Shown here in pieces: positions 1 to 64,000 of a stretch of DNA of 64,000 nucleotides. A model generated the notes under the pieces. It was given only the letters and a program-made list of their open reading frames with translations. It was not told the DNA's origin and made no database searches. The stretch is taken from the NCBI RefSeq assembly GCF_002005145.1, contig NZ_CP019698.1:1302001-1366000 (forward strand), written 5' to 3'. Origin of the DNA: Desulforamulus ferrireducens. Lineage in GTDB: Bacteria; Bacillota; Desulfotomaculia; Desulfotomaculales; Desulfotomaculaceae. Positions within the stretch are counted from its first letter, which is position 1. Each line of letters starts with the position of its first letter. The position numbers were made by a program, and so were the translations under genes.

Positions 1-9
1 GGGCAGGTT

Positions 10-1281
10 ATGGCAATATACGATAATATGCAAGCAATGGAAGAAGAAATTATTAAATGTATGAAATGCGGTAACTGCCAGGCTGTCTGTCCGGTTTATA
101 AAGAGGTTTCCACCGAATCAGGGGTAGCCAGAGGTAAGATACAATTGGCTGCCAAAATTCTCAGGGGAGAAGCAAAATATACACCGGAATTATATAAAAA
201 ATTTGACCTCTGTTTGCAATGTCAGGCCTGCAGTGCTAACTGTCCCTGCGGTGTTAAAGCCCATAAAATTATTATGGCAGCAAGGGCTGAACTAACCAGA
301 CAGGATATGTTGCCCTTTGCTAAAAAGGCTGCCTTTAATGTTTTGCGCAGACCGGCATTGTTTGACTTTGGTTTACGCCTTGGTAGTACCTTCCAGAGTT
401 TAGCCTTCAAGAAAAATGACACCGGCATGAGCCCGCGCTTTCCCATTGGTTTAGAAATGCGTCGGGTGATACCTGCACTGGCAGATAAACCGCTGCGGTC
501 TGAACTTCCTGAGGTAAATGCGGTGGCTAACGCCAAAAGAAAGGTAGCTTTCTTTACTGGCTGTGTTACTAATTACATTTATACCAATGTGGGCAAAGCG
601 GTGGTGGAAGTGCTTAACCACAACGGAGTGGATGTAATTATTCCTAAGGAGCAGCATTGCTGTGGGGCTCCAGCCACCATTAACGGTGATATAGAGACAG
701 GTAAAGCCATGGCTAAATCCCATGTGGATATTTTCAGCAAACTTGATGTAGAAGCCATTATTACCGTTTGTGGTACTTGTGGTGGTACCTTTGAACAAAA
801 ATATCTGGAATTACTGGCAGATGATCCGGTCTATGCAGAAAAAGCCAAGGTCGTGGCCAGTAAAATTCGTGACATTGCCGAATATCTTGTGGATGAATTG
901 CAGGTAGATTTTAGTCAGCTGGGTAACGTACCCATTACCTTTACCTACCATGAACCCTGTCATATTGGCAGAGGCATGGGACTAACCCGTCAACCTCTGG
1001 AGATGCTGACTAAACTTCCGGGGATCACCTATAAGCCCATGTCGCAACCTAACCGTTGCTGCGGTGGGGCAGGATCCTTTAGTCTAACTAACTATGATGT
1101 TTCTTACGGGATTCTTCAGAAAAAGATAGACGATATCCAAAGTACCAATGCCAATGTAGTGGTTACCGGCTGCGGTTCCTGCCGTATGCAGCTTGAGGAT
1201 GGTTTAGCCCAGGGCAAACTGCCGCATAAAGTAATGCACGTCATAGAAGTGGTTCAGCAGGCTTACCGTAACGCTAAGTAA
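10..1281 (+). CDS. glcF: (Fe-S)-binding protein, glycolate oxidase iron-sulfur subunit (GlcF)-like
   Basis: A 423-aa electron-transfer subunit that would pass electrons from an FAD 2-hydroxyacid dehydrogenase (GlcD/lactate dehydrogenase type) to the membrane or another carrier. Two ferredoxin [4Fe-4S] motifs lie at the N-terminus (CMKCGNCQAVCP near residue 17, CLQCQACSANCPCG near 69). Two CCG/DUF224 cysteine clusters follow (CCGAPATING near 218, CHIGRG...NRCCGGAGSF near 317-353), and a late CGSC lies near 391. This is the usual order for GlcF/COG0247. The ATG at 10 leaves only 9 bases of visible upstream DNA, so an operon partner such as glcD would lie outside the window. A strong terminator follows. 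The exact substrate cannot be read from this subunit; lactate or glycolate are the usual options. Confidence 0.85.
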   Translation: MAIYDNMQAMEEEIIKCMKCGNCQAVCPVYKEVSTESGVARGKIQLAAKILRGEAKYTPELYKKFDLCLQCQACSANCPCGVKAHKIIMAARAELTRQDMLPFAKKAAFNVLRRPALFDFGLRLGSTFQSLAFKKNDTGMSPRFPIGLEMRRVIPALADKPLRSELPEVNAVANAKRKVAFFTGCVTNYIYTNVGKAVVEVLNHNGVDVIIPKEQHCCGAPATINGDIETGKAMAKSHVDIFSKLDVEAIITVCGTCGGTFEQKYLELLADDPVYAEKAKVVASKIRDIAEYLVDELQVDFSQLGNVPITFTYHEPCHIGRGMGLTRQPLEMLTKLPGITYKPMSQPNRCCGGAGSFSLTNYDVSYGILQKKIDDIQSTNANVVVTGCGSCRMQLEDGLAQGKLPHKVMHVIEVVQQAYRNAK

Positions 1282-1296
1282 GGATAATTTAGTAAG

Positions 1297-1337
1297 GGGA
1301 GCGTCCATCACTACGGTGAGGTGACGCTCCCTTTTTT
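1297..1337 (+). terminator. Intrinsic terminator after the GlcF-like gene
   Basis: A perfect 9-bp stem, GGGAGCGTC (1297-1305) with GACGCTCCC (1323-1331), is followed by six T. The loop contains an ACTACGGT core that recurs in other terminators here (34166, similar at 39914). Confidence 0.9.
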
Positions 1338-1987
1338 GTGGCTGTCAGTCAGCGGCCTTAGATTTAAGGCTTTAGGCTAATGTTTTACAACAACATTTAA
1401 TTTATGCATTACTTTTTGGCGAACCTTGCCAGCATGCCTGGAATACTATGTAAAGTCATGGTTTAGTGCAGGTAATGAGACTAGGAAAAACGGTTACTAC
1501 TGTCACAAAATTTTTGTTGAAAAATTTATTTTAGAAAAAGAGAAACCAAGCAGGAAGATCACCTTATACGTCGAATAATAATCGATTGTCTGCCAAATAA
1601 GGCTCAGGAGTAAGGAATTCCTGAGGAAAATCTAAGGAAATGTTAAACCAGTTAGGTCGGTTAGAGGTAGGGATACAACGGCGTTTCTACCACTGCTAAA
1701 AAGGCAGAACCGGCATTGGCCTAAACGCGCAGCTATTCCCCAGGCCATTGGCAGGGCGGGCCAGGATGGTTTAACCTTTCGGAGAAGCACCGTTGTGTAC
1801 TCCACTCCTTGGGAATTGCCAGAGAGTATGACAGTAGAAAAACGGTAAAAAGGCAGAGCCATCGTAAACCCTTTGGTAGGGAAGCATTATCCTGTTGCCA
1901 CTGTGGTTGATGGTCAAAAAATTCGGGGGTGTTATAACGAAACACAACTTGCCTGACCAAAGTCAGGCCACGGGAGGAGAATGAAAG
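1338..1987 (+). other. 650-bp gene-free region with a possible structured leader
   Basis: No credible ORF. Just after the terminator, 1350-1382 contains the degenerate GGCC/TTAGGCTTTAGGC repeat seen at other intergenic sites. From 1642 to 1775 a stretch is closed by GTTAAACC/GGTTTAAC and holds inner complementary pairs (GGTAG/CTACC, CTGC/GCAG, GGCC/GGCC). The phrase TAAAAAGGCAGA occurs twice (about 1697 and 1844). A perfect 7-bp hairpin, GCCTGAC-caaa-GTCAGGC (1951-1968), sits directly before the permease ribosome-binding site. I tested it by eye against lysine, T-box, c-di-AMP, glycine and SAM motifs and found no match. Confidence 0.4.
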
Positions 1988-3430
1988 ATGTCAGTAAGAG
2001 AGAGCAATTTATCACCGGGTGTACCGACCACCGGAGATGGACTGCAAAGGGGACTTAAATCCAGGCACCTGCAACTGATAGCCTTAGGAGGTATTATCGG
2101 CAGCGGGTATTTTCTTGGCACCGGATATGTAATTGATTCTGCAGGTCCGGCTGCTACACTAGCCTATCTTCTAGGCGGCTTAATTGTACTGTGTGTTATG
2201 TTGTGTATGGGTGAGCTGGCCGTTGCTATCCCCATTTCTAGTTCCTTTGTTACCTATGCTAATGATTTTATTTCACCCACCTGGGCTTGTGGTATGGGGT
2301 GGTCCTATTGGTTAACCTGGGTGTTTTATGTACCGGCTGAAATGATTGCAGCAGGTATTATTATGAATAACTTTTTTCCGGCTGTAGACACGTTATATTG
2401 GGCCATTGGGTTTGGTTTAATCATCACCATTATTAATCTGTCCTACGTTGGTACCTTCGGGGAAATGGAGTTTTGGCTGGCTATTATTAAGATTATGGCC
2501 ATTATCATGTTTGTGGTGCTGGCAGTTCTGATTTTCCTGGGTGTTATCGGAGCGGAAGGATTTAAAGGTACCACCTATTTGACCGGGGACGGAGGTTTTG
2601 CCCCTAAAGGTTCTTGGGCGATACTTTTAACCATGGTGATAATTTTGGTTAATTTCCAAGGCTCGGAAATAATTGGTTTAGCTGCCGGCGAAAGTAAAGA
2701 GCCGGAAAAAACCATTCCTACAGCCATTAAGCATGTAACATGGCGTATTATTGCTCTCTATATTGTTCCACTGTTTTTATTGGTAAGTATTTTCCCTTGG
2801 GGCAAAGCAGGCTTGGAGGAAAGTGTTTTTGCGGCTGCGCTTAATTCCTATGGCTTTAAGTGGGCTGGCGGATTGTTCTCCTTTGTGGTACTGACGGCTG
2901 CCATATCTTGCTCCAATTCCGGTCTCTATGGCTGTACCAGAGCGGTATATGCCTTGGCCCGGGAAGGAATGGCACCTAGGTTTTTAGGCAAGTTAAATAA
3001 AAATGGCGTTCCTCAAAATGCTACCTTGCTTTCCATTGCCGGTTGCTGGATCTGTGTGCTGGCTTATACCTTTGATACCAGCGAGATAGTATTCACCTAT
3101 CTGCTGGCCCTGTCTGGCTTTTCCGGGGCCATTGCTTGGATTTCCATTTGTTGGTCCCAACTTAATTTTCGCCGTAAGCTAGAAAGGGAAGGTTTTGATA
3201 TCAGTACACTTAAATATCGTACTCCCTTTTTCCCTTATCTCACCCATTTTGCCATTTGGGTTCAAGTGGCTTGCTTAGCGGTTATTGCCTTTAACCCGGA
3301 TCTTCGCATATCCGTATATATTGGCTTACCTCTCCTGCTTTTGCCCATGGCCTGGTATAAGCTGTGGGGTTATAAGTTAAAGCCGGGGACGGTAAATAGA
3401 ATTAAGTACGAAGATGTGTTTGTTAAATAG
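1988..3430 (+). CDS. APC-superfamily amino acid permease
   Basis: A 480-aa integral membrane secondary transporter of the amino acid-polyamine-organocation family. It opens with the family signature (LIALGGIIGSGYFLGTG near residues 30-46), has about 12 hydrophobic segments, and carries the TM6-type VNFQGSEIIGLAAGE motif near residue 220 with conserved Glu residues. It most resembles the AAT group (LysP/CycA/AnsP-like), but specificity cannot be assigned. The ATG at 1988 follows GGGAGGAG (1972-1979) at good spacing; an earlier ATG at 1981 is out of frame. The gene is monocistronic, bounded by its own terminator, and preceded by a long possibly structured leader that suggests RNA-level control. 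Confidence 0.88.
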   Translation: MSVRESNLSPGVPTTGDGLQRGLKSRHLQLIALGGIIGSGYFLGTGYVIDSAGPAATLAYLLGGLIVLCVMLCMGELAVAIPISSSFVTYANDFISPTWACGMGWSYWLTWVFYVPAEMIAAGIIMNNFFPAVDTLYWAIGFGLIITIINLSYVGTFGEMEFWLAIIKIMAIIMFVVLAVLIFLGVIGAEGFKGTTYLTGDGGFAPKGSWAILLTMVIILVNFQGSEIIGLAAGESKEPEKTIPTAIKHVTWRIIALYIVPLFLLVSIFPWGKAGLEESVFAAALNSYGFKWAGGLFSFVVLTAAISCSNSGLYGCTRAVYALAREGMAPRFLGKLNKNGVPQNATLLSIAGCWICVLAYTFDTSEIVFTYLLALSGFSGAIAWISICWSQLNFRRKLEREGFDISTLKYRTPFFPYLTHFAIWVQVACLAVIAFNPDLRISVYIGLPLLLLPMAWYKLWGYKLKPGTVNRIKYEDVFVK

Positions 3431-3433
3431 TGC

Positions 3434-3463
3434 AAAACCGCCCAGCTAATGCTGGGCGGTTTT
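3434..3463 (+). terminator. Intrinsic terminator after the amino acid permease
   Basis: A perfect 13-bp hairpin, AAAACCGCCCAGC-taat-GCTGGGCGGTTTT, ending in a T run. Confidence 0.92.
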
Positions 3464-3617
3464 AACTTTCCTAAATTGACCATTTGGTAGTTATTTTAAG
3501 AATATTACATAAAGATCTCTGATCGCTCAGTTACTTGCAGGAGAGAAGAAATTAGATAGTATATGTATGTTTGTCAGATATCATTAAAAATATTACTATA
3601 AATAGCGTAATAGCACA

Positions 3618-3631
3618 GTGACGCAGGTCAC
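3618..3631. promoter_or_regulatory. Candidate CRP/FNR-family operator upstream of the CAP-domain gene
   Basis: GTGA-cgcagg-TCAC is a perfect GTGA-N6-TCAC dyad (flanks AGTGA..TCACAA), the form bound by CRP/FNR/HcpR-type regulators. It lies 20 bp before the start codon and downstream of an AT-rich stretch that could hold the promoter, so it would act by repression if real. It is weaker than the TTGTGA-N6-TCACAA site at 9408. Confidence 0.35.
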
Positions 3632-3650
3632 AAAGTGAAAGGAGTAATTT

Positions 3651-4469
3651 ATGAAGAAAATTATTTGCAATGTAACTGGCATAATTGTAGGAACCTTTGT
3701 TTTTGCCTTGGCCATGATAGCACCGGGAATGGACTCTGCGGCGGCAGCCACCAATTACTATGGTAGCTACCAACCCGATTACAGTAAATATTCCACTACT
3801 ACCACTACCACAGGAAATACCACCAATTACAGCCAGTATTCCACTGGTACAACTACTACAGGAAATACCACCGATTACAGTAAGTATTCCACTACTTCCA
3901 CAGGAAATACCACTGTCTATAACAATAAAGACTATATACCGAACTATAGCAACTACCAAAATATGACAACCAATACAACTACACAGCCGACCCAACCGGC
4001 ACAGCCGACTCAACCCACTCAGCCAGCTCCCAGTCAGCCGACAACCACTCAACCGACAACACCTACAACCACTCAGCCCAACAATGTTAGTGTATCGGAC
4101 GAGCAGGCCATGATTGATTTAATTAACCAGGAACGCAAGGCAGCAGGATTGCAGCCTTTATCATATGATGAAGCATTGACAGAGCAAGCTCGCTTAAAAG
4201 CGCAAGATATGATTAGCAACAATTATTTTGGTCATACTTCCCCCACTTATGGTACTCCCTTTGAACAAATGAAGAGTGCCGGTATTTCCTACCGTTATGC
4301 GGGGGAAAATTTGGCTGGGGCTCCGGACGTCAATACCGCCCATCAAAACCTTATGAATTCACCCACTCATAAGGCCAACATTCTTAAGGAAGAGTACACA
4401 AAAGTTGGTGTTGGTGTAATTAACGGCGGTCCCTATGGCAAAATGTATGTTCAAATGTATAATGGTTAA
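3651..4469 (+). CDS. Secreted CAP-domain (SCP/YkwD-like) protein with T/Q/P-rich linker
   Basis: A 272-aa exported protein. An N-terminal signal peptide (positive MKK, hydrophobic core, cleavage probably after an Ala run near residue 33) is followed by three degenerate Thr-rich repeats of the YSKYSTTTTTTGNTT kind (about 40-90) and a Gln/Pro/Thr linker (about 105-150). A C-terminal CAP domain starts near residue 153 and includes LINQERKAAGLQPL, FGHTSP and AGENLAGAP. CAP proteins of spore formers (YkwD family) are typically cell-wall or spore associated, but enzymatic function is generally unknown. The ATG follows GAAAGGAG. The low-complexity middle looks like a wall-spanning stalk. Confidence 0.85.
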   Translation: MKKIICNVTGIIVGTFVFALAMIAPGMDSAAAATNYYGSYQPDYSKYSTTTTTTGNTTNYSQYSTGTTTTGNTTDYSKYSTTSTGNTTVYNNKDYIPNYSNYQNMTTNTTTQPTQPAQPTQPTQPAPSQPTTTQPTTPTTTQPNNVSVSDEQAMIDLINQERKAAGLQPLSYDEALTEQARLKAQDMISNNYFGHTSPTYGTPFEQMKSAGISYRYAGENLAGAPDVNTAHQNLMNSPTHKANILKEEYTKVGVGVINGGPYGKMYVQMYNG

Positions 4470-4477
4470 TAAATTAA

Positions 4478-4512
4478 GTGAGCTACCCCACTTGCGGGTA
4501 GCTCACTTTTTC
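4478..4512. terminator. Bidirectional terminator between the CAP gene and the ABC ATPase gene
   Basis: A perfect 11-bp stem, GTGAGCTACCC/GGGTAGCTCAC (4478-4488/4496-4506), has TTTTT on the plus side. Its left arm overlaps the last codons of the convergent ATPase gene. Confidence 0.85.
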
Positions 4513-5241
4513 GTAGTTTCTTAATATACTGCTTAAAAACTCTCTGGTACGCGGATGGCGTGGGTTAGTGAAAATTTGTTCTGGCACACCCATTTCTACA
4601 ATTTTTCCTTCATCCATAAAAATGACACGATCGGCAACTTCTCGTGCAAAGCCCATTTCATGGGTTACGATAATCATGGTCATACCTTCCGCTGCCAGGT
4701 TCCTAATTACTGAAAGAACTTCCCCTACCAGCTCAGGATCTAAGGCACTGGTGGGCTCATCGAATAACATTAATTTTGGTTTCATGGCCAGTGCACGGGC
4801 GATGGCCACCCTTTGTTGCTGCCCACCGGAGAGTTGGCTGGGGAAATTCTCTGCTTTGTCAGCCAGACCAACCTTAGCCAGCAATTCTTCTGCCAGGTCC
4901 CTTGCTTCGTGTTTGGATTTACCTAGCACAGTAATTGGACCTTCCATGACATTTTGCAGAACGGTCATGTGGGGGAAGAGGTTAAAACGTTGAAAAACCA
5001 TACCGATTTGACTTCTTAATTGACAAAGTTCCTTGCCCTTGACAGATACTGTTTTATTTTCAAACATCACCAGGCCGTCATCGATGGATTCCAGATGGTT
5101 AATACAACGGAGGAAAGTGCTCTTACCGGAACCACTGGGTCCGATAATAACCACTACTTCACCCTGTTTTACCTCTAGGTTGATTCCTTTCAGTACCTTT
5201 AGTTTGCCAAAGTTCTTCTGTACATTCTGAGCCTTGACCAA
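4483..5241 (-). CDS. Polar amino acid ABC transporter ATP-binding protein (GlnQ/HisP type)
   Basis: A 252-aa cytoplasmic ATPase that powers amino-acid import. It has Walker [14 protein letters not shown]-loop [11 protein letters not shown], signature [15 protein letters not shown], Walker [15 protein letters not shown] and switch His in [10 protein letters not shown], all in the expected order, and the usual length for the GlnQ family. The longest frame begins at 5265. AAGGAGGGG lies just before a TTG at 5241-5239, however, giving [12 protein letters not shown], which fits the family N-terminus, so I choose that start. It is the last gene of the leftward operon with the permease and binding protein. 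Confidence 0.9.
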
Positions 5242-5254
5242 AAGAAACCCCTCC

Positions 5255-5926
5255 TTAGTCACCATCTGAAATGGCTAATCGTTTTTCCACTCGGTTAAAT
5301 ACGGCCGTGAAGAAGGTTGTCATAATTAAATAAATAACACCCGCGGTAAGAAAACTCTCCACCGGTTTAAAGTAGGTGGCATTTTTAAGTTGGGCTGCCC
5401 TAAGCAGTTCGGTCATGGTGATGACGGATACCAGGGCACTATCCTTCATTAGATTGATGAATTCATTACCCATGGGTGGTAGCAAGCGGCGGTAAGCCTG
5501 GGGCAGGATAACCCGCCGCATAGCCTGACTGTAAGACATACCTAAGGAAATAGCCGCTTCCATTTGTCCCTTGTCAATGGAGAGGATACCAGCCCGGATA
5601 ATCTCAGCAATATAGGCGCCGCCGCAAATGGAGAGGCCTATAATACCCACAGTATATTCCGGTAAAACAATACCCACAAAGGGGAGTCCATAATAGAGGA
5701 ACATTAGTTGAAGGAGCAGGGGGATACCCCGGATAATCCAGGTGTATATGCCCCCCATCCATCTTAAAATCTTAATACGGGAAATCTTGGCTAAGGCGAC
5801 AAACAAACCAATTAGGGTACCGAATATAATGGCGAAGAATGTTAGCTTGATGGTCATGACAGCTCCCATTAACAAATCCGGGAGAATCTGTATTACAAAA
5901 TTTATGTCTATGGACCCTGATTGCAT
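5255..5926 (-). CDS. Polar amino acid ABC transporter permease (HisM/GlnP type)
   Basis: A 223-aa inner-membrane permease with about five transmembrane segments. The cytoplasmic EAA loop is visible as [43 protein letters not shown] (described in pieces: [16 protein letters not shown] near 123, then the LLPP and NEFINLMK motifs). This matches the His/Glu/Gln/Arg-type importer family, which usually works as a homodimer when only one permease gene is present, as here. It sits between the binding protein (41 bp gap) and the ATPase (about 13 bp gap) in one operon. Confidence 0.9.
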
Positions 5927-5967
5927 TTTGTCACCAACCTTGGAAGAATTATTGCTAAGCTAATAGT

Positions 5968-6798
5968 TTATTCAGCTTTGGTGGTAATGTCTTTGTTAAA
6001 CCACTTTTGAGAGATGCTGGTTAAAGTACCATCCTTTTGCATTTCGGCAATGATTTCGTCAAGGGCTGCTTTCAGTTCTGTGTCAGCCTTGCGGATACCG
6101 ATGGCCATAGGTTCCTGAGTTAACTGTTCGCCGACAATCTCAAAGGTATCGGCACGCTTGCTGAGGTAGTGGCCTGCAGTCATAGCATCAACCACAACCA
6201 CTTCGGTACGTCCAATTTGTAAGTCATTAAAGGCTTCGGGATAGGTTTTGTATAATTTGGCTTCCAGACCCATTTTCTTGCAGGCTTCTTCACCGGAGCT
6301 GCCGGCTTGGGTACCTACGGCTTTACCTTTTAAATCTTCAGCAGTGTTAAAACCGGTGGTACCTTTTTTAACTACCATCACTAAGCCGTCATTGATATAA
6401 GGAGTAGAGAAATTAATGGATTTCTTACGTTCTTCGGTAACAGTCATACCACTAATTATAACATCAAAACGCTTGGAGTCCAGTGCCAGAATCACACCAT
6501 CCCATTGGGTGGGTTGCCATTCAATTTTTACACCCAGACGTTTACCGATTTCTTCAGTCATATCGATGTCAAAGCCTACCAGATTGTTTTGCTCATCGCG
6601 GTAGCCCATGGGAGCAAAGGTATCATCCAAGCCAACTACCATGACACCCTTTTCCTTAATCAATTCCAGGGTGTTTTTCTCTGCCTGTTGTGCAGGTTCC
6701 GGGGTAGCGGCTTTCTCCTTTTCCCCGCCACCGCAGCCAACGGCTAACAGAGCCAATGTTACCAGCAGAATAACCATTAACAAACCTTTCTTTTTCAC
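5968..6798 (-). CDS. Polar amino acid ABC transporter substrate-binding lipoprotein
   Basis: A 276-aa family-3 solute-binding protein. The lipobox LLAVGC places the lipidated Cys near residue 22, followed by a Gly/Glu/Lys linker. The bilobed domain starts with LIKEKGVMVVGLDDTFAPMGY and includes LVGFDIDMTEEIGKRLG and the hinge motif SGMTVTEERKKSINFSTPY. The start is GTG (6798-6796) with GGGAGGAG upstream. It is the first gene of the leftward three-gene importer operon. The ligand is an amino acid but not determinable; the msrA gene read in the other direction makes a sulfur amino acid possible, which is only a guess. Confidence 0.9.
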   Translation of the reverse strand: MKKKGLLMVILLVTLALLAVGCGGGEKEKAATPEPAQQAEKNTLELIKEKGVMVVGLDDTFAPMGYRDEQNNLVGFDIDMTEEIGKRLGVKIEWQPTQWDGVILALDSKRFDVIISGMTVTEERKKSINFSTPYINDGLVMVVKKGTTGFNTAEDLKGKAVGTQAGSSGEEACKKMGLEAKLYKTYPEAFNDLQIGRTEVVVVDAMTAGHYLSKRADTFEIVGEQLTQEPMAIGIRKADTELKAALDEIIAEMQKDGTLTSISQKWFNKDITTKAE

Positions 6799-6900
6799 TT
6801 GACCATTCTCCTCCCAGTATGTATTAAATCAATATCTCTTTGATATTTTAACTAACTAAAGTAAAAACGTCAAGAGAGAATATGTCTAGGGTATAAATAA

Positions 6901-6915
6901 ATATCCCATGGGTAT
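6901..6915. promoter_or_regulatory. Candidate palindromic operator between the ABC operon and msrA
   Basis: ATATCCCATGGGTAT is a near-perfect dyad in the 176-bp divergent region. Extra GGGTAT half-sites lie nearby (about 6889 and 6928). The regulator is unknown; spacing between half-sites suggests a dimeric repressor shared by both directions. Confidence 0.3.
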
Positions 6916-6974
6916 TATCAAAAATGGGGTATAACTATAGGTGCGAAGATGAATTATCTAAGGGGGTGATAAAT

Positions 6975-7658
6975 ATGTTCACAGCTAAAAAAATAGACAT
7001 ACCACCCATTGATCAACATATTCCTGTGAACTTACAAACCGCAACCTTTGCTCTGGGGTGATTTTGGGGTCCGGATGCCCAGTTTGGGGTATTATCAGGT
7101 GTTATTCGAACCAGAGTAGGCTACGCCGGCGGTACCAAGGAGAATCCTACCTATCGCGACTTGGGGGATCATACGGAAACCCTACAGATAGATTATGATC
7201 CAAATGAAATCTCCTATGAGCAATTATTAGATATATTTTGGCAATCTCACAACCCGGAGAGCCGGCCATGGTCTACTCAATATATGTCCATCATATTTTA
7301 TCATAACGAAGAACAAGCCAAGCTTGCCCAAAGATATAAGGAATTTGAGGAAGAGAGATTGGGTAAGAAAATTTACACCGAAATCAGGCCCTATGACAAA
7401 TTTTATTTGGCGGAAGACTATCACCAAAAATACTACCTGCAGTTACAAAAGGATCTATTAAAGGAATATATCCGGCTTTATCCCAAAACCATTGATTTTA
7501 TTAACTCCACTTCCGCTGCCCGGGTAAATGGCTATGTGAGAGGGGAGGGAACACTGGCAAATTTGGTAAATGAGATCGAATCATACGGTCTGTCTGAAAA
7601 GGGAAGGCGTCGGCTAGTGGAGATTGTCAAGAGTTACGGGAGAAACAAGGAGCAGTAG
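6975..7658 (+). CDS. msrA: Selenoprotein peptide methionine sulfoxide reductase A (in-frame UGA = Sec29)
   Basis: Reduces methionine-S-sulfoxide in proteins. The frame opens at ATG 6975 (AGGGGGTGAT upstream) and is interrupted only by TGA at 7059-7061. That TGA falls exactly where the catalytic Cys of the MsrA signature belongs: ALG-U-FWGPD in place of GCFWG. Downstream come the family motifs VGYAGGTKENPTY, HTETLQIDYDP, IFWQSHNP and the STQYMSIIFY core. Total 227 aa. I see no Cys at all in the rest of the protein, so there is no classic resolving Cys; thioredoxin or another thiol would have to recycle the selenenic acid directly. A small hairpin (TTGGG 7064-7068 / CCCAG 7078-7082, 9-nt loop) starts two bases after UGA and may be the bacterial SECIS. 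Annotation that treats TGA as stop would wrongly start at TTG 7161. Confidence 0.9.
7059..7082 (+). promoter_or_regulatory. Recoded UGA and candidate bacterial SECIS hairpin in msrA
   Basis: UGA at 7059-7061 is followed by stem TTGGG/CCCAG (7064-7068/7078-7082) with loop GTCCGGATG. Bacterial SECIS elements sit immediately 3' of the Sec codon inside the coding region. The pairing is seen in the sequence; SelB recognition is inferred. Confidence 0.55.
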
Positions 7659-7686
7659 ACCTTTGTCAGAACGGGATAAATACATT

Positions 7687-7719
7687 AGGGATTGTCGCCA
7701 GATAGTAGCGACAATCCCT
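7687..7719. terminator. Bidirectional terminator between msrA and thrC
   Basis: A perfect 12-bp stem AGGGATTGTCGC/GCGACAATCCCT. It has the TGTCGC core shared by many terminators in this window. It lies between convergent genes. Confidence 0.8.
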
Positions 7720-7723
7720 ATTC

Positions 7724-9223
7724 TTATCCTAATAAAATATCCTTGACGGCATCCTTTAATTTGTCCTTTTCAATAACCTGCCGATGCAGCACAGGTTTTT
7801 TATCCAAATCCCTCAGCCCCTGCGGTATGGGCCACTGGGTGAAGGTGGACAAGTCTTGTAGTAGGGAGAACTCGTTCCTGCCAGTCACCTGATCTTCTCC
7901 CAGCACAGCCTTGGCCACACTGCCATTAAATTTAAAGGGGCTGGCCGTGGAGGCTACTACGGTATAAGTGTTGTCGTCGGTAGCCTGACGATACTTGTGC
8001 AGCACTCGTACCGCCACGGCGGTATGGGTATCCAGAAGATACCGCTGCTTATGCCAGGTTTCCTCAATGGTTTGGAGGGTTTCTTGATCATCAGCGAAGT
8101 CTGACCAGAAATGTTCTTGCACTTTGGCGAAGGTGTTGGTATCCACTGTATAGCTTCCTGCGGTTTTTAACTGTGTCATCCAATGGCTAACTTGTTCCCC
8201 CTGTCGGTTGGTCAGCTCATAGAGCAACCGTTCCAAGTTGCTGGAAATCAAGATATCCATGGAAGGGGAGAGGGTCTTTAAAAATTCCCTGTTACGATTG
8301 TAGGTGCCGGTTTGGATAAAATCGGTTAAGACGTTATTTGCATTGGCGGCACAGATTAGTTTGTTAACTGGTAAGCCCATCTTTTTGGCATAAAAGCCCG
8401 CTAAGATATTGCCAAAATTACCCGTGGGAACCACAAAGTTGATCCTTTCACCGGCTCTAATTGTTCCAGTCTTTAACAGGTCGGCGTAGGCGGAAAAATA
8501 ATAAATAATCTGAGGCACCAGGCGCCCCCAGTTAATTGAGTTGGCAGAGGAAAGGCGGAAACCCTGGTTGGCTAAGAGTTGAGCAAACTCCCCATCGCCA
8601 AAGACTTGCTTAACTCCACTTTGGGCATCATCAAAATTGCCTTGCACCGCCACAACATGAACATTTTTTCCTTCCTGGGTGGTCATTTGTAGTTTTTGCA
8701 CTTCACTTACACCCTGTTCTGGATAAAAGACAATAATCCGTGTACCAGGAATATTAGCAAAGCCCTCTAAGGCTGCTTTGCCTGTGTCCCCTGAGGTGGC
8801 TACCAAAATAACAATCTCGGCCTTTTCTCCTGTTTTAGCCAAAGCCCGAACTAAAAACTGAGGTAAAATTTGCAGGGCCATATCTTTAAAGGCACAGGTT
8901 GGGCCATGCCAAAGCTCAAGTATGGATGTATCAGAAGTAAAAGCCTTCACCGGGGCGATCTCCGGGGTAGCAAATTTGTTAGGATGATAGGCAGCGTTGA
9001 CACATTGGTCAATCTCTGACGGTGTGAAATCAGTTAAAAAATGCTGTAGAATAAAGGCCGCCCTTTCTGTATAGGAAAGGGAAGTAAGCTTCTCTAGATC
9101 TATGTTGGAGATACTAACCTCATCTGTGGGGACATATAACCCGCCGTCAGGGGCAATTCCCTGTTTAATTGCTTCGGCAGAGGAAACAGCAACTTCATTG
9201 CCTCTGGTGCTGATATACTGCAT
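7724..9223 (-). CDS. thrC: Threonine synthase
   Basis: A 499-aa PLP enzyme converting O-phosphohomoserine to threonine in the cytoplasm. The N-terminus MQYISTRGNEVAVSSAEAI and APDGGLYVP are typical of the long (ThrC class with N-terminal extension) form. The PLP-lysine motif is HGPTCAFKDMALQ near residue 110, the phosphate-binding/Gly-rich segment is LVATSGDTGKAAL near 143, and FVVPTGNFGNILAG lies near 270. ATG follows AGGAGGCC. No hom or thrB neighbour is present, so it appears monocistronic. A palindrome (9242-9257) just upstream could be an operator. Confidence 0.95.
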   Translation of the reverse strand: MQYISTRGNEVAVSSAEAIKQGIAPDGGLYVPTDEVSISNIDLEKLTSLSYTERAAFILQHFLTDFTPSEIDQCVNAAYHPNKFATPEIAPVKAFTSDTSILELWHGPTCAFKDMALQILPQFLVRALAKTGEKAEIVILVATSGDTGKAALEGFANIPGTRIIVFYPEQGVSEVQKLQMTTQEGKNVHVVAVQGNFDDAQSGVKQVFGDGEFAQLLANQGFRLSSANSINWGRLVPQIIYYFSAYADLLKTGTIRAGERINFVVPTGNFGNILAGFYAKKMGLPVNKLICAANANNVLTDFIQTGTYNRNREFLKTLSPSMDILISSNLERLLYELTNRQGEQVSHWMTQLKTAGSYTVDTNTFAKVQEHFWSDFADDQETLQTIEETWHKQRYLLDTHTAVAVRVLHKYRQATDDNTYTVVASTASPFKFNGSVAKAVLGEDQVTGRNEFSLLQDLSTFTQWPIPQGLRDLDKKPVLHRQVIEKDKLKDAVKDILLG

Positions 9224-9241
9224 AATGGCCTCCTAAGATTG

Positions 9242-9257
9242 ATGTAAATACTTACAT
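9242..9257. promoter_or_regulatory. Palindrome ATGTAA-atac-TTACAT upstream of thrC
   Basis: A perfect 6-bp inverted repeat about 19 bp before the thrC start codon. This form suits a GntR-like or other dimeric repressor. No regulator can be named. Confidence 0.3.
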
Positions 9258-9407
9258 TAAACTATAAAATCCCTCATTAGTAAAGCTAAGAAAGACAAGT
9301 ATACACGGAGAACGGATTGGTAAGTTAATTTAGTGTTCCTATTAGTTCGCTAACCGTACTGTTCAGTATTTTGATAATTTTAACAAATATCTTCTAATTA
9401 CAACATC

Positions 9408-9425
9408 TTGTGAAATGCTTCACAA
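9408..9425. promoter_or_regulatory. CRP/FNR/HcpR-type operator, perfect dyad
   Basis: TTGTGA-aatgct-TCACAA is a perfect 6-6-6 palindrome of the CRP/FNR-superfamily type. It overlaps the -35 box of the promoter at 9419-9447 that drives a 35-aa ORF. Overlap with -35 is compatible with class II activation or with repression. Confidence 0.65.
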
Positions 9426-9447
9426 TCCGTGCGCGGCTTGCTATAAT
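9419..9447 (+). promoter_or_regulatory. Sigma-A promoter with extended -10 for the 35-aa ORF
   Basis: TTCACA (9419-9424), 17-bp spacer, TATAAT (9442-9447) preceded by TGC, an extended -10. The same TGCTATAAT occurs at 12060 and 14925. Confidence 0.75.
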
Positions 9448-9496
9448 GTGATCAATAAAAAGAACAATAATATGAACAATAAAAGGAGGAGATACT

Positions 9497-9604
9497 ATGA
9501 TGCGTGATGTCATGACATTACTGTGGAATAACCCCAACTACTTTATAGATCGAGTCAAAGAAATGATGAAAGGTCCCGCTAAAAAAACTCTTTTAGTACC
9601 CTAA
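9497..9604 (+). CDS. Small 35-aa protein of unknown function
   Basis: A short gene with every signal of expression: strong promoter, CRP/FNR-type operator, AAAAGGAGGAG ribosome-binding site 6 bp before ATG, and a terminator just after it. The product begins MMRDVMTLLWNNPNYF and ends KKTLLVP. It has an amphipathic central helix and a basic C-terminal half with no transmembrane segment. I do not recognise the family. Its isolated, tightly controlled transcription unit suggests a stress or metabolic-switch peptide, by inference only. Confidence 0.6.
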   Translation: MMRDVMTLLWNNPNYFIDRVKEMMKGPAKKTLLVP

Positions 9605-9632
9605 AAGCCAATTAAATAAGAGGCCTAAAGGG

Positions 9633-9666
9633 CAGCGCTACACATGATATGTGCAGTGCTTTTTTT
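9633..9666 (+). terminator. Intrinsic terminator after the 35-aa ORF
   Basis: AGCGCTACACAT-gat-ATGTGCAGTGCT forms a 12-bp stem with one mismatch and one G-T pair, followed by seven T. Confidence 0.85.
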
Positions 9667-9781
9667 CTTTTATAGGGTCAAAAAATTGTCTTAAATTCAA
9701 GTATTTCTCCGGTTCATTTTGACATAAAATTCGTCTATTATATGTATGTAGGAAAAATTTTTTTTAGGAAGGAAGAATAGC

Positions 9782-10075
9782 ATGCTAGGTTTTATCAAAT
9801 CATTTATCCAGAAGATCAAGGACAAGCTGCAGGCTAGATATCAACAAAAAATGATTAAAGAAATATCCGAAAATATGACTCCGGTGACTGGCACCATTAT
9901 TTATTTAGAGAAATATACCAAGGGTAAATATAAGTATAAAATTCTTGTTAAATCTACGGCCAATCAGACTGTCATGTTAAAGATTAAAAAGAAAGATAAG
10001 ATTATACTAAAACAAGGTGACAGAGTACACGGCTACTATGATAAGGAAAGAACTGCACTACTTGAAGTGGCCTAG
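9782..10075 (+). CDS. Hypothetical basic 97-aa protein
   Basis: An unrecognised small Lys-rich protein. The N-terminal third is an amphipathic basic helix (MLGFIKSFIQKIKDKLQARY), and the rest alternates short beta-type segments (GTIIYLEKYTKGKYKYKILV, then MLKIKKKDKIILKQGDRVHGYY) that resemble a small OB/SH3-like barrel. AGGAAGGAAG precedes the ATG. A TTGACA box lies at 9719-9724 with only a poor -10. It has its own terminator and is therefore monocistronic. No function can be assigned. Confidence 0.7.
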   Translation: MLGFIKSFIQKIKDKLQARYQQKMIKEISENMTPVTGTIIYLEKYTKGKYKYKILVKSTANQTVMLKIKKKDKIILKQGDRVHGYYDKERTALLEVA

Positions 10076-10094
10076 TATTAAAACCAAATGTGCG

Positions 10095-10117
10095 ACCCCT
10101 GGGTAACCAGGGGTTTT
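10095..10117 (+). terminator. Intrinsic terminator after the 97-aa ORF
   Basis: ACCCCTGG-gtaa-CCAGGGGT perfect 8-bp hairpin followed by TTT. Confidence 0.85.
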
Positions 10118-10233
10118 GCTTTGCCTAATATTGGATTGTCTACACACGTCACCCTTTAGAGCGTTTAACAATAAAATGTACAAAATTCCTCTGTTTATTG
10201 CTATAGACATACAGCCAGTTGGGAGGTGATCAC

Positions 10234-10848
10234 TTGCAGGATCCTATTAATAAAATCTGGGACATGGTAGATGAGGTAGTGGAAGAAAACCTTGAGCTTT
10301 TTCTAGAAGATGAATTAGAAGGAAAGGACTGGGCAAGTAATTTTGAGTCGATATTAGAGGATTCGTCCGATGATGTCAATTATGAGGAAGAATTTGGCGA
10401 GACAAACCATAGTGCCACTGAGGACGATTGGGATGAACCGCAGGATAAGGACATGGATTATTGGCTTAATGAGTTTGAAAATATTTTAGAAGAGGAAAAA
10501 CCCCCTACCCTTCAAGGAGCAGAGCCATCCCAAAGTCGCTTGCCTTTGCTTTTGGGAGGGGGCGGTATTATCTTGCTGGGGCTGGTTACCAGTGTTACAG
10601 TGCTCGTCCGGCTGAAAAAAGGAAGGCGTTTCTATGCTTTACCAGTGGTTGAGGAGGAGCCGGTGGAAGTGGAGGCTGAAGTACCACCCACTGAGCCAGC
10701 AGCCAAGAAAATACCTCCAGTACCTTTACTACAGGGACCGCTGTTCATGTTGAACCAACTTGCGCAGTGTTTATTGGGACCATTTATGGGGCCATTAACC
10801 GGAGGTAGACATGAGAAACATGATCATCCAATTGGATTACGTGGTTAA
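10234..10848 (+). CDS. Hypothetical single-pass membrane protein with acidic N-terminal region
   Basis: A 204-aa protein I do not recognise. The first 95 residues are strongly acidic (Asp/Glu/Trp-rich, with a repeated WxxNFESILE / WLNEFENILEEE phrase). One hydrophobic segment (LPLLLGGGGIILLGLVTSVTVLV, about 102-124) is followed by a basic stop-transfer RLKKGRR, then a Glu/Pro-rich tail. The longest frame begins at 10219, but GGGAGGTGAT is centred just before the TTG at 10234, so that is the likely start. Its end overlaps the next gene by 38 bp, which implies translational coupling with the methyltransferase-like gene. Confidence 0.6.
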   Translation: MQDPINKIWDMVDEVVEENLELFLEDELEGKDWASNFESILEDSSDDVNYEEEFGETNHSATEDDWDEPQDKDMDYWLNEFENILEEEKPPTLQGAEPSQSRLPLLLGGGGIILLGLVTSVTVLVRLKKGRRFYALPVVEEEPVEVEAEVPPTEPAAKKIPPVPLLQGPLFMLNQLAQCLLGPFMGPLTGGRHEKHDHPIGLRG

Positions 10849-11617
10849 TCCAGAGCCCCGTTATGGTTATGGCAAACCACCCCATCCGGAATTAACTGCC
10901 ATTATCAATGGTAATTGTCAGGTTTACGAGGAAAATCTTCAACATTTTTTGCAATATCAAGACTTTTATCGCGGGATTGCCAGAACCCCGGCAGCCACTG
11001 AACCAGGTTGGCTCAATGGTTGGCTGCCTGGTCTTGATTCTCTGGCCATCTATGGATTTCTGGTCAAACATAATCCCCAGCACTACTTTGAAATAGGCTC
11101 AGGAAACTCAACTAAATTTGCCCGCCGGGCTATTACTGACCATAGCTTAAGAACCAGGATTACCTCCTTCGACCCCCATCCCCGGGCAGAGATTGACAGC
11201 CTTTGTGAGCGAGTTATCCGTCAGCCGGTGGAGAATACTGACCTGACAATTTTCCAAGAACTGGCGGCGGGAGATATCCTCTTTGTGGATCACTCCCATC
11301 GCTCTTTTATGAATTCCGATGCTACAGTGGTCTTTTTGGAAATTTTACCCCGGTTAAAGCCAGGTGTGTTGGTAGAATTCCATGATATACTATTGCCCTT
11401 TGATTATCCACCGGAGTGGCGGCACAGGTATTACAATGAGCAATATCTTTTAGCCTGCTACCTGCTGGCAGAGGGGAATAAATTTGAGATTATCCTACCT
11501 AATTTTTTCATTAGCCGTCATTACCAGTTAAGCAAAATCCTTGCGCCCCTTTGGGAGACTCCAGAATTGCAGGGTGTAGAAAAGCACGGCAGTTCCTTCT
11601 GGATTAGAACAAAATAG
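10811..11617 (+). CDS. Class I SAM-dependent methyltransferase-like protein (Methyltransf_24 type)
   Basis: A 268-aa cytoplasmic protein. The SAM-binding motif I is FEIGSGNSTKFARRA near residue 92, the acidic post-I loop is SFDPHPRAEID near 119, and ILFVDHSHRSF near 155 is the motif IV region. The histidine/Asp-rich segment VEFHDILLPFDYP near 195 is typical of the Methyltransf_24 group found in surface-polysaccharide and flagellar glycan loci. The acceptor is unknown. ACCGGAGGTAG lies just before ATG 10811, inside the end of the previous gene. Confidence 0.75.
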   Translation: MRNMIIQLDYVVNPEPRYGYGKPPHPELTAIINGNCQVYEENLQHFLQYQDFYRGIARTPAATEPGWLNGWLPGLDSLAIYGFLVKHNPQHYFEIGSGNSTKFARRAITDHSLRTRITSFDPHPRAEIDSLCERVIRQPVENTDLTIFQELAAGDILFVDHSHRSFMNSDATVVFLEILPRLKPGVLVEFHDILLPFDYPPEWRHRYYNEQYLLACYLLAEGNKFEIILPNFFISRHYQLSKILAPLWETPELQGVEKHGSSFWIRTK

Positions 11618-11625
11618 TCAGCAGC

Positions 11626-11667
11626 GGGAGTGTCGCATTACCGCAGTTTTGCGACACTCCCTTGTTT
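11626..11667 (+). terminator. Intrinsic terminator after the methyltransferase-like gene
   Basis: Perfect 12-bp stem GGGAGTGTCGCA/TGCGACACTCCC followed by TTGTTTT; a member of the TGTCGC terminator family. Confidence 0.88.
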
Positions 11668-12038
11668 TAGGTCTTAGGGCATAAGCCTAAGCCTTAAGCC
11701 ATAGGCCATTTTTAGAGCTTACCTCTCCATGGTAGCGGTTTAAACACCGGAGGGGGCACGGGCAAAAACCCTGCAAAACTCCCCCAGTTGCTTCGCGCCA
11801 GCCCCTCGGCGGGGTGCTCCGATAATCCCATCTCCAGGGGAATGTGCTTGACAATCTGCTCTGCCGCAGTAGCAGGGAATTGGATTTGCGGCCGGTAACA
11901 GGCAGTGGTGGATTTCTTTTTCACGGAAAAACCGTACTATGTTTTCTGGCGGCTGCCAAAGTGGCCGCATCCTGGCGATCCTACCCTCTTTTATTTGCAA
12001 TATTTCCACAATTATGAACAATTTTCTTAAATCATGCA
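11668..12038. repeat. Intergenic region with heptamer-like repeat and palindromic repeat copy 1
   Basis: No gene seen. 11670-11712 holds degenerate TTAGGC/AAGCC repeats. About 11714-11860 holds a REP-like unit with ACTCCCCCAGTTGCTTCGCG, a GGGGTGCTCC segment and CCAGGGGAATGTGCTTG. It matches the copies at 47650 (same orientation) and 34278 (opposite orientation). The rest up to the promoter at 12039 shows nothing I can identify. Confidence 0.6.
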
Positions 12039-12068
12039 TTGTAAATACCACAGTTACCGTGCTATAAT
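12039..12068 (+). promoter_or_regulatory. Sigma-A promoter for the c-di-GMP riboswitch transcript
   Basis: TTGTAA (12039-12044), 18-bp spacer and an extended -10, TGCTATAAT, ending at 12068. Confidence 0.65.
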
Positions 12069-12103
12069 GCCATTGTAATGAAATAATTCATTATATCTGC
12101 AAA

Positions 12104-12228
12104 GGGCAAACTTAACGAAAGTTAAGGGCGCAAAGCCACGGGTCTAAGGAGAAATGCTATGACAGCCGGGTTGCCAGGTGAAGAAGGATTGTCTTCTTTG
12201 CTCCCTGGGTTTGCCCTGGGGTTTTTTG
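12104..12228 (+). promoter_or_regulatory. Cyclic di-GMP-I (GEMM) riboswitch with terminator
   Basis: The aptamer at 12104-12175 shows the GEMM-I core: GGGCAAAC, a GNRA-type stem-loop (TTAACGAAAGTTAA), GGGCGCAAAGCCACGGG-TCTAAGG, ATGACAGCCGGGTTGCC. This order is diagnostic. The expression platform ends in CCCTGGG-tttg-CCCTGGG (12203-12220, one mismatch) followed by six T. TTTGCCC there is complementary to the aptamer's own 5' GGGCAAA, so alternative pairing could couple ligand binding to termination. It controls the downstream motility-type gene and perhaps the glycosyltransferase behind it. Confidence 0.93.
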
Positions 12229-12278
12229 TTTCCAGGGTCGTGGATTGACAATTGCCAATAGCTAAGGGGGTATCAGGA

Positions 12279-12467
12279 ATGGATATTGCTGCCATGTCAA
12301 CAATGCTTTCACAAAGTAGGGTTAGAGAAGCAGCGGGGATTATGCTCTTGGATAAAGTAATAGATACAGCTAAAGAAAACGGTGAGGCACTTAATCAACT
12401 TATCACCGATGCACAGGTGCCTGTTTATCAACCCCATTTAGGGAAATATATTGATAAGTATGCTTAA
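12279..12467 (+). CDS. yjfB: YjfB-family putative motility protein
   Basis: A 62-aa protein with the pattern of the YjfB putative-motility family: MDIAAMSTMLSQSRVREAAG, then helical IMLLDKVIDTAKENGEAL, and a short tail. ATG 12279 is chosen because AAGGGGG lies 8 bp upstream; a longer TTG start at 12252 has no such signal. It lies directly behind a c-di-GMP-I riboswitch, which fits a role in the sessile/motile switch. Molecular function in the family is not established. Confidence 0.8.
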   Translation: MDIAAMSTMLSQSRVREAAGIMLLDKVIDTAKENGEALNQLITDAQVPVYQPHLGKYIDKYA

Positions 12468-12470
12468 GGA

Positions 12471-12506
12471 GAGAGGTCCGGGCTTTGCTACCCGGGTCTC
12501 TTTTTC
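12471..12506 (+). terminator. Intrinsic terminator after yjfB
   Basis: AGAGGTCCGGG/CCCGGGTCTCT forms an 11-bp stem with two G-T pairs, then TTTTC. Confidence 0.8.
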
Positions 12507-12599
12507 TTTTGTTTGGCAACCAAGCAGTTGCAACTTATCCCTTTTCCTTTCATATCTTTACAAGAGAGTGAGGATTAATGAAAGGAAGTGTTGCTGGGC

Positions 12600-13877
12600 A
12601 TGGTGGAAAATGGCAGTAATCAGGAACAGGGGGCATGGATTAATCAGATCTGTGTGACTGATCTTAATAAAATACTGGCTGCGGCCAGGGACTTAGAGCA
12701 ACTGATGACAGCCGCTGAGGCTGAAGCGATATTAAAGGTACTGTTACCAATGATGCAGACCATGACTAAGTTTACCAAGGAGATAGGGGAGTTACAAAGT
12801 AAGGGTTTTTATCGGGAACTAACCCTGGCAGTAATTTTTGACCCTTTAAATACCTTCATGGAGGTTATTTCCCGTGGGGAGGTTAAGGAAGCAGCTCAAC
12901 TGGTGCTCAGGAGTATAGTGCCTGTGCTGGAGGATTGGCAGCGGAGTTTAAACATTACCCCGGTGGTGGGATTAATTTTTAGTAAGGACCGAGCCATGCA
13001 GCTAGATGCTACGTTACGTTCTTATTATTTACATTGTCAAGATCCTCAGCTGGCAGAACTAAAGGTATTGTATTTAGCCAGCAGTGAACAACACAGGCAG
13101 CAATACCAAGTGTTGCAGCAGGATTATCCAGAGGTTAGCTTTATTGCAGAAAAGGACTTTAAGGCACAAACCTTGGAGTTAATGAACAACCACCAATACG
13201 TTCTCTTTCTGGTGGATGATAACCTTTTTGTGCGGGACTTTTCTCTGCAACCTATGCTTGATGCGTTAATCAAATATCCAGATGCCATTGGTTTTTCCTT
13301 CCGCCTGGGTTGGAATGCAGTGTACTGTTATACCCATAACTGTCAGCAAAAGGTGCCGGCATTTAAAGAGATTGAAAATGGTATGATCACCTATGATTGG
13401 ACCCAAGGGGAGCATGATTTCGGTTATCCCTTAGAAATATCCAGCTCGCTCTACCGTCTCTCTGACCTCAAACCGATTTTACAACAACTTTCCTACTCTA
13501 ACCCCACCACCCTGGAAGGACTTCTTTCTCTGCGGAAGGATAACTTTGCCCATTGTAAAAATCTAATGTGCAATAAATATACCATTACCTTCTGTGTCCC
13601 TGTAAATCGTGTTCAGGAGGTTAATGCCAATGATTGCGGCAGAATTTTTGCTTACTCCAGCGAGGAGTTAAGTGAAAAGTTCCAACAGGGTTACCGTATT
13701 GATGTGGAAAGATACAAAAATTACCTGCCCATGGCCTGCCATGAAGAAGTGGAATTACATTTTGTTCAGATTGCTAAAAAACTTCCTCCAGTAACTAACC
13801 AGGCAAAGCTGGTCACTGCCCAGGCAGAGGTTACCAAGGTAGAAGTTATTAACAATGTAAACTTAAGGAAGCTATAA
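12600..13877 (+). CDS. GT-A-like glycosyltransferase with helical N-terminal extension
   Basis: A 425-aa protein. Residues 1-120 are helical and unassigned. A nucleotide-sugar-binding GT-A-like fold appears to begin at PVVGLIFSKDRAMQLDATLRSY (about 125) and contains a DDN motif (LFLVDDNLFVRDF near 207) in the position of the metal-binding DXD. After residue 215 come FSFRLGWNAVYCY and a Cys/His-containing stretch. It probably adds sugar to a surface protein or glycan; donor and acceptor unknown. The frame opens at GTG 12588, but AAGGAAG suits TTG 12591 or ATG 12600 better; I give the ATG and regard the start as unsettled. Confidence 0.6.
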   Translation: MVENGSNQEQGAWINQICVTDLNKILAAARDLEQLMTAAEAEAILKVLLPMMQTMTKFTKEIGELQSKGFYRELTLAVIFDPLNTFMEVISRGEVKEAAQLVLRSIVPVLEDWQRSLNITPVVGLIFSKDRAMQLDATLRSYYLHCQDPQLAELKVLYLASSEQHRQQYQVLQQDYPEVSFIAEKDFKAQTLELMNNHQYVLFLVDDNLFVRDFSLQPMLDALIKYPDAIGFSFRLGWNAVYCYTHNCQQKVPAFKEIENGMITYDWTQGEHDFGYPLEISSSLYRLSDLKPILQQLSYSNPTTLEGLLSLRKDNFAHCKNLMCNKYTITFCVPVNRVQEVNANDCGRIFAYSSEELSEKFQQGYRIDVERYKNYLPMACHEEVELHFVQIAKKLPPVTNQAKLVTAQAEVTKVEVINNVNLRKL

Positions 13878-13927
13878 AAAAGACAAGAAATGTGAATTCT
13901 ATACTTACTTATAAGAGTAAGGAGGGA

Positions 13928-14059
13928 ATGACCATCAGTAAAAAGCTAAAATCATTGGATGATGGTAAACACAAGGCGAGACCCAAACTAAGTAAAGATA
14001 AAAAATCAAATAAACCCGCTCTCACCAATAGCCCCGGAGATGTTCATTTCAATCCTTAA
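13928..14059 (+). CDS. Small basic 43-aa protein of unknown function
   Basis: AAGGAGGG lies just before ATG. The product is very Lys-rich (MTISKKLKSLDDGKHKARPK, then KLSKDKKSNK) with a Pro/Asn tail, and looks intrinsically disordered. It is followed by a terminator. It may be a small spore- or nucleic-acid-associated protein, but I do not recognise it. Confidence 0.45.
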   Translation: MTISKKLKSLDDGKHKARPKLSKDKKSNKPALTNSPGDVHFNP

Positions 14060-14118
14060 ATAAAAATAACGCCTGCGTTAGGAGCGGTCAGATAGGGATT
14101 TATAATTCCTAAAAAATT

Positions 14119-14155
14119 CGGCATAGTCGTTGATATTCGGCTATGCCGTTTTTTT
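14119..14155 (+). terminator. Intrinsic terminator before the mobile island
   Basis: CGGCATAG/CTATGCCG (14119-14126/14141-14148) followed by seven T. Confidence 0.88.
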
Positions 14156-14225
14156 GTTTATTTTGGTAAGTCAATAGCGCCAATGCAGTTATAAAAAATT
14201 TGAATCCGCTGGGTTCTGCGGCCAT

Positions 14226-14650
14226 CTACCTTTTCGCCTTGAATACTATAATTTTGTCAATGAACTCTCTAATAATTTCTGCATCCAATTCTGTAATTTC
14301 TGTGTACTTTTTAACCAGTGCCAAAAAGCGGTCGGTATTGAGGTACTGTTCATTTGCTGTATCAATGGTATGCTTTAATTTGGTTATCCTTTCTTCCAGC
14401 GCCTTCTGCTCGGCTTCATATTCAGCCGACATCTTGTAAAAACGCTCTTCGGGAATTTTGCCCATCACATTGTCTTCATATAGCTTTCGAATGATTTTGT
14501 CTATGTCAGCAATGCGAGTCTGTGCTTGTTCGTACTCCTTTTGACTTTGGCGGAGTTCTTTGGCAAGTTCCTTTTCTGAATTATTCATAACTATACGGAT
14601 GAATTCCTGTTCATGGTCTTTGGCAAAGGAGGTTACTATATAGCCCCTTA
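14226..14650 (-). pseudogene. Serine site-specific recombinase, C-terminal remnant
   Basis: The readable part ends as a long coiled coil ([31 protein letters not shown]) and the tail [17 protein letters not shown]. This is the C-terminal (DUF4368-like) region of large serine recombinases such as those of Tn916/Tn4451-type elements. The first Met is at 14588, but the same frame stays open upstream to about 14650 and reads [13 protein letters not shown], also recombinase-like. The resolvase catalytic domain and zinc ribbon are missing, so the gene is dead. It marks the left edge of the restriction-modification island. Confidence 0.75.
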
Positions 14651-14653
14651 AAA

Positions 14654-14693
14654 TAAAAAAACAGCCTGTCTATTTGCCAGAAAAGACGGCTGT
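14654..14693 (-). terminator. Leftward terminator inside the recombinase remnant boundary
   Basis: Read on the minus strand: ACAGCCGTC ... GACAGGCTGT with one bulge, then seven T. It lies 5' of the recombinase fragment and probably belonged to a lost gene, consistent with a deletion scar. Confidence 0.6.
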
Positions 14694-14924
14694 AATGCAT
14701 ATGCTTTTGCTCAAATTTGAGCGAAAGTGATATTTAGTTTAAGAAAGATTAATGTTATAACTTTGCCTTTGGTTTTACATATAGACTTACAGACTTTTTT
14801 GTCTAAAAGTATTTATTTGAATAAAAGAGAAAAATGAAAGGCATACACAACTATCATTATCTTTATTAACATTGTAAAATTAATTCACAAACACAGAATT
14901 ATCATGTTATTTTTGAAGAAAATG
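14694..14924. other. Gene-free AT-rich stretch before the RM operon
   Basis: Very AT-rich; no ORF or RNA motif seen. A weak dyad, TTTTGCTCAAATTTGAGCGAAA, sits near 14705-14726 (described as GCTCAAATTTGAGC, a perfect 14-bp palindrome) and could be an operator for the HTH regulator. Confidence 0.35.
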
Positions 14925-14933
14925 TGCTATAAT
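14925..14933 (+). promoter_or_regulatory. Extended -10 promoter of the restriction-modification operon
   Basis: TGCTATAAT with no good -35, as expected for an extended -10 promoter, 31 bp before the HTH gene. Confidence 0.55.
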
Positions 14934-14963
14934 GGAAAAAACATATATAAAGAGGTGACCAAG

Positions 14964-15185
14964 ATGACCGTTAGCTATAAAAAGCTTTGGAAATTGTTGA
15001 TAGACCGCGATATGAAGAAGAAAGATTTACAAGCTGCTGCGGGAATAAGTCCATCGTCAATTTCAAAGCTTTCTAAAAACGAATATGTCAGTATGGACGT
15101 TCTTGTAAAGGTTTGTACGGCGCTTGGCGTTGATTTTAAAGATATCATGGAATTAGTGCCAAATATGGTTGAAGAAAGGGAGTAG
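14964..15185 (+). CDS. Cro/CI-type (XRE) helix-turn-helix regulator
   Basis: A 73-aa DNA-binding protein with the HTH in [38 protein letters not shown], i.e. the helix pair DLQAAAGIS / SSISKLSKN (described in pieces). ATG 14964 follows AGAGGTGACC; the longer frame from 14904 lacks a start signal. It precedes hsdM by 4 bp, so it is probably the controller of the restriction-modification operon, timing expression or repressing it. Confidence 0.85.
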
Positions 15186-15189
15186 AGTT

Positions 15190-16758
15190 ATGGAAAATAA
15201 CAGAAAAGAACAGGAACGGGCGGAATTACACCGCACGATATGGAATATGGCAAATGATTTAAGAGGCAGTGTAGATGGATGGGACTTTAAGCAATATGTT
15301 CTAGGTATGCTGTTTTATCGCTACATATCTGAAAATATTACTGCCTATATTAACGCCGGAGAATGGGAAGCTGGCAATACGGAATTTGATTATGCCAAGC
15401 TATCCGACGAAGAAGCAGAACAGGCACGAGAGGATTTAGTTAAGACAAAAGGCTTCTTTATTTTACCCAGCGAGCTTTTTGAAAATGTCCGAGCTCGTGC
15501 AAAGGACGATGAAAACTTAAATGAAACACTGAAACAGATTTTCAGTAATATAGAAGCATCTGCCCAAGGAACAGAGAGTGAAGATAATTTCAAAGGTCTG
15601 TTTGATGATATTGATGTTAACAGCAATAAGCTGGGCAACACTGTAACAAAGCGCAATGAAAAGCTGGTTAAGCTATTGAATTCTGTTGGGGAAATGAAGC
15701 TGGGAGATTACAAAGACAATACCATAGATGCATTCGGTGATGCTTATGAATTTTTAATGGGTATGTATGCATCCAATGCAGGAAAAAGTGGTGGTGAATA
15801 CTATACGCCGCAGGAGGTTTCTGAACTCCTTACCCACTTAACATTAGTAGGAAAAACTGAAGTCAACAAGGTATATGACCCCGCCTGCGGTTCTGGCTCT
15901 CTACTGCTAAAGTTTGCAAAAATCTTAGGAAAAGAAAATGTACGTCAAGGTTTCTTCGGTCAAGAAATCAACATTACAACCTACAACCTGTGCAGAATTA
16001 ATATGTTCCTGCACGATATTGATTATGACAAATTTGATATTGCCCTTGGGGACACACTAACAGATCCTCACCATTGGGACGATGAGCCTTTTGAAGCCAT
16101 TGTATCAAATCCACCTTACTCTATTAAATGGAAGGGCGACAATGATCCTATTTTGATTAATGACCCCCGTTTTTCTCCAGCGGGAGTATTGGCTCCTAAA
16201 TCCAAGGCAGACCTTGCTTTTATTATGCATAGTCTCTCATGGCTTGCAACAAACGGAACAGCGGCTATCGTTTGTTTCCCCGGTGTAATGTACCGCGGAG
16301 GCGCTGAAAAGAAAATCAGGCAGTACCTGATTGACAATAACTATATCGACTGTATCATTCAGTTACCAGATAACTTGTTCTATGGTACCAGCATTGCTAC
16401 CTGCATTATGGTGCTGAAGAAGTCTAAATCAGAAAATAGCACCTTATTTATCGATGCATCAAAGGAATTTGTCAAGGTTACGAATAACAACAAGCTGACA
16501 CAAGAAAATATTGAGACCATTCTTAACGCATTCAAAGATAGAAAAGATATTGAGCATTTTGCTAGGCTTGTGCCAAACAGCGAAATAGCTGAAGAGGATT
16601 ACAACCTGTCTGTTTCTACCTATGTTGAACAGGAGGATACACGGGAAAAGATTGATATTGTTGCCCTCAATGCTGAAATAGAAAAAATCGTGGCGAGACA
16701 GCAGGTTTTGAGGGAAGAAATAGATAAGATTATTGCAGAAATCGAGGTGGGCAAATGA
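15190..16758 (+). CDS. hsdM: Type I restriction-modification system methyltransferase subunit
   Basis: A 522-aa adenine-N6 methyltransferase and core of the type I complex (M2S1, plus R2 for cleavage). N-terminal helical HsdM domain ([20 protein letters not shown]), then SAM motif [16 protein letters not shown] near residue 233 and catalytic motif IV SNPPYS near 306. A C-terminal coiled coil ends the protein. ATG 15190 follows GGGAG. The stop overlaps hsdS by ATGA. The AT-rich codon use and flanking recombinase/IS remnants indicate acquisition by transfer. Confidence 0.95.
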
Positions 16759-17939
16759 GTAAGTTAGATGAATTGATTGCTGAACTTTGCCCTGATGGAG
16801 TGGAGTATGTTCGACTTGCGGAATGTTGTGATATAGAGGACAATAAACGGAAGCCTGTTAAATCATCATTACGCATACCAGGTGACACTCCGTATTATGG
16901 TGCTAACAATATCCAAGATTATGTTGAGGGATATACGCACTATGGACAATATGTACTAATTGCAGAAGATGGCTCTGCAAGTCTTGAAAATTATTCTGTA
17001 CAATATGTAGATGGTTTCTTTTGGGCTAACAACCATGTCCATGTTATAAAAGGCCGTAAGGATCTAGATACCAAGTTTTTATATTACTACTTAACAAGTT
17101 TTAATTTTATCCCCTTCTTGACCGGAGGAACAAGAGCTAAACTAAATAAGGGGAATATGGAGGAAATCCCAATCCCCATTCCCCCTCTGCCTGTACAGCA
17201 AGAAATTGTCCGTATTCTGGACAATTTCACAGAGCTTACAGCAGAGCTTACAGCAGAGCTTACAGCAAGAAGAAAGCAATATGAGTATTATTTAAACTGC
17301 TTGTTTACTTTTTCTAATAGACCTGATGTAAAATATATGTCTGTTGGAGAATTATTTGAATTTAAAAATGGTTTAAATAAAGGTAAGGAATATTTTGGTA
17401 CCGGAACGCCAATTGTCAATTTTACTGATGTCTTTAATAATCGATATTTGACCTCAGATAAGTTGAAAGGCAGAGTGACGGTTAGTAATAAGGAGATAGA
17501 GTTATACAGTGCTCGCAAAGGAGATGTTTTTTTTACTAGAACCTCAGAAACACGTGATGAAATTGGTATGGCAAGTGTACTCGTTGAAGATGTGGAATCC
17601 TGCGTATTTAGTGGATTTGTACTTCGTGCAAGACCCAAAACAGCATTATTACTCCCTAAATATTGTTCATATTGTTTTTCCTCCTATAATCTCAGGAAAG
17701 AAATCATCAAAAGCAGTTCCTATACTACAAGAGCATTAACGAGCGGGACAAAACTATCGAAACTTTTTATTCCCGTTCCTTCCATTGAGGAACAAGAGCG
17801 CATTGTGGCTATCCTCGATCGCTTTGACGCTCTCTGCAACGACTTAACCAGCGGCATTCCTGCCGAAATCGAAGCACGGCAAAAGCAATATGAATATTAC
17901 AGGGATAAACTGTTATCCTTCAAGGAGGTGACGGCATGA
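16755..17939 (+). CDS. hsdS: Type I restriction-modification specificity subunit
   Basis: A 394-aa DNA-recognition subunit with two target-recognition domains (about 1-150 and 190-345), each followed by a conserved helical spacer ending in the same RxKQYEYYxxxL phrase (about 173 and 381). The bipartite target cannot be deduced. The central spacer carries [13 protein letters not shown] (residues 159-171), encoded by 12-bp direct repeats, as in the EcoR124I family where TAEL copy number sets the spacer length of the target. The stop overlaps hsdR by ATGA. Confidence 0.94.
17229..17267 (+). repeat. 12-bp tandem repeats encoding TAEL in hsdS
   Basis: ACAGAGCTT, then two exact ACAGCAGAGCTT units (17238-17249, 17250-17261), then ACAGCA. 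In-frame slippage by 12 bp would add or remove TAEL. Confidence 0.9.
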
Positions 17940-20900
17940 GTATATACAATATCGTTGCAAGTACTGACGAAGCAACGGTTGTTGCTGAATATGCAGCTGA
18001 ATACAATGTCCGTCCTGAAAAGTATCAGAGCGAGGCAGAACTTGAGCGGGAGTTTATCAGGCAACTGACTTCACAAGGATATGAATATATTTCAGTGCAC
18101 AATGAAGCTGCATTGATAGCAAATCTCCGAAAACAACTTGAACTGCTTAATGACTTCACTTTTACTGACAGTGAATGGGATAGATTTTTCACAGAATGTA
18201 TTGCCAATACAAATGAGGGTATTGTTGAAAAAACCAGAAAGATTCAAGATGACCATATCCAGATTCTAAAACGTGAAGATGGAACAACAAAGAACATATA
18301 CCTTTTGGATAAGAAGAATATCCATAACAATCGTTTGCAGATAATTAATCAATATGAAGAAACAGGCGGCAACCATGAAACTCGTTATGATGTAACAATC
18401 CTTGTCAATGGACTTCCGCTGGTTCATGTGGAGTTAAAGAGGCGCGGTGTTGCTATCCGAGAAGCCTTCAACCAGATAAAAAGATACCAGCGTGACAGTT
18501 TTTGGGCGGCTTCTGGTTTATTTGAGTATGTGCAGGTATTTGTAATCTCCAATGGCACCCATACAAAGTATTATAGCAACACCACAAGAAATGCTCATAT
18601 CAAGGAGCAAAATAGCAGTGAACGTCGAAGAAGCAAAAAAACAAGCAACAGCTTTGAGTTTACCAGCTTTTGGGCAGATGCAAATAACAAAATTATTCCT
18701 GACCTTGTGGACTTTACTAAAACATTTTTTGCCAAGCATACCCTTTTAAACATTCTAACAAAATATTGTATTTTCACATCTGAAGACCTGCTCCTTGTAA
18801 TGCGTCCTTATCAAATAGCTGCTGCGGAACGTATCTTATCACGTATTGTAGTATCAACCAACTACAAGAAGATGGGCACAACTGCAGCTGGAGGATATAT
18901 TTGGCATACAACAGGCTCTGGTAAGACATTGACCAGTTTTAAGACAGCCCAATTAGCTTCTGCCTTGCCTTACATAGACAAGGTGCTGTTTGTTGTTGAC
19001 CGTAAAGATCTGGACTATCAGACGATGAAGGAATATGACCGTTTTGAAAAGGGAGCAGCTAACGGTAATACGTCCACAAGAGTTCTTCAAAGACAATTGG
19101 AAGACAGGGATGAAAAAGGAAATCCTCATGAATACAAAATCATTGTAACCACGATTCAGAAGTTGGATATTTTTATCCGTAAAAACAAACAGCATGATAT
19201 TTATAAGAAACATGTGGTGCTGATTTTTGATGAGTGCCACCGTTCCCAATTTGGTGAAATGCATAGAGCTATCACCAAGAGCTTTAAGAACTACCATATC
19301 TTCGGTTTTACGGGAACCCCTATTTTTGCTGCCAATGCCAGTTCAGGCGGTAATCCTCTGCTTCGTACAACGGAGCAGGCTTTTGGAGAAAAGCTCCATA
19401 CTTATACCATTGTGGATGCTATCAATGATGGGAATGTTCTGCCTTTTAGAATAGATTTTATCAATACAATTAAGATGCCGGACAATATTAATGATAAAAA
19501 GGTTCGTAGCATAGACCGAGAGAAAGCCCTAGCAGATCCACAGCGAATCAGTGAAATTGTTTCTTACGTTCTTGAACATTTCGATCAGAAGACAAAGCGC
19601 AATTCTTATTACACATTTACTGCTAAATGGGAAGAAAAAGATAAACAAAATCCTAAACAAATAATTGAAAAGCGTGAAACAAGGCGAGTTGCCGGTTTCA
19701 ACTCCATATTTGCTGCTGCATCCATCCCAATGGCAATCAGATACTATAATGAGTTTAAGAAGCAGATAGCGGAAAAGAACCGTAACCTTACCATTGCAAC
19801 TATTTTCAGTTTTAGTGCAAATGAAGAAGAGCCAGATGGACTGCTTCCTGAAGAGGATTTTAATATGGAAAACCTTGACCAGAGCTCCAGAGATTTTCTT
19901 GAGGCGGCTATCCGAGATTACAATTCCACATTTAACACGAATTACGATACTTCCTCGGATAAGTTCCAGAATTATTATAAAGACCTCTCTCTTCGTGTAA
20001 AGAATCGGGAGATTGATATATTGATTGTTGTTAATATGTTTCTTACAGGCTTTGATGCAACAACCCTGAATACGCTATGGGTAGACAAAAATCTGAGACA
20101 GCATGGACTGATTCAGGCTTTTTCAAGAACTAACCGCATCCTAAACAGCGTTAAGACCTATGGTAATATCGTTTGCTTTAGAGATTTGAAAGAAGAAACA
20201 GACAAAGCTATTGCACTATTCGGCAATAAGGATGCTGGCGGTATTGTACTGTTAAAAACATACGAAGAATACTATAACGGCTATGATGATAAAGGTGAGT
20301 ATAAGCCGGGCTATGCTGAACTGATTGCAACTCTTACAACACAGTATCCCCTTGGACAACCTATTCTCGGAGAAGAAGCTGAAAAAGACTTTATACGGCT
20401 ATATGGAGCAATACTTCGGCTTAGAAACATTCTTACTTCTTTCGATGACTTTGAAGGAAATGAGATTTTATCTGAAAGGGATTTTCAGGACTATCAGAGC
20501 ATTTATATTGACCTGTATCAGGAATACAGAAAAGGTGCTGATGGTGACAAAGAAACTATCAATGATGACATAGTTTTCGAGATTGAACTGGTCAAACAGA
20601 TAGAGGTAAATATTGACTACATCCTTATGCTTGTAGCCAAATATCAACAATCCAACTGCAAGGATAAAACCATTCTTACGACCATTGATAAGGCTATTAA
20701 TTCGAGTATTGAACTTCGAAGTAAGAAAGAACTTATCGAGCGTTTTATTGAGCAAGTCAATGTATCGACCAAAGTGGATGAGGATTGGCGCAAATTCCTC
20801 CATGAGCGTAAGGAAGCGGATATTTCAGCAATTATAGAAGAAGAAAAGTTAAAGCCTGAAGAAACCCGCCGATTCATCGACAATGCTTTCCGAGACGGAA

Positions 20901-21037
20901 CGCTTAAAACAACCGGTACAGCTATAGATAAAATCATGCCACCTGTATCTCGCTTTGGCGGAGGCAGAGCCGCGAAAAAACAAGGAATTATCGAAAAACT
21001 AATGTTATTCTTTGAGAAGTATTTAGGGTTGATATAG
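17936..21037 (+). CDS. hsdR: Type I restriction-modification restriction (motor/nuclease) subunit
   Basis: A 1033-aa subunit that translocates DNA and cleaves it at a distance. N-terminal PD-(D/E)xK nuclease region ending LVHVELKRRG near residue 165, then Walker A HTTGSGKTLTSFK near 323, the DEAD-like box FDECHRSQ near 429 and the TGTP motif near 457. The C-terminal helicase half includes VVNMFLTGFDATTLNTLWVD with QAFSRTNR near 735. The length is normal for the family and the frame is intact, so the system is probably functional. Confidence 0.95.
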   Translation: MSIYNIVASTDEATVVAEYAAEYNVRPEKYQSEAELEREFIRQLTSQGYEYISVHNEAALIANLRKQLELLNDFTFTDSEWDRFFTECIANTNEGIVEKTRKIQDDHIQILKREDGTTKNIYLLDKKNIHNNRLQIINQYEETGGNHETRYDVTILVNGLPLVHVELKRRGVAIREAFNQIKRYQRDSFWAASGLFEYVQVFVISNGTHTKYYSNTTRNAHIKEQNSSERRRSKKTSNSFEFTSFWADANNKIIPDLVDFTKTFFAKHTLLNILTKYCIFTSEDLLLVMRPYQIAAAERILSRIVVSTNYKKMGTTAAGGYIWHTTGSGKTLTSFKTAQLASALPYIDKVLFVVDRKDLDYQTMKEYDRFEKGAANGNTSTRVLQRQLEDRDEKGNPHEYKIIVTTIQKLDIFIRKNKQHDIYKKHVVLIFDECHRSQFGEMHRAITKSFKNYHIFGFTGTPIFAANASSGGNPLLRTTEQAFGEKLHTYTIVDAINDGNVLPFRIDFINTIKMPDNINDKKVRSIDREKALADPQRISEIVSYVLEHFDQKTKRNSYYTFTAKWEEKDKQNPKQIIEKRETRRVAGFNSIFAAASIPMAIRYYNEFKKQIAEKNRNLTIATIFSFSANEEEPDGLLPEEDFNMENLDQSSRDFLEAAIRDYNSTFNTNYDTSSDKFQNYYKDLSLRVKNREIDILIVVNMFLTGFDATTLNTLWVDKNLRQHGLIQAFSRTNRILNSVKTYGNIVCFRDLKEETDKAIALFGNKDAGGIVLLKTYEEYYNGYDDKGEYKPGYAELIATLTTQYPLGQPILGEEAEKDFIRLYGAILRLRNILTSFDDFEGNEILSERDFQDYQSIYIDLYQEYRKGADGDKETINDDIVFEIELVKQIEVNIDYILMLVAKYQQSNCKDKTILTTIDKAINSSIELRSKKELIERFIEQVNVSTKVDEDWRKFLHERKEADISAIIEEEKLKPEETRRFIDNAFRDGTLKTTGTAIDKIMPPVSRFGGGRAAKKQGIIEKLMLFFEKYLGLI

Positions 21038-21080
21038 ATTAATATCAATCGCTAATTCAAAAAATAATATCTTTATAAAA

Positions 21081-21128
21081 AGACCAGTCACAATCAGGCA
21101 TGAATGCTTGAAGTGACTGGTCTTTTTT
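21081..21128 (+). terminator. Intrinsic terminator of the restriction-modification operon
   Basis: Perfect 11-bp stem AGACCAGTCAC/GTGACTGGTCT followed by a T run. Confidence 0.9.
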
Positions 21129-21362
21129 GCCCCGCTTGAAGCTGTTCATTTGTAAGCGCTTAATCTTCGGGTGCCTCGCCAGCATTAAAAAACTATGAGA
21201 CAATACCTCCATGTACTAAAGTAAAAGGAGGTATTTTTCTTTGACCAATTCGGATAAAAGGGCACTGGTTGAAGAATGCCGCAAAAGTGCCATGACTGCC
21301 AAGGAGTGGTGCGCATCTAAAGGTATCAACTATAGCACTTACATGCAATGGGCATCGAGAAT

Positions 21363-21405
21363 AAATAAAGAAGATCGAAATGCAACCTCTAAGCCAATGC
21401 AGTGG
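21363..21405. repeat. 43-bp direct repeat, copy 1
   Basis: Identical to 21748-21790; begins AAATAAAGAAGATCG and ends CAATGCAGTGG. The copies flank the insert 21406-21747. Confidence 0.92.
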
Positions 21406-21747
21406 TGTCAATTCTCAAATTAATTACGAAAAAATTTTCAGATTAAATAATCTGAGATGGCACATATAATGCTTAAAATTCTCAAATTATGATGGTGTGG
21501 TATCAGGTCGTCCTTGACATGGAGCCTCGCACCCGTGTTTCAAGGGGCATAAGAGGCAACCCTGCTACGCCTGGTGCCCCTTGCCATAGAGGCTAACACG
21601 GGCATTCTCCATGTCAAGGATCTACGCTTCGCTCCGATGAACGACCCCATTACTTTTCCAAATTAATTTGAGAATAGTTTCTTGTTCTCAGATTATTTAA
21701 TCTGGCTAAATTGGAAAATTTCCAGCCATTTTAATTTGAGAATCTAC
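21406..21747. mobile_element. 342-bp non-coding, highly palindromic insertion (MITE-like)
   Basis: It has no ORF. Terminal inverted repeats ATTCTCAAATTAA (21411-21423) and TTAATTTGAGAAT (21731-21743) recur as an inner pair (about 21478-21490, 21661-21675). TCAGATTAAATAATCTGAGA (21438-21457) pairs with 21686-21705. The centre is a nested stem: GGTCGT/ACGACC, CCTTGACATGGAG/CTCCATGTCAAGG, CCCGTGTT/AACACGGG, CAAGGGGCA/TGCCCCTTG. The whole insert can fold into one branched structure. It is flanked by 43-bp direct repeats of the target, much longer than a usual target-site duplication. Confidence 0.75.
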
Positions 21748-21790
21748 AAATAAAGAAGATCGAAATGCAACCTCTAAGCCAATGCAGTGG
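21748..21790. repeat. 43-bp direct repeat, copy 2
   Basis: Second copy of 21363-21405; the interrupted tnpA frame resumes here. Confidence 0.92.
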
Positions 21791-21889
21791 GCTGATATAA
21801 CTTCAGTTGCTAATAAAATCCCAGAAAAAGAAACAGCAGAAGTCAAGCTTATCTGCGGCAAATGGACCATCTCTGTTGAACCCGGATTT

Positions 21890-22191
21890 AGTCCAGACTT
21901 GCTGTAAGCGATTAATCGGTTACCCGAGATAATATTACAAATGGCCAGAACTTCAATAAATAAAATACCTAGCACACATTTTTCCCTGTCTAATAGTTCA
22001 TGGCCATGCCGATAGCAGTAGAGCATATAAAGCCAGGAGTTCAGCAAAATCAAGAGAAGGCCTGAAGTAAAACAAATACAGGTGCTGTCTGTTCTAGAGG
22101 CATAGAGAAAAAAGACGCCTAAGGTATTGGCTAAACCAAATAGAAATGCGCAGGTTATTAAGGGGAGTCCTACAACACAAGATTGAAACAA
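21890..22191 (-). pseudogene. Small integral membrane protein, 3' end replaced by IS66 remnant
   Basis: TTG 22191 is preceded by AAAGGAGGAG, a strong start signal. The product has three hydrophobic stretches (LITCAFLFGLANTLGVFFLY, then a CICFTSGLLLILLNSWLYML stretch, then CVLGILFIEVLAICNII). The reading frame then continues into antisense IS66 and insert sequence and has no stop of its own until 21706. That suggests the original 3' end was lost when the IS arrived. Family unknown. The junction is placed near the end of tnpA by inference. Confidence 0.4.
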
Positions 22192-22231
22192 CTTAGCTCC
22201 TCCTTTCCAATAATTCTCTAAGAATAATTAT

Positions 22232-22283
22232 ATACCCCCAAAAAATTTTTGTCATCTAGACGACAAATATTTTTTGGGGGTAT
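22232..22283. repeat. 22-bp inverted repeat at an island junction
   Basis: ATACCCCCAAAAAATTTTTG(TC) pairs with the right arm ending TTTTTTGGGGGTAT, one mismatch, 8-nt loop. Its right arm forms the end of the glycosyltransferase fragment. It may be a mobile-element end or a terminator. Confidence 0.6.
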
Positions 22284-22369
22284 TTCGCTTCTATTTGATT
22301 TAATATACTGTCAATGGCCTCTTGTAGAAAGGCCGCTGCATTATAAACAGGCATCATGACACTAATCAT
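22256..22369 (-). pseudogene. Family 2 glycosyltransferase, N-terminal fragment
   Basis: MISVMMPVYNAAAFLQEAID followed by SILNQ is the unmistakable GT2 N-terminus (nucleotide-binding beta strand and PVYN motif). The frame ends after 37 residues inside the 22-bp inverted repeat. The rest of the gene is missing, so this is a leftover of a glycosyltransferase truncated by island formation. Confidence 0.65.
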
Positions 22370-22374
22370 TACAC

Positions 22375-22421
22375 CAATCCCCCCACATAATAGAGTAAAA
22401 AAACTATTATGTGGGGGATTG
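22375..22421. terminator. Long hairpin downstream of the SMR genes
   Basis: An 18-bp stem, CCCCCACATAATAG-type arms (22375-22393 with 22404-22421, one bulged C), with a 10-nt loop of seven A/T. On the minus strand it lies 34 bp past the SMR stop and could end that transcript, though no T run follows the stem. Confidence 0.5.
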
Positions 22422-22455
22422 TTTAAAAGAACCCTTGCTTTTAACACCTACCAAC

Positions 22456-22782
22456 TCAACCAACCAATTTTAATCCTATGGCAGCACCTAAAACCAAACA
22501 AATAAAGAAAATTCTGCGCCAGTCCTTGGATTCGCCGTAATAGATCATGCCCCAAAGGGCTCCTCCTGAGGCGCCGATACCAGTCCAAACGGCATAGGCT
22601 GTGCCCATGGGTAAGGTCTTCATGGCCAGGGTAAGAAAGAGGAAGCTGGCTGTAAAACCCGCTAGCAGCAAGACCAGGGACTGCCAATTTTTTTCTTGAT
22701 GGAATTTATTAATCATGACCACACCGGTCATTTCGAAAAGACCGGCCAAGATCAGATAAATCCAGGCCAACTCACTCAACAC
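22456..22782 (-). CDS. SMR-family guanidinium exporter subunit (second partner)
   Basis: A 108-aa four-helix membrane protein with the SMR features: helix 1 [23 protein letters not shown] carrying the essential Glu (near 18), [20 protein letters not shown] in helix 3, and GLKLVG at the end. Start GTG 22782 (or TTG 22779) overlaps the end of the upstream SMR gene, implying translational coupling and a heterodimer, as in YkkCD-type pairs. Control by the upstream guanidine-I riboswitch indicates guanidinium export. Confidence 0.85.
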
Positions 22783-23116
22783 CTTTCTGAACGTCCTCTT
22801 TCTCCTCGGAAACCAGTTTCAATCCAATAACCCCGATGAGCAAAAGAAGAATTAAGATTAATTTAACTAACTTTACGGGTTCACCAAAAAATACAATTTC
22901 TGAAAACACGGTACCCGCTGTTCCCAGTCCAACAAAGACGGCATAGACTGTTCCCACGGGCAGTTTTTTACCAGCCATGATTAAGGCATAAAAACTAATA
23001 AAAATGGCCACGGCCGTACCTAACCAGGCCCAGAGGTTATCTGCATGTTTTAAGCCAATGACCCAAAGTACCTCAAAAATGGCGGCCAGAAAAACCTTAA
23101 GCCATTCGTAGTTCAT
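22772..23116 (-). CDS. SMR-family guanidinium exporter subunit (first partner)
   Basis: A 114-aa four-helix protein. Helix 1 is [20 protein letters not shown] with the conserved Glu near residue 14 and the WxxGLKHA phrase of the SugE/Gdx clade; [20 protein letters not shown] follows in helix 3. ATG 23116 follows AAAGGAGC; the frame is open to 23134 without a better signal. It overlaps the second SMR gene by 11 bp. The riboswitch upstream argues for guanidinium, not general drug, efflux. Confidence 0.88.
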
Positions 23117-23142
23117 GTCAGTTGCTCCTTTCAAAAAGTAAA

Positions 23143-23247
23143 GCCCGGGGATATCTTAAGATATCTCCCGGGCTTTTATCCCTCCGTGTCACAGGATAAC
23201 CTGTGGTTTTCTCTCGGTCCAGGCCAGCAAAAACTGCGGAACCCTAG
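23143..23247 (-). promoter_or_regulatory. Guanidine-I (ykkC) riboswitch with terminator
   Basis: Minus-strand reading from 23247: CTAGGGTTCCG, then CTGG(C)CTGGACCGAGAG, then ACACGGAGGGATAAAAGCCCGGGAGA. These are the conserved blocks of the ykkC class in the right order. The 3' part runs into the perfect-stem GCCCGGG(G)ATATC/GATATC(T)CCCGGGC hairpin (23143-23173) followed by a T-rich tract. The conserved GCCCGGGAGA is shared by aptamer and terminator, so guanidine binding would block termination. Confidence 0.93.
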
Positions 23248-23288
23248 AAAACATAATTATTTTATGGTAACATAAGATTTCATAAATA

Positions 23289-23318
23289 ATACTACCATAT
23301 ATGAATTATAATGGTCAA
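23289..23318 (-). promoter_or_regulatory. Candidate promoter for the guanidine riboswitch transcript
   Basis: Minus strand TTGACC (23318-23313), 18-bp spacer, TAGTAT (23294-23289). It lies about 45 bp before the aptamer. Confidence 0.5.
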
Positions 23319-23491
23319 TTAATTAATGGAAAGGGTGCAAAAAATAAAAATTTTCCTATATTGCCAGCTTTTATTCATAAAATGAAGTAAAATAATAAAA
23401 AGAAATCCTGGGGATTAGTAATGATATGGGCTTAAGGGGTAACCCAAAGTTTATATTCAAAGCAATTATTATGAACTCTGGGGGAATCGAT

Positions 23492-26400
23492 ATGAGTAGA
23501 GTATTAAACGTTGGACTTGATATTGGTTCTACTACTGTAAAAATGGTTATCTTAGACAAGAATAACAATATTGTCTATAAAAACTATTTGAGACATTTTT
23601 CCGACATCAAAAATACGGTTATTTCTCTCTTCGAAGATGCCAGATCAATTATGCAAAGAAATTTACTAACAGTCATGGTTACCGGTTCCGGTGGGTTTAA
23701 CTTTTCTAAAAAGCTAGAGGTACCCTTTATTCAAGAGGTAATTGCTTGTGCCCATGCCATCAAGAATATTATTCCCCAGACCGATTCTGCCATAGAGCTT
23801 GGTGGTGAAGATGCCAAAATCACCTATTTTGGCGAGTCCATTGAACAAAGGATGAATGGAACTTGTGCCGGTGGGACCGGAGCATTTATTGATCAAATGG
23901 CAGCCTTATTGCAGACAGATGCTTCGGGTCTCAATGAATTGGCCAAGAATTATAAAAGTATCTATCCCATAGCTTCCAGATGTGGTGTATTTGCTAAAAC
24001 CGATATTCAACCCTTATTAAATGAAGGAGCAGCCAAGGAAGATATTGCTGCCTCGGTTTTGCAAGCTGTGGTCAATCAAACCATTGGCGGCTTGGCCCAA
24101 GGCAGGGCCATCAGTGGTAATGTGGCCTTTTTAGGCGGACCCTTGCATTTTATGTCCGAGTTAAGAAAAAGATTTATTGAAACTCTCAAATTAAAGGAAC
24201 ATAACGTAATTTTCCCTAAAAATTCCCACTTTTTTGTGGCCTTAGGGGCGGCTCTATCTTCCAGAGAAACAGAACCAGTTCCCTTTGAGTGTTTACAGGA
24301 GAGGGCCCCGATTCTCTGGAAAATGAACCAGGAAGAAGGCGAAAAGCTGGAACCGCTTTTTGCTAGCCAGTTAGAATACGAAGAATTCAAAGCCCGCCAC
24401 GATCAACACAAAGTGGCAAGAATAGACCTGGCAACCTATGAAGGGAATGCCTACCTGGGTATTGATGCCGGCTCCACCACCACTAAGATAGCACTTATCA
24501 GTGAATCAGGAGGGCTATTACATTCTTATTATGGCAGCAATAATGGCAGCCCCTTAGAATCAACCATCGAGGCCTTGCGGGACTTGTATAAAAAGCTCCC
24601 TCCCCAGGTAAGGATTGTCAACTCAGCGGTTACCGGTTATGGAGAGCATTTAATCAAGGCTGCTCTCAAAGTTGATATTGGGGAAATTGAAACTGTAGCC
24701 CATTATAAGGCAGCGGACTTTTTTTCACCCGGTGTCAATTTTGTGCTGGACATTGGTGGACAGGACATGAAGAGTCTGGTCATCCGCGATGGTGCCATTG
24801 ACTCCATCATGTTAAATGAAGCCTGCTCTTCCGGATGTGGCTCCTTTATTGAAACCTTTGCCAATTCATTGAATATGGATGTTCAGGAATTTGCCAAATT
24901 GGGACTGCAGTCCTTAAATCCTGTGGATCTTGGTACCCGCTGTACGGTATTTATGAACTCGAAAGTGAAACAAGCCCAGAAGGAAGGGGCGGAGGTTAGC
25001 GATATTTCTGCGGGAATCTCCCTTTCGGTTATTAAAAACGCTTTGTTTAAGGTCATTAGAATAAGAAGCGCAGAGGATTTGGGCGATAAAATTGTTGTGC
25101 AGGGGGGCACCTTTTACAACGATACAGTTCTTCGCGCCTTAGAGATGATCACCAATAAAGAGGTGGTACGGCCTGATATTGCCGGTATCATGGGGGCCTT
25201 CGGCGCAGCCCTGATTGCTAAGGAACGCTACGAAGTGGGTCATCAAACCAGTCTTCTCCAAGCTGATGCTTTAGAGGGTTTTACCACCGAAACCACCATG
25301 AAGCGTTGTGGTCTTTGTGGCAATAACTGTCTGATAACCATTAAACGTTTTTCCAATGGGCAGGAGTTTTATTCCGGCAACAGATGTGAAAAGGGTGCCG
25401 GTAAAGAAGTGGTGAAAAATGACATTCCCAACCTTTACGAATACAAATACAAGAGGGTCTTCAATTACAAACCCCTGTCTGAACAGCAAGCAACCAGAGG
25501 AACCATCGGCATACCCAGGGTACTGAATATCTATGAAGATTACCCCTTCTGGTTTACCCTTTTCACCGAACTGGGTTACCGTGTGGTCATCTCAGGGCGA
25601 TCCAGTAAAAGAATCTATGAACTGGGTATGGAGACCATACCTTCGGAATCGGTTTGTTACCCGGCTAAGCTGGTTCACGGGCATATTTATGATTTGGTCA
25701 ACAAAGGGGTCAAGAAAATATTTTATCCTTGTATACCCCATAACATAAAAGAGGATGAAACGGCGGATAACCGCTACAATTGCCCCATTGTTACCTCCTA
25801 TCCAGAGGCCATCTATGCCAATATGGATATTTTGAGAAATGGTGATATTACCTTTTATCATCCATTTTTGCCCATTGATGCGCCAGCCAGAATGGTCAAA
25901 CGATTGGCCCAGGAATTGGCAGCGGAAGGCATAGGTAAGGGTGAAATAGAGCGGGCAGTTAAGAAGGCCTACGCTGAATTGACCCGATATAAGGAGGATG
26001 TACGTAAACAAGGAGAGGCAACCCTTAAATATATTAATGAACATAAGATTAAAGGGATTGTCCTGGCCGGGAGACCATATCATATTGATCCGGAAATCAA
26101 TCATGGTATACCGGAGATGTTAAAGTCCTATGGCTTTGCGGTGTTATCCGAGGATGCCATAAGGCATTTAATAAAAATTGAAAGACCTATACGTGTGGTG
26201 GATCAATGGATGTACCATTCCAGGATGTATGCTGCCGCAACCTACGTGGCCCAGCAGCCCAACCTGGAGCTAATACAACTAAACTCCTTTGGTTGTGGTT
26301 TAGATGCCGTCACCACCGATCAGGTCAAGGAAATTTTGGATGGCTATGGCAAGATTTATACGGTGCTTAAGATTGATGAAATAAGCAACCTGGGAGCAGC

Positions 26401-27748
26401 CAGAATACGTGTGCGCTCATTAATTGCCGCCATTAAGGAAAGGGATAAGCGGGCTTTTAAACCGCAGAAATTATTTAGTTATCCCGGTAGGGTTATCTTC
26501 ACCCAGGAAATGAAGCAAACCCATACCATTTTAGCACCGCAAATGTCTCCCATTCATTTTCAGTTTCTCAAAATCGGTTTTGAGAAAGCCGGTTATAATA
26601 TTGAAATCCTTCCTTCCGTGGATAAAGCCGCCATTGAGGAAGGCCTAAAACATGTGCATAACGATGCTTGTTATCCAACTATTATAGTGGTTGGTCAGTT
26701 GATGCGGGCTTTAAAATCTGGTAAATACGATTTAAACAATACCTCTGTGATTATGTCCCAAACAGGGGGTGGTTGCCGGGCCACCAACTATATTGCCATC
26801 ATCCGTAAAGCCTTGCGGGATGCAGGCATGGAACAGGTACCGGTAATATCCCTTTCCTCCGGCCTGGAGAAAAACCCAGGCTTCAAGGTGACATTGCCCA
26901 TCTTTAATAACTTGATGATGGGGTTAGTATACGGGGATCTGCTGATGCGGGTGCTCTATCGGGTGCGCCCCTACGAAAAGGTGCCGGGATCGGCCAACAA
27001 TTTATACCAGTATTGGGTGGAAAAATGTAAGGAAGCCTTGCAAAGAGGTGGTAGAAAAGAATTTAAGGAACATATTTATCAAATAGTTAAAGACTTTGAT
27101 AACCTGCCAATCCACGAGAATATGGTAAAGCCAAAGGTGGGTGTGGTAGGGGAAATATTAGTTAAGTATCATCCCACTGCCAATAACAATATTGTTGAAT
27201 TGTTAGAGGCGGAAGGTGCCGAGGCGGTAGTACCTGACCTAATTGATTTCTTCTTGTACTGCTCCTACAGTAATAAGTTCAATTATGAGCAATTGTCAGG
27301 AAGCTTTTGGAAAATGATCTCCAGCATGTTCTCAGTAAAAACCATCGAGTCTTATCGTAAGGACATGAAAAAAGCCCTGGCAGCCAGTAAACGCTTTGAC
27401 CCACCAAAGCCAATCGAAGAAATTGCCCAATATGCAGCAAGACATCTGTCTTTGGGCAATCAAACCGGTGAAGGTTGGTTCTTAACCGGTGAAATGGTAG
27501 AGCTGATGGAAAGTGGAGTAAATAATATAGTTTGCTTGCAACCCTTTGCCTGCTTACCTAACCATATTACCGGCAAAGGTATGATTAAGGAGCTTAGGAG
27601 ATCCTATCCAAATGCCAATATTGCTCCCATTGACTATGACCCGGGGGCCAGTGAGGTTAACCAACTAAACCGGATCAAACTTATGCTTTCCGTGGCTATG
27701 GAAGAAATAAAAAACAACAACCGTCATGCCACTACCCTTATGGGATAG
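23492..27748 (+). CDS. Giant 2-hydroxyacyl-CoA dehydratase activase-type protein (BcrA/BadF domains + DUF2229)
   Basis: A 1418-aa protein. Two ASKHA ATPase (BcrAD_BadFG) modules sit in tandem: [11 protein letters not shown] near residue 8 with [13 protein letters not shown] near 120, and [14 protein letters not shown] near 327 with the iron-sulfur-type [12 protein letters not shown] near 450. Then a CGLCGNNC cysteine cluster (near 608), a DUF2229 region, and a C-terminal dehydratase-related half with further Cys ([19 protein letters not shown]). Known activases use ATP to drive one-electron transfer onto a dehydratase or benzoyl-CoA-type reductase. The fused architecture is widespread in anaerobes, but its substrate is not established. 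ATG 23492 follows GGGGGAA; the frame opens earlier at 23426 without a signal. Confidence 0.85.
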
Positions 27749-27773
27749 CCAGTCTAGCTATTCATCTACAACC

Positions 27774-27806
27774 AAAATGGAGTGTCGCTTGCGACACTCC
27801 ATTTTT
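27774..27806. terminator. Bidirectional terminator between the activase gene and cotH
   Basis: AAAATGGAGTGTCGC-tt-GCGACACTCCATTTT, a perfect 15-bp stem flanked by A and T runs; a member of the TGTCGC family. Confidence 0.9.
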
Positions 27807-27813
27807 GACTTTC

Positions 27814-28905
27814 TTACAGGAGAGTAGCCAATTGATTTTTTAGGTAGCTGTTTCTCTTGCTAATAAAATCAAGAATAAAGGATGGTTCTGCCTCGAATTT
27901 TGCCACAGCTTTCCGCTTATGGGGATCTTGCCTAATATGAGGGCGAAGTAGTTGATAGTTGGCTGTAATTTGTGGTTCCAGGAACTCCGGGGTGAAGAGG
28001 GTAGCCAAAATTTCCTCCAGCAAATTACGGTAGCGGTGTCGAAATTCATCTATATCCAGCAACCGTGCTGTGAGGGTATTGGCCCCCTGAATAGGAAAGT
28101 AATCAGGCTCCATCACTTGCCCATGACAATCCCGTCCCCAGGTTCCATCATAATCCCAGGGTATCATCTCATACAAGTTGGTGGTGGGGTTAGCATAGAG
28201 GGCGTAATTTTGAATAAATCCATCATAGTTTTGCGTACAAACTACCCCGGCTAACCAACGCAAGTACTTTTCTATATCCATGTACCGGCGTATTTCTTGG
28301 CTAAAATCTGAACGCGACAGGGTATTTATTTTATAAATCATTTCACAGAGCCGGTCTTCATCTGCTTCCTGGCCGCACTTTAATTTATAGCCGTCAAAGA
28401 GGGACTCCTTAATTTCTTCGGTATCAGGGTCGAGAAAGGAAAAGTTGGCATCATCATTATGGGCATAAATAATGGGTCCCTGAGGTAAACCCCGCTTCTT
28501 TAAAAACAGGTCATCCACTGATTCCAGTTGCAAATAGATGCCCAGGACTGTCCCATTTAAGGACAGTAGAACATATTTGGCCTCGGGGCTCAGGACGCCT
28601 AGACTCTTAAAAAAGTCCAAGGATAATTTGTTGCGTATTAACGAAGGGTCCAGGTACTCAGCATTTAAATGAATTTCTCTGCCTCCTTGAAAGGTTCCAG
28701 GCTTAATAAAGTTTATATGAAAGGATTTTTTCGGTAAATCCCGGGTAAGTGCTCCTCGATAGGCGATCTCAATATGATAAGTGCTGTGACCCACCTTGAG
28801 TTTAGCTGGAATATGCTCATTGCTCCAAATATCACTGCGCAGTTGCCGGAGATCCTGGGGCTTTATGAAAAGGGAATAGGTTGGCAGCGTTATTTTATCA
28901 CCCAT
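27814..28905 (-). CDS. cotH: CotH-family spore coat protein kinase
   Basis: A 363-aa atypical kinase-fold protein. It has LRSDIWSNEHIPAKLKVG, RGALTRDLPKKSFHINF (the conserved basic motif), the GTVLGIYLQLESVDDLFLK strand-helix, NYDGFIQNYALY and the metal-binding IPWDYDGTWGRD, in the CotH order. In Bacillus, CotH phosphorylates Ser/Lys-rich coat proteins CotB and CotG. ATG 28905 follows GGAAGGTG. It is divergent from a Lys/Ser/Gly-repeat gene, the same arrangement as cotH/cotG in B. subtilis, which supports a coat function. Confidence 0.88.
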   Translation of the reverse strand: MGDKITLPTYSLFIKPQDLRQLRSDIWSNEHIPAKLKVGHSTYHIEIAYRGALTRDLPKKSFHINFIKPGTFQGGREIHLNAEYLDPSLIRNKLSLDFFKSLGVLSPEAKYVLLSLNGTVLGIYLQLESVDDLFLKKRGLPQGPIIYAHNDDANFSFLDPDTEEIKESLFDGYKLKCGQEADEDRLCEMIYKINTLSRSDFSQEIRRYMDIEKYLRWLAGVVCTQNYDGFIQNYALYANPTTNLYEMIPWDYDGTWGRDCHGQVMEPDYFPIQGANTLTARLLDIDEFRHRYRNLLEEILATLFTPEFLEPQITANYQLLRPHIRQDPHKRKAVAKFEAEPSFILDFISKRNSYLKNQLATLL

Positions 28906-29028
28906 GTTTAGTCACCTTCCTTGCGGTAGTTTTATTAACATGGTATAGAGTGACAGAAGAGAATGTTACCTTTCTTGAAAATTCTACATTAATTTGCAAG
29001 GTCTTGTCTGTTTTTCCATATTTCACGC

Positions 29029-29055
29029 ACAATTACTAAAATAACCCATATTATG
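29029..29055 (+). promoter_or_regulatory. Candidate sigma-K promoter of the Lys/Ser/Gly-repeat gene
   Basis: AC (29029-29030), 16-bp spacer, CATATTATG (29047-29055), close to the mother-cell sigma-K pattern AC-N16/17-CATAnnnTA. Expression in the mother cell would fit a coat protein. Confidence 0.45.
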
Positions 29056-29099
29056 TAGTGAACCTTAATAGGTATTTTTTGAAATGGGAGTGGTGATTT

Positions 29100-29957
29100 G
29101 TGCGAAATATGAACAGGGATGAATTAAACAAAGCATTCCGAAATTCAGCAGACATTCACGAGCTAATTAAAACCTTCATGAAATGTAACCCCTGGAATGT
29201 ATGTGGGTGTCACAACTCAAAGGACAAAGAAGAAAAGGACTCAAAAGACTGCAAGGGAAATAAGTCTAAGGGTTCTAAGGGAGAGAAATGTTCACAGGGC
29301 TCTAAGGGGTCTAAGGGTTCTAAAGGCTCCAAGGGTTCCCATGGCTGCAAATGGTCAAAGGGATCGAAGGTTTCCAAAGGCTGGCATTGGTCCAAAGGTT
29401 CTAAGGGTAGCAAGTGTTCCAAGGGTTCCCACGGCTCCAAGGGGTCCAAGGGTTCTAAATGTTCCAAGGGCTCCCATGGCTCCAAGGGGTCAAAGGGTTC
29501 TAAATGTTCCAAGGGTTCCCATGGCTCCAAGGGGTCCAAGGGTTCTAAATGTTCCAAGGGCTCCCATGGCTCCAAGGGGTCAAAGGGTTCTAAATGTTCC
29601 AAGGGCTCCCATGGCTCCAAAGGGTCTAAAGGCTCTAAATGTTCCAAAGGCTCCAAAGGTAAAAAAGGGTCCAAGGGCTCTAAATGTTCCAAAGGTTCCA
29701 AGGGTAAAAAAGGTTCTAAGGGTAAAAAGGGTTCCAAAGGCTCTAAGGGCTGCAAACCGCCCAAACACCATAAAGTTCCCAAGTGCTATGGTGATTACTA
29801 TAACCCCAAAGATTCCCATGGCTCAAAAGGTCATAAATCCAAGGGATCTAAAGGATCAAAGGGCCACAAAGATCACAAAGGTTCAAAGGGATCAAAGGGC
29901 TCTAAAGGCTCTAAGGGTTCCCATGGTTCCAAATGTTTGTGTGGCTGTGGCTACTAG
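29100..29957 (+). CDS. Lys/Ser/Gly-repeat (SKGSKGSHG) coat-like protein, probable CotH substrate
   Basis: A 285-aa low-complexity protein. Residues 1-40 are ordinary (RNMNRDELNKAFRNSADIHE and a CNPWNVCGCH cysteine motif). Almost all the rest is SKG triplets with inserted Cys, His and Trp. The core has a 15-residue unit, CSKGSHGSKGSKGSK, repeated about five times; then KKGSKG units; then a short unique PPKHHKVPKCYGDYYNPKD; then more SKG; ending CLCGCGY. GTG 29100 follows GGGAGTGGTG. A Ser-Lys-rich protein divergent from cotH is the expected substrate layout. The Cys residues suggest disulfide cross-linking. Homology to CotG is by composition and synteny, not alignment. Confidence 0.8.
   Translation: MRNMNRDELNKAFRNSADIHELIKTFMKCNPWNVCGCHNSKDKEEKDSKDCKGNKSKGSKGEKCSQGSKGSKGSKGSKGSHGCKWSKGSKVSKGWHWSKGSKGSKCSKGSHGSKGSKGSKCSKGSHGSKGSKGSKCSKGSHGSKGSKGSKCSKGSHGSKGSKGSKCSKGSHGSKGSKGSKCSKGSKGKKGSKGSKCSKGSKGKKGSKGKKGSKGSKGCKPPKHHKVPKCYGDYYNPKDSHGSKGHKSKGSKGSKGHKDHKGSKGSKGSKGSKGSHGSKCLCGCGY
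29413..29640 (+). repeat. 45-bp tandem repeats in the SKG protein gene
   Basis: Near-identical 45-bp units (AAATGTTCCAAGGG..., GGCTCCCATGGCTCC...) repeat about five times with third-position changes that keep the 15-aa unit constant, suggesting selection at protein level and recent expansion. Confidence 0.85.
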
Positions 29958-29974
29958 AAGATATGTAGATACAC

Positions 29975-30011
29975 AAAAAGGAAGTGTCGCTTTGCGATAC
30001 TTCCCTTTTTT
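29975..30011 (+). terminator. Intrinsic terminator after the SKG-repeat gene
   Basis: GGAAGTGTCGC/GCGATACTTCC (one G-T pair) flanked by A5 and T6; TGTCGC family. Confidence 0.88.
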
Positions 30012-30086
30012 GCCATTAGCCGTGCTCACAAAAAGAAAATGTAGCTAGCTAACATAGTAGCCATTGCTACACTTTCTATTAACTGG

Positions 30087-30638
30087 CTATTTATCATCGC
30101 AACATACTTTAATATCCAAAATAAAGTTTTCTTTACCCTTAGTAACATGACCCTTCTTATCACGTTCAATGGCTATAAAGTCGCCAACATCCTTAACCTT
30201 AGCGGTAATATGGCACTTATCGCCACATTTAACACCGGGTACTTCTACCACGGCACTAAACTCCATAGTGCTTTCCAGATAATGAACTACTCCTTCAACA
30301 CATTTCACTTGTTTACAATAACTTTCTTTCAAATAGGTCATATCAGCACATTCAGATTTCTTAGCGCCATCTTTGGCGTTATCTTTTTTGCAATCCTTAC
30401 CATCCTTGCCGTCTTTTTCGCAGCAGTTATCCTTTTTGTGGTCGTGCTCATGCAAATACATAGTAATTTTTTCAACGCACCCTTTTACCAAAACGTTACC
30501 ACTAAATGTGGTATGTTCCAAAATATTTACCTTAAACCTTTCGCCAACAATTTTTGTCATGGGTGGGTTTACGTTAACTACACTTTCACAGAGTAATTGT
30601 ACTCTTCCACATTTAGGTTCACACTCATGCTTACCCAT
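30087..30638 (-). CDS. DUF3794 (SPOCS-like) domain protein with Lys/Asp/Cys-rich insert
   Basis: A 183-aa protein. Residues 5-80 and 110-180 resemble the SPOCS/DUF3794 fold used by spore-envelope proteins such as SipL (QLLCESVVNVNPPMTKIVGE, then VLVKGCVEKITMYLHE; later TMEFSAVVEVPGVKCGDKC and FILDIKVCC). The two halves are split by a charged, Cys-containing insert (DHKKDNCCEKDGKDGKDCKK). Start ATG 30638 is set by AGGAGGGAG 7 bp upstream; the frame opens 30 bp earlier. Eleven or so Cys residues suggest disulfide cross-linking in the coat. It sits beside the cotH/SKG pair. Confidence 0.75.
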   Translation of the reverse strand: MGKHECEPKCGRVQLLCESVVNVNPPMTKIVGERFKVNILEHTTFSGNVLVKGCVEKITMYLHEHDHKKDNCCEKDGKDGKDCKKDNAKDGAKKSECADMTYLKESYCKQVKCVEGVVHYLESTMEFSAVVEVPGVKCGDKCHITAKVKDVGDFIAIERDKKGHVTKGKENFILDIKVCCDDK

Positions 30639-30889
30639 ATAAAATCTCCCTCCTATAAAAATTCCCAAGTACTACAAAATGTAGCCTTATTGGTATCTAT
30701 CACATGATATGGATTTATTTAGCAGACTGTTACATGGGTAAACTGTATTTTTAAAGAAATAAACTAGGTTATGTTTGGTAATACAGTAAATATTTACCAA
30801 TTAAATATACAACCATAATCTGTAACCGCTAGATAATCACCCCACATATGCTATTTTATACCAATATTTAAATAGAAAGGGTGGTTAGA

Positions 30890-31045
30890 ATGCTCATGAT
30901 CTGTCTGTTTTTTGCCATATCTGGTTTTGGTTTGTATTACCTGGCAATCCCTGCTAAACCTACTGAAGACTTTGAGATACATGAAAATAATAGTATGCAG
31001 AGGGGCCAGGTCACATGCTTAACACCGAGACAACACTTACCCTAA
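30890..31045 (+). CDS. Small 51-aa membrane protein overlapping the transporter gene
   Basis: AAAGGGTGG precedes ATG 30890. One N-terminal hydrophobic helix (MLMICLFFAISGFGLYYLAI) is followed by a polar tail. Its last 31 bp overlap the start of the ArsB/NhaD-type gene in another frame, a coupling arrangement. Family unknown; it may be a small accessory subunit or a translational leader. Confidence 0.45.
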   Translation: MLMICLFFAISGFGLYYLAIPAKPTEDFEIHENNSMQRGQVTCLTPRQHLP

Positions 31046-32400
31046 CCATATTCCTATGTACAGTGTTATTTTTAATCTGGAGGCCCCGTGGGCTTAACGA
31101 ATCTATACCCACATCCATTGGAGCCTTAGGTATATTTTTGATAGGGGCAGTGAGCATCTCAGATGTTTATAAGATTTTAGGAATTGTTACAGGTGCCTCT
31201 ATAACCATTATCTCGACTATCATTATGTCCATTGTACTGGAAAGTGTAGGGTTTTTTCGCTGGTCGGCCTATAATGTAGTGATCAAAGCTAAAGGTTCTG
31301 GCCGACTACTATTCTGGTATATTATGGCCCTTTGCTTCTTCATGACGATGTTTTTTAATAATGATGGCAGTATTCTGATTACAACACCAATTATTATCGA
31401 AGCACTGGCCCTCTTAAACCTCAAAACCCATCAAAAAATTCCCTATTTGATGGGCGGAGCATTAGTGGCCACCGCTGCCAGTGCCCCCATAGGGGTCAGT
31501 AACCTGGCAAATCTCATTGCCTTAAAAATTGTTGGTTTAGATCTGGTAACCTATGCCAAAATTATGTTTACTCCGTCCATGCTAGGTATCCTTTGCCTCA
31601 GCTCACTAATCTATTTTTATTATCAAAAAGATATCCCTGAACATATCTCTATTAGAGCTAGATCCAAAGGACATTCAAAAAAATTCGGTCAGGCAAACTT
31701 AATTCCACCGCACCCCTTACTAAATAAAAACCAAGCAATTGCTGTGGATTGGTCCATGTTTAAATTTTACATTGCCATCATTGTGGTGGTTAGAAGCAGC
31801 TTTTTTGCCCTATCGGGAGCGGGTATTCCCATCGAGTGGATGGCTATTCTTGGGGCTATCATCATGATTGTGGCCAGATGGTGGAGGCAGGGAACCGGTA
31901 TACAGGATGTTATACAAAAAACACCCTGGCATATTCTAATTTTTGCCTTTAGCATGTATGTAATTATCTATGGCTTACGAAATATGGGTTTTACCGATAT
32001 ACTGGTAAATTTACTGAGGGAACCGGTTGCCAGCGATCACTATTCAGCTATTTTCATCATGGGTATAGCACTTACGGTGATGTCAAATATATTTAATAAC
32101 CTTCCTGCAGTTATGTTGGGCACTATTTCCCTCACTGAAATGGGCTTAGAGCCTTATACCATGCAAATTGCCTATTTAGCCAACATTATTGGCAGTGATA
32201 TTGGTTCGTTGATCATGCCCATGGGGACTCTGGCTACTCTGATCTGGATGTTTATCTTAAAGAAGCACAAAATACCCATTACCTGGCGACAATATCTAAG
32301 TGTAACGCTGGTGGTTATACCTATTAGTTTGCTGGTTAGCCTACTTAGCTTATACCTATGGAGCGAACTAATTAGTTACACCGGGCAACTGGCAGGTTAA
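31015..32400 (+). CDS. ArsB/NhaD-superfamily ion transporter
   Basis: A 461-aa protein with about 11-12 membrane segments. Two half-repeats carry the family's re-entrant signatures: FFNNDGSILITTPIIIEAL near residue 117 and IFNNLPAVMLGTISL near 361. These match ArsB/NhaD-type carriers (arsenite efflux, or Na+/H+ or organic-anion exchange). No arsR, arsC or arsA lies nearby, so arsenite is not assured. ATG 31015 lies within the upstream small ORF. Confidence 0.8.
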   Translation: MLNTETTLTLTIFLCTVLFLIWRPRGLNESIPTSIGALGIFLIGAVSISDVYKILGIVTGASITIISTIIMSIVLESVGFFRWSAYNVVIKAKGSGRLLFWYIMALCFFMTMFFNNDGSILITTPIIIEALALLNLKTHQKIPYLMGGALVATAASAPIGVSNLANLIALKIVGLDLVTYAKIMFTPSMLGILCLSSLIYFYYQKDIPEHISIRARSKGHSKKFGQANLIPPHPLLNKNQAIAVDWSMFKFYIAIIVVVRSSFFALSGAGIPIEWMAILGAIIMIVARWWRQGTGIQDVIQKTPWHILIFAFSMYVIIYGLRNMGFTDILVNLLREPVASDHYSAIFIMGIALTVMSNIFNNLPAVMLGTISLTEMGLEPYTMQIAYLANIIGSDIGSLIMPMGTLATLIWMFILKKHKIPITWRQYLSVTLVVIPISLLVSLLSLYLWSELISYTGQLAG

Positions 32401-32425
32401 ACTACATTAGACAGAGGTGTCAAAA

Positions 32426-33088
32426 GTGAATGTCTATCAAGAAAATGTGGGAAGGAGTCTTATAGTAGAATTGCCGGGAACAAAACAGGAAGGGGTTCTT
32501 GTGGATTACGGTGAGGATATTACCGTTCTTTATAACGGACAAAAGTATCTTTATATTCCTGTCAAGCATATTCGTTCTTTTAGGCTCAACCCATTACACA
32601 ATAAAGAACAGGTTAATTCAGCGGGTGTCCCTTTTCCATTAACCATTGGCAACATTTCTTATCGGGAGATATTAAATGAAGCTAAAAATCTTTTCATCGA
32701 AATAGCTGTGGTAGGTAATGTTTTAACATACGGTACAATAACGGATATTCTTGACGATTACTTTATATTTGTCTCACCGGTATATCAAACTCTCCTGGTG
32801 CCCAATGAACATTTAAAATGGCTGGCATTAGTGAACAGAAACCAATCCTATTATTCTCTTAGCAGAGAGGCCATAAGCATGGTATCTCAGTGCAGAAAAC
32901 CAGCTGCTAAGTTTAAAGAACAACTGAAGCGTCTGGAAGGTAAGTTTATTCTCCTTGATATGGGCAATAACCCATATAAAATTGGTTTGCTAAAAAGCGT
33001 TAATGATGAAACTCTCCAGTTGATCACTGCGGAGGACGAAGCAGTATTTTATTCAATTAGACATTTACAGGTGTTACAGATTGCATAG
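32426..33088 (+). CDS. Hypothetical protein with repeated small beta-barrel-like units
   Basis: A 220-aa soluble protein I do not recognise. Two or three similar segments (GVLVDYGEDITVLYNGQKYLYIPVKHI; GTITDILDDYFIFVSPVYQT; LLDMGNNPYKIGLLKSVNDE, quoted in parts) each look like a Gly-turn beta hairpin ending in a YIPxxHIxxF-type strand, reminiscent of the DUF2642/Sm-like repeats of spore-coat proteins. GTG 32426 is preferred over GTG 32417 because AGAGGTG lies 6 bp before it. It follows the transporter by 25 bp, so it is probably co-transcribed. Confidence 0.5.
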   Translation: MNVYQENVGRSLIVELPGTKQEGVLVDYGEDITVLYNGQKYLYIPVKHIRSFRLNPLHNKEQVNSAGVPFPLTIGNISYREILNEAKNLFIEIAVVGNVLTYGTITDILDDYFIFVSPVYQTLLVPNEHLKWLALVNRNQSYYSLSREAISMVSQCRKPAAKFKEQLKRLEGKFILLDMGNNPYKIGLLKSVNDETLQLITAEDEAVFYSIRHLQVLQIA

Positions 33089-33251
33089 AGCAGACTTGTT
33101 CCCTGGTTTGGTCGAACCCTCATCCTCTACTTTATGTTATAGATTGCTAAGAAAATATAACTTAATTTCATTTAACATCTCCCCTAACTATGCTATTGTT
33201 TTTAAAGTTGAGGTTTTCCTAAATTGGAAAGAAAAGTAGAGGAGGGTCTTT
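33089..33251 (+). promoter_or_regulatory. Region upstream of pstS with possible Pho-box-like repeats
   Basis: AT-rich; ACTTAATTTCATTTAACATC (about 33160-33179) contains TTAA(T/C)A-like direct repeats about 10 bp apart, resembling PhoP boxes, and no clear -35/-10 pair. Weak evidence only. Confidence 0.3.
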
Positions 33252-34151
33252 GTGAAAAGAATTAAGCTATTACTGGTTAGTTTATTAGTAATGGTGCTGC
33301 TGGCAGGTTGCGGCCAGACCAGTGAGGCACCCAAAACGGAGACGGCCAAGGAACAATCCATTAAGCTTGGTGGGTCCAGCACCTTGGCACCGGTGATTGC
33401 TAAATGCGCTGATGACTTTACTGAGAAATACAAAACCTGGAATAAAGTGGATGCACAATTACCTGAGGAACCCATCGTTATTTTTGTCTCCACCGGTGGC
33501 TCTGGCTTTGGTGTGAAAGCTGCTCTGGATGGCACTGTGGATATCGGCTTAGTTTCCAGGGAAATAAAGGATGAAGAAAAGGCCCAATTGACCAACGGCA
33601 AGATTATTAAAATTGGCTCTGATGCCCTGGCCGTTGCTGTTAATCCCCAAAACCCCATTGTGCAAGTAAAACCTGACCTAACTACCGAAGAAGTAAAGAA
33701 AATTTTTGCCGGGGAAATTAAGACCTGGCAAGAATTAGATGCTAATTTGCCTGCTCGTACCCCGGTGCTGGCCATCCGTGATCTTGGTGGCGGTGCCAGC
33801 CAGGTTTTTGACGAGTTAGTGATGAAAAAGACCCCCGTGGCCAAGGAAGCCATTCAACTACCCTCCATGGGTGCGTTGGCTGGTAAAGTGGCAGAGAATG
33901 CCGATGCCATCGGTTATGTATCCACAGGTCTAATCAAGCAAAACGAGGGCAAAATCCATGCCCTGAATATCGATGGGGTTGCTCCCACCAATGAAAATAT
34001 TGCCAGCGGCCAATATAAAATTGCCCGGCCCCTACTGCTGGTTACCAAAGAACAACCAGATCAAAAACAACAGTTATTCATTGATTACCTCTTATCTGAA
34101 GATGGGTTGAAAGTTGTTGAAGAAATGGGCTTTGTTCCCGTTGTTCAATAG
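33252..34151 (+). CDS. pstS: Phosphate ABC transporter substrate-binding lipoprotein
   Basis: A 299-aa exported lipoprotein (lipobox LLAGC, Cys near residue 20). It has the PstS phosphate-binding loops: LGGSSTLAPVIAK near 38, FVSTGGSGFGVKA near 80, DIGLVSREI near 99 and RDLGGGASQVFDEL near 179. GTG start with AGGAGGGT. It is followed by a terminator and a repeat-filled gap before pstC, so it may be expressed at a higher level than the rest of the system. Confidence 0.92.
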   Translation: MKRIKLLLVSLLVMVLLAGCGQTSEAPKTETAKEQSIKLGGSSTLAPVIAKCADDFTEKYKTWNKVDAQLPEEPIVIFVSTGGSGFGVKAALDGTVDIGLVSREIKDEEKAQLTNGKIIKIGSDALAVAVNPQNPIVQVKPDLTTEEVKKIFAGEIKTWQELDANLPARTPVLAIRDLGGGASQVFDELVMKKTPVAKEAIQLPSMGALAGKVAENADAIGYVSTGLIKQNEGKIHALNIDGVAPTNENIASGQYKIARPLLLVTKEQPDQKQQLFIDYLLSEDGLKVVEEMGFVPVVQ

Positions 34152-34165
34152 GAAAATGCAGGTGG

Positions 34166-34206
34166 GAGTGTCGCATAACTACGGTAATGCGACACTTCAT
34201 TTTTTG
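34166..34206 (+). terminator. Intrinsic terminator between pstS and pstC
   Basis: GAGTGTCGCAT-aactacggta-ATGCGACACTTC followed by a T-rich run; TGTCGC family with the ACTACGGT loop. Confidence 0.8.
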
Positions 34207-34560
34207 GGCCGACGGCTAAATATTGGCCGTTAGCTTTTGGCCATCGGCTATCGGCCATCGGCCGTCGGCTTGGTTGGATTAAACCCGATACTCGTACACA
34301 TTCCCTGTAGTGGGGATTTTATTTGAGCCCCCTCAGTGAGGGGGCTGGCGCGCAGCGACTGAGGGAGTTTACAGGGTTTTATCCTCGACTCTCTCCGGCG
34401 GCTGCGCTGCCACCTCCCCAAAGGGAGGTCAAAAAAGGCCAATGGCCAAGAGCCAAAGGCTAAAGGCCAGAAGCCAATGGCTTACGGCCTCTGGCCTAAG
34501 GCCCAAAAGCCGAAGGCCGACGGCTGATGGCCGATGGCCAATACGCATCATCCCCTAATT
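34207..34560. repeat. Composite intergenic repeat (palindromic unit, copy 2, flanked by GGCC-heptamer arrays)
   Basis: 34207-34277 and 34430-34545 are dense degenerate repeats of the GGCCATCGGC / GGCCGTCGGCT / AAGGCC type. Between them, 34278-34434 is an inverted copy of the unit at 47652-47800: it starts GGATTAAACC, contains TTCCCTGTAG, GAGCCCCCTCAGTGAGGGGG, GCGCGCAGCGACTGAGGGAG, and ends CCAAAGGGAGGTC. No gene. Confidence 0.75.
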
Positions 34561-34599
34561 GCGCAACAGCCCCCTAGATTAATATAGGTGTGTGAAAAT

Positions 34600-35463
34600 A
34601 TGCGGGAGAAAACAGGTATTCTTTGCCTGCTGGTAGCTGGGTGTTCCACTGTGCTGCTGCTGGCAGTGATTGTTTTTATGGCCTTGGAAAGCTGGCCGGT
34701 CTGGTCAGTAGTAAGTCCGCGGGACTTTATCCTGGGAACCAACTGGAACCCTCTGGCCGAACCCATACAATTGGGAATAGGCACCATGCTAGTAAGCACC
34801 CTGTGGACAGCCCTGGGAGCATTAATGCTGGCGGTGCCCATAGGTCTTTGCTGTGCCATATTTTTAGCGGAATTTGCCCCCCCTTGGATGACGAACATCC
34901 TACGACCGGTTTTAAATCTCTTAACCGGTATCCCCTCGGTGGTCTATGGCTTTTTAGGGGCGACGGTATTGGTAAAGTTCTTTGAAGTTAATTTTGCCAT
35001 GGCCAGTGGGGAATCACTTTTTTGTGCCTCTTTGGTCCTGACCATCATGGTGCTGCCCTATATTATTAGCACTTCTGAGTCAGCCCTGCGGGCGGTGCCG
35101 GCGGCTTACCGGCAGGCGTCCCTGGCCCTGGGAGTTTCCAAGCCCTACCTTACCCTGCGGGTTCTTTTGCCCCTGGCTAAGAAGGGCATACTGGGTGCCG
35201 TCATTCTGGGCTTTGGCCGGGCCGCAGGGGAGACCATGGCTGTTTTAATGCTGGCCGGCAATACCATGGTGTTGCCCACTTCTTGGTTTAGTAAAGGGGA
35301 ACCGCTACCAGCCCTCATTGCCCTGGAATTGGGTACCTCAGTGGTGGGCAGCTACCATTATCAGGGACTTTATGCAGCGGGATTGGTGTTACTGCTATTT
35401 GTACTTTTGATTAATCTTTTGTTAGCCCTGTTTCGACGGGAACGCAGAAGTGGGGTGAATTAA
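34600..35463 (+). CDS. pstC: Phosphate ABC transporter permease PstC
   Basis: A 287-aa permease with six predicted membrane segments. Typical phrases are VPIGLCCAIFLAEFAPPW, LLTGIPSVVYGFLGATVLV and the EAA loop AYRQASLALGVSKPYLTLRVLLP. The frame opens at GTG 34588, but AGGTG at proper distance supports ATG 34600. The first of a tight pstC-pstA-pstB-HAD operon. Confidence 0.92.
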   Translation: MREKTGILCLLVAGCSTVLLLAVIVFMALESWPVWSVVSPRDFILGTNWNPLAEPIQLGIGTMLVSTLWTALGALMLAVPIGLCCAIFLAEFAPPWMTNILRPVLNLLTGIPSVVYGFLGATVLVKFFEVNFAMASGESLFCASLVLTIMVLPYIISTSESALRAVPAAYRQASLALGVSKPYLTLRVLLPLAKKGILGAVILGFGRAAGETMAVLMLAGNTMVLPTSWFSKGEPLPALIALELGTSVVGSYHYQGLYAAGLVLLLFVLLINLLLALFRRERRSGVN

Positions 35464-35464
35464 C

Positions 35465-36304
35465 ATGCTATTAAGGAGGATGATCGATCGCCTTTGGCAA
35501 ACTATTTTTTGGTTGTCTGGCTTATTGCTGCTGTTGCTGCTTGTAAGCATCCTAAGTTATCTAATTTACCGAGGACATGCTGCCATTAGTCTGGAATTTT
35601 TACTGTCTTCCCCGAAGGGGTTACCCCTGGGGGCAGAGGGAGGTATTCTGCCGGCTATTAAGGGGACCCTTTGTTTGGTTGTGCTGGCGGTAGCGGTAGC
35701 CAGTGTGCCGGGCTTGGCCACTGCTGTTTATCTAGTGGAATACGGCGAGAAAAATAGCCTTAGTCAGATTATTAATACCACGGTTCAATGTATGGCCGGG
35801 TTGCCTTCCATTGTTACGGGACTTTTTTGTTATGCCCTATTTGTGGTGCGACTTGGTTTTGGCATATCTCTCTTGGCAGGAGGGCTGGCCCTGGGAATGA
35901 TGGTTTTTCCGGTAATTGTGGTTACCGCCAGAGATGCCCTGCTGGCGGTTAATAACCATTACCGTCTGGTGGGTATAGCCCTGGGTGTTTCCCGCCGGTA
36001 CCTGTTGGTCAGGGTGTTGCTACCCCAGGCCTTACCGGGGATTTTAGGAGGAATGTTATTAGCCATGGGCTATGCGGCCGGGGCCACAGCACCCATTATG
36101 GTTACCGCTGCAGCCATAGCCACACCCACTGCAGGTAATCTCTTTGAGCCGGTGATGGCACTACCCTACCATCTCTATATTTTATTCAGCCAGCAGGTTT
36201 CCTTGGACAAGGCTTACGGTACTGCTCTGGTTCTGGTTTCCCTGCTGCTGGTTTTAAATGTTATTGCCCTGTGGTTGAGGCAGCGGAAAGGAAGAGGTGT
36301 GTAA
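35465..36304 (+). CDS. pstA: Phosphate ABC transporter permease PstA
   Basis: A 279-aa partner of PstC, six membrane segments, with GLPSIVTGLFCYALFV, MMVFPVIVVTARDALLAV and the coupling loop ALGVSRRYLLVRVLLPQALP. It starts one base after the pstC stop, and its TAA overlaps the pstB ATG. Confidence 0.92.
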   Translation: MLLRRMIDRLWQTIFWLSGLLLLLLLVSILSYLIYRGHAAISLEFLLSSPKGLPLGAEGGILPAIKGTLCLVVLAVAVASVPGLATAVYLVEYGEKNSLSQIINTTVQCMAGLPSIVTGLFCYALFVVRLGFGISLLAGGLALGMMVFPVIVVTARDALLAVNNHYRLVGIALGVSRRYLLVRVLLPQALPGILGGMLLAMGYAAGATAPIMVTAAAIATPTAGNLFEPVMALPYHLYILFSQQVSLDKAYGTALVLVSLLLVLNVIALWLRQRKGRGV

Positions 36305-37050
36305 TGACCTTACAAGTAGAGAATTTACAGGTTAAGTTTGGCAGTAACGAGATCTTAAAAGATATCAATCTTTCCTTTAGCGCCCAAAAACTGCACGCCA
36401 TTATCGGACCATCGGGTTGTGGTAAAACAACCCTTTTAAAAAGCCTAAATCGCACCTTGGAGATGGAAAAGGGTTACATCATTAGGGGCAAGGTTAAGCT
36501 CTGCGGAGAGAATATTTATGAACAAAGGGATGCTGCCATGATCAGACGAAAAATAGGTCTGGTTTTTCAAACACCGGTGGCCCTTCCTTTGAGTATCAAA
36601 GAAAATGTTCTGTTTGCTGTTCGCTATCTTGGTGAACGTAATAAAATAAAGCTCCAGGAAATTTGTGAAAGTTGTTTGCAACAGGCTGGTTTGTGGGAAG
36701 AAGTAAAGGATAAACTTAATCGTCCGGCCAATGAATTATCCGGTGGTCAGATTCAACGCCTCTCCATCGCCCGTGCGTTGGCGGTTTCCCCAGAGGTTTT
36801 GCTCCTGGATGAACCTTGCTCCAACTTAGACCCAGCGTCAACCCAGGTGATTGAAGGTCTACTGAGAAAGCTGGCCACACAACTTACGATTATATTAGTA
36901 ACCCATAATCTTTTTCAAGCTAAAAGGATTGCCGATGTTACTACTTTGTTAATGAATGGCCAAGTGATAGAAACAGGGGAAACCACAGCTTTCTTTAACA
37001 AACCAGAACAACCAGCAACCAGAGACTTTATCTCTGGCTTATCCTGGTAA
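36304..37050 (+). CDS. pstB: Phosphate ABC transporter ATP-binding protein PstB
   Basis: A 248-aa ATPase: Walker A GPSGCGKTTLLKSLNR, Q-loop GLVFQTPVALPLS, signature LSGGQIQRLSIARAL, Walker B LLLDEPCSNLDP, H-loop LVTHNLFQAKR. LNR after Walker A is characteristic of PstB. Start overlaps the pstA stop. No phoU lies nearby. Confidence 0.9.
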   Translation: MTLQVENLQVKFGSNEILKDINLSFSAQKLHAIIGPSGCGKTTLLKSLNRTLEMEKGYIIRGKVKLCGENIYEQRDAAMIRRKIGLVFQTPVALPLSIKENVLFAVRYLGERNKIKLQEICESCLQQAGLWEEVKDKLNRPANELSGGQIQRLSIARALAVSPEVLLLDEPCSNLDPASTQVIEGLLRKLATQLTIILVTHNLFQAKRIADVTTLLMNGQVIETGETTAFFNKPEQPATRDFISGLSW

Positions 37051-37063
37051 AAGGAGGATAGGC

Positions 37064-37534
37064 ATGATTACATTGGATGTACCGGGCAGAGGAGAAATGC
37101 ACCTGCATTCTCTAGTTCTAGATTATAACGGGACCATTGCCTTTGATGGTCACTTGGAAGAAGGGGTATTAGAGCAGTTAAATCTCTTGGCTAAAGACAT
37201 TAAGGTGTTTGTGATTACAGCAGATACCTTTGGTCAGGCTGCTGCTGAATGTCAAGGGTTAAAGGGAGAAATTGTTATTCTGAAAAAATACTTGGGGGCA
37301 CAGGAAAAGGAGGATTTTGTAGCTTCCCTGGGGGCTGCAGGGGTAGTGGCTGTGGGCAATGGCGTTAACGATTGTTTGATGTTAAAGAAAGCGGCCTTGG
37401 GTATTGCGGTAATTGGCGGCGAAGGGGCCTCGGTTCAGGCAATTAATGCGGCAGATATTGTGGTAAAGGATATTCATCAAGCCCTGGGCCTTTTACTTCA
37501 TACCAAAAGACTAAAAGCCACCCTGAGAGGATAA
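37064..37534 (+). CDS. HAD-superfamily hydrolase, soluble P-type ATPase-like
   Basis: A 156-aa HAD-fold protein. The nucleophile motif is DYNGTIAFDG (Asp near residue 20; the usual DxDGT has Asn instead of Asp, as in P-type ATPase DKTGT-like and COG4087 proteins). ITADTFGQA is motif II, and VGNGVNDCLMLKKAALGIAV is the GDGxNDxxxL motif. It closely resembles the P domain of cation ATPases without membrane parts. AAAGGAGG precedes ATG, 13 bp after pstB. A phosphatase role tied to phosphate uptake is plausible but inferred. Confidence 0.8.
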   Translation: MITLDVPGRGEMHLHSLVLDYNGTIAFDGHLEEGVLEQLNLLAKDIKVFVITADTFGQAAAECQGLKGEIVILKKYLGAQEKEDFVASLGAAGVVAVGNGVNDCLMLKKAALGIAVIGGEGASVQAINAADIVVKDIHQALGLLLHTKRLKATLRG

Positions 37535-37591
37535 TTTTTTTTAGCTGGTACATTGTTTCCTTAATTATTATTAAAACAATATTGAGTATGT

Positions 37592-37638
37592 GCCAAAGGG
37601 CCACAACCTCATGCTGGTTGTGGCCCTTTGGCGTTTTT
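37592..37638 (+). terminator. Intrinsic terminator of the pst operon
   Basis: Perfect 17-bp stem (GCCAAAGGGCCACAACC with GGTTGTGGCCCTTTGGC), loop TCATGCT, then GTTTTT. Confidence 0.93.
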
Positions 37639-37688
37639 CCACACATTAGCATAAATGCAAAATTCAGGCAGTAACAGCTTGCTAGCTC

Positions 37689-38942
37689 TTGAATATTGTG
37701 GATATGAATAAAGTAATTTTGTACCAAGATAATTTACGGTTAGTTCTAGGGAAGGGGGTCTTTGGCCTGAAAATTCTAATAGGCAGTCCGGTCCGGCAAA
37801 AGCCGCTTATATTAAAAGAGTTTTTACTTTCTCTGGAGGAATTAGATAAGGGCAATCTTCATGTGGATTATTTCTTTATTGATGATAATGTAATTGAAGA
37901 ATCCTCTGAGCTTTTAAATAGTTTTGCCCGGGAAAATTCGAAATCTTTGGTAACAATTATTCAAGATCTGAAAACTAATGATGAATATCTTTGCAATGAG
38001 GAAACCCATCATTGGAATGAAAAGCTGGTTTGGAAAGTTGCCGATTTTAAAAATATAATTATTGAGCATGCTCTGAAGAATAATTACGATTACCTTTTTT
38101 TAATTGATTCGGATATCGTATTACATCCTAAAACGTTGCAAAAATTACTGGAAGCTCAAAAGGATATCATCTCCAATATATTTTGGACTAGATTTGATGG
38201 CAATTTACAACTGGAACTTCCCCAGGTCTGGTTGCGTGATGCCTTTGATCAAATTCCTCGGGAAAGGGGAGAAGAATTAACTGAAGAAGAAAAGTCCCTG
38301 CGCTGGGGACAATTCCTACAGCAATTACGACAGCCGGGCATCTATGAAGTAGGGGGATTAGGGGCATGTACCTTAATCAGCCACAGGGCTTTAGCAAAGG
38401 GCGTTAATTTTAGTCCCATCAGTAACATTTCTTTTTGGGGAGAGGATAGACATTTTTGTATTCGAGCTGCTGTGTTAGGATTATCCCTTTATGTAGATAC
38501 TCATTATCCTGCTTATCACATCTATAGAGAATCTGATCTGGCTGGTTTAGCAGATTACAAGAATAAAAATAAAGAACCTGCCAATCTAGTGCAACTGGTG
38601 AAAAAAGCTGTAGAAGAACTGGGAAGTTTCCATTATCAGCAACCACAGTCAGCAAACTGGCAATCCTTTTGTACGGCCAGGCTGCAAGGACAGCTCTTAG
38701 CTATTGTAAAAAGGAAACAGCAAAAATTAGCGGAACAAAAGCAAATTATAAAAGTTACAGTCACAGATTGTGTTGAAGAAGAAGACAACAATCAAAAAAG
38801 GGTTAGCTTCACCATGATTAAAAATAGCCTGCGGGATGGTCTGAGAACCTTTGAACAACTGGAGAGTTTTGTTATTGTGCTCCCCGATGAAAAAAATAAT
38901 TGGCTGATTGATCAATTGGTGGTGGAGGACATATTGGAATAA
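37689..38942 (+). CDS. Glycosyltransferase (Anp1/GT2-like) with extra C-terminal domain
   Basis: Up to 417 aa. The GT-A domain begins KILIGSPVRQKPLILKEFL and includes YFFIDDN and the DXD motif YLFLIDSDIVLHP near residue 137. A GGLGACTLISHRAL and FWGEDRHFCIRA acceptor-side region follows near 224-252, typical of Anp1-type transferases. The last 110 residues are a separate unassigned domain. The start is uncertain: TTG 37689 has no clear signal, while GGAAGGGGG lies 8 bp before a CTG at 37767 that would give the family-like N-terminus M-KILIGSP. It probably starts the glycosylation island and is followed by a methyltransferase gene 24 bp later. Confidence 0.75.
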   Translation: MNIVDMNKVILYQDNLRLVLGKGVFGLKILIGSPVRQKPLILKEFLLSLEELDKGNLHVDYFFIDDNVIEESSELLNSFARENSKSLVTIIQDLKTNDEYLCNEETHHWNEKLVWKVADFKNIIIEHALKNNYDYLFLIDSDIVLHPKTLQKLLEAQKDIISNIFWTRFDGNLQLELPQVWLRDAFDQIPRERGEELTEEEKSLRWGQFLQQLRQPGIYEVGGLGACTLISHRALAKGVNFSPISNISFWGEDRHFCIRAAVLGLSLYVDTHYPAYHIYRESDLAGLADYKNKNKEPANLVQLVKKAVEELGSFHYQQPQSANWQSFCTARLQGQLLAIVKRKQQKLAEQKQIIKVTVTDCVEEEDNNQKRVSFTMIKNSLRDGLRTFEQLESFVIVLPDEKNNWLIDQLVVEDILE

Positions 38943-38966
38943 ACCAAAGCTGGAGGTAAAAATAAA

Positions 38967-39914
38967 ATGATTTCTCCCCAAAATTTTGTTCCAGAAGAAA
39001 TAACCTATCTGCTCTTTGGAATCAACCCGGAGGAATATTATAGAAAACGTTTTTTTGAAAAGACAAAATTAGACGTTAAAGCAGAGAACTTGGCGATCAG
39101 GAAAACCATCATCTACCAAAAAAGTCAATACTTAATAGATTTGATCAAACAGCTTGGCGGGGAACATCAACAACTTAAAGTTCTCGATGTTGGCTGTGGG
39201 TCGGGTTTCATTGGGGCAAGAGTAAAGCATTTCATTCCGAACACCCAGCTCTTTGGTATTGATATGAGTGGGGATTGTATTAACACAGCCAAGAGAAATG
39301 GTTATGACCATGTCATGGCGCATAATGTAATCAATAACCTGCCCTATGCTGCTGATTCTTTTGATTTAGTATTTACAATGGACTTTTTTGGTCATGTAGA
39401 GTTTCGTTATAAAGATAACATAATTTCTGAAATTCACCGTGTCACCAAAAAGGGTGGGCATGGCTTTCATGGTATAGAGGCAGGTTTTATCAATTATTTT
39501 ACTTGTAACCCTAAGGATCCCCATGATCCTGTGAGAAAATATGTTCATATAGAGGGTCATATTGGCGTGGAACCCCTGGAGGACATTGCCAGGAGGTTTA
39601 GCCAACATTTTAATATCCTGTCTGCCTTTCCCTGGCCCATACGTCCCTTTTTAAATATAGATAATATTTTAGCCGCAAATGTTTGGGGGGAAGAATTTAC
39701 CAAGGCCTTTTCTATGGTGGACAGTTCTAATTCCAGAATTGCGGCTGATCTGGTTTTAGGCCATTGTACCAAGTACTTTACCGATCTATTGATGAAAATA
39801 TATGGCACTGTTTTGACCAAGGATCATATGCACCAAAAGGAAGGTGGCAAAATCGTTGCCGAAGAATTACTGCAAGGAATGGGTTTTGCTATAATTACGA
39901 TGATAAAACCATAA
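38967..39914 (+). CDS. Class I SAM-dependent methyltransferase
   Basis: A 315-aa enzyme. Motif I VLDVGCGSGFIGARV near residue 72, the acidic loop LFGIDMSGDCI near 94, and motif IV SFDLVFTMDFFGHVEF near 131, then a unique 120-residue C-terminal part. TGGAGG precedes ATG 38967. It is paired with the preceding glycosyltransferase, so a glycan or sugar O-methylation role is likely; the acceptor is unknown. Confidence 0.8.
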   Translation: MISPQNFVPEEITYLLFGINPEEYYRKRFFEKTKLDVKAENLAIRKTIIYQKSQYLIDLIKQLGGEHQQLKVLDVGCGSGFIGARVKHFIPNTQLFGIDMSGDCINTAKRNGYDHVMAHNVINNLPYAADSFDLVFTMDFFGHVEFRYKDNIISEIHRVTKKGGHGFHGIEAGFINYFTCNPKDPHDPVRKYVHIEGHIGVEPLEDIARRFSQHFNILSAFPWPIRPFLNIDNILAANVWGEEFTKAFSMVDSSNSRIAADLVLGHCTKYFTDLLMKIYGTVLTKDHMHQKEGGKIVAEELLQGMGFAIITMIKP

Positions 39915-39957
39915 AAAGCAAATGTCGCATAACTTCGGTCATGCGACATTTGCTTTT
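39914..39957. terminator. Bidirectional terminator between convergent glycan genes
   Basis: A perfect 17-bp stem with A4 and T4 flanks and loop AACTTCGGTC; TGTCGC family. Confidence 0.92.
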
Positions 39958-39972
39958 TGCGCAACAGCCCTG

Positions 39973-42645
39973 CTAATTAGCAACTGATGGTAAGGCCAGC
40001 TCCATCAGACTGCTTTCCGGTGTTTGACAAAATTTATGCAGCCACGTTTCGGTAAGGATTAGCTGAACCGGTTTTACCTCCTCTGCTATTGCATCCTCCG
40101 CCATCACAAAATCCGGACTGGCAAGCTCCTCCTCTTGCCAATCAATCCATTGTATCCTACCAAAACTCAGGTCTGGCTTGGTTGGCAAATCCTTCACCTG
40201 TAGATAAACCAAGTGACCTCGAGATAATAATGTAGTAATCAGGTAACCGATTTTACTATTTTCATCAGGTATGTTTTTCAGATAGATTTTTACCAACGGG
40301 GGATTGGCTGCTATTCTTGGGGTATCACCTTGCTCCTTTGCCCTCTGCTGAATAAGCTTAGTCCATTCTGCCACCCAATGGGTTTTAGGAAAAGCCTCGG
40401 CAACCATGCGGGCATGTTTTTTTAAAGTTGACAGTGTTTCCTGATTATGCAATAGATACCTTATTGCTTGCAGCAATGCTGTGGCATTAGGCTCAATTCT
40501 TAAACCATTAAAGCGATCAATTACTAAATCAGTCAAGCCCCCAACTCTCGTGGCGATGACAGCGTTGCCGCAGGCCATTGCTTCTAAGCAAGATAAACTG
40601 GTACCTTCGGAATAAAGTGTAGGTATTAAAGAAATATCCGCACCCTTGTAGGCAGAGGGCATTTCTTCCGGTGGCAGGGAATACCATTTAACCCTACCCG
40701 GCCATTTTTTCTCCTTTTTAATAACATGTTTGGTGTCTTGCTCAAAGCCTTTTCCCACAAAGTGAAATTCAACCTGGGGAAATTGACCTAAAATATCATC
40801 TACTATCTCCAGTACCATATACAGTCCTCTGGCTTCATAAAGCCGACGAGGATAAAGTATGACAATTTTATCGCCAATTTGTTCAAAATTTTCCCGCGGA
40901 GAAAAGGTTTCTAAGTCAACATAATTTGAGATGACTTTAATTTTTTGCCCCAGTTCATAGTCTATGGTTTGGAACCAATTAGCAGTATTGGTATCAACAG
41001 ATATTAATTGTTCACAAATTTTTGCTCCCATAAGATAGCGACTATTGTGACTTGCAAACTGGTTGATGTATTGCATTTTATAAAAAGGATTATCCCAAGA
41101 AACACCGTGGCTAATACCTATGTTGGGAGTAGCTCCCAGTGGGTGGGCTTGATAAAAGGCAGAGTAAATATTTAAGAGAGACCTTTCCTGAACTTGTTCA
41201 TAAAATTGTCGATTAAACCTCTGACTGGCATCTGTTGAACTGGTGGTAAGAGAACCCCTGGCTAAGGATATCACATCGATATTACGAAAACGCCGAACCC
41301 AAGGGAAATTTCCATATTGGTAGATACTCATGACATAACCCAGCTGGGAGCAGACATCTGCTAAATCTAACAAATATCTTTCTGCTCCTCCAGAGTAGAA
41401 TTCCTTCCCCTCAAAATTAAAGAAGGTTTCTGTCATAACATTTATTTTTCCCCGCACATCAATATTGCTAAATAATGTCCAACCCTTGGGATTTGTTTTG
41501 ACTACGGAAGTAAAGGCATCAACAGGGGAAGTCCCTTGATTATTTATTTGATTTGATAGATTAATAGCGTCTGCCCTGGCCGCTACATACTTTTTCAATT
41601 GATTGCCTGAGTAGCTAACAAAATCAGCCTCTTTTAAGATAGCATTATGTTTTTCTAACATTTGACGATCATAACGTGAGGATAGCTCTAAGGGTTCTAC
41701 AACATCATACCAAAGGAATTTATGGGGCAGCAGGTCAGCCCAGGACATCTGCAAGACATCGGTACAAAGAACTGCTAGGGATTGACTCCTTAAGATAGGT
41801 AATAGGTATTCTGGTTTATTGAGCATAAAGAGGTTATTTGCTATTTCTTCTATTTTGAAATTATCCTTGGTTGACTTGCAGAAGAAACCCAAATATCCTC
41901 TTTCAGTTAATGCTTGGAGAAACTGTTTTGGCCTTTGGAGCGGTTTGGCATCTTCGTCCTCTGTGTAAACTACGATACCCTGATAATTTTTATTATTAAT
42001 CATGCCAAGTATCTCTAAGGATTCTGCTGTTAAAGGATTGCTCAGAAAAGAGCTATAGTACTTTTGCTTAGCCGCATACACTGCTTGAAATGTGTCATCT
42101 GATAAAGCAGGCGATGACTTTTCAACAACCAGACGAAGAAATGGCTGTCTGTCAGGAAAATCACTGTGCTGGCTAAAGAATGACACCAAGGAATTTTCAT
42201 ATTCATTTAAACTGCGGATCTCTAAATTCCAAGTGGATTTGTTCACCAATTTTTTAATGATTGGTGAAATGTCCCACTCTACTGTACTATTCATTTGATC
42301 TTCAATTAAAACACTGGCAACGAGACCTTCTTTGATGGGGGGGTGATTGTTCCAGGTTACTGTTCCTTGTTCCCAGTTCCCATCCACGGAAAAAACACCA
42401 TATTCTTTGGCATAATTGGGGTAAGCGTTGATATTGATAGTTAAGACAAGTGTTGCCAGCCAAATCTGACTGTTAGCAATATGTTCAGGTAGTTCGAATC
42501 TCAGAAAGGTTCTATATAGGCTGCCATGATGGGATAGTCCTACCCGTAAATCATCTACTTGATCAAAGCTTTGATTGGGCATTGCTTTGTCTATAAATGT
42601 ACTTTGTACTCCCGAGATCCAATGTACTTGGACCATCTCTGACAT
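39973..42645 (-). CDS. DNRLRE-like domain fused to family 4 glycosyltransferase
   Basis: An 890-aa protein. Residues 5-175 form a DNRLRE-like beta domain: paired strands, the motif WEQGTVTWNNHPP near 91-103, WDISPIIKKLV near 124, FFSQHSDFPDRQPFLRLVVE near 156-175. A 250-residue linker includes a receiver- or nucleotide-binding-like part. A GT-B glycosyltransferase follows: EFYSGGAERYLLDLADV near 420, VILYPRRLYEARGLYMVLEI near 617, and the C-terminal donor site EGTSLSCLEAMACGNAVIAT near 713-732. GGGGGT before ATG 42645 decides the start. Carrying the same module as the collagen-like protein two genes away suggests co-localisation with its acceptor. Confidence 0.82.
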   Translation of the reverse strand: MSEMVQVHWISGVQSTFIDKAMPNQSFDQVDDLRVGLSHHGSLYRTFLRFELPEHIANSQIWLATLVLTININAYPNYAKEYGVFSVDGNWEQGTVTWNNHPPIKEGLVASVLIEDQMNSTVEWDISPIIKKLVNKSTWNLEIRSLNEYENSLVSFFSQHSDFPDRQPFLRLVVEKSSPALSDDTFQAVYAAKQKYYSSFLSNPLTAESLEILGMINNKNYQGIVVYTEDEDAKPLQRPKQFLQALTERGYLGFFCKSTKDNFKIEEIANNLFMLNKPEYLLPILRSQSLAVLCTDVLQMSWADLLPHKFLWYDVVEPLELSSRYDRQMLEKHNAILKEADFVSYSGNQLKKYVAARADAINLSNQINNQGTSPVDAFTSVVKTNPKGWTLFSNIDVRGKINVMTETFFNFEGKEFYSGGAERYLLDLADVCSQLGYVMSIYQYGNFPWVRRFRNIDVISLARGSLTTSSTDASQRFNRQFYEQVQERSLLNIYSAFYQAHPLGATPNIGISHGVSWDNPFYKMQYINQFASHNSRYLMGAKICEQLISVDTNTANWFQTIDYELGQKIKVISNYVDLETFSPRENFEQIGDKIVILYPRRLYEARGLYMVLEIVDDILGQFPQVEFHFVGKGFEQDTKHVIKKEKKWPGRVKWYSLPPEEMPSAYKGADISLIPTLYSEGTSLSCLEAMACGNAVIATRVGGLTDLVIDRFNGLRIEPNATALLQAIRYLLHNQETLSTLKKHARMVAEAFPKTHWVAEWTKLIQQRAKEQGDTPRIAANPPLVKIYLKNIPDENSKIGYLITTLLSRGHLVYLQVKDLPTKPDLSFGRIQWIDWQEEELASPDFVMAEDAIAEEVKPVQLILTETWLHKFCQTPESSLMELALPSVAN

Positions 42646-42831
42646 TACTTTACCCCCTATCATTTGAGGCAGGTTAGATTATTTAGTAGTTTTTTCATAA
42701 AAATATTCCGGGTCTTTGGTATACATACGATGAAAAAATTGCCATTTGACCGAACATATCTCCAACTAAGAAAGTAATTATTTTTAAACACATATATTAG
42801 ATTATATGGGCTGTAAAGAGGTGAATTCAGG

Positions 42832-45144
42832 GTGATTCGTGGTAAGGAAATAATGGACCAGATCGATTTAGAGATAGGTAAGCTAACTAATCAACAAACT
42901 AAGTTAACCCTTCTTTTTGTCCTAGATAGATTGGAAATTGTGGGTGGACTGGAAACACACCTATATCATCTCTGCCGGGAGCTGAGGCAGCGAGGTCATA
43001 AAATTATTGTTGATTGCGCCAGTATAAGTACTACTTTGCAGGAGCTATTTTCCTTTGTAGAAATATATCAAGGTAAGACAGTGGCAGAAATGGGGGAGAT
43101 CATTCGCACAAATGAGGTAGATCTGATACATTGTCAACCGTTCCACTCTGCCGAAAGGGCACTGGTGTTACACGAGCAAACCAAGGTGCCATTTGTCCTT
43201 ACCTGGCATGGCGCCTATTATATGGATAACTTTCCTCAAATAGCGCAGAAATTGGAAAAAGTAATTTGCGTCAGCGAAGAGGTTTATGACCTCCTGTTAG
43301 AAAAATATCCTCTGGTGCAACCCAAATTAGTTATTATTCAAAACGGTATCGATTTAAATGAGTTTGCATTTATGGCACCGCAGCAAGAAACGAAGGAGAT
43401 CACATTTATTGGGCGAGACTGTGCAGATCGTTTGGTAGGGCTTAAGTATCTGATAGAAAGTGTTTCCATGACTTCCTTCCAGAAAATTAACATAGTTGGC
43501 TTTAAAAGCAGACCAGAACTACAGCCGGATCACTTATGTAATTTTGTTGGCGAGGTTACAGATGTAAAAAAATATATCCAGCGGGCAGATGTTGTGGTGG
43601 CAACGGGAAGGGGAGTCAGAGAAGCCATTGCCTGTGGCAAACCATGTATTGTCTTGAGCCATTGGGGGTATGATGGCATTTTATGTCCGAGCACATTTAA
43701 GATATTAGAGTATGCCAATTTTAGCGGTCGAGGTTTGGCTGAGCCCCTGGCCAGTGAGAGAATCCGGGATGATCTTAATCTACTGACATCCAGTGAATTA
43801 AGAGTTAAACTAGGTCTATATGGCCGGCGACTGGCAGAAAAATACTATGATATTAAAAAAATTGCCGATCAAACAGAAATAGTCTACCTGCAAGCAGTGA
43901 AAAACAGTAAATCACCAAAGGTTTCTATTCTGTTGCCGGTTTATAACCAGGCCAAGGTAGTTGGGCAGTGTCTCACCAGTTTATTAAACCAAACTTGCCA
44001 GGATTTTGAGATTATACTAATTGATGACGGTTCTACAGACTCACTGTCCCAGGTGGTTTCAGAGTTTCCAGATCAGAGAATACGTTATATCCGTAGGGAA
44101 AAACATAAAGGGCTACCCTGGACCCTTAACGAAGCACTTCGCTTAAGTCAGGGTAAATATATCACTTGGCTCTCGGCAGCTGATTTACCCCTTGCTAACT
44201 ATCTTGAAAAACTGCTGGAGGTCTTAGAAAGAGAGCCAGAGTGTGGTTCAGTTTACTCAGACTATCTGGAAATTGATGAAAAGGCTAACGTTATTCAAAA
44301 TATTAGTAAGGGATTATACCAATTAAATGGAGAAATCAGTTACGGGCCATCCTTTCTGTATCGAATTGAAGCAATGCAGCGAGCTGGTTTTTTTGATGAA
44401 AATTTAGCCGATGTCGCAGACAAGGATTACGCTATGCGGCTGGCCGCCACAGCACCGGTATTTTGGCTACCGGAGATCCTATATAAACATAGGATTCTTA
44501 ATAAGAAAAGCGATAATGAATTTGCCAATAAAGCCTTTTTCAAGAAATGGCAATGGCTTCGTCAATATCCACATTTAGAGGCTAAGCCAATGGCAAGGGA
44601 TAAGGTTATCTTTGGGGAAAAAGTGATCTTGCCAATAAATATGGATTGTACCGTGAACAGTACCATGAACAAAAATTTGAATTATGATGCCATACTGTTA
44701 GGAAATTTTAGATCTTCAATTTATCGCTGCTTTGTTCAGGTTGACATTAATTCTATCTTAACCGGCAGTCAAATTTTAAGGGCTGAATTCCAGTTTTTCT
44801 GCACCAGAAACGATAATAATTCGGTGCAAGAGATCACGGTTCATCAGGTAAAAGAACCTTGGGAGGAGAACACTGTTAGCTGGTTCAATATGCCTGAAAT
44901 TGAAAATGAACCTATAGCTGAGGCTCAAGTAGGTGAAATTTATAACTGGGTTAGCTTCGATATAACAGGCTTGGTACAAAGGTGGGCTGATGGCAACACA
45001 GCAAATTATGGTATCTGCTTAAGGATGAAGGATGAAGACAAGGCAGAAGTAGTAGCAGGTTTAAACCGTCATGGTGATAATCCCATAGCTTACCCTAGAT
45101 TAGTGGTTGAATACACTGGTAAGGACAGGTGTTTGACCTGTTAA
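42832..45144 (+). CDS. Tripartite GT4-GT2 glycosyltransferase with C-terminal DNRLRE-like domain
   Basis: A 770-aa protein. The N-terminal GT4 (about 25-360) has EIVGGLETHLYHLCREL and REAIACGKPCIVLSHWG. The central GT2 (about 362-590) has VSILLPVYNQAKVVGQCL, IILIDDGSTDSL and DXD-like SAADLPLANY. The C-terminal DNRLRE-like domain (about 600-765) contains WEENTVSWFNMPE near 677 and NPIAYPRLVVEY at its end. Such a protein could add two sugars. It is divergent from the N-terminal DNRLRE-GT4 gene and convergent with the collagen-like gene. Start may be GTG 42832 (AGAGGTG) or ATG 42853 (AAGGAAAT). Confidence 0.82.
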   Translation: MIRGKEIMDQIDLEIGKLTNQQTKLTLLFVLDRLEIVGGLETHLYHLCRELRQRGHKIIVDCASISTTLQELFSFVEIYQGKTVAEMGEIIRTNEVDLIHCQPFHSAERALVLHEQTKVPFVLTWHGAYYMDNFPQIAQKLEKVICVSEEVYDLLLEKYPLVQPKLVIIQNGIDLNEFAFMAPQQETKEITFIGRDCADRLVGLKYLIESVSMTSFQKINIVGFKSRPELQPDHLCNFVGEVTDVKKYIQRADVVVATGRGVREAIACGKPCIVLSHWGYDGILCPSTFKILEYANFSGRGLAEPLASERIRDDLNLLTSSELRVKLGLYGRRLAEKYYDIKKIADQTEIVYLQAVKNSKSPKVSILLPVYNQAKVVGQCLTSLLNQTCQDFEIILIDDGSTDSLSQVVSEFPDQRIRYIRREKHKGLPWTLNEALRLSQGKYITWLSAADLPLANYLEKLLEVLEREPECGSVYSDYLEIDEKANVIQNISKGLYQLNGEISYGPSFLYRIEAMQRAGFFDENLADVADKDYAMRLAATAPVFWLPEILYKHRILNKKSDNEFANKAFFKKWQWLRQYPHLEAKPMARDKVIFGEKVILPINMDCTVNSTMNKNLNYDAILLGNFRSSIYRCFVQVDINSILTGSQILRAEFQFFCTRNDNNSVQEITVHQVKEPWEENTVSWFNMPEIENEPIAEAQVGEIYNWVSFDITGLVQRWADGNTANYGICLRMKDEDKAEVVAGLNRHGDNPIAYPRLVVEYTGKDRCLTC

Positions 45145-45241
45145 TTTTACCAACGGACATTGGATTTTATGCTGGCCCAAATCCTGTATAGCAAGGTGAT
45201 AAATGAAAGGATTAATTACCTGAACTACTTAGAAAAGAATT

Positions 45242-45270
45242 ACGGCTGTCTATCAAGAATAGACAGCCGT
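45242..45270. terminator. Bidirectional terminator between the GT fusion and the collagen-like gene
   Basis: Perfect 12-bp stem ACGGCTGTCTAT/ATAGACAGCCGT, followed by an AT-rich tract on both sides. Confidence 0.85.
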
Positions 45271-45283
45271 AATATTTAGCCTG

Positions 45284-47513
<2,230 letters not shown>

Positions 47514-47599
47514 CCAAAATAATGGAATATGTTACATTTTTGGTAAAAAATCTTCATAAACGAAATAAGGTTTTACAAAAAATGTAGGGGGTTTTGTGC

Positions 47600-47839
47600 A
47601 TCTGGCCTTACTTAAATGATTGGCTTTAGACCTTAAGCCATATGTTTTTTGGACCTCCCTCTCAGAGGGAAGTGTCGGCAAAGCCGACGGAGGGAGTTGG
47701 ACCCAAAAGCAACTCCCCCGTTTGCTTCGCGGCCCCTTCAGCGAGCTCCATAAAGTCCCTCGCCAGGGGAATATGTTACCAGTACCAGGTTTAATCCAAC
47801 TGAGCTGATGACCGAAGGCTGATGGCCGATACCCAATAA
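47600..47839. repeat. Intergenic palindromic repeat copy 3 with flanking heptamer repeats
   Basis: About 47652-47800 begins GGACCTCCCTCTCAGAGGGA, contains CGGAGGGAGTTGGACCC..., CAACTCCCCCGTTTGCTTCG and CCAGGGGAATATG, and ends GGTTTAATCC. It is flanked by TTGGCTTTAGACCTTAAGCC and by GGCTGATGGCCGATACCC. No gene is seen. Confidence 0.7.
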
Positions 47840-47887
47840 GGTGAGTGTCGCCAAACTAATGTTATGCGACACTCACCGTCATGTCTG
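47840..47887 (-). terminator. Terminator at the 3' end of the rfb-type operon
   Basis: Perfect 12-bp stem GGTGAGTGTCGC/GCGACACTCACC just past the last leftward gene; TGTCGC family. T run is poor on the minus side. Confidence 0.6.
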
Positions 47888-47890
47888 TTC

Positions 47891-49150
47891 TTACAAAAGA
47901 CCAACCGGTTTGGAAAAACCCAGGTAATAATCTTTGATACTTTTAAAATAAGTTAAGCCCTTACCAAAAAGGACACCTTTAATTTGGTGATAAATGGCTT
48001 GATTTGCCGCAGTGCAGACAATCTCTCCGTCCTTTTTTAACAAACCAGCCAGTCTGCTAAATAACTCATCTATATTCTTTAGCTTGTTAGACTCGCTTTC
48101 CACAATAATATAATCATAGAGCCGGTCCCCAAAGTAGCTTAGTAAATTGTCGGTATCCGTATGGACGCAAAATTCACAGATGGTTTTAAGATCTGTCAAA
48201 TTTTGTTTTTGCTCGGAAAGATAATAGAGCTTAATATTCTTGCTGCCGTGTCTTTGACAGATGTTTTTGATTTGCAGTAGAGTAGCACCGTAAGACATGC
48301 CAATCCCTAAGATATTAATATTATCTTGACCTTTATAACTTAGGAGTTGTAAGACATTTTGATCTATAAAGGTGGCTTGCCACGAATAAACACCAAATTT
48401 TTTAAAAAATAAGATTTTGTTTTTTTGGAGCAGGTTGTTCTTGGCATATTCAGCTTTGAAGGTAATGGAGCCAAAGTGGTGAACAAAGGTATCCTTGGCT
48501 AAAATCAATTTATAACCTAATCTTCTGATAGTGAAACTAATGGCGTCATCATCGAAAGCCCCAGGGTTAAAATCCTCATCAAACCCGCCTAGCCTCTGTA
48601 GTAAGTCTGTCCGGAAGAGGCAGGTGTAGGTAACAAGCCTGAGACGTTCCTCCCAGAGCTGACTGTTGCTCACGTTATATTCTTTAGCCCGCTGTTGCAT
48701 TTCAGTCAGGGAGCTATATTTTAAAGTAATCTGCTGATAATTGGAGGTAGAGTTACATACGGGAACTACCATACCAATTTTTTCATCGGATTCCATACAG
48801 GTAAGCAAATTATCCAGCCAATTGTAAGTAACAACAATATCATTGCTTAAATTTAGGGTATATTTGCCTTGGGCCATTCTAATACCATAGTTAATGGCCT
48901 TACATACACCCATATTTTCAGGAAAGCTGATTTTTTTGGTGTTGGGTAGGCTGTTGAAATATTCTTCAGTACCATCCGTTGAACCATTATTAATGGTGAT
49001 TAATTCAAAATCGATATGCGAAGTGTATTGATAAAGACTTTCAATACATTGCTTAGTATAACTAAGGTGATTATAGGCAAGCACAATAATGGTGACAAGG
49101 GGTGAGTATGGTTCTTGGGTATGGGTTGGTGCTAACGGATTTTTCTCCAT
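47891..49150 (-). CDS. Family 2 glycosyltransferase with C-terminal methyltransferase-like domain
   Basis: A 419-aa protein. The GT2 domain (about 18-260) has TIIVLAYNHLSYTKQCIESL, ITINNGSTDGTEEYF, the DXD-like LNLSNDIVVTYNWLDNLL and FDEDFNPGAFDDDAISFTIR. The last 140 residues (INILGIGMSYGATLLQIKNI, DYIIVESESNKL, LLKKDGEIVCTA) look like a degenerate Rossmann methyltransferase. It is the last gene of the leftward sugar cluster. Acceptor unknown; the neighbouring collagen-like protein is a candidate. Confidence 0.8.
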   Translation of the reverse strand: MEKNPLAPTHTQEPYSPLVTIIVLAYNHLSYTKQCIESLYQYTSHIDFELITINNGSTDGTEEYFNSLPNTKKISFPENMGVCKAINYGIRMAQGKYTLNLSNDIVVTYNWLDNLLTCMESDEKIGMVVPVCNSTSNYQQITLKYSSLTEMQQRAKEYNVSNSQLWEERLRLVTYTCLFRTDLLQRLGGFDEDFNPGAFDDDAISFTIRRLGYKLILAKDTFVHHFGSITFKAEYAKNNLLQKNKILFFKKFGVYSWQATFIDQNVLQLLSYKGQDNINILGIGMSYGATLLQIKNICQRHGSKNIKLYYLSEQKQNLTDLKTICEFCVHTDTDNLLSYFGDRLYDYIIVESESNKLKNIDELFSRLAGLLKKDGEIVCTAANQAIYHQIKGVLFGKGLTYFKSIKDYYLGFSKPVGLL

Positions 49151-49183
49151 AATTATTTTCTACATCCTTTCTTTTCTAAGACG

Positions 49184-50503
49184 TCACCTTTGAGACATAA
49201 AAGTGTCTATGATATGAATGATATAATCAAGCTTTGCATCATCAATGCCAGGGAAAACACCGATGAAAAAGGTATTTTGCAGCACGTTTTCTGTCTGTTC
49301 CAGTGTGCCGGCGAGGCGGTACTTAATATTGCGGTAGGCGGGATGTTTTAAGATATTACCAGCAAACAGCATTCTGGTTTCAATTTGGTTTTTTTCTAAA
49401 AAGGTTACGATTTCTCTCCGTGAAAAAGGAGCCTGTTCCCTTACCGTCAGGGGCAGGGCAAACCAAGAAGGCTGCGCTTTAGGCAGCGATTTCGGAAGAA
49501 TGAAATATTCTTCATATTTTTTTAAAGCCTCATACAGTGCCTGGAAATTCTTTCGCCGCCTCTCCGTGAAGGAGGGGAGTTTTTTCAGTTGCTCAATGCC
49601 CATGGCGCATTGAATATCCAGAGGTTTTAAATTGTAACCAATATTGTTGTAAACATATTTGTGGTCATAGCCATAGGGCAGTTTTTCATATTTATGCTCA
49701 AAGCGACGACTGCAGGCGCCCTTGGGATTGGTTTCGCCAGTTTGACAATAACAGGCTCTACCCCAATCGCGGATGGATAAGCACTGTCTGTGTAAATTTA
49801 TATCGTTGGTGAGAACTGCTCCGCCTTCACCCATTGAGATATGATGGGCTGCGTAAAAGCTGTAGGTGGAAAGATCGCCAAAGGTGCCGCACAGCTTGCC
49901 GTCATACCGTGAATCAAGGGCATCGCAGGTATCCTCTACCACATATAGATTATGGCGCCTGGCCAAATCCATAATTACATCCATCTGGGCAGGGTTACCC
50001 AGGGTATGGGCAAGGACAATGGTTCGTGTTTTGTCAGATATTGCTTCTTCAAGCTTAGAGGCATCCAGGTTATAGGTGCCTTCTTCAACATCCACAAACA
50101 CGGGCAGCAAACCATTTTGTAAAATGGGATTGAGGGTGGTGGGGAAGGTCAGGGCAGTGGTTATTACCTCATCCCCAACTTTCAAGGGATGCTCTAAATT
50201 GGCTGAGCAAAGGGCGCTTACCGCAACCAGATTGGCAGAGGATCCCGAGTTAACCAGCACACCATATTTCATCCCCATCAACGAGAGAAATTTATCCATA
50301 AATTCCTTACCCTTTTCTCCCAGGGTAAGCCAAAAATCCAAGACACTATCTACCATGGCCTGCATTTCTTTTTCATCGTAGACCCTGCCGGCATAATGCA
50401 CTTTGCTTTTACCAGGCACAAAGCGCTGGTTATCCTTCCGCAGGGCATAAAATTGGGCCACTTTTTCCAGAATTTCTGCTCTTACTTGCTGTTCTAAATT
50501 CAT
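49184..50503 (-). CDS. rfbH: CDP-6-deoxy-4-keto-glucose 3-dehydrase (E1, RfbH/AscC type)
   Basis: A 439-aa PMP- and [2Fe-2S]-dependent dehydrase for C-3 deoxygenation in CDP-3,6-dideoxyhexose synthesis. The aminotransferase fold is clear, but the PLP lysine is replaced by His: SFYAAHHISMGEGG aligns with SFQGAKMTVSGEGG of the DegT gene next door. That Lys-to-His change defines E1. The Cys-rich CYCQTGETNPKGAC segment near 235 supplies cluster ligands. ATG 50503 follows GGAGGGAT; the frame opens 51 bp earlier. The E3 reductase partner is not in view. Confidence 0.9.
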   Translation of the reverse strand: MNLEQQVRAEILEKVAQFYALRKDNQRFVPGKSKVHYAGRVYDEKEMQAMVDSVLDFWLTLGEKGKEFMDKFLSLMGMKYGVLVNSGSSANLVAVSALCSANLEHPLKVGDEVITTALTFPTTLNPILQNGLLPVFVDVEEGTYNLDASKLEEAISDKTRTIVLAHTLGNPAQMDVIMDLARRHNLYVVEDTCDALDSRYDGKLCGTFGDLSTYSFYAAHHISMGEGGAVLTNDINLHRQCLSIRDWGRACYCQTGETNPKGACSRRFEHKYEKLPYGYDHKYVYNNIGYNLKPLDIQCAMGIEQLKKLPSFTERRRKNFQALYEALKKYEEYFILPKSLPKAQPSWFALPLTVREQAPFSRREIVTFLEKNQIETRMLFAGNILKHPAYRNIKYRLAGTLEQTENVLQNTFFIGVFPGIDDAKLDYIIHIIDTFMSQR

Positions 50504-50517
50504 CTTATCCCTCCGTA

Positions 50518-51627
50518 TTAAGAGTTGTGGAGGAGGTTGATTAGATTTTGGCAAACAAAATCAATGTCTGCTTCAGTTAGGTTGGCTGCTGAGGGAAGTG
50601 AGATTCCCCTTTGCTCCACACTCTTTGCCACCGGATTTTCAAATCTTTGATTAAACACAGGAAAAAGACTCATTCTAGGGAACCCCGGCCTGGCATGAAT
50701 GTTTAAATCCTTTAAGCGGGCCAGGATCTCATCTCTATTGGCTGTGATCGTTGAGTCGAGCAAAATGGAAGGGTAACAATAATTGCTTTTATAGCCTGGT
50801 TTTTCCTTGATGATTTTGATGCCCGCCACATCCTTTAAGCGTTGATAATAATAATCAAATAACTGCCTTTTCTTGGCCAGTAGTTCATCAACCCTTTCCA
50901 GTTGGGCCAGGGCCAGAGCGGCTGTTAAATTATTCATGGTGTATTGGAAGCCGAGCATATCCGACCAAAAAACCGCCTTGCTGTCAGTTCTGCCCATAGA
51001 TGCCAGCAGGCAAGCCTTCCGATAAATATTTTCATCGTTAGTAACCAGCATGCCACCTTCGCCGCTGACCGTCATTTTGGCCCCTTGAAAACTAAAGCAG
51101 GCAACATGACCAAAGCCACCCACAAGTTTTCCCTTATATGTGGCACCAATGGCGGGGGCAGCATCCTCAATGACAAACAAACCGTGTTCTGCAGCAATTT
51201 TTAGTATTTCATCCATGTCTGCGGGGTGCCCAAAGGTATGCACCAGCATAATGGCTTTAGTCTTGGGGGTAATGGCTTGCCGAATGCATTGGGGATCAAT
51301 AGTCCAGGTATCGGGATCAATGTCCACAAAAACACAGGTTGCCCCAGTGTAGGCCACGGCATAGGCTGTGGCTACCCAGCTAAAATCCGGGACAATTACT
51401 TCATCCCCTGGCCCTAGTTCCAAAGCTTCAGCGGCAAGATGCAGCGCCACTGTACAGCAATGGGTGGCCAGAGCGTATTTGACGCCGATATAGTCGGCGA
51501 AGGCCCTTTCCAGTCTTTTCGTGTATTGGTCATAATTTTCGTACCAGCCGTTCCTCACCGCATCCAGGACATAAGAAACCTCTTTATCGGTGATGGATGG
51601 TCCGGCAAAACTAATTCTTTTGTTCAT
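50518..51627 (-). CDS. DegT/DnrJ/EryC1-family sugar aminotransferase
   Basis: A 369-aa PLP aminotransferase that typically aminates a keto-sugar nucleotide. It has THCCTVALHLAAEAL near 56, DEVIVPDFSWVATAYAV near 76, VIEDAAPAIGATYKGK near 149 and PLP lysine motif CFSFQGAKMTVSGEGGMLVT near 178-197. ATG 51627 follows GGAAAGGTGG. It sits between the E1 dehydrase and a class I aminotransferase, so a 3- or 4-amino-deoxy sugar is a likely product or intermediate. Confidence 0.88.
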   Translation of the reverse strand: MNKRISFAGPSITDKEVSYVLDAVRNGWYENYDQYTKRLERAFADYIGVKYALATHCCTVALHLAAEALELGPGDEVIVPDFSWVATAYAVAYTGATCVFVDIDPDTWTIDPQCIRQAITPKTKAIMLVHTFGHPADMDEILKIAAEHGLFVIEDAAPAIGATYKGKLVGGFGHVACFSFQGAKMTVSGEGGMLVTNDENIYRKACLLASMGRTDSKAVFWSDMLGFQYTMNNLTAALALAQLERVDELLAKKRQLFDYYYQRLKDVAGIKIIKEKPGYKSNYCYPSILLDSTITANRDEILARLKDLNIHARPGFPRMSLFPVFNQRFENPVAKSVEQRGISLPSAANLTEADIDFVCQNLINLLHNS

Positions 51628-51654
51628 AATTTGCCACCTTTCCAAAACATAGGG

Positions 51655-52821
51655 CTAGATGAACCCTTTAATCCTTTGTAGCCTTGCACAGGCCTCATTC
51701 AGCACCTGATCCTCTTTGGCAAAGCAAAACCGCAGCAAGTTTTCTCCACCTTCCTGGTGATAAAAGGCACTTCCCGGTACGGCTGCTACACCGGTTTTAT
51801 TTAAAAGGTAGAGGGCCTTTTCTTTACTGTTAACACCGGGAATTCTACTGGCATCAGCTAAAACATAGTAGGCTCCCTGGGGTATATATGGCTGCAGAGA
51901 AGCTTCCTGGAGGGCTTCACACAAAACCTGCCGCTTTTTTTCATAGGCCGCCGAGAGGGAGAGATAAAAACTGTCCGGCAGAGACTGAATGGCCTTTGCT
52001 ACACCAGCCTGTAGGGGTGAGGGGGCACAGATATAGACCAAATCATGAGCGTAACCGATCTGTTGGGCTAATTCCTCCTGGCAGGCACAATAGCCGATTC
52101 TCCAGCCTGTAATGCTAAAGGTTTTGGAATAACCGGAGATGGTAATTACTCTGTCTCCAATGGTCGTCAGGGTACCGGGGCTGATATGGGAAAGTCCATC
52201 GTAAACGATATATTCATAAATCTCATCGGTAAAAAGAAAAAGGTGATGCCGTAGACAAATATCTGCCAATATCTCCAGTTCACGGCGCGAAAAAACCTTG
52301 CCCGAGGGATTGGCCGGAGTATTGATCAAGATGCCCTTGGTCTTTTTAGTAATGAGCTTTTCAACCTCATTGGCATCAAATTCCCAGCAGGGGGGGTTTA
52401 GTGTGGCATAGAGCGGTGTGATGCCCAAGGCTAGCAGGGTATATTGGTGATAGCCATAAAATGGTTCAAAAAGGACAACTTCATCACCGGGATTGAGTAA
52501 AGCTAAGCAGGCACAATAAAATGCTCCTGTTGAACCTGAAGTGACAATGATGTTTTTTAAAGGATCTGCCTGGATGTTGTTATAGCGCAGCAGTTTTTGG
52601 GAGATAGCTGCTCGCAGTTCGTCTAAGCCGTCATGTCGGGTATAATGATTCATGCCACTGTCCAGAGCATCTTTGGTTGCTGTGTTCAAGACAGGCGGCA
52701 GCGGCAAGTCGCAAATACCCTGTGACAAATTGATTCCGCCTACTTTTTCACACTCTATAGACATATTGCGTATTTCTGAGCCGGCCAAACTGCCAAGTCT
52801 ATTGCTGTATTTTCCCGCCAA
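51655..52821 (-). CDS. Class I/II pyridoxal-phosphate aminotransferase
   Basis: A 388-aa AspC-fold enzyme: INLSQGICDLPLPP near 30, VTSGSTGAFYCACLALLNPG near 95, NTPANPSGKVFS near 168, DEIYEYIVYD near 198, and the PLP-Lys motif SGYSKTFSITGWRIGY near 233. It is the kind that acts on amino acids, unusual inside a sugar cluster. Start is TTG 52821 after AAAGGAGG. It may supply an amino-acid substituent or an amino donor; this is inference. Confidence 0.82.
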   Translation of the reverse strand: MAGKYSNRLGSLAGSEIRNMSIECEKVGGINLSQGICDLPLPPVLNTATKDALDSGMNHYTRHDGLDELRAAISQKLLRYNNIQADPLKNIIVTSGSTGAFYCACLALLNPGDEVVLFEPFYGYHQYTLLALGITPLYATLNPPCWEFDANEVEKLITKKTKGILINTPANPSGKVFSRRELEILADICLRHHLFLFTDEIYEYIVYDGLSHISPGTLTTIGDRVITISGYSKTFSITGWRIGYCACQEELAQQIGYAHDLVYICAPSPLQAGVAKAIQSLPDSFYLSLSAAYEKKRQVLCEALQEASLQPYIPQGAYYVLADASRIPGVNSKEKALYLLNKTGVAAVPGSAFYHQEGGENLLRFCFAKEDQVLNEACARLQRIKGFI

Positions 52822-52839
52822 CAGGAGTCCTCCTTTCCA

Positions 52840-53484
52840 TTAAAACAAATGGGCATTTTGTTTTTTCCATTCTTTTACATTCAGTTGCATTTGTAGATAA
52901 TACTGGTTGGTGTCTGGGTTAACCGGGATATCCTTGAGCCTAACAAAGTTATTTCTACTGTAAAATTCAATGGCTCTTAGATTGTTGGCAAGCACACGTA
53001 GTAGGATTTGTTTCACTTTTAGTTCGGTAAGCCCCCAGTAGATCAGCGAATTCAGGGCAAAGGTCATCATGCCCGGATACCCGGTTTTGACGCCCCTTAA
53101 TACGGCATCAATCTCACAACTTTTTTTCTTAAAATCAAAGGAAGCAAGACCAATATGACCGACTTTAGTACCGTCATTGGCCATAATTAAAAATAAAATT
53201 CTGTCATTTCTGGCCAGGACAAGTTTGTTCAGCCAGTTTTCCGTGCTCTCGGCTGTAGCCACAAACTGCTCCGGAGACATGTGGGCATTTTCATTGCGCC
53301 ATCTGGCCAGTAATTCCGGGCAACCTGGCAGGGTTAGCTGGTAATTGTAAGTGATGGGTCTTAAATAACCAACAATAGTCATTTGAGAATCATAGATGGG
53401 AAGACACTGCAAGGGCGCCAGAGGATTTTTGCATTTAAATTTGTTTAACTTGTTGAGAACACGTTTTTGAAAACTATGCATCAT
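52840..53484 (-). CDS. GNAT-family N-acetyltransferase
   Basis: A 214-aa acyltransferase. RPITYNYQ...ELLARWRNEN near 60, VGHIGLASFDFKKKSCEID near 108, YPGMMTFALNSLIYWGLTEL near 134 and NNLRAIEFYSRNNFVRL near 168 mark a RimJ/L-like GNAT fold with acetyl-CoA site. It resembles transferases that N-acylate amino-sugar nucleotides, consistent with the two aminotransferases beside it. Confidence 0.8.
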   Translation of the reverse strand: MMHSFQKRVLNKLNKFKCKNPLAPLQCLPIYDSQMTIVGYLRPITYNYQLTLPGCPELLARWRNENAHMSPEQFVATAESTENWLNKLVLARNDRILFLIMANDGTKVGHIGLASFDFKKKSCEIDAVLRGVKTGYPGMMTFALNSLIYWGLTELKVKQILLRVLANNLRAIEFYSRNNFVRLKDIPVNPDTNQYYLQMQLNVKEWKKQNAHLF

Positions 53485-53502
53485 GAATACCCCCTGTTAT
53501 AA

Positions 53503-55251
53503 TCAGCTGTCCCAGGGTTTTACCAGCATATTACCGGCCAACTCCTCCCGGGGTAGCAGAGGGTCTTGATCCTCTATGGGGCGATTGATGGAGAGCTTTG
53601 GATAGACGTAGGTAGTTTGTGGCAGTTGAATTTCGATAAAGACCGGGTCAGCAGATGCCAAAAGTGGTTTTAGATTGCGCAAACCATGGATATCTTTGAC
53701 CTTTACCCCTTGAATGCCATAGGCCTCTGCAATTTTACAAAAATCAGGTGCTTCATAGTCCTTAATGGTTGCATAATATCTGCCTTCAAAGTACATCTCC
53801 TGAAAATGTCTGATCATACCGAGGCTATGGTTATTCATCACGATGACTTTGATGGGGAGGCGATTTCTTTTGAGCAGTGCCAGTTCCTGTATATTCATCT
53901 GCATTCCGCCATCTCCGGCGATGGCCAGCACCTTTCCCTGGTGCGGGTTCTGGTAGTAAGCTCCAATGGCCGCTGGCAGAGAGAAGCCCATGGCTCCCAT
54001 ACCGCCGGAGATCAGCAGGCGCTGGCCCTTGGTAAGTTGCATGGATTGAGCTGCCCACATCTGGTTTTGCCCGACGTCCAGGCAAATAACATCGTTTTCT
54101 GAAGTCATTTGGGAAATTTCCCACATAATAAAATTAGGGTCTGATATATCCTGAGTATGGAAGGAGGGGTACTTTTGTTGATAGTTCCGTGCCCGCTCCA
54201 GCCAGGAGTTGGCAAGGGATGGTTTAATAAAGGCTGGATTAATTTGCTCCATGTTTTCTAGGAGTGTGCTGAGGAAGTAACCGATGTCTGCCTGAATGAC
54301 CATTTCATCCTTTTTAATTTTTTTAGCTAACTCGTTGCTATCAATATCCACTCTCACCAGCTTAGCTTCCCGGGCAAAGCTGCTGGCCTTACCAGTCTGT
54401 CTTGAATCTAGTCGGGAACCCAGGGCAAGAATGAAATCACTGTTGGCAATGGTTAAATTGGCGTAACGGTTGCCGTAGGCGCCAATCATACCGAAGTAAT
54501 TGTCCTTTGTGTTATCATAGACATCGCGTCCCATCAGTGAACAAACGATGGGTATTTTTAACTGCTGGGCAAATTGCTGAAAAAGATCTTGGGCGCCGGC
54601 GAGCCGAACTCCGCCACCAACCAATATTACAGGACGCTTGGCGTTATTGAACAATTCCAGCAGGGGGCCAAGCCAGTCCTTTTTCATTTCCTCGGCTGGC
54701 TCTGGTTGATAGCCCACCAGTTCCTGCTCCTTGATGTCTGCCCGCTGCATATCCATGGGGAGATCCAGTAAAACAGGACCTTTCCTGCCAGAAGTGGCGA
54801 GGGAAATGGCCTTTTCCAACTCATATCTTATCCGCAGGGGATCAGTCAGCCGAACAGCATATTTGGTAATGGGCTTAACGATACTGACAATATCAGTTTC
54901 CTGGAAACCCAACTGTCGCACCGTCATGTCTCCCTTATATTCATAGGTGTTAACTTGCCCTGTCAGATAAAGGCAGGGAATGGAATCAAAATAAGCACTA
55001 CAGATACCAGTTATCAGGTTGGTGGCCCCCGGGCCACTGGTGGCAATGGCTACGCCGAGACCATTTTTTCTTCTGGCATAGCCTTCCGCTGCAAAGGCAG
55101 CACCCTGTTCGTGGTAGGTGCCAATAAATTGGATATCCTGCCTTTTGTAGAGGGAGTCAATGAGATGCATGATTGCTCCGCCTGGGTAACCAAAAACGTG
55201 TGTGCAGCCTTGGGCTGCTAAAAAACCAGCGATATAATCTGCTAATTTCAT
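53503..55251 (-). CDS. Thiamine-diphosphate-dependent enzyme, IlvB-like (YerE-like candidate)
   Basis: A 582-aa ThDP enzyme with the acetolactate-synthase domain order: Pyr domain (YHEQGAAFAAEGYAR with catalytic Glu near 50), central domain, PP domain with GDGGMQMNIQELALLKRNRL near 446. It lies among CDP-sugar genes without ilvC, ilvN or leu genes. ThDP enzymes of this class in CDP-sugar loci (YerE of yersiniose synthesis) add an acetyl unit from pyruvate to a 3,6-dideoxy-4-keto sugar; that role fits E1 next to it. ATG 55251 follows GGTAGGAGGAG. Plain acetolactate synthase remains possible. Confidence 0.75.
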   Translation of the reverse strand: MKLADYIAGFLAAQGCTHVFGYPGGAIMHLIDSLYKRQDIQFIGTYHEQGAAFAAEGYARRKNGLGVAIATSGPGATNLITGICSAYFDSIPCLYLTGQVNTYEYKGDMTVRQLGFQETDIVSIVKPITKYAVRLTDPLRIRYELEKAISLATSGRKGPVLLDLPMDMQRADIKEQELVGYQPEPAEEMKKDWLGPLLELFNNAKRPVILVGGGVRLAGAQDLFQQFAQQLKIPIVCSLMGRDVYDNTKDNYFGMIGAYGNRYANLTIANSDFILALGSRLDSRQTGKASSFAREAKLVRVDIDSNELAKKIKKDEMVIQADIGYFLSTLLENMEQINPAFIKPSLANSWLERARNYQQKYPSFHTQDISDPNFIMWEISQMTSENDVICLDVGQNQMWAAQSMQLTKGQRLLISGGMGAMGFSLPAAIGAYYQNPHQGKVLAIAGDGGMQMNIQELALLKRNRLPIKVIVMNNHSLGMIRHFQEMYFEGRYYATIKDYEAPDFCKIAEAYGIQGVKVKDIHGLRNLKPLLASADPVFIEIQLPQTTYVYPKLSINRPIEDQDPLLPREELAGNMLVKPWDS

Positions 55252-55268
55252 CGGATGGCTCTCTCCTC

Positions 55269-56357
55269 CTACCTTAATAACCGGCAATAATCGGCTATTT
55301 GTTCCCGGCATAGCTGGTAGACATCCTGCTGGGTATAGTTTTTATACCATGCTAAGGTATAGGCTAGGGCTGTATCTAAATCCAGACGGGGTCTCCAACC
55401 CAAGATAGTTTTAGCCTTGGTGCAGTCCAAACTTAAGAGAACAGCTTCATGTAAAGATTCTTGAGGGGAGCAATCCACCCATGAACCGCTGCCCCAAAGG
55501 GCAACTACCCTGTCTACCACTGTTTTTACCGTCGCCACAGAATCAAAATCCGGCCCAAAATTCCAGGCGCCGCTATATTTTGCTCCCTCCTTAAACATTT
55601 TGGCGGCCAATAGCAGATAGCCGTAAAGAGGCTCCAACACATGCTGCCAGGGACGAACAGCCTGGGGATTTCTGACTTCAATGGGCTTTTGTGCCTGGAG
55701 AGCTCTGATACAATCAGGCAGCAGTCTGTAGTCAGACCAATCGCCGCCGCCAATGACATTGCCTGCCCGCACGGAAGCCAGGAATTTTCCCGAGCCTGAA
55801 TTGAAGTAGGACCTGCCATAGGAGGACGTAACAATTTCCGCGCAGGCCTTGCTGGCACTATAGGGATCATAGCCCCCTAAGGGATCATTTTCTCTGTAAC
55901 CCCAAATTTGTTCTTTATTCTCATAGCATTTATCCGAGGTGATGATCACACCTATTTTGGCCGTGACGGAGTCTCTAATATTTTCCAAGACGTGGACAGT
56001 ACCCATCACATTGGTGGCAAAGGTTAGTTCAGGCATTTTGTAAGAATGACGGACAATTGGTTGAGCTGCCAAATGAAAAACAATTTCCGGCTGGTAGGTG
56101 GTAAAAACCGTCTTTAATTTTTTTGTATCAAGGACATCGCCACGGATATCAATGATTTTGTTGTGCAGCCCGGTTAGCAGAAAATTATCCTGGTCAGTAA
56201 CCGGATCCAGTGCATAGCCGATAACATTAGCACCCAGCAAATGAAGCCAGAGGGAGAGCCAGGAACCTTTAAAGCCGGTATGGCCGGTTACCAGTACCCT
56301 TCTGCCTTGATAGATACCGTCAAACAATTGAGAAAAATTTATTCCCACAATTTCCAT
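55269..56357 (-). CDS. rfbG: CDP-glucose 4,6-dehydratase
   Basis: A 362-aa extended SDR enzyme making CDP-4-keto-6-deoxyglucose. NAD-binding VTGHTGFKGSWLSLWL near 24-39 (the HTGFKG form is typical of RfbG), the Ser/Thr-YxxxK catalytic set TSDKCY and YDPYSASKACAE near 155-170, and RAGNVIGGGDWS near 200. ATG 56357 follows GGAGAAGC; the start overlaps the end of rfbF by 19 bp. Confidence 0.93.
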   Translation of the reverse strand: MEIVGINFSQLFDGIYQGRRVLVTGHTGFKGSWLSLWLHLLGANVIGYALDPVTDQDNFLLTGLHNKIIDIRGDVLDTKKLKTVFTTYQPEIVFHLAAQPIVRHSYKMPELTFATNVMGTVHVLENIRDSVTAKIGVIITSDKCYENKEQIWGYRENDPLGGYDPYSASKACAEIVTSSYGRSYFNSGSGKFLASVRAGNVIGGGDWSDYRLLPDCIRALQAQKPIEVRNPQAVRPWQHVLEPLYGYLLLAAKMFKEGAKYSGAWNFGPDFDSVATVKTVVDRVVALWGSGSWVDCSPQESLHEAVLLSLDCTKAKTILGWRPRLDLDTALAYTLAWYKNYTQQDVYQLCREQIADYCRLLR

Positions 56358-57109
56358 GGTGCTTCTCCTGTCCGCCAAAGTCTATTTACTCTTTCCACGT
56401 CTTTGTAGGTGTCCACAGCCGTCCAAAATCCGTTGTGTGTGTAGACTGCCAGCTGTCCGTCTGTGGCTAGCCTATGCAGGGGCTCCTGCTCAAAGGCACA
56501 ATCCTCATCGGGTATATAATCAAATACCTTGCGATTTAAGACCATAAAGCCGCCATTGATGATATCATTCAAGACGGGTTTTTCTTTAAATGTAATGGCG
56601 AGGTTATCTTTTGTTTCAATGACTCCAAAGGGTGAGGTGGGGTTAACTCCCGTCAGGGTGGCTAGCTTACCTGTTCGCTGATGATGGGCGCACAATTGTT
56701 TAATATTGACATCACTTAGTCCATCGCCGTAGGTGAGCATAAAGTTTTCATCATCGATATATTTTTTAATTTGCTTGATGCGTCCGCCGGTGAGTGTCTC
56801 GGGTCCGGTATCTACAATGGTCACGTTCCAATTTTCTTTAATTTTGGTATGATATTGTATTTGGGCATGGGGATCTGTTTTGACAGTGAAATCATTATTT
56901 CGCCAGCACATTTCCATGAAATAGCGTTTTATCATGTCACCCTTATAGCCCACGCACAAAATAAAGTCATTAAAACCGTAGTAGGAATATATTTTCATAA
57001 TATGCCAAACAAGGGGGTGATCACCCACTTCAACCAAGGGTTTGGGGCGGAATTCTGTTTCCTCCCGCATCCGTGTTCCTTTGCCGCCACATAGAATAAC
57101 TGTTTTCAT
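56339..57109 (-). CDS. rfbF: Glucose-1-phosphate cytidylyltransferase
   Basis: A 256-aa nucleotidyltransferase converting CTP and glucose-1-phosphate to CDP-glucose, the first step of the CDP-deoxyhexose route. Signature VILCGGKGTRMREETEFRPKP at the N-terminus, GDGLSDVNI near 131, and GGFMVLNRKVFDYI near 190. Its length is normal (RfbF about 257). ATG 57109 follows AAGGAGG. It is the first gene of the leftward CDP-sugar operon. Confidence 0.95.
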   Translation of the reverse strand: MKTVILCGGKGTRMREETEFRPKPLVEVGDHPLVWHIMKIYSYYGFNDFILCVGYKGDMIKRYFMEMCWRNNDFTVKTDPHAQIQYHTKIKENWNVTIVDTGPETLTGGRIKQIKKYIDDENFMLTYGDGLSDVNIKQLCAHHQRTGKLATLTGVNPTSPFGVIETKDNLAITFKEKPVLNDIINGGFMVLNRKVFDYIPDEDCAFEQEPLHRLATDGQLAVYTHNGFWTAVDTYKDVERVNRLWRTGEAPWKLWE

Positions 57110-57188
57110 AGTAACAGGAACCTCCTTGAGATCATTTTGCATTATATGTCAGTTAATGAATATTTGTTACAAGGCAAAGGATTTGCAA

Positions 57189-57231
57189 GATCTAAAGGAG
57201 TTGTCAGTATACCTAACAACTCCTTTAGATC
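57189..57231. terminator. Hairpin between rfbF and the GT-TPR cluster
   Basis: Perfect 16-bp stem GATCTAAAGGAGTTGT/ACAACTCCTTTAGATC, 11-nt loop, just past the stop at 57236. No T run. It could be a terminator or an RNA-processing/attenuation site ahead of the CDP-sugar operon. Confidence 0.5.
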
Positions 57232-57235
57232 CTGC

Positions 57236-58336
57236 CTACCCATTGCTGTTTGCTTCGGCTTTAGCTTTAATGATAGCCAGATTGTTTTTTAGACGTTCGT
57301 TATGGGGGGACATCTCTACCGCCATCTTGACCCATTCATAGGACTTGTTAAACATACCTAAATAGTAGCAGCTTAATGATCCGAGATCATAAACAGTTGC
57401 ATCCCAGGCAAAACTTTGGTTGACATAACTGTCCGACCGTTCTTTTATTTTTAAGGCTTCCTCTACCATATGATAGATAGTGGGCCAATCTTCCTTTTCA
57501 TAGGCCAGCTTAGCTAATTCCACATAGGGTTCTCGTAAATGAGGGGCCTCGGCAATGGCTTTATATAACCAACTGTAGGCTTCCTTGTAATCACCCTTGG
57601 CTTTGTAGGCCCTGGCGATATAGCGCATAGAGGCGGAGCGTTCTTCTTTCCATTTGGATCTTGGCATGGTCAGATGTTTTTGCAAAGTTTCAATGCACTT
57701 ATCCCATTGACCACGAAACATATATTCTCTACCGAGATAATGCGTATCTCGATCATCATCGGGACTCTCTTGCACGGCCATTTCCAACAAGGGCAAATAG
57801 CTTCCTCTGGATTTTGTAGGATCGGGATAGTGATTAAGATTGATTGATCTTTCCCAGGCTAGGCAGACGGGGTCCGGTCCATAATACTGTAGTATTTCGT
57901 GGACAGGATGAATCCAGCGAAAGCCATGCCTGCGGTGAATCTTATTGTACCAAAAGGTAACCCCCCGGGAGCCATCGGGATTAAAGCTCCAGGTGTACAT
58001 ATATTTTAAGCTGGTGGTTTGAGGCGTCCAAACTCTTTCTAATTTTTCCCGCCAACCAGGTTCCAATACTTCATCCAGGTCGGTGCAAACACAAACATCA
58101 ACATCCCTTGGTACAAAGCTTAAAGAAATATTTCTGGCTACATCGAACCGCCAGGGATCTACCTTTACACTATAAACAATGGCTCCTCTGGCCTTTAGTT
58201 TTTCTACCGTTCCATCGGTGGAACCGGTATCAGTGACAATGATCATGTCAGCTTCTTGCATGGAATCTATCCAGCGATCGATAAACATCTCTTCGTTTTT
58301 ACAAATGGCGTAAACGGCAACTTTTAACCTATTCAA
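57236..58336 (-). CDS. GT2-type glycosyltransferase with TPR-like tail (paralog A)
   Basis: A 366-aa protein. N-terminal GT2: KVAVYAICKNEEMFIDRWID, IIVTDTGSTDGTVEKL and the metal-site CVCTDLDEVLEPGW. The C-terminal half contains TPR-like helical pairs (YKEAYSWLYKAIAEAPHLRE and similar). It is about 75-80% identical by eye to the next gene over long stretches, so it is a recent duplication. Start is TTG 58336 after AAGGGT. Likely acts on the surface glycan or glycoprotein. Confidence 0.85.
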   Translation of the reverse strand: MNRLKVAVYAICKNEEMFIDRWIDSMQEADMIIVTDTGSTDGTVEKLKARGAIVYSVKVDPWRFDVARNISLSFVPRDVDVCVCTDLDEVLEPGWREKLERVWTPQTTSLKYMYTWSFNPDGSRGVTFWYNKIHRRHGFRWIHPVHEILQYYGPDPVCLAWERSINLNHYPDPTKSRGSYLPLLEMAVQESPDDDRDTHYLGREYMFRGQWDKCIETLQKHLTMPRSKWKEERSASMRYIARAYKAKGDYKEAYSWLYKAIAEAPHLREPYVELAKLAYEKEDWPTIYHMVEEALKIKERSDSYVNQSFAWDATVYDLGSLSCYYLGMFNKSYEWVKMAVEMSPHNERLKNNLAIIKAKAEANSNG

Positions 58337-58339
58337 CCC

Positions 58340-59446
58340 TTAATCCCTTCTTTGCTTAAGCCCTTCTACTTTGGCTTTAATAATTGCCAAATTATTTTTT
58401 AACCTCTCGTTATGGGGAGACATTTCCACTGCCTTTTGTACCATTTCATAGGATTTATCAAACATGCCCAATTCGTAGCAGCTTAAAGACCCCAGGTCGT
58501 AAACGGTGGCATCCCAGGCAAATAACTCATAGATATAAGTGGCGGGTCGTTCTTTTATCTTTAAGGTTTCCTCCACCATATGATAGACCGCTGGCCAGTC
58601 TCGTTCCTGATAGGCCAGTTTGGCAAACTCCATATAAGGTTCCCGTAAATAGGGTGCCTCAGCAATGGCTTTATACAACCAAATTTTGGCTTCTTTGTAA
58701 TTTCTCTTGGCTTGATAGGCTCTGGCAATAAAGCGCATGGAGGCGCAGCGTTCATCTTTCCATTGGGCCCTGGGCAGGGACAAATGTTTTTGCAAGGTAG
58801 CAATGCACTTATCCCACATGCCATAGTACATATACTCCCGTCCAAGATAATGGGTATTGCGATCATTATCCGGATCTTCTTTGACGGAGAGTTCTAATAA
58901 AGGCAGATATTGTCCTCTGGACTTGGTTGTATCAGGATAATGATTGACTTGAATGCCAGGTTCCCAGATGTAGTGTTCTGGTTTTTCACCATAATATGCC
59001 AATACCTCATGGATCGGGTAAATCCATCTAAAACCGTGCCTGTGATGAATTTTGTCTTTCCAAAAGGTAAGTCCCCGGGAGCCATCGGGATTAAATCTTC
59101 TGGTAAACATGTATTTTAAGCCGGTGGTTTGCGGTGTCCAAGCCTTTTCTATTTTTTCCCGCCAACCAGGCTCGATTACCTCATCTAAGTCAGTGGAAAC
59201 ACAAACATCAACATCTCCTGGCACAAAACTTAAGGCGATATTTCTGGCCACATCGAACCGCCAGGGTTCAACTTTTATTTCATAGACCATGGCACCCCTG
59301 GCCTTTAATTTTTCTACCGTTCTGTCTGTGGAGCCGGTATCCGCTACAACTACCAGATCCGCTTCTTGCATGGAATCCATCCAACGGTCAACAAATTTTT
59401 CTTCATTTTTGCAAATAGCGTAAACAGCAATTTTTAACCTAGTCAA
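58340..59446 (-). CDS. GT2-type glycosyltransferase with TPR-like tail (paralog B)
   Basis: A 368-aa paralog of the adjacent gene, same layout: KIAVYAICKNEEKFVDRWMD, VVVADTGSTDRTVEKL, CVSTDLDEVIEPGW, then TPR-like repeats. TTG start 59446 overlaps the stop of the upstream methyltransferase-GT2 gene by 8 bp; it lies 3 bp from paralog A. Translational coupling of three genes is implied. Confidence 0.85.
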   Translation of the reverse strand: MTRLKIAVYAICKNEEKFVDRWMDSMQEADLVVVADTGSTDRTVEKLKARGAMVYEIKVEPWRFDVARNIALSFVPGDVDVCVSTDLDEVIEPGWREKIEKAWTPQTTGLKYMFTRRFNPDGSRGLTFWKDKIHHRHGFRWIYPIHEVLAYYGEKPEHYIWEPGIQVNHYPDTTKSRGQYLPLLELSVKEDPDNDRNTHYLGREYMYYGMWDKCIATLQKHLSLPRAQWKDERCASMRFIARAYQAKRNYKEAKIWLYKAIAEAPYLREPYMEFAKLAYQERDWPAVYHMVEETLKIKERPATYIYELFAWDATVYDLGSLSCYELGMFDKSYEMVQKAVEMSPHNERLKNNLAIIKAKVEGLKQRRD

Positions 59447-60989
59447 AATTAATCACTTCTTCTTGCGCCAGTTCCCGGAGTTTAGTCAGCCACTGATCAA
59501 ACTCAGTGTGCCAGGCTGCCGGGTTATAATGGCGGTCTAATATTTTATTGGTAAAATTTTTACCTTCTTTGAGAGTAGCATAGGCTTCCAGATGGCGGTC
59601 CAGTTGATGTAAATAGAGAGCCTTTTCAAAATAAGGTTCCCTGCGCTCCGGCAAGTGGAGGATTACATTACTTAAGCTCAAGAGGGCTAAATTAACTTGA
59701 TTTTGCGCTTTGTAAACTAAGTATTGTTGCTTGTAAAGATAGGCTTTATCACTGTCCTTAAGCTCTAAAGCGGTCTCCAGAGCTTGGAGAGCTGCTCCAT
59801 ATCGGCCGCTGGACAAGTATTCCTCCGCCAGATAACTCCACGATTGCCAAATATCTTTTTTTTCTTTCACAGATTGCTCCAGCAGGGGAAGAATATTAAG
59901 ACGTTCTTTGTCTGGAGCCGGCTCATGGTAGACCCAGAAGTCAGGCAATTTTTTTATTTTTTCCTGTTTGTTGTACTCCAAGATTTCATAGACAGGAAGC
60001 TTCCAGGTATAGCCGCTACGGCTGTGGATTTTCTCTGACCAATCATCCAAGGTATTTTCTCCGCCGATGATGGTTCTCTGCCTATGGCAATATTTGGTGT
60101 AGCCCACTTCCCAGTTGTCTATTAAATACTCTTTCCAACCATCCATTAAGTACTGGTCAATGTCTAAAGAAATACAAAGGTCAATGTCCGGGCTGACTAA
60201 AGAAAGGGAGGTGTTGCGAGCATCATCAAACCGCCAGGGGGAAACACAAATAGAATAAACCCTTAGATTGACATGTGGATGGGTTTCTTTAAATTGGCTG
60301 ATAATCTGATTTGTCTGATCAGTGGAGCCTGTATCGCAGAGAACGATTTCGTCTGCGGTTTGCACAGAACGCAAAAATCTTTCCATATGTTGCTCTTCGT
60401 TTTTATAAATACCGTAGACAGCCAGGGATGGTTTAACTAACCGGCTAACTTCCTCAAAGGAATGGTGTTGGGGATTTACGCCAAGATAAACACCTATTTC
60501 ATTGTCAAGATGATGCAAGACTATATGCTCAAAGGTGGCGAGGACCCCTTCGTGGGACCAATCATCCTTTTGTATTTTTTCATAGGGGTTATCTTTAGGG
60601 GTGGCCTGGGAACATTTGTTTATAGGGATACTGATAATGACAAAATGACTGGACTTAAGTAAGTTATTATAAACCTCAACGGCTTCTTCCTGGCTCAGAT
60701 ACTCCAGCACATTGCCCAAAATGGTGATACCATAGGTAGTTTCGGGGCTAAAATTTCGCACATCCAGCTGCAGGATTGTATCATATTTTTTTTCTAAATG
60801 GTATTTAGCAATGTAAGGTTCCCAAACTTCCAGAGCTGTAAAGGTGGTGCCAGGTAGTTTTGCCTTTAATAAATCGGAGTAGGCTCCTGAGCCGGCACCA
60901 ATGTCTAAGATAGAGTTAGGACATTTTTTAATTAGTTTTTTGGTTACAAATTCAATCCATAACTTTCCAGCCTGTGTACTGTATGTCAT
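59439..60989 (-). CDS. Methyltransferase-GT2-TPR fusion protein
   Basis: A 516-aa three-domain protein. Residues 15-160: class I methyltransferase (SILDIGAGSGAYSDLLKA, TFTALEVWEPYIAKYHLEKK, ITILGNVLEYLSQEEA). Residues 185-370: GT2 of the same subfamily as paralogs A and B (SLAVYGIYKNEEQHMERFLR, CDTGSTDQTNQII, CISLDIDQYLMDGW). Residues 370-516: TPR-like helices. The order suggests a methylated, extended glycan built by one polypeptide; donor and acceptor unknown. Confidence 0.85.
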   Translation of the reverse strand: MTYSTQAGKLWIEFVTKKLIKKCPNSILDIGAGSGAYSDLLKAKLPGTTFTALEVWEPYIAKYHLEKKYDTILQLDVRNFSPETTYGITILGNVLEYLSQEEAVEVYNNLLKSSHFVIISIPINKCSQATPKDNPYEKIQKDDWSHEGVLATFEHIVLHHLDNEIGVYLGVNPQHHSFEEVSRLVKPSLAVYGIYKNEEQHMERFLRSVQTADEIVLCDTGSTDQTNQIISQFKETHPHVNLRVYSICVSPWRFDDARNTSLSLVSPDIDLCISLDIDQYLMDGWKEYLIDNWEVGYTKYCHRQRTIIGGENTLDDWSEKIHSRSGYTWKLPVYEILEYNKQEKIKKLPDFWVYHEPAPDKERLNILPLLEQSVKEKKDIWQSWSYLAEEYLSSGRYGAALQALETALELKDSDKAYLYKQQYLVYKAQNQVNLALLSLSNVILHLPERREPYFEKALYLHQLDRHLEAYATLKEGKNFTNKILDRHYNPAAWHTEFDQWLTKLRELAQEEVINFD

Positions 60990-61085
60990 GTGATCTCTCC
61001 TTTTGGCAGTAATTTTACGGTTGGTGCTCTAAAGTAAAATATTCCTTGCTAAAGAAAAGTGTTACAGGAATAAAAGTCCTGTGGC

Positions 61086-62813
61086 CTAACTGATTGTAGG
61101 CGTATGAACGGATTTGAAGGTGTCAATGAACTCAGGAAAGGCTACACCGCTTCCCAATACCTTCATGGTGTTATGGAGTGTCTGCAGTTCTTTGCTGCTG
61201 GACCCGGTTTCCCTTAACAGTAAGCTGTATAAATAATAAATATCGGTATAAGAAGAATAGGCCTGATAACCTTTTTTTAGTAGATGCTGAGCTTCAGCAA
61301 GGCGTTTTGCTTTGATTAAGCACCAAATTATCCAACGGAGGAGGACTGCCACTTCTTGGTAGTGGGTGGTCAAACTTAGGTGCTGTTTGAATTTTTCCAG
61401 AGCCACACTGTATTCTTTCTCTAGAACAGCCTTGACGGCTGCGGGGTAAGGGTATTTTTCCCATGGCCTTGATTTAAAACCACAATAAAGGTAGTCTGAT
61501 TGTCCGCTCAGGGATGATATGCGTTGGTAGGCAGGGTACCAGCGAATCACAGTTAACTCATCACCTATTCGAAAAGTGAAGGGTAGGTACAGCAAATCGG
61601 CAGCGGTACCTTTTAAAAAACAATTGATGGTTTGTTGCTCCTCCGGGCTGAATTCTTCGGGTACCAATTTAACCCAGTCTGTAAGACTATTAACCGCCAC
61701 TGGTTGGTAGCGGGCAACTTCTGCATAAAAATCTCGCAAATGAGGTATGATTTGACTCCATTTAAACTGAGCGGCAGTTTGGTAACCTTTTTGCTGTAGC
61801 TGTTGGTAAAGTTGCTGGTTTTCCAGGAGCAGAATTATTTTCTCTGCCAGCTCGCTGATATTGCCCGGTTGAAAAAACAGGCAGTTTTCACCATCTACTC
61901 CATAGACCTTGACACCATCATTGGGAGTGGTGATCACCGGTGTGCCGCAGGACATAGCCTCAAGGGGGGGGAGGGGAAAGGTTTCATACTCCGAGGCACA
62001 GACATAAATATAGGATTGGCGGTATTCCTCACCTAACTGCTGTTGCGGTGGGTTGACGATCACTTTGCCCAGGGGTTTAGTGGGGGGGTTTTGGGTTATC
62101 CATTTAAACTGCACATCATATCCTTGCTCTTGAACCCTTTGACAGGCTTGCCAAATGTCCGGAATACGTTTAAAGGGGGTATGTTCACTACCCACGGCCA
62201 GGACATAGACTTCCTGAGGGTTAGAGCTTTTAGGATAGAATATTTGTTCATTTAAGGCATTGTGAAAAACCAGGGCCTGTCGGTGAAAGTTTTCTTGAAT
62301 CTTCCGGGCACCTGTTTCCGAACAGGTAATGATCCGGGAAGGTAGCTGATACATTCGATAAATCAGGTCTTTTTTAGCTGCATCAACCTTATCCCAATCC
62401 CAGAGGTGAAAATCCCCCTGCTCAAAATAGACCACCGGGGCAATGCCAGCCTCCACACAGGCACTGAGCTGGTCCCAGTAGGTGGCTACAATGATATCGG
62501 TGTCCTGGGGGATACCCCTGGCAAGTTCAATACCGAAGGGTACTTGCAAATAATTGGCCTCAATGGCAAACCAATCCGGCTTTGGAAAATGGCTTAACAG
62601 GCTTACCCGCAGGCCCAGTTTGCTTAATTCATTGGCATGTTCAAAGATGATCTTGACCCCGCCGCAGACACTGACGTGCCCCAGGAGATACACTACGTGC
62701 AAGGGTTGCTCCGAGCGAATAGCTCTGGCTTGCAACTGTTGTTTTTGGATATATTTAAAACGAGCCACCCGTCGGTTGAATTCATTGACCCTTAACTGAT
62801 TGATTAATAACAT
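61086..62813 (-). CDS. Family 4 glycosyltransferase with helical C-terminal domain
   Basis: A 575-aa protein. GT-B catalytic part (about 35-365): VVYLLGHVSVCGGVKIIFEH, EQIFYPKSSNPQEVYVLAVG, the donor site ASEYETFPLPPLEAMSCGTPVIT near 273-295. The C-terminal 180 residues form TPR-like helices (LLRWIIWCLIKAKRLAEAQH, DIYYLYSLLLRETG). ATG 62813 has a weak GTTAGGGA signal. It lies 96 bp upstream of the three-gene GT set. Confidence 0.82.
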   Translation of the reverse strand: MLLINQLRVNEFNRRVARFKYIQKQQLQARAIRSEQPLHVVYLLGHVSVCGGVKIIFEHANELSKLGLRVSLLSHFPKPDWFAIEANYLQVPFGIELARGIPQDTDIIVATYWDQLSACVEAGIAPVVYFEQGDFHLWDWDKVDAAKKDLIYRMYQLPSRIITCSETGARKIQENFHRQALVFHNALNEQIFYPKSSNPQEVYVLAVGSEHTPFKRIPDIWQACQRVQEQGYDVQFKWITQNPPTKPLGKVIVNPPQQQLGEEYRQSYIYVCASEYETFPLPPLEAMSCGTPVITTPNDGVKVYGVDGENCLFFQPGNISELAEKIILLLENQQLYQQLQQKGYQTAAQFKWSQIIPHLRDFYAEVARYQPVAVNSLTDWVKLVPEEFSPEEQQTINCFLKGTAADLLYLPFTFRIGDELTVIRWYPAYQRISSLSGQSDYLYCGFKSRPWEKYPYPAAVKAVLEKEYSVALEKFKQHLSLTTHYQEVAVLLRWIIWCLIKAKRLAEAQHLLKKGYQAYSSYTDIYYLYSLLLRETGSSSKELQTLHNTMKVLGSGVAFPEFIDTFKSVHTPTIS

Positions 62814-62954
62814 TCCCTAACGCCTCCCAATTCGCGCTAATGATACTCCAGTATATGTTCTCTACTTGAAAAATTAACTGACCTGCCAACCACCAAAATT
62901 CAACGGTCATTAGGACGCGGGCGAATTTGTTATACTTTTTTCTGAACATACAAG

Positions 62955-62989
62955 AAAAAGGAGCAGTCCTGGGGAAACTGCTCCTTTTT
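62955..62989. terminator. Terminator downstream of the partial GT2-TPR gene
   Basis: Perfect 13-bp stem AAAAAGGAGCAGT/ACTGCTCCTTTTT with T run on either strand; it ends the leftward gene at 62994. Confidence 0.88.
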
Positions 62990-62993
62990 CCCT

Positions 62994-64000
62994 TTATTTT
63001 TGGGCACCTGTAAAATGAATGTTCATTGTTTGTATCAGTTTATTATAGGTTGCTTCAAATGGTGTCTTTTTCAGTTGCTCAAAGATTTGATTTACTGTTG
63101 TAAATGCTTGGCTGGTTTGACCCAACTTTACCAGTTCGGGAATTATTTGTAGAGACTCTTCCAAAATTGATTGAATTGCGTTAAGGGGCAGTTCTTGGGC
63201 AATACCTTCTACAGAAAACAAATGGATGGGTGGAGGACCCATGGCCAGACATTTATTCATACAAGCCAGGGCATCAGAAATCTTGCCGATTTTTTGATAA
63301 ATAATGCCTTTTAAATAAACCAGGTCGGTGTATTGGGGATAGATTTTCAAAAACCGATCGGCCAGGTCCAGGCCTTGCTGATACTGTCCCAGGACGGTGT
63401 GACAATGAACCATGCTGCGAATCATGGCTGGGGCGTAAGATTCCTGGCTATTTGTCTTAGCTAAGGATTGCTGATAATATTCCAGGGCCTTTTGGTATTC
63501 TCCCATTTTTTGATGCTCCACAGCAATATAAAAGAGGATAAAACCGGCATTACCGTAAGTTTTCTTGGCTTTATGGAGTATTTTCAGGTTACGCTGGATT
63601 TTGCTTTGATAGACGGCATCATCATTTTCATAGCCGTGGTGATAGATGGTAATGTTAGAGTGTCCAATGGCTTCCTGGGAGGAATTGCGAATAACGGCGG
63701 GTAAAATCTGTTCATGAATGGGACATTCAAAGCGGTGGAGCGGGTGGTTGCGAAAGAGGCGAAAACCCTGAAAACTGGTGCCGGGTTGATGATTAAACAT
63801 ATTGATAATTTTAACCCAATAACCGCTATATTTTTCCTCTTGGATAATTTTTCTTAATTCGGGGGCGGTTGTCTGATCCAGTTCTTCATCACAATCCAAA
63901 AACAGAATCCAGTCTCCGGTGGCTTTTTCCAAGGACTTGTTACGAGCTAAAGCAAAATCATCCTGCCAGAGATGGTGATAGACTTCGGCACCCAGTTTTT
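62994..64000 (-). CDS. GT2 glycosyltransferase with TPR-like tail, partial (5' end outside window)
   Basis: The frame is open to the window edge. The visible N-terminal part reads LGAEVYHHLWQDDFALARNK, then LEKATGDWILFLDCDEELD with the DXD-like metal site. A GT2 acceptor region (PGTSFQGFRLFRNHP, CPIHEQILP) and tandem TPR-like units (YQKALEYYQQSLAK, YQQGLDLADRFLKIYP, ISDALACMNKCLAMGP) follow. Calling a start at 63932 (TTG) would be wrong. At least 335 residues are visible. Confidence 0.85.
   Translation of the reverse strand, partial: KLGAEVYHHLWQDDFALARNKSLEKATGDWILFLDCDEELDQTTAPELRKIIQEEKYSGYWVKIINMFNHQPGTSFQGFRLFRNHPLHRFECPIHEQILPAVIRNSSQEAIGHSNITIYHHGYENDDAVYQSKIQRNLKILHKAKKTYGNAGFILFYIAVEHQKMGEYQKALEYYQQSLAKTNSQESYAPAMIRSMVHCHTVLGQYQQGLDLADRFLKIYPQYTDLVYLKGIIYQKIGKISDALACMNKCLAMGPPPIHLFSVEGIAQELPLNAIQSILEESLQIIPELVKLGQTSQAFTTVNQIFEQLKKTPFEATYNKLIQTMNIHFTGAQK

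Follow-up and report, generated by a model that had tools for sequence, protein, structure and literature searches.

Two glycosyltransferases and a collagen-like protein encoded side by side in Desulforamulus ferrireducens appeared to share a domain, which raises the question of what one domain could do on both enzymes and a candidate substrate. We analyzed this locus within a 64,000-nucleotide stretch of contig NZ_CP019698.1 (hereafter, the window). A BclA-like collagen and two glycosyltransferases (GTs) each carry a CBM96/DNRLRE module, amid spore-coat and CDP-3,6-dideoxysugar genes. Our preferred reading, with a probability of about 0.4, is that this is a spore-surface glycoprotein island in which the modules would bind a surface glycan, co-localizing enzymes and collagen via that glycan and not tag to tag.

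One module family on three neighbouring genes

The three genes (open reading frames with profile matches) and their parts, in window positions, are:

39973..42663, minus strand: DNRLRE-GT4 fusion gene
42118..42630, minus strand: CBM96/DNRLRE module of the GT4 gene, residues 12-182 (profile matches)
42832..45144, plus strand: GT4-GT2-DNRLRE fusion gene
44617..45120, plus strand: CBM96/DNRLRE module of the GT4-GT2 gene, residues 596-763 (profile matches)
45284..47437, minus strand: DNRLRE-collagen-BclA_C gene (BclA-like)
46919..47434, minus strand: CBM96/DNRLRE module of the collagen gene (profile matches, model and fold search)
45686..46918, minus strand: collagen-type repeats, 137 triplets, 70 GPT and 65 GDT (profile match and triplet count)
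45290..45634, minus strand: BclA_C domain, PF18573, 89.4 bits, cut-off 38 (profile match)

A preliminary description of the locus had proposed that the three genes carry the same kind of module. Profile searches bore this out, since DNRLRE/CBM96 matches above the curated cut-offs (26 bits for Pfam PF24517, CBM96; 34 bits for NCBIfam NF033679, DNRLRE) were obtained in all three, assigning the modules to one domain family. The PF24517 and NF033679 scores were 57.7 and 72.8 bits for the GT4 gene (residues 20-178), 52.3 and 83.7 bits for the GT4-GT2 gene (residues 605-759) and 69.9 and 109.6 bits for the collagen protein (residues 16-182, counted from the TTG at 47476). The same coordinates confirmed the described placement, N-terminal in the GT4 and collagen proteins and C-terminal in the GT4-GT2 protein. 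Of the four DNRLRE matches in the whole 3.24-Mb genome, three fall inside the 7.5 kb of the locus, so the clustering is not due to chance.

The likely start of the collagen gene is the TTG at 47437, which matches the D. aeronauticus start MPTISLVPIG. Because it combines collagen repeats (PF01391, 205 bits) with a BclA_C domain, the product classifies as BclA-like. The module stands right at its N-terminus and no signal peptide was seen on inspection by eye. Bacillus BclA, which belongs to the exosporium nap and has a short N-terminal leader, likewise shows collagen repeats, a BclA_C domain and no evident signal peptide, whereas the window collagen carries the DNRLRE module in place of that leader.

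In the DNRLRE-GT4 protein, the N-terminal module is followed by half a GT-B lobe and then a complete GT4 domain, with a tail at the C-terminus; an alternative start at the ATG at 42645 is possible. Close GT4 relatives without the module (L173, 47% identity; L174, 55% identity) indicate that this type of enzyme does not need it. The B. subtilis coat contains GT4 proteins of the CotSA type, and the fusions could similarly be structural components of the spore surface, catalytically degenerate and held there by their modules, while other GTs would glycosylate the collagen. The GT2 domain reads SAAD or SADN (by eye) at the position of the D-x-D motif typical of GT2 enzymes, and in the alignment the GT4 protein has lost the second lobe of its first GT-B unit. 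However, the main GT4 domain of the latter keeps an E-x7-E motif (E680 to E688, A5 numbering) invariant in 5/5 sequences and, compared with the window, shows a dN/dS of 0.09-0.11 (with synonymous sites near saturation), lower than the rest of that protein, and we regard a purely structural role as very unlikely.

A putative spore-surface glycan island

The gene content suggests a spore-surface glycan island, with CotH kinase, CotG-like and SPOCS proteins encoded together with many glycosyltransferases and a CDP-3,6-dideoxysugar pathway:

27814..28905, minus strand: CotH spore-coat kinase, PF08757, 312.5 bits (profile match)
29100..29957, plus strand: Gly/Ser/Lys-repeat (KGSKGSHGS) protein, CotG-like CotH substrate by composition
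30087..30668, minus strand: SPOCS/SipL-domain spore protein (profile match)
37689..38942, plus strand: Anp1-like/GT2-like glycosyltransferase (profile match)
38967..39914, plus strand: SAM-dependent methyltransferase, kept in the G002 genome (profile match)
47505..47532, minus strand: sigma-K-like promoter match AC-N17-AATATTGTA upstream of the collagen gene (weak pattern match)
47891..49150, minus strand: GT2 glycosyltransferase (profile match)
49184..50554, minus strand: RfbH (CDP-4-keto-6-deoxyglucose 3-dehydratase type), 617 bits, cut-off 423 (profile match)
50518..51645, minus strand: DegT-type aminotransferase; best model LegC family, 306.8 bits, below the cut-off of 420
51655..52821, minus strand: class I aminotransferase; models shown score below their cut-offs (profile matches)
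52840..53484, minus strand: PseH-like GNAT acyltransferase, weak match, 35.8 bits against a cut-off of 93.1
53503..55311, minus strand: ThDP-dependent enzyme, acetolactate-synthase type, 503.1 bits, below the equivalog cut-off of 538.35
55269..56378, minus strand: CDP-glucose 4,6-dehydratase, 486 bits, cut-off 278 (profile match)
56339..57142, minus strand: glucose-1-phosphate cytidylyltransferase, 328.8 bits, cut-off 300 (profile match)
57236..60989, minus strand: three TPR-GT2 glycosyltransferase genes, the last of which additionally matches a methyltransferase domain weakly

Pfam-level homologues of the RfbH, ThDP, dehydratase and cytidylyltransferase genes occupy corresponding places in D. 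aeronauticus. The Anp1-like/GT2-like gene is kept next to the fusions in G002 and next to the module-free GT4 relative in L173, and homologues of the KGS-repeat and SPOCS genes also adjoin the fusion cluster in L039. A YerE-like branching of the CDP sugar was considered and set aside: the literature searched offered nothing useful and the ThDP enzyme scored below the acetolactate-synthase equivalog cut-off, so a branched sugar remains a guess.

CotH and CotG constitute a coat phosphorylation module in B. subtilis (PMC7821199). The window resembles it in that a CotH kinase gene and one encoding a Ser-rich repeat protein are divergently oriented, and differs in that this pair lies approximately 9-12 kb from the fusion and collagen genes and the repeat protein is CotG-like by composition only. 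Pfam scores this KGSKGSHGS-repeat protein as collagen. A closer parallel to the GT and collagen genes is provided by SgtA of C. difficile, which is encoded just upstream of bclA3 and transfers GlcNAc onto collagen-repeat threonines (PMC7157674). Here too, a GT gene adjoins a BclA-like spore collagen gene, whose GPT and GDT repeats would offer threonines as acceptors. At our locus, CBM96/DNRLRE modules are found on two GTs and on the collagen, with a CDP-dideoxysugar pathway alongside; where it describes the C. difficile pair, the text of PMC7157674 mentions no domain common to SgtA and BclA3.

The locus genes would be expressed late in sporulation, in the mother cell. Using what we take to be the sigma-K consensus, the AC-N17-AATATTGTA pattern was found upstream of 2/13 locus genes scanned (the collagen gene and 59439-60989) and of neither fusion gene. 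The match upstream of the collagen gene, one of 11 on both strands of the window, has equal spacing in D. aeronauticus. Spo0A is present in the Desulforamulus genome, but as a test for spores it was not discriminating, since it occurs in 75/78 of the DNRLRE genomes examined, alike across collagen, DUF6385 and other architectures.

Fold and possible ligand of the modules

The motif likeness pointed out in the preliminary description is real, but WxE..TWNNxP is the signature of the CBM96 family and not peculiar to the trio; TWNN-P also aligns in solved alginate- and chondroitin-binding modules (WSETDLTWNNSP, WSEKSITWNNRP). The FFSxxSDFPD pattern, described as shared by all three, was present in two of the modules, whereas the GT4-GT2 fusion reads GLNRHGDNPIAYP. 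As the corresponding sites of D. aeronauticus are FFSRHCDLPD and FRSSDYSDS, this likeness is partly coincidence.

A model of the collagen module (mean pLDDT 66.6; residues 1-28, 30-40, 148-158 and 177-182 under 50) adopted the CBM96 beta-sandwich fold. Its best fold matches were the chondroitin-sulfate-binding module 8wab (Z 15.7, rmsd 3.4, 162 aligned) and the alginate-binding module 7vbo (Z 13.3, rmsd 2.8, 154 aligned). A model of the full DNRLRE-GT4 protein was discarded (mean pLDDT 43, pTM 0.32). The window modules thus share profile, TWNN-P signature and, for the collagen module, predicted fold with the CBM96 modules of alginate lyase Dp0100 (7vbo, PMC9971899) and of a chondroitinase (8wab). 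Unlike those, which are found on glycan-cutting lyases, ours are on glycosyltransferases and a spore-type collagen.

In the founder CBM96, alginate is contacted by Lys10, 22, 25, 27, 31, Arg36 and Tyr159 (PMC9971899). None of these seven residues was seen to be kept in the three modules when the alignment was read by hand, in which the Lys31 position falls in a loop of unsure alignment; Tyr replaces Arg36 in all three, and in the GT4 module alone Lys25 is conservatively changed to Arg. From these replacements, the ligand is probably not alginate, and it may not be a glycan at all. As the fold belongs to a carbohydrate-binding module family, sugar binding is at least as likely as protein docking. 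The modules are under purifying selection (dN/dS 0.10-0.20, with synonymous sites near saturation in comparisons with window sequences).

According to our preferred reading, the N-terminal module would lay the collagen protein on the forespore surface and anchor it to the glycan coat. The modules would bind acidic or modified polysaccharide, as characterized CBM96 modules do, and on the glycosyltransferases they would tether each enzyme to its acceptor or to the product it is extending. The enzymes would decorate threonines of the GPT and GDT repeats, and the glycan would end in an unusual CDP-derived sugar. A common surface glycan, and no self-recognizing tag, would then unite enzymes and substrate. 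A related claim, that enzymes and acceptor carry one module family reading the same surface, either glycan or coat protein, and that glycan is thereby built only within the growing spore nap, seems to us somewhat doubtful. If it were true, DNRLRE would serve throughout the phylum as a general spore-surface module, and fusing it to transferases would create a mechanism that reinforces itself, to "write where it is already written".

Kinship and distribution of the modules

The triple of two GT fusions and a DNRLRE-collagen occurs in 3/9 genomes of the genus, the window genome and two of the eight others examined. Fusions were found only where DNRLRE-collagen occurs, both being present in these three genomes and neither in the remaining six (one of them, G008, only 72% complete), each of which has one DNRLRE-DUF6385 gene instead. 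In G005, which lacks fusions, a collagen-like gene is present (L187 1521-3011) but does not bear the module. The neighbouring collagen of D. aeronauticus has the repeats; a profile search gave no BclA_C match in it.

When 106 DNRLRE domains were compared by score, the window collagen module ranked 8th against the GT4 module and 19th against the GT4-GT2 module, and the closest domains to the GT modules outside the genus were on DUF6385 or other proteins, not on collagens. On these comparisons, the three modules are not one another's closest relatives. In the 106-row tree, whose bootstrap had not settled, the collagen module fell into a supported clade (100/95) of 14 collagen rows and one other, and the two GT modules were on separate long branches. 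A recent duplication within the locus is therefore not supported. In a reduced quick tree, for which 41 mainly long or near-duplicate rows were removed by hand to leave 65, a star was given to the two genus rows alone and none to the collagen clade. With these 65 rows, AU tests did not reject a common origin of the GT and genus collagen modules as one group (p 0.176), and holding the two GT lineages together gave a tree better by 12.1 log units (p 0.737). The unstarred clade and both p values weigh against dismissing a duplication.

These results bear on the docking or sorting tag that the preliminary description had proposed, by which all three modules would attach to one another or to a single protein of the coat or exosporium, and the proteins would end up in the same layer. 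Its premises held in part: enzyme and acceptor carry one module family within a likely spore-coat island, fusions accompany DNRLRE-collagen in 3/3 genus genomes and occur in 0/6 without it, and the module-free collagen-like gene of G005 has no fusion beside it. In addition, the N-terminal position of the module on spore collagens of several families mirrors the role of the N-terminal domain of BclA. A TWNNxP regex matched 20/22 GT and collagen modules versus 29/84 of the remaining ones, which suggests some likeness between them, although it is biased by having been derived from the trio. However, ranks 8 and 19 of 106 give no sign of a tag special to the trio, deep relations in the module tree are unsettled and the closest folds are sugar-binding modules, and we consider such a tag unlikely. 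The divergence of the modules fits different glycan epitopes, as in the preferred reading, better than one self-recognizing tag.

Beyond the genus, DNRLRE was present in 90/398 phylum genomes among the matches listed, and 68/112 classed DNRLRE proteins had other architectures. This would agree with a widespread surface module that the two GTs acquired for a polysaccharide of their own, the collagen being a fellow spore-surface gene with no special link to them. The kinship of the GT modules with non-collagen modules outside the genus points the same way, as does the fact that three genomes with one locus amount to a single evolutionary event. This explanation also seems improbable to us, given that three of the four genomic modules lie in 7.5 kb and stay together in three genus genomes, and that GTs are enriched near DNRLRE-collagens in other families.

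The tie between fusions and collagen genes suggested earlier holds for 6/6 fusion genes, all within 6 kb of one, but as they come from one genus and one locus they represent one event and not a survey result. Among the matches listed, DNRLRE-GT fusions were found in Desulforamulus only. There were none in the listed matches of 113 genomes of the order outside the three, nor among listed phylum matches with frames of 380-2000 aa (of which one place, L142, was missed by the self-made DNRLRE profile; frames under 380 aa were covered in part), nor in 12 further stretches, namely ten from the 63-genome class of G367 (nine whose frames exceed 400 aa, plus a weak match in G172), one from G273 and one filler. 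GTs were recognized in this survey by profiles seeded from the locus, which could miss dissimilar ones. Of 89 records of phage relatives of the GT4-GT2 protein, none covered 80%. The literature searched, at the level of titles and listings, held no report of such DNRLRE/CBM96-glycosyltransferase fusions; no paper on DUF6385 was found, and searches on neighbouring topics gave no account of N-terminal anchoring modules of clostridial collagens. The shared domain is itself common. With one module family on a putative substrate and two enzymes, the locus is a concrete candidate for how sulfate reducers, which are not known as pathogens, could confine spore-collagen glycosylation to the right surface.

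Collagen-like proteins with DNRLRE at the N-terminus are also found in other families. Using self-made profiles and counting non-independent loci, a GT gene was found within 6 kb of 12/17 DNRLRE-collagen, 16/21 DNRLRE-DUF6385 and 5/68 other DNRLRE genes. Among the five DNRLRE-collagen genes without one, L124 is near a contig end, L043_8 is separated from a glycosyltransferase by a second, 6.4-kb collagen gene, and L044, L118 and L122 are plain exceptions, although L118 had a GT2 neighbour with earlier profiles. Proximity of GTs to both gene types would be expected if the module reads the glycan that those enzymes make. With 28/38 of the genes examined near glycosyltransferases, the locus also points to a role that DNRLRE may play across the phylum when carried by spore collagens and DUF6385 proteins.

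A DNRLRE/CBM96 module on three neighbouring genes

The genes concerned lie side by side:
39973-42663, minus strand, DNRLRE-GT4
42832-45144, plus strand, GT4-GT2-DNRLRE
45284-47437, minus strand, DNRLRE-collagen-BclA_C

All three proteins matched the DNRLRE/CBM96 family (NCBIfam NF033679 / Pfam PF24517) above curated cut-offs, confirming the preliminary description, which had placed the same kind of module on each. The complete genome (3.24 Mb), in which Spo0A is present, contained four NF033679 matches: these three genes and one 289-aa DNRLRE-DUF6385 protein encoded 1.26 Mb away, whose gene adjoins TPR-GT2 genes and an Anp1-like glycosyltransferase gene of the same kind as that at 37689. The motif WxE..TWNNxP is a family signature: in the alignment, the solved alginate and chondroitin-sulfate modules have it as well. 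The FFSxxSDFPD pattern, which the preliminary description gave for all three proteins, was present in two of them but absent from the third, and is not kept in D. aeronauticus.

Both fusions were found in three of nine genus genomes (this one, G002 and D. aeronauticus DSM 10349), and in these three they were always neighbours and always accompanied by a DNRLRE-collagen gene. The collagen gene of G002 extends past the contig edge, the remaining stretch starting with the end of the DNRLRE module, and that of D. aeronauticus gave no BclA_C match. The fusions were 67-70% identical to the window versions and the modules had dN/dS values (0.10-0.20) within those spanned by the catalytic parts (0.09-0.26). 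In each of the other six genomes (one of them, G008, 72% complete), the single DNRLRE match was to a DNRLRE-DUF6385 protein; G005 had no fusion, and its collagen-like gene lacked the module.

GT4 relatives without the module occurred in Paenibacillus and in a Syntrophomonadaceae MAG (L173), where the gene adjoins one for an Anp1-like glycosyltransferase, so the module was either added in Desulforamulus or lost in the others. The Paenibacillus sp. J2TS4 form (L174, 8117-12691) has an extra GT-B unit that reads as full, and the Desulforamulus proteins (39973-42663 in the window) and the MAG protein have only the first lobe of this unit, a layout of half an enzyme ahead of a full GT4. In the GT4-GT2 gene (42832-45144), the D-x-D place (residues ~446-452) was read by eye as SAAD, and as SADN in sister genomes; the GT2 domain of this fusion may lack activity or rely on a different metal site.

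DNRLRE genes and glycosyltransferases in other genomes

Of the 113 genomes of the order, 21 contained DNRLRE (the class has the same number of genomes, 113, and the same 21), as did 90 of 398 in a phylum draw and 38 of 63 in another class. Neighbourhoods were fetched for the matches listed for order and phylum with frames of 380-2000 aa and for some smaller ones, and proteins were classified with profiles built from the fetched loci themselves. Among the matches listed, 112 DNRLRE proteins were classed as 6 glycosyltransferase fusions, 17 collagen, 21 DUF6385 and 68 other; all six fusions came from Desulforamulus and, among these matches, fusion to glycosyltransferases was seen in this genus only. 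A glycosyltransferase gene lay within 6 kb of 12/17 collagen and 16/21 DUF6385 genes versus 5/68 other DNRLRE genes listed (Fisher p 2e-7 and 2e-9, respectively, both overstated, as the loci are related, picked by frame size and classed with self-made profiles). Earlier, cruder profiles gave 13/18, 10/10 and 10/78. By hand count of the matches listed, six of eight families with DNRLRE-collagen had a nearby glycosyltransferase in at least one case. From these counts and families, the position of the module beside glycosyltransferases is general.

A second conserved glycan cluster (L034 9566-18314, in the same genome at C1:2602000-2621000; also L042, L046-L049, L055 and L056) contained a DNRLRE-DUF6385 protein, an Anp1-like glycosyltransferase and TPR-GT2 genes. 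Several of its loci encoded another protein starting MPNFKIFQDNPDYARIK; the copy in this genome ends in DUF6385. No paper on DUF6385 was found in the literature searched.

Kinship, fold and possible role of the modules

In a tree of 106 rows, whose bootstrap had not settled, the window collagen module grouped with collagen modules from several families (100/95) and the two glycosyltransferase modules formed separate long branches of weak placement; the same collagen clade was not starred in a quick tree reduced to 65 rows. Scored against the GT4 module, the window collagen module ranked 8th of 106, and against the GT4-GT2 module it came 19th; with the collagen module as reference, these two ranked 55th and 44th, respectively. 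Ranks and trees therefore do not bear out one close-knit tag on three proteins, as had been proposed. On the 65 rows, AU tests did not reject a common origin of the two glycosyltransferase lineages, nor their shared origin with the collagen modules of the genus, and the modules may be more loosely related. Coincidence of a common module is weighed as an unlikely explanation, close to that of protein docking.

The structure predicted for the collagen module had a mean pLDDT of 66.6; its best matches were the two solved CBM96-type modules, followed by TGF-beta-family propeptides. Acidic polysaccharides are the reported ligands of both solved bacterial relatives: alginate (PMC9971899) and chondroitin sulfate, named in the PDB title of 8wab. 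The alginate-contact residues of the founder CBM96 were not kept in the three modules in an alignment read by hand. In a phmmer search, the D. aeronauticus collagen module (contig C43; L037 7068-8810) matched the anti-CRISPR AcrIIA15 (PDB 8jfo, E 3e-4), a hint that the fold may also bind proteins inside cells. Docking of proteins by the module is rather unlikely in our estimate.

The common domain family, its conservation and its gene context are observed directly. As a mechanism, the fusion and collagen genes would be expressed during sporulation, their products would be located on the spore surface, the collagen repeats would be glycosylated and the modules would bind glycan. We prefer such glycan-mediated co-localisation of enzymes and collagen (probability about 0.4) because sugar is the ligand of the family's solved members, the three modules have diverged from one another and, more widely, the module is associated with glycan-making genes; on the same grounds, that the fusions are structural coat proteins appears improbable. 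A glycosyltransferase gene next to a spore collagen gene is an arrangement already known from SgtA-BclA3. For a CBM96 module on both acceptor and transferases, no report was found among the papers listed by searches of the open-access literature.

Surroundings of the locus

Downstream of the three genes, RfbH, CDP-glucose 4,6-dehydratase and glucose-1-phosphate cytidylyltransferase were above cut-off. Also encoded there, with scores below the cut-offs shown, are two more aminotransferases, a GNAT protein and an acetolactate-synthase-type ThDP enzyme. In D. aeronauticus, RfbH, the ThDP enzyme, the dehydratase and the cytidylyltransferase have homologues at Pfam level in the same order; the ThDP gene was found in two of nine genus genomes at E 1e-120. 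From what is established for RfbF/RfbG/RfbH, these enzymes make a CDP-4-keto-3,6-dideoxyhexose, and later steps might, as a guess, yield an aminated or acylated sugar. The region 49184-57142 likely encodes an unusual CDP-dideoxysugar pathway, perhaps for a branched or aminated sugar.

A sigma-K-like match (AC-N17-AATATTGTA) at the collagen gene was kept in D. aeronauticus. The pattern had 11 matches on both strands of the window; of 13 locus genes, two had a match in the preceding 160 bases and neither of these is a fusion gene, and it is weak evidence of sporulation expression. CotH, a KGSKGSHGS-repeat protein and a SPOCS protein are encoded ~9-12 kb before the three genes, and the latter two also adjoin the fusion cluster in G002. 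At 27814-30668, the CotH kinase gene is divergent to the Gly/Ser/Lys-repeat gene, with the SPOCS/SipL gene next; the repeat protein is CotG-like by composition and scored as collagen by Pfam. This stretch may be a clostridial counterpart of the cotH-cotG pair.
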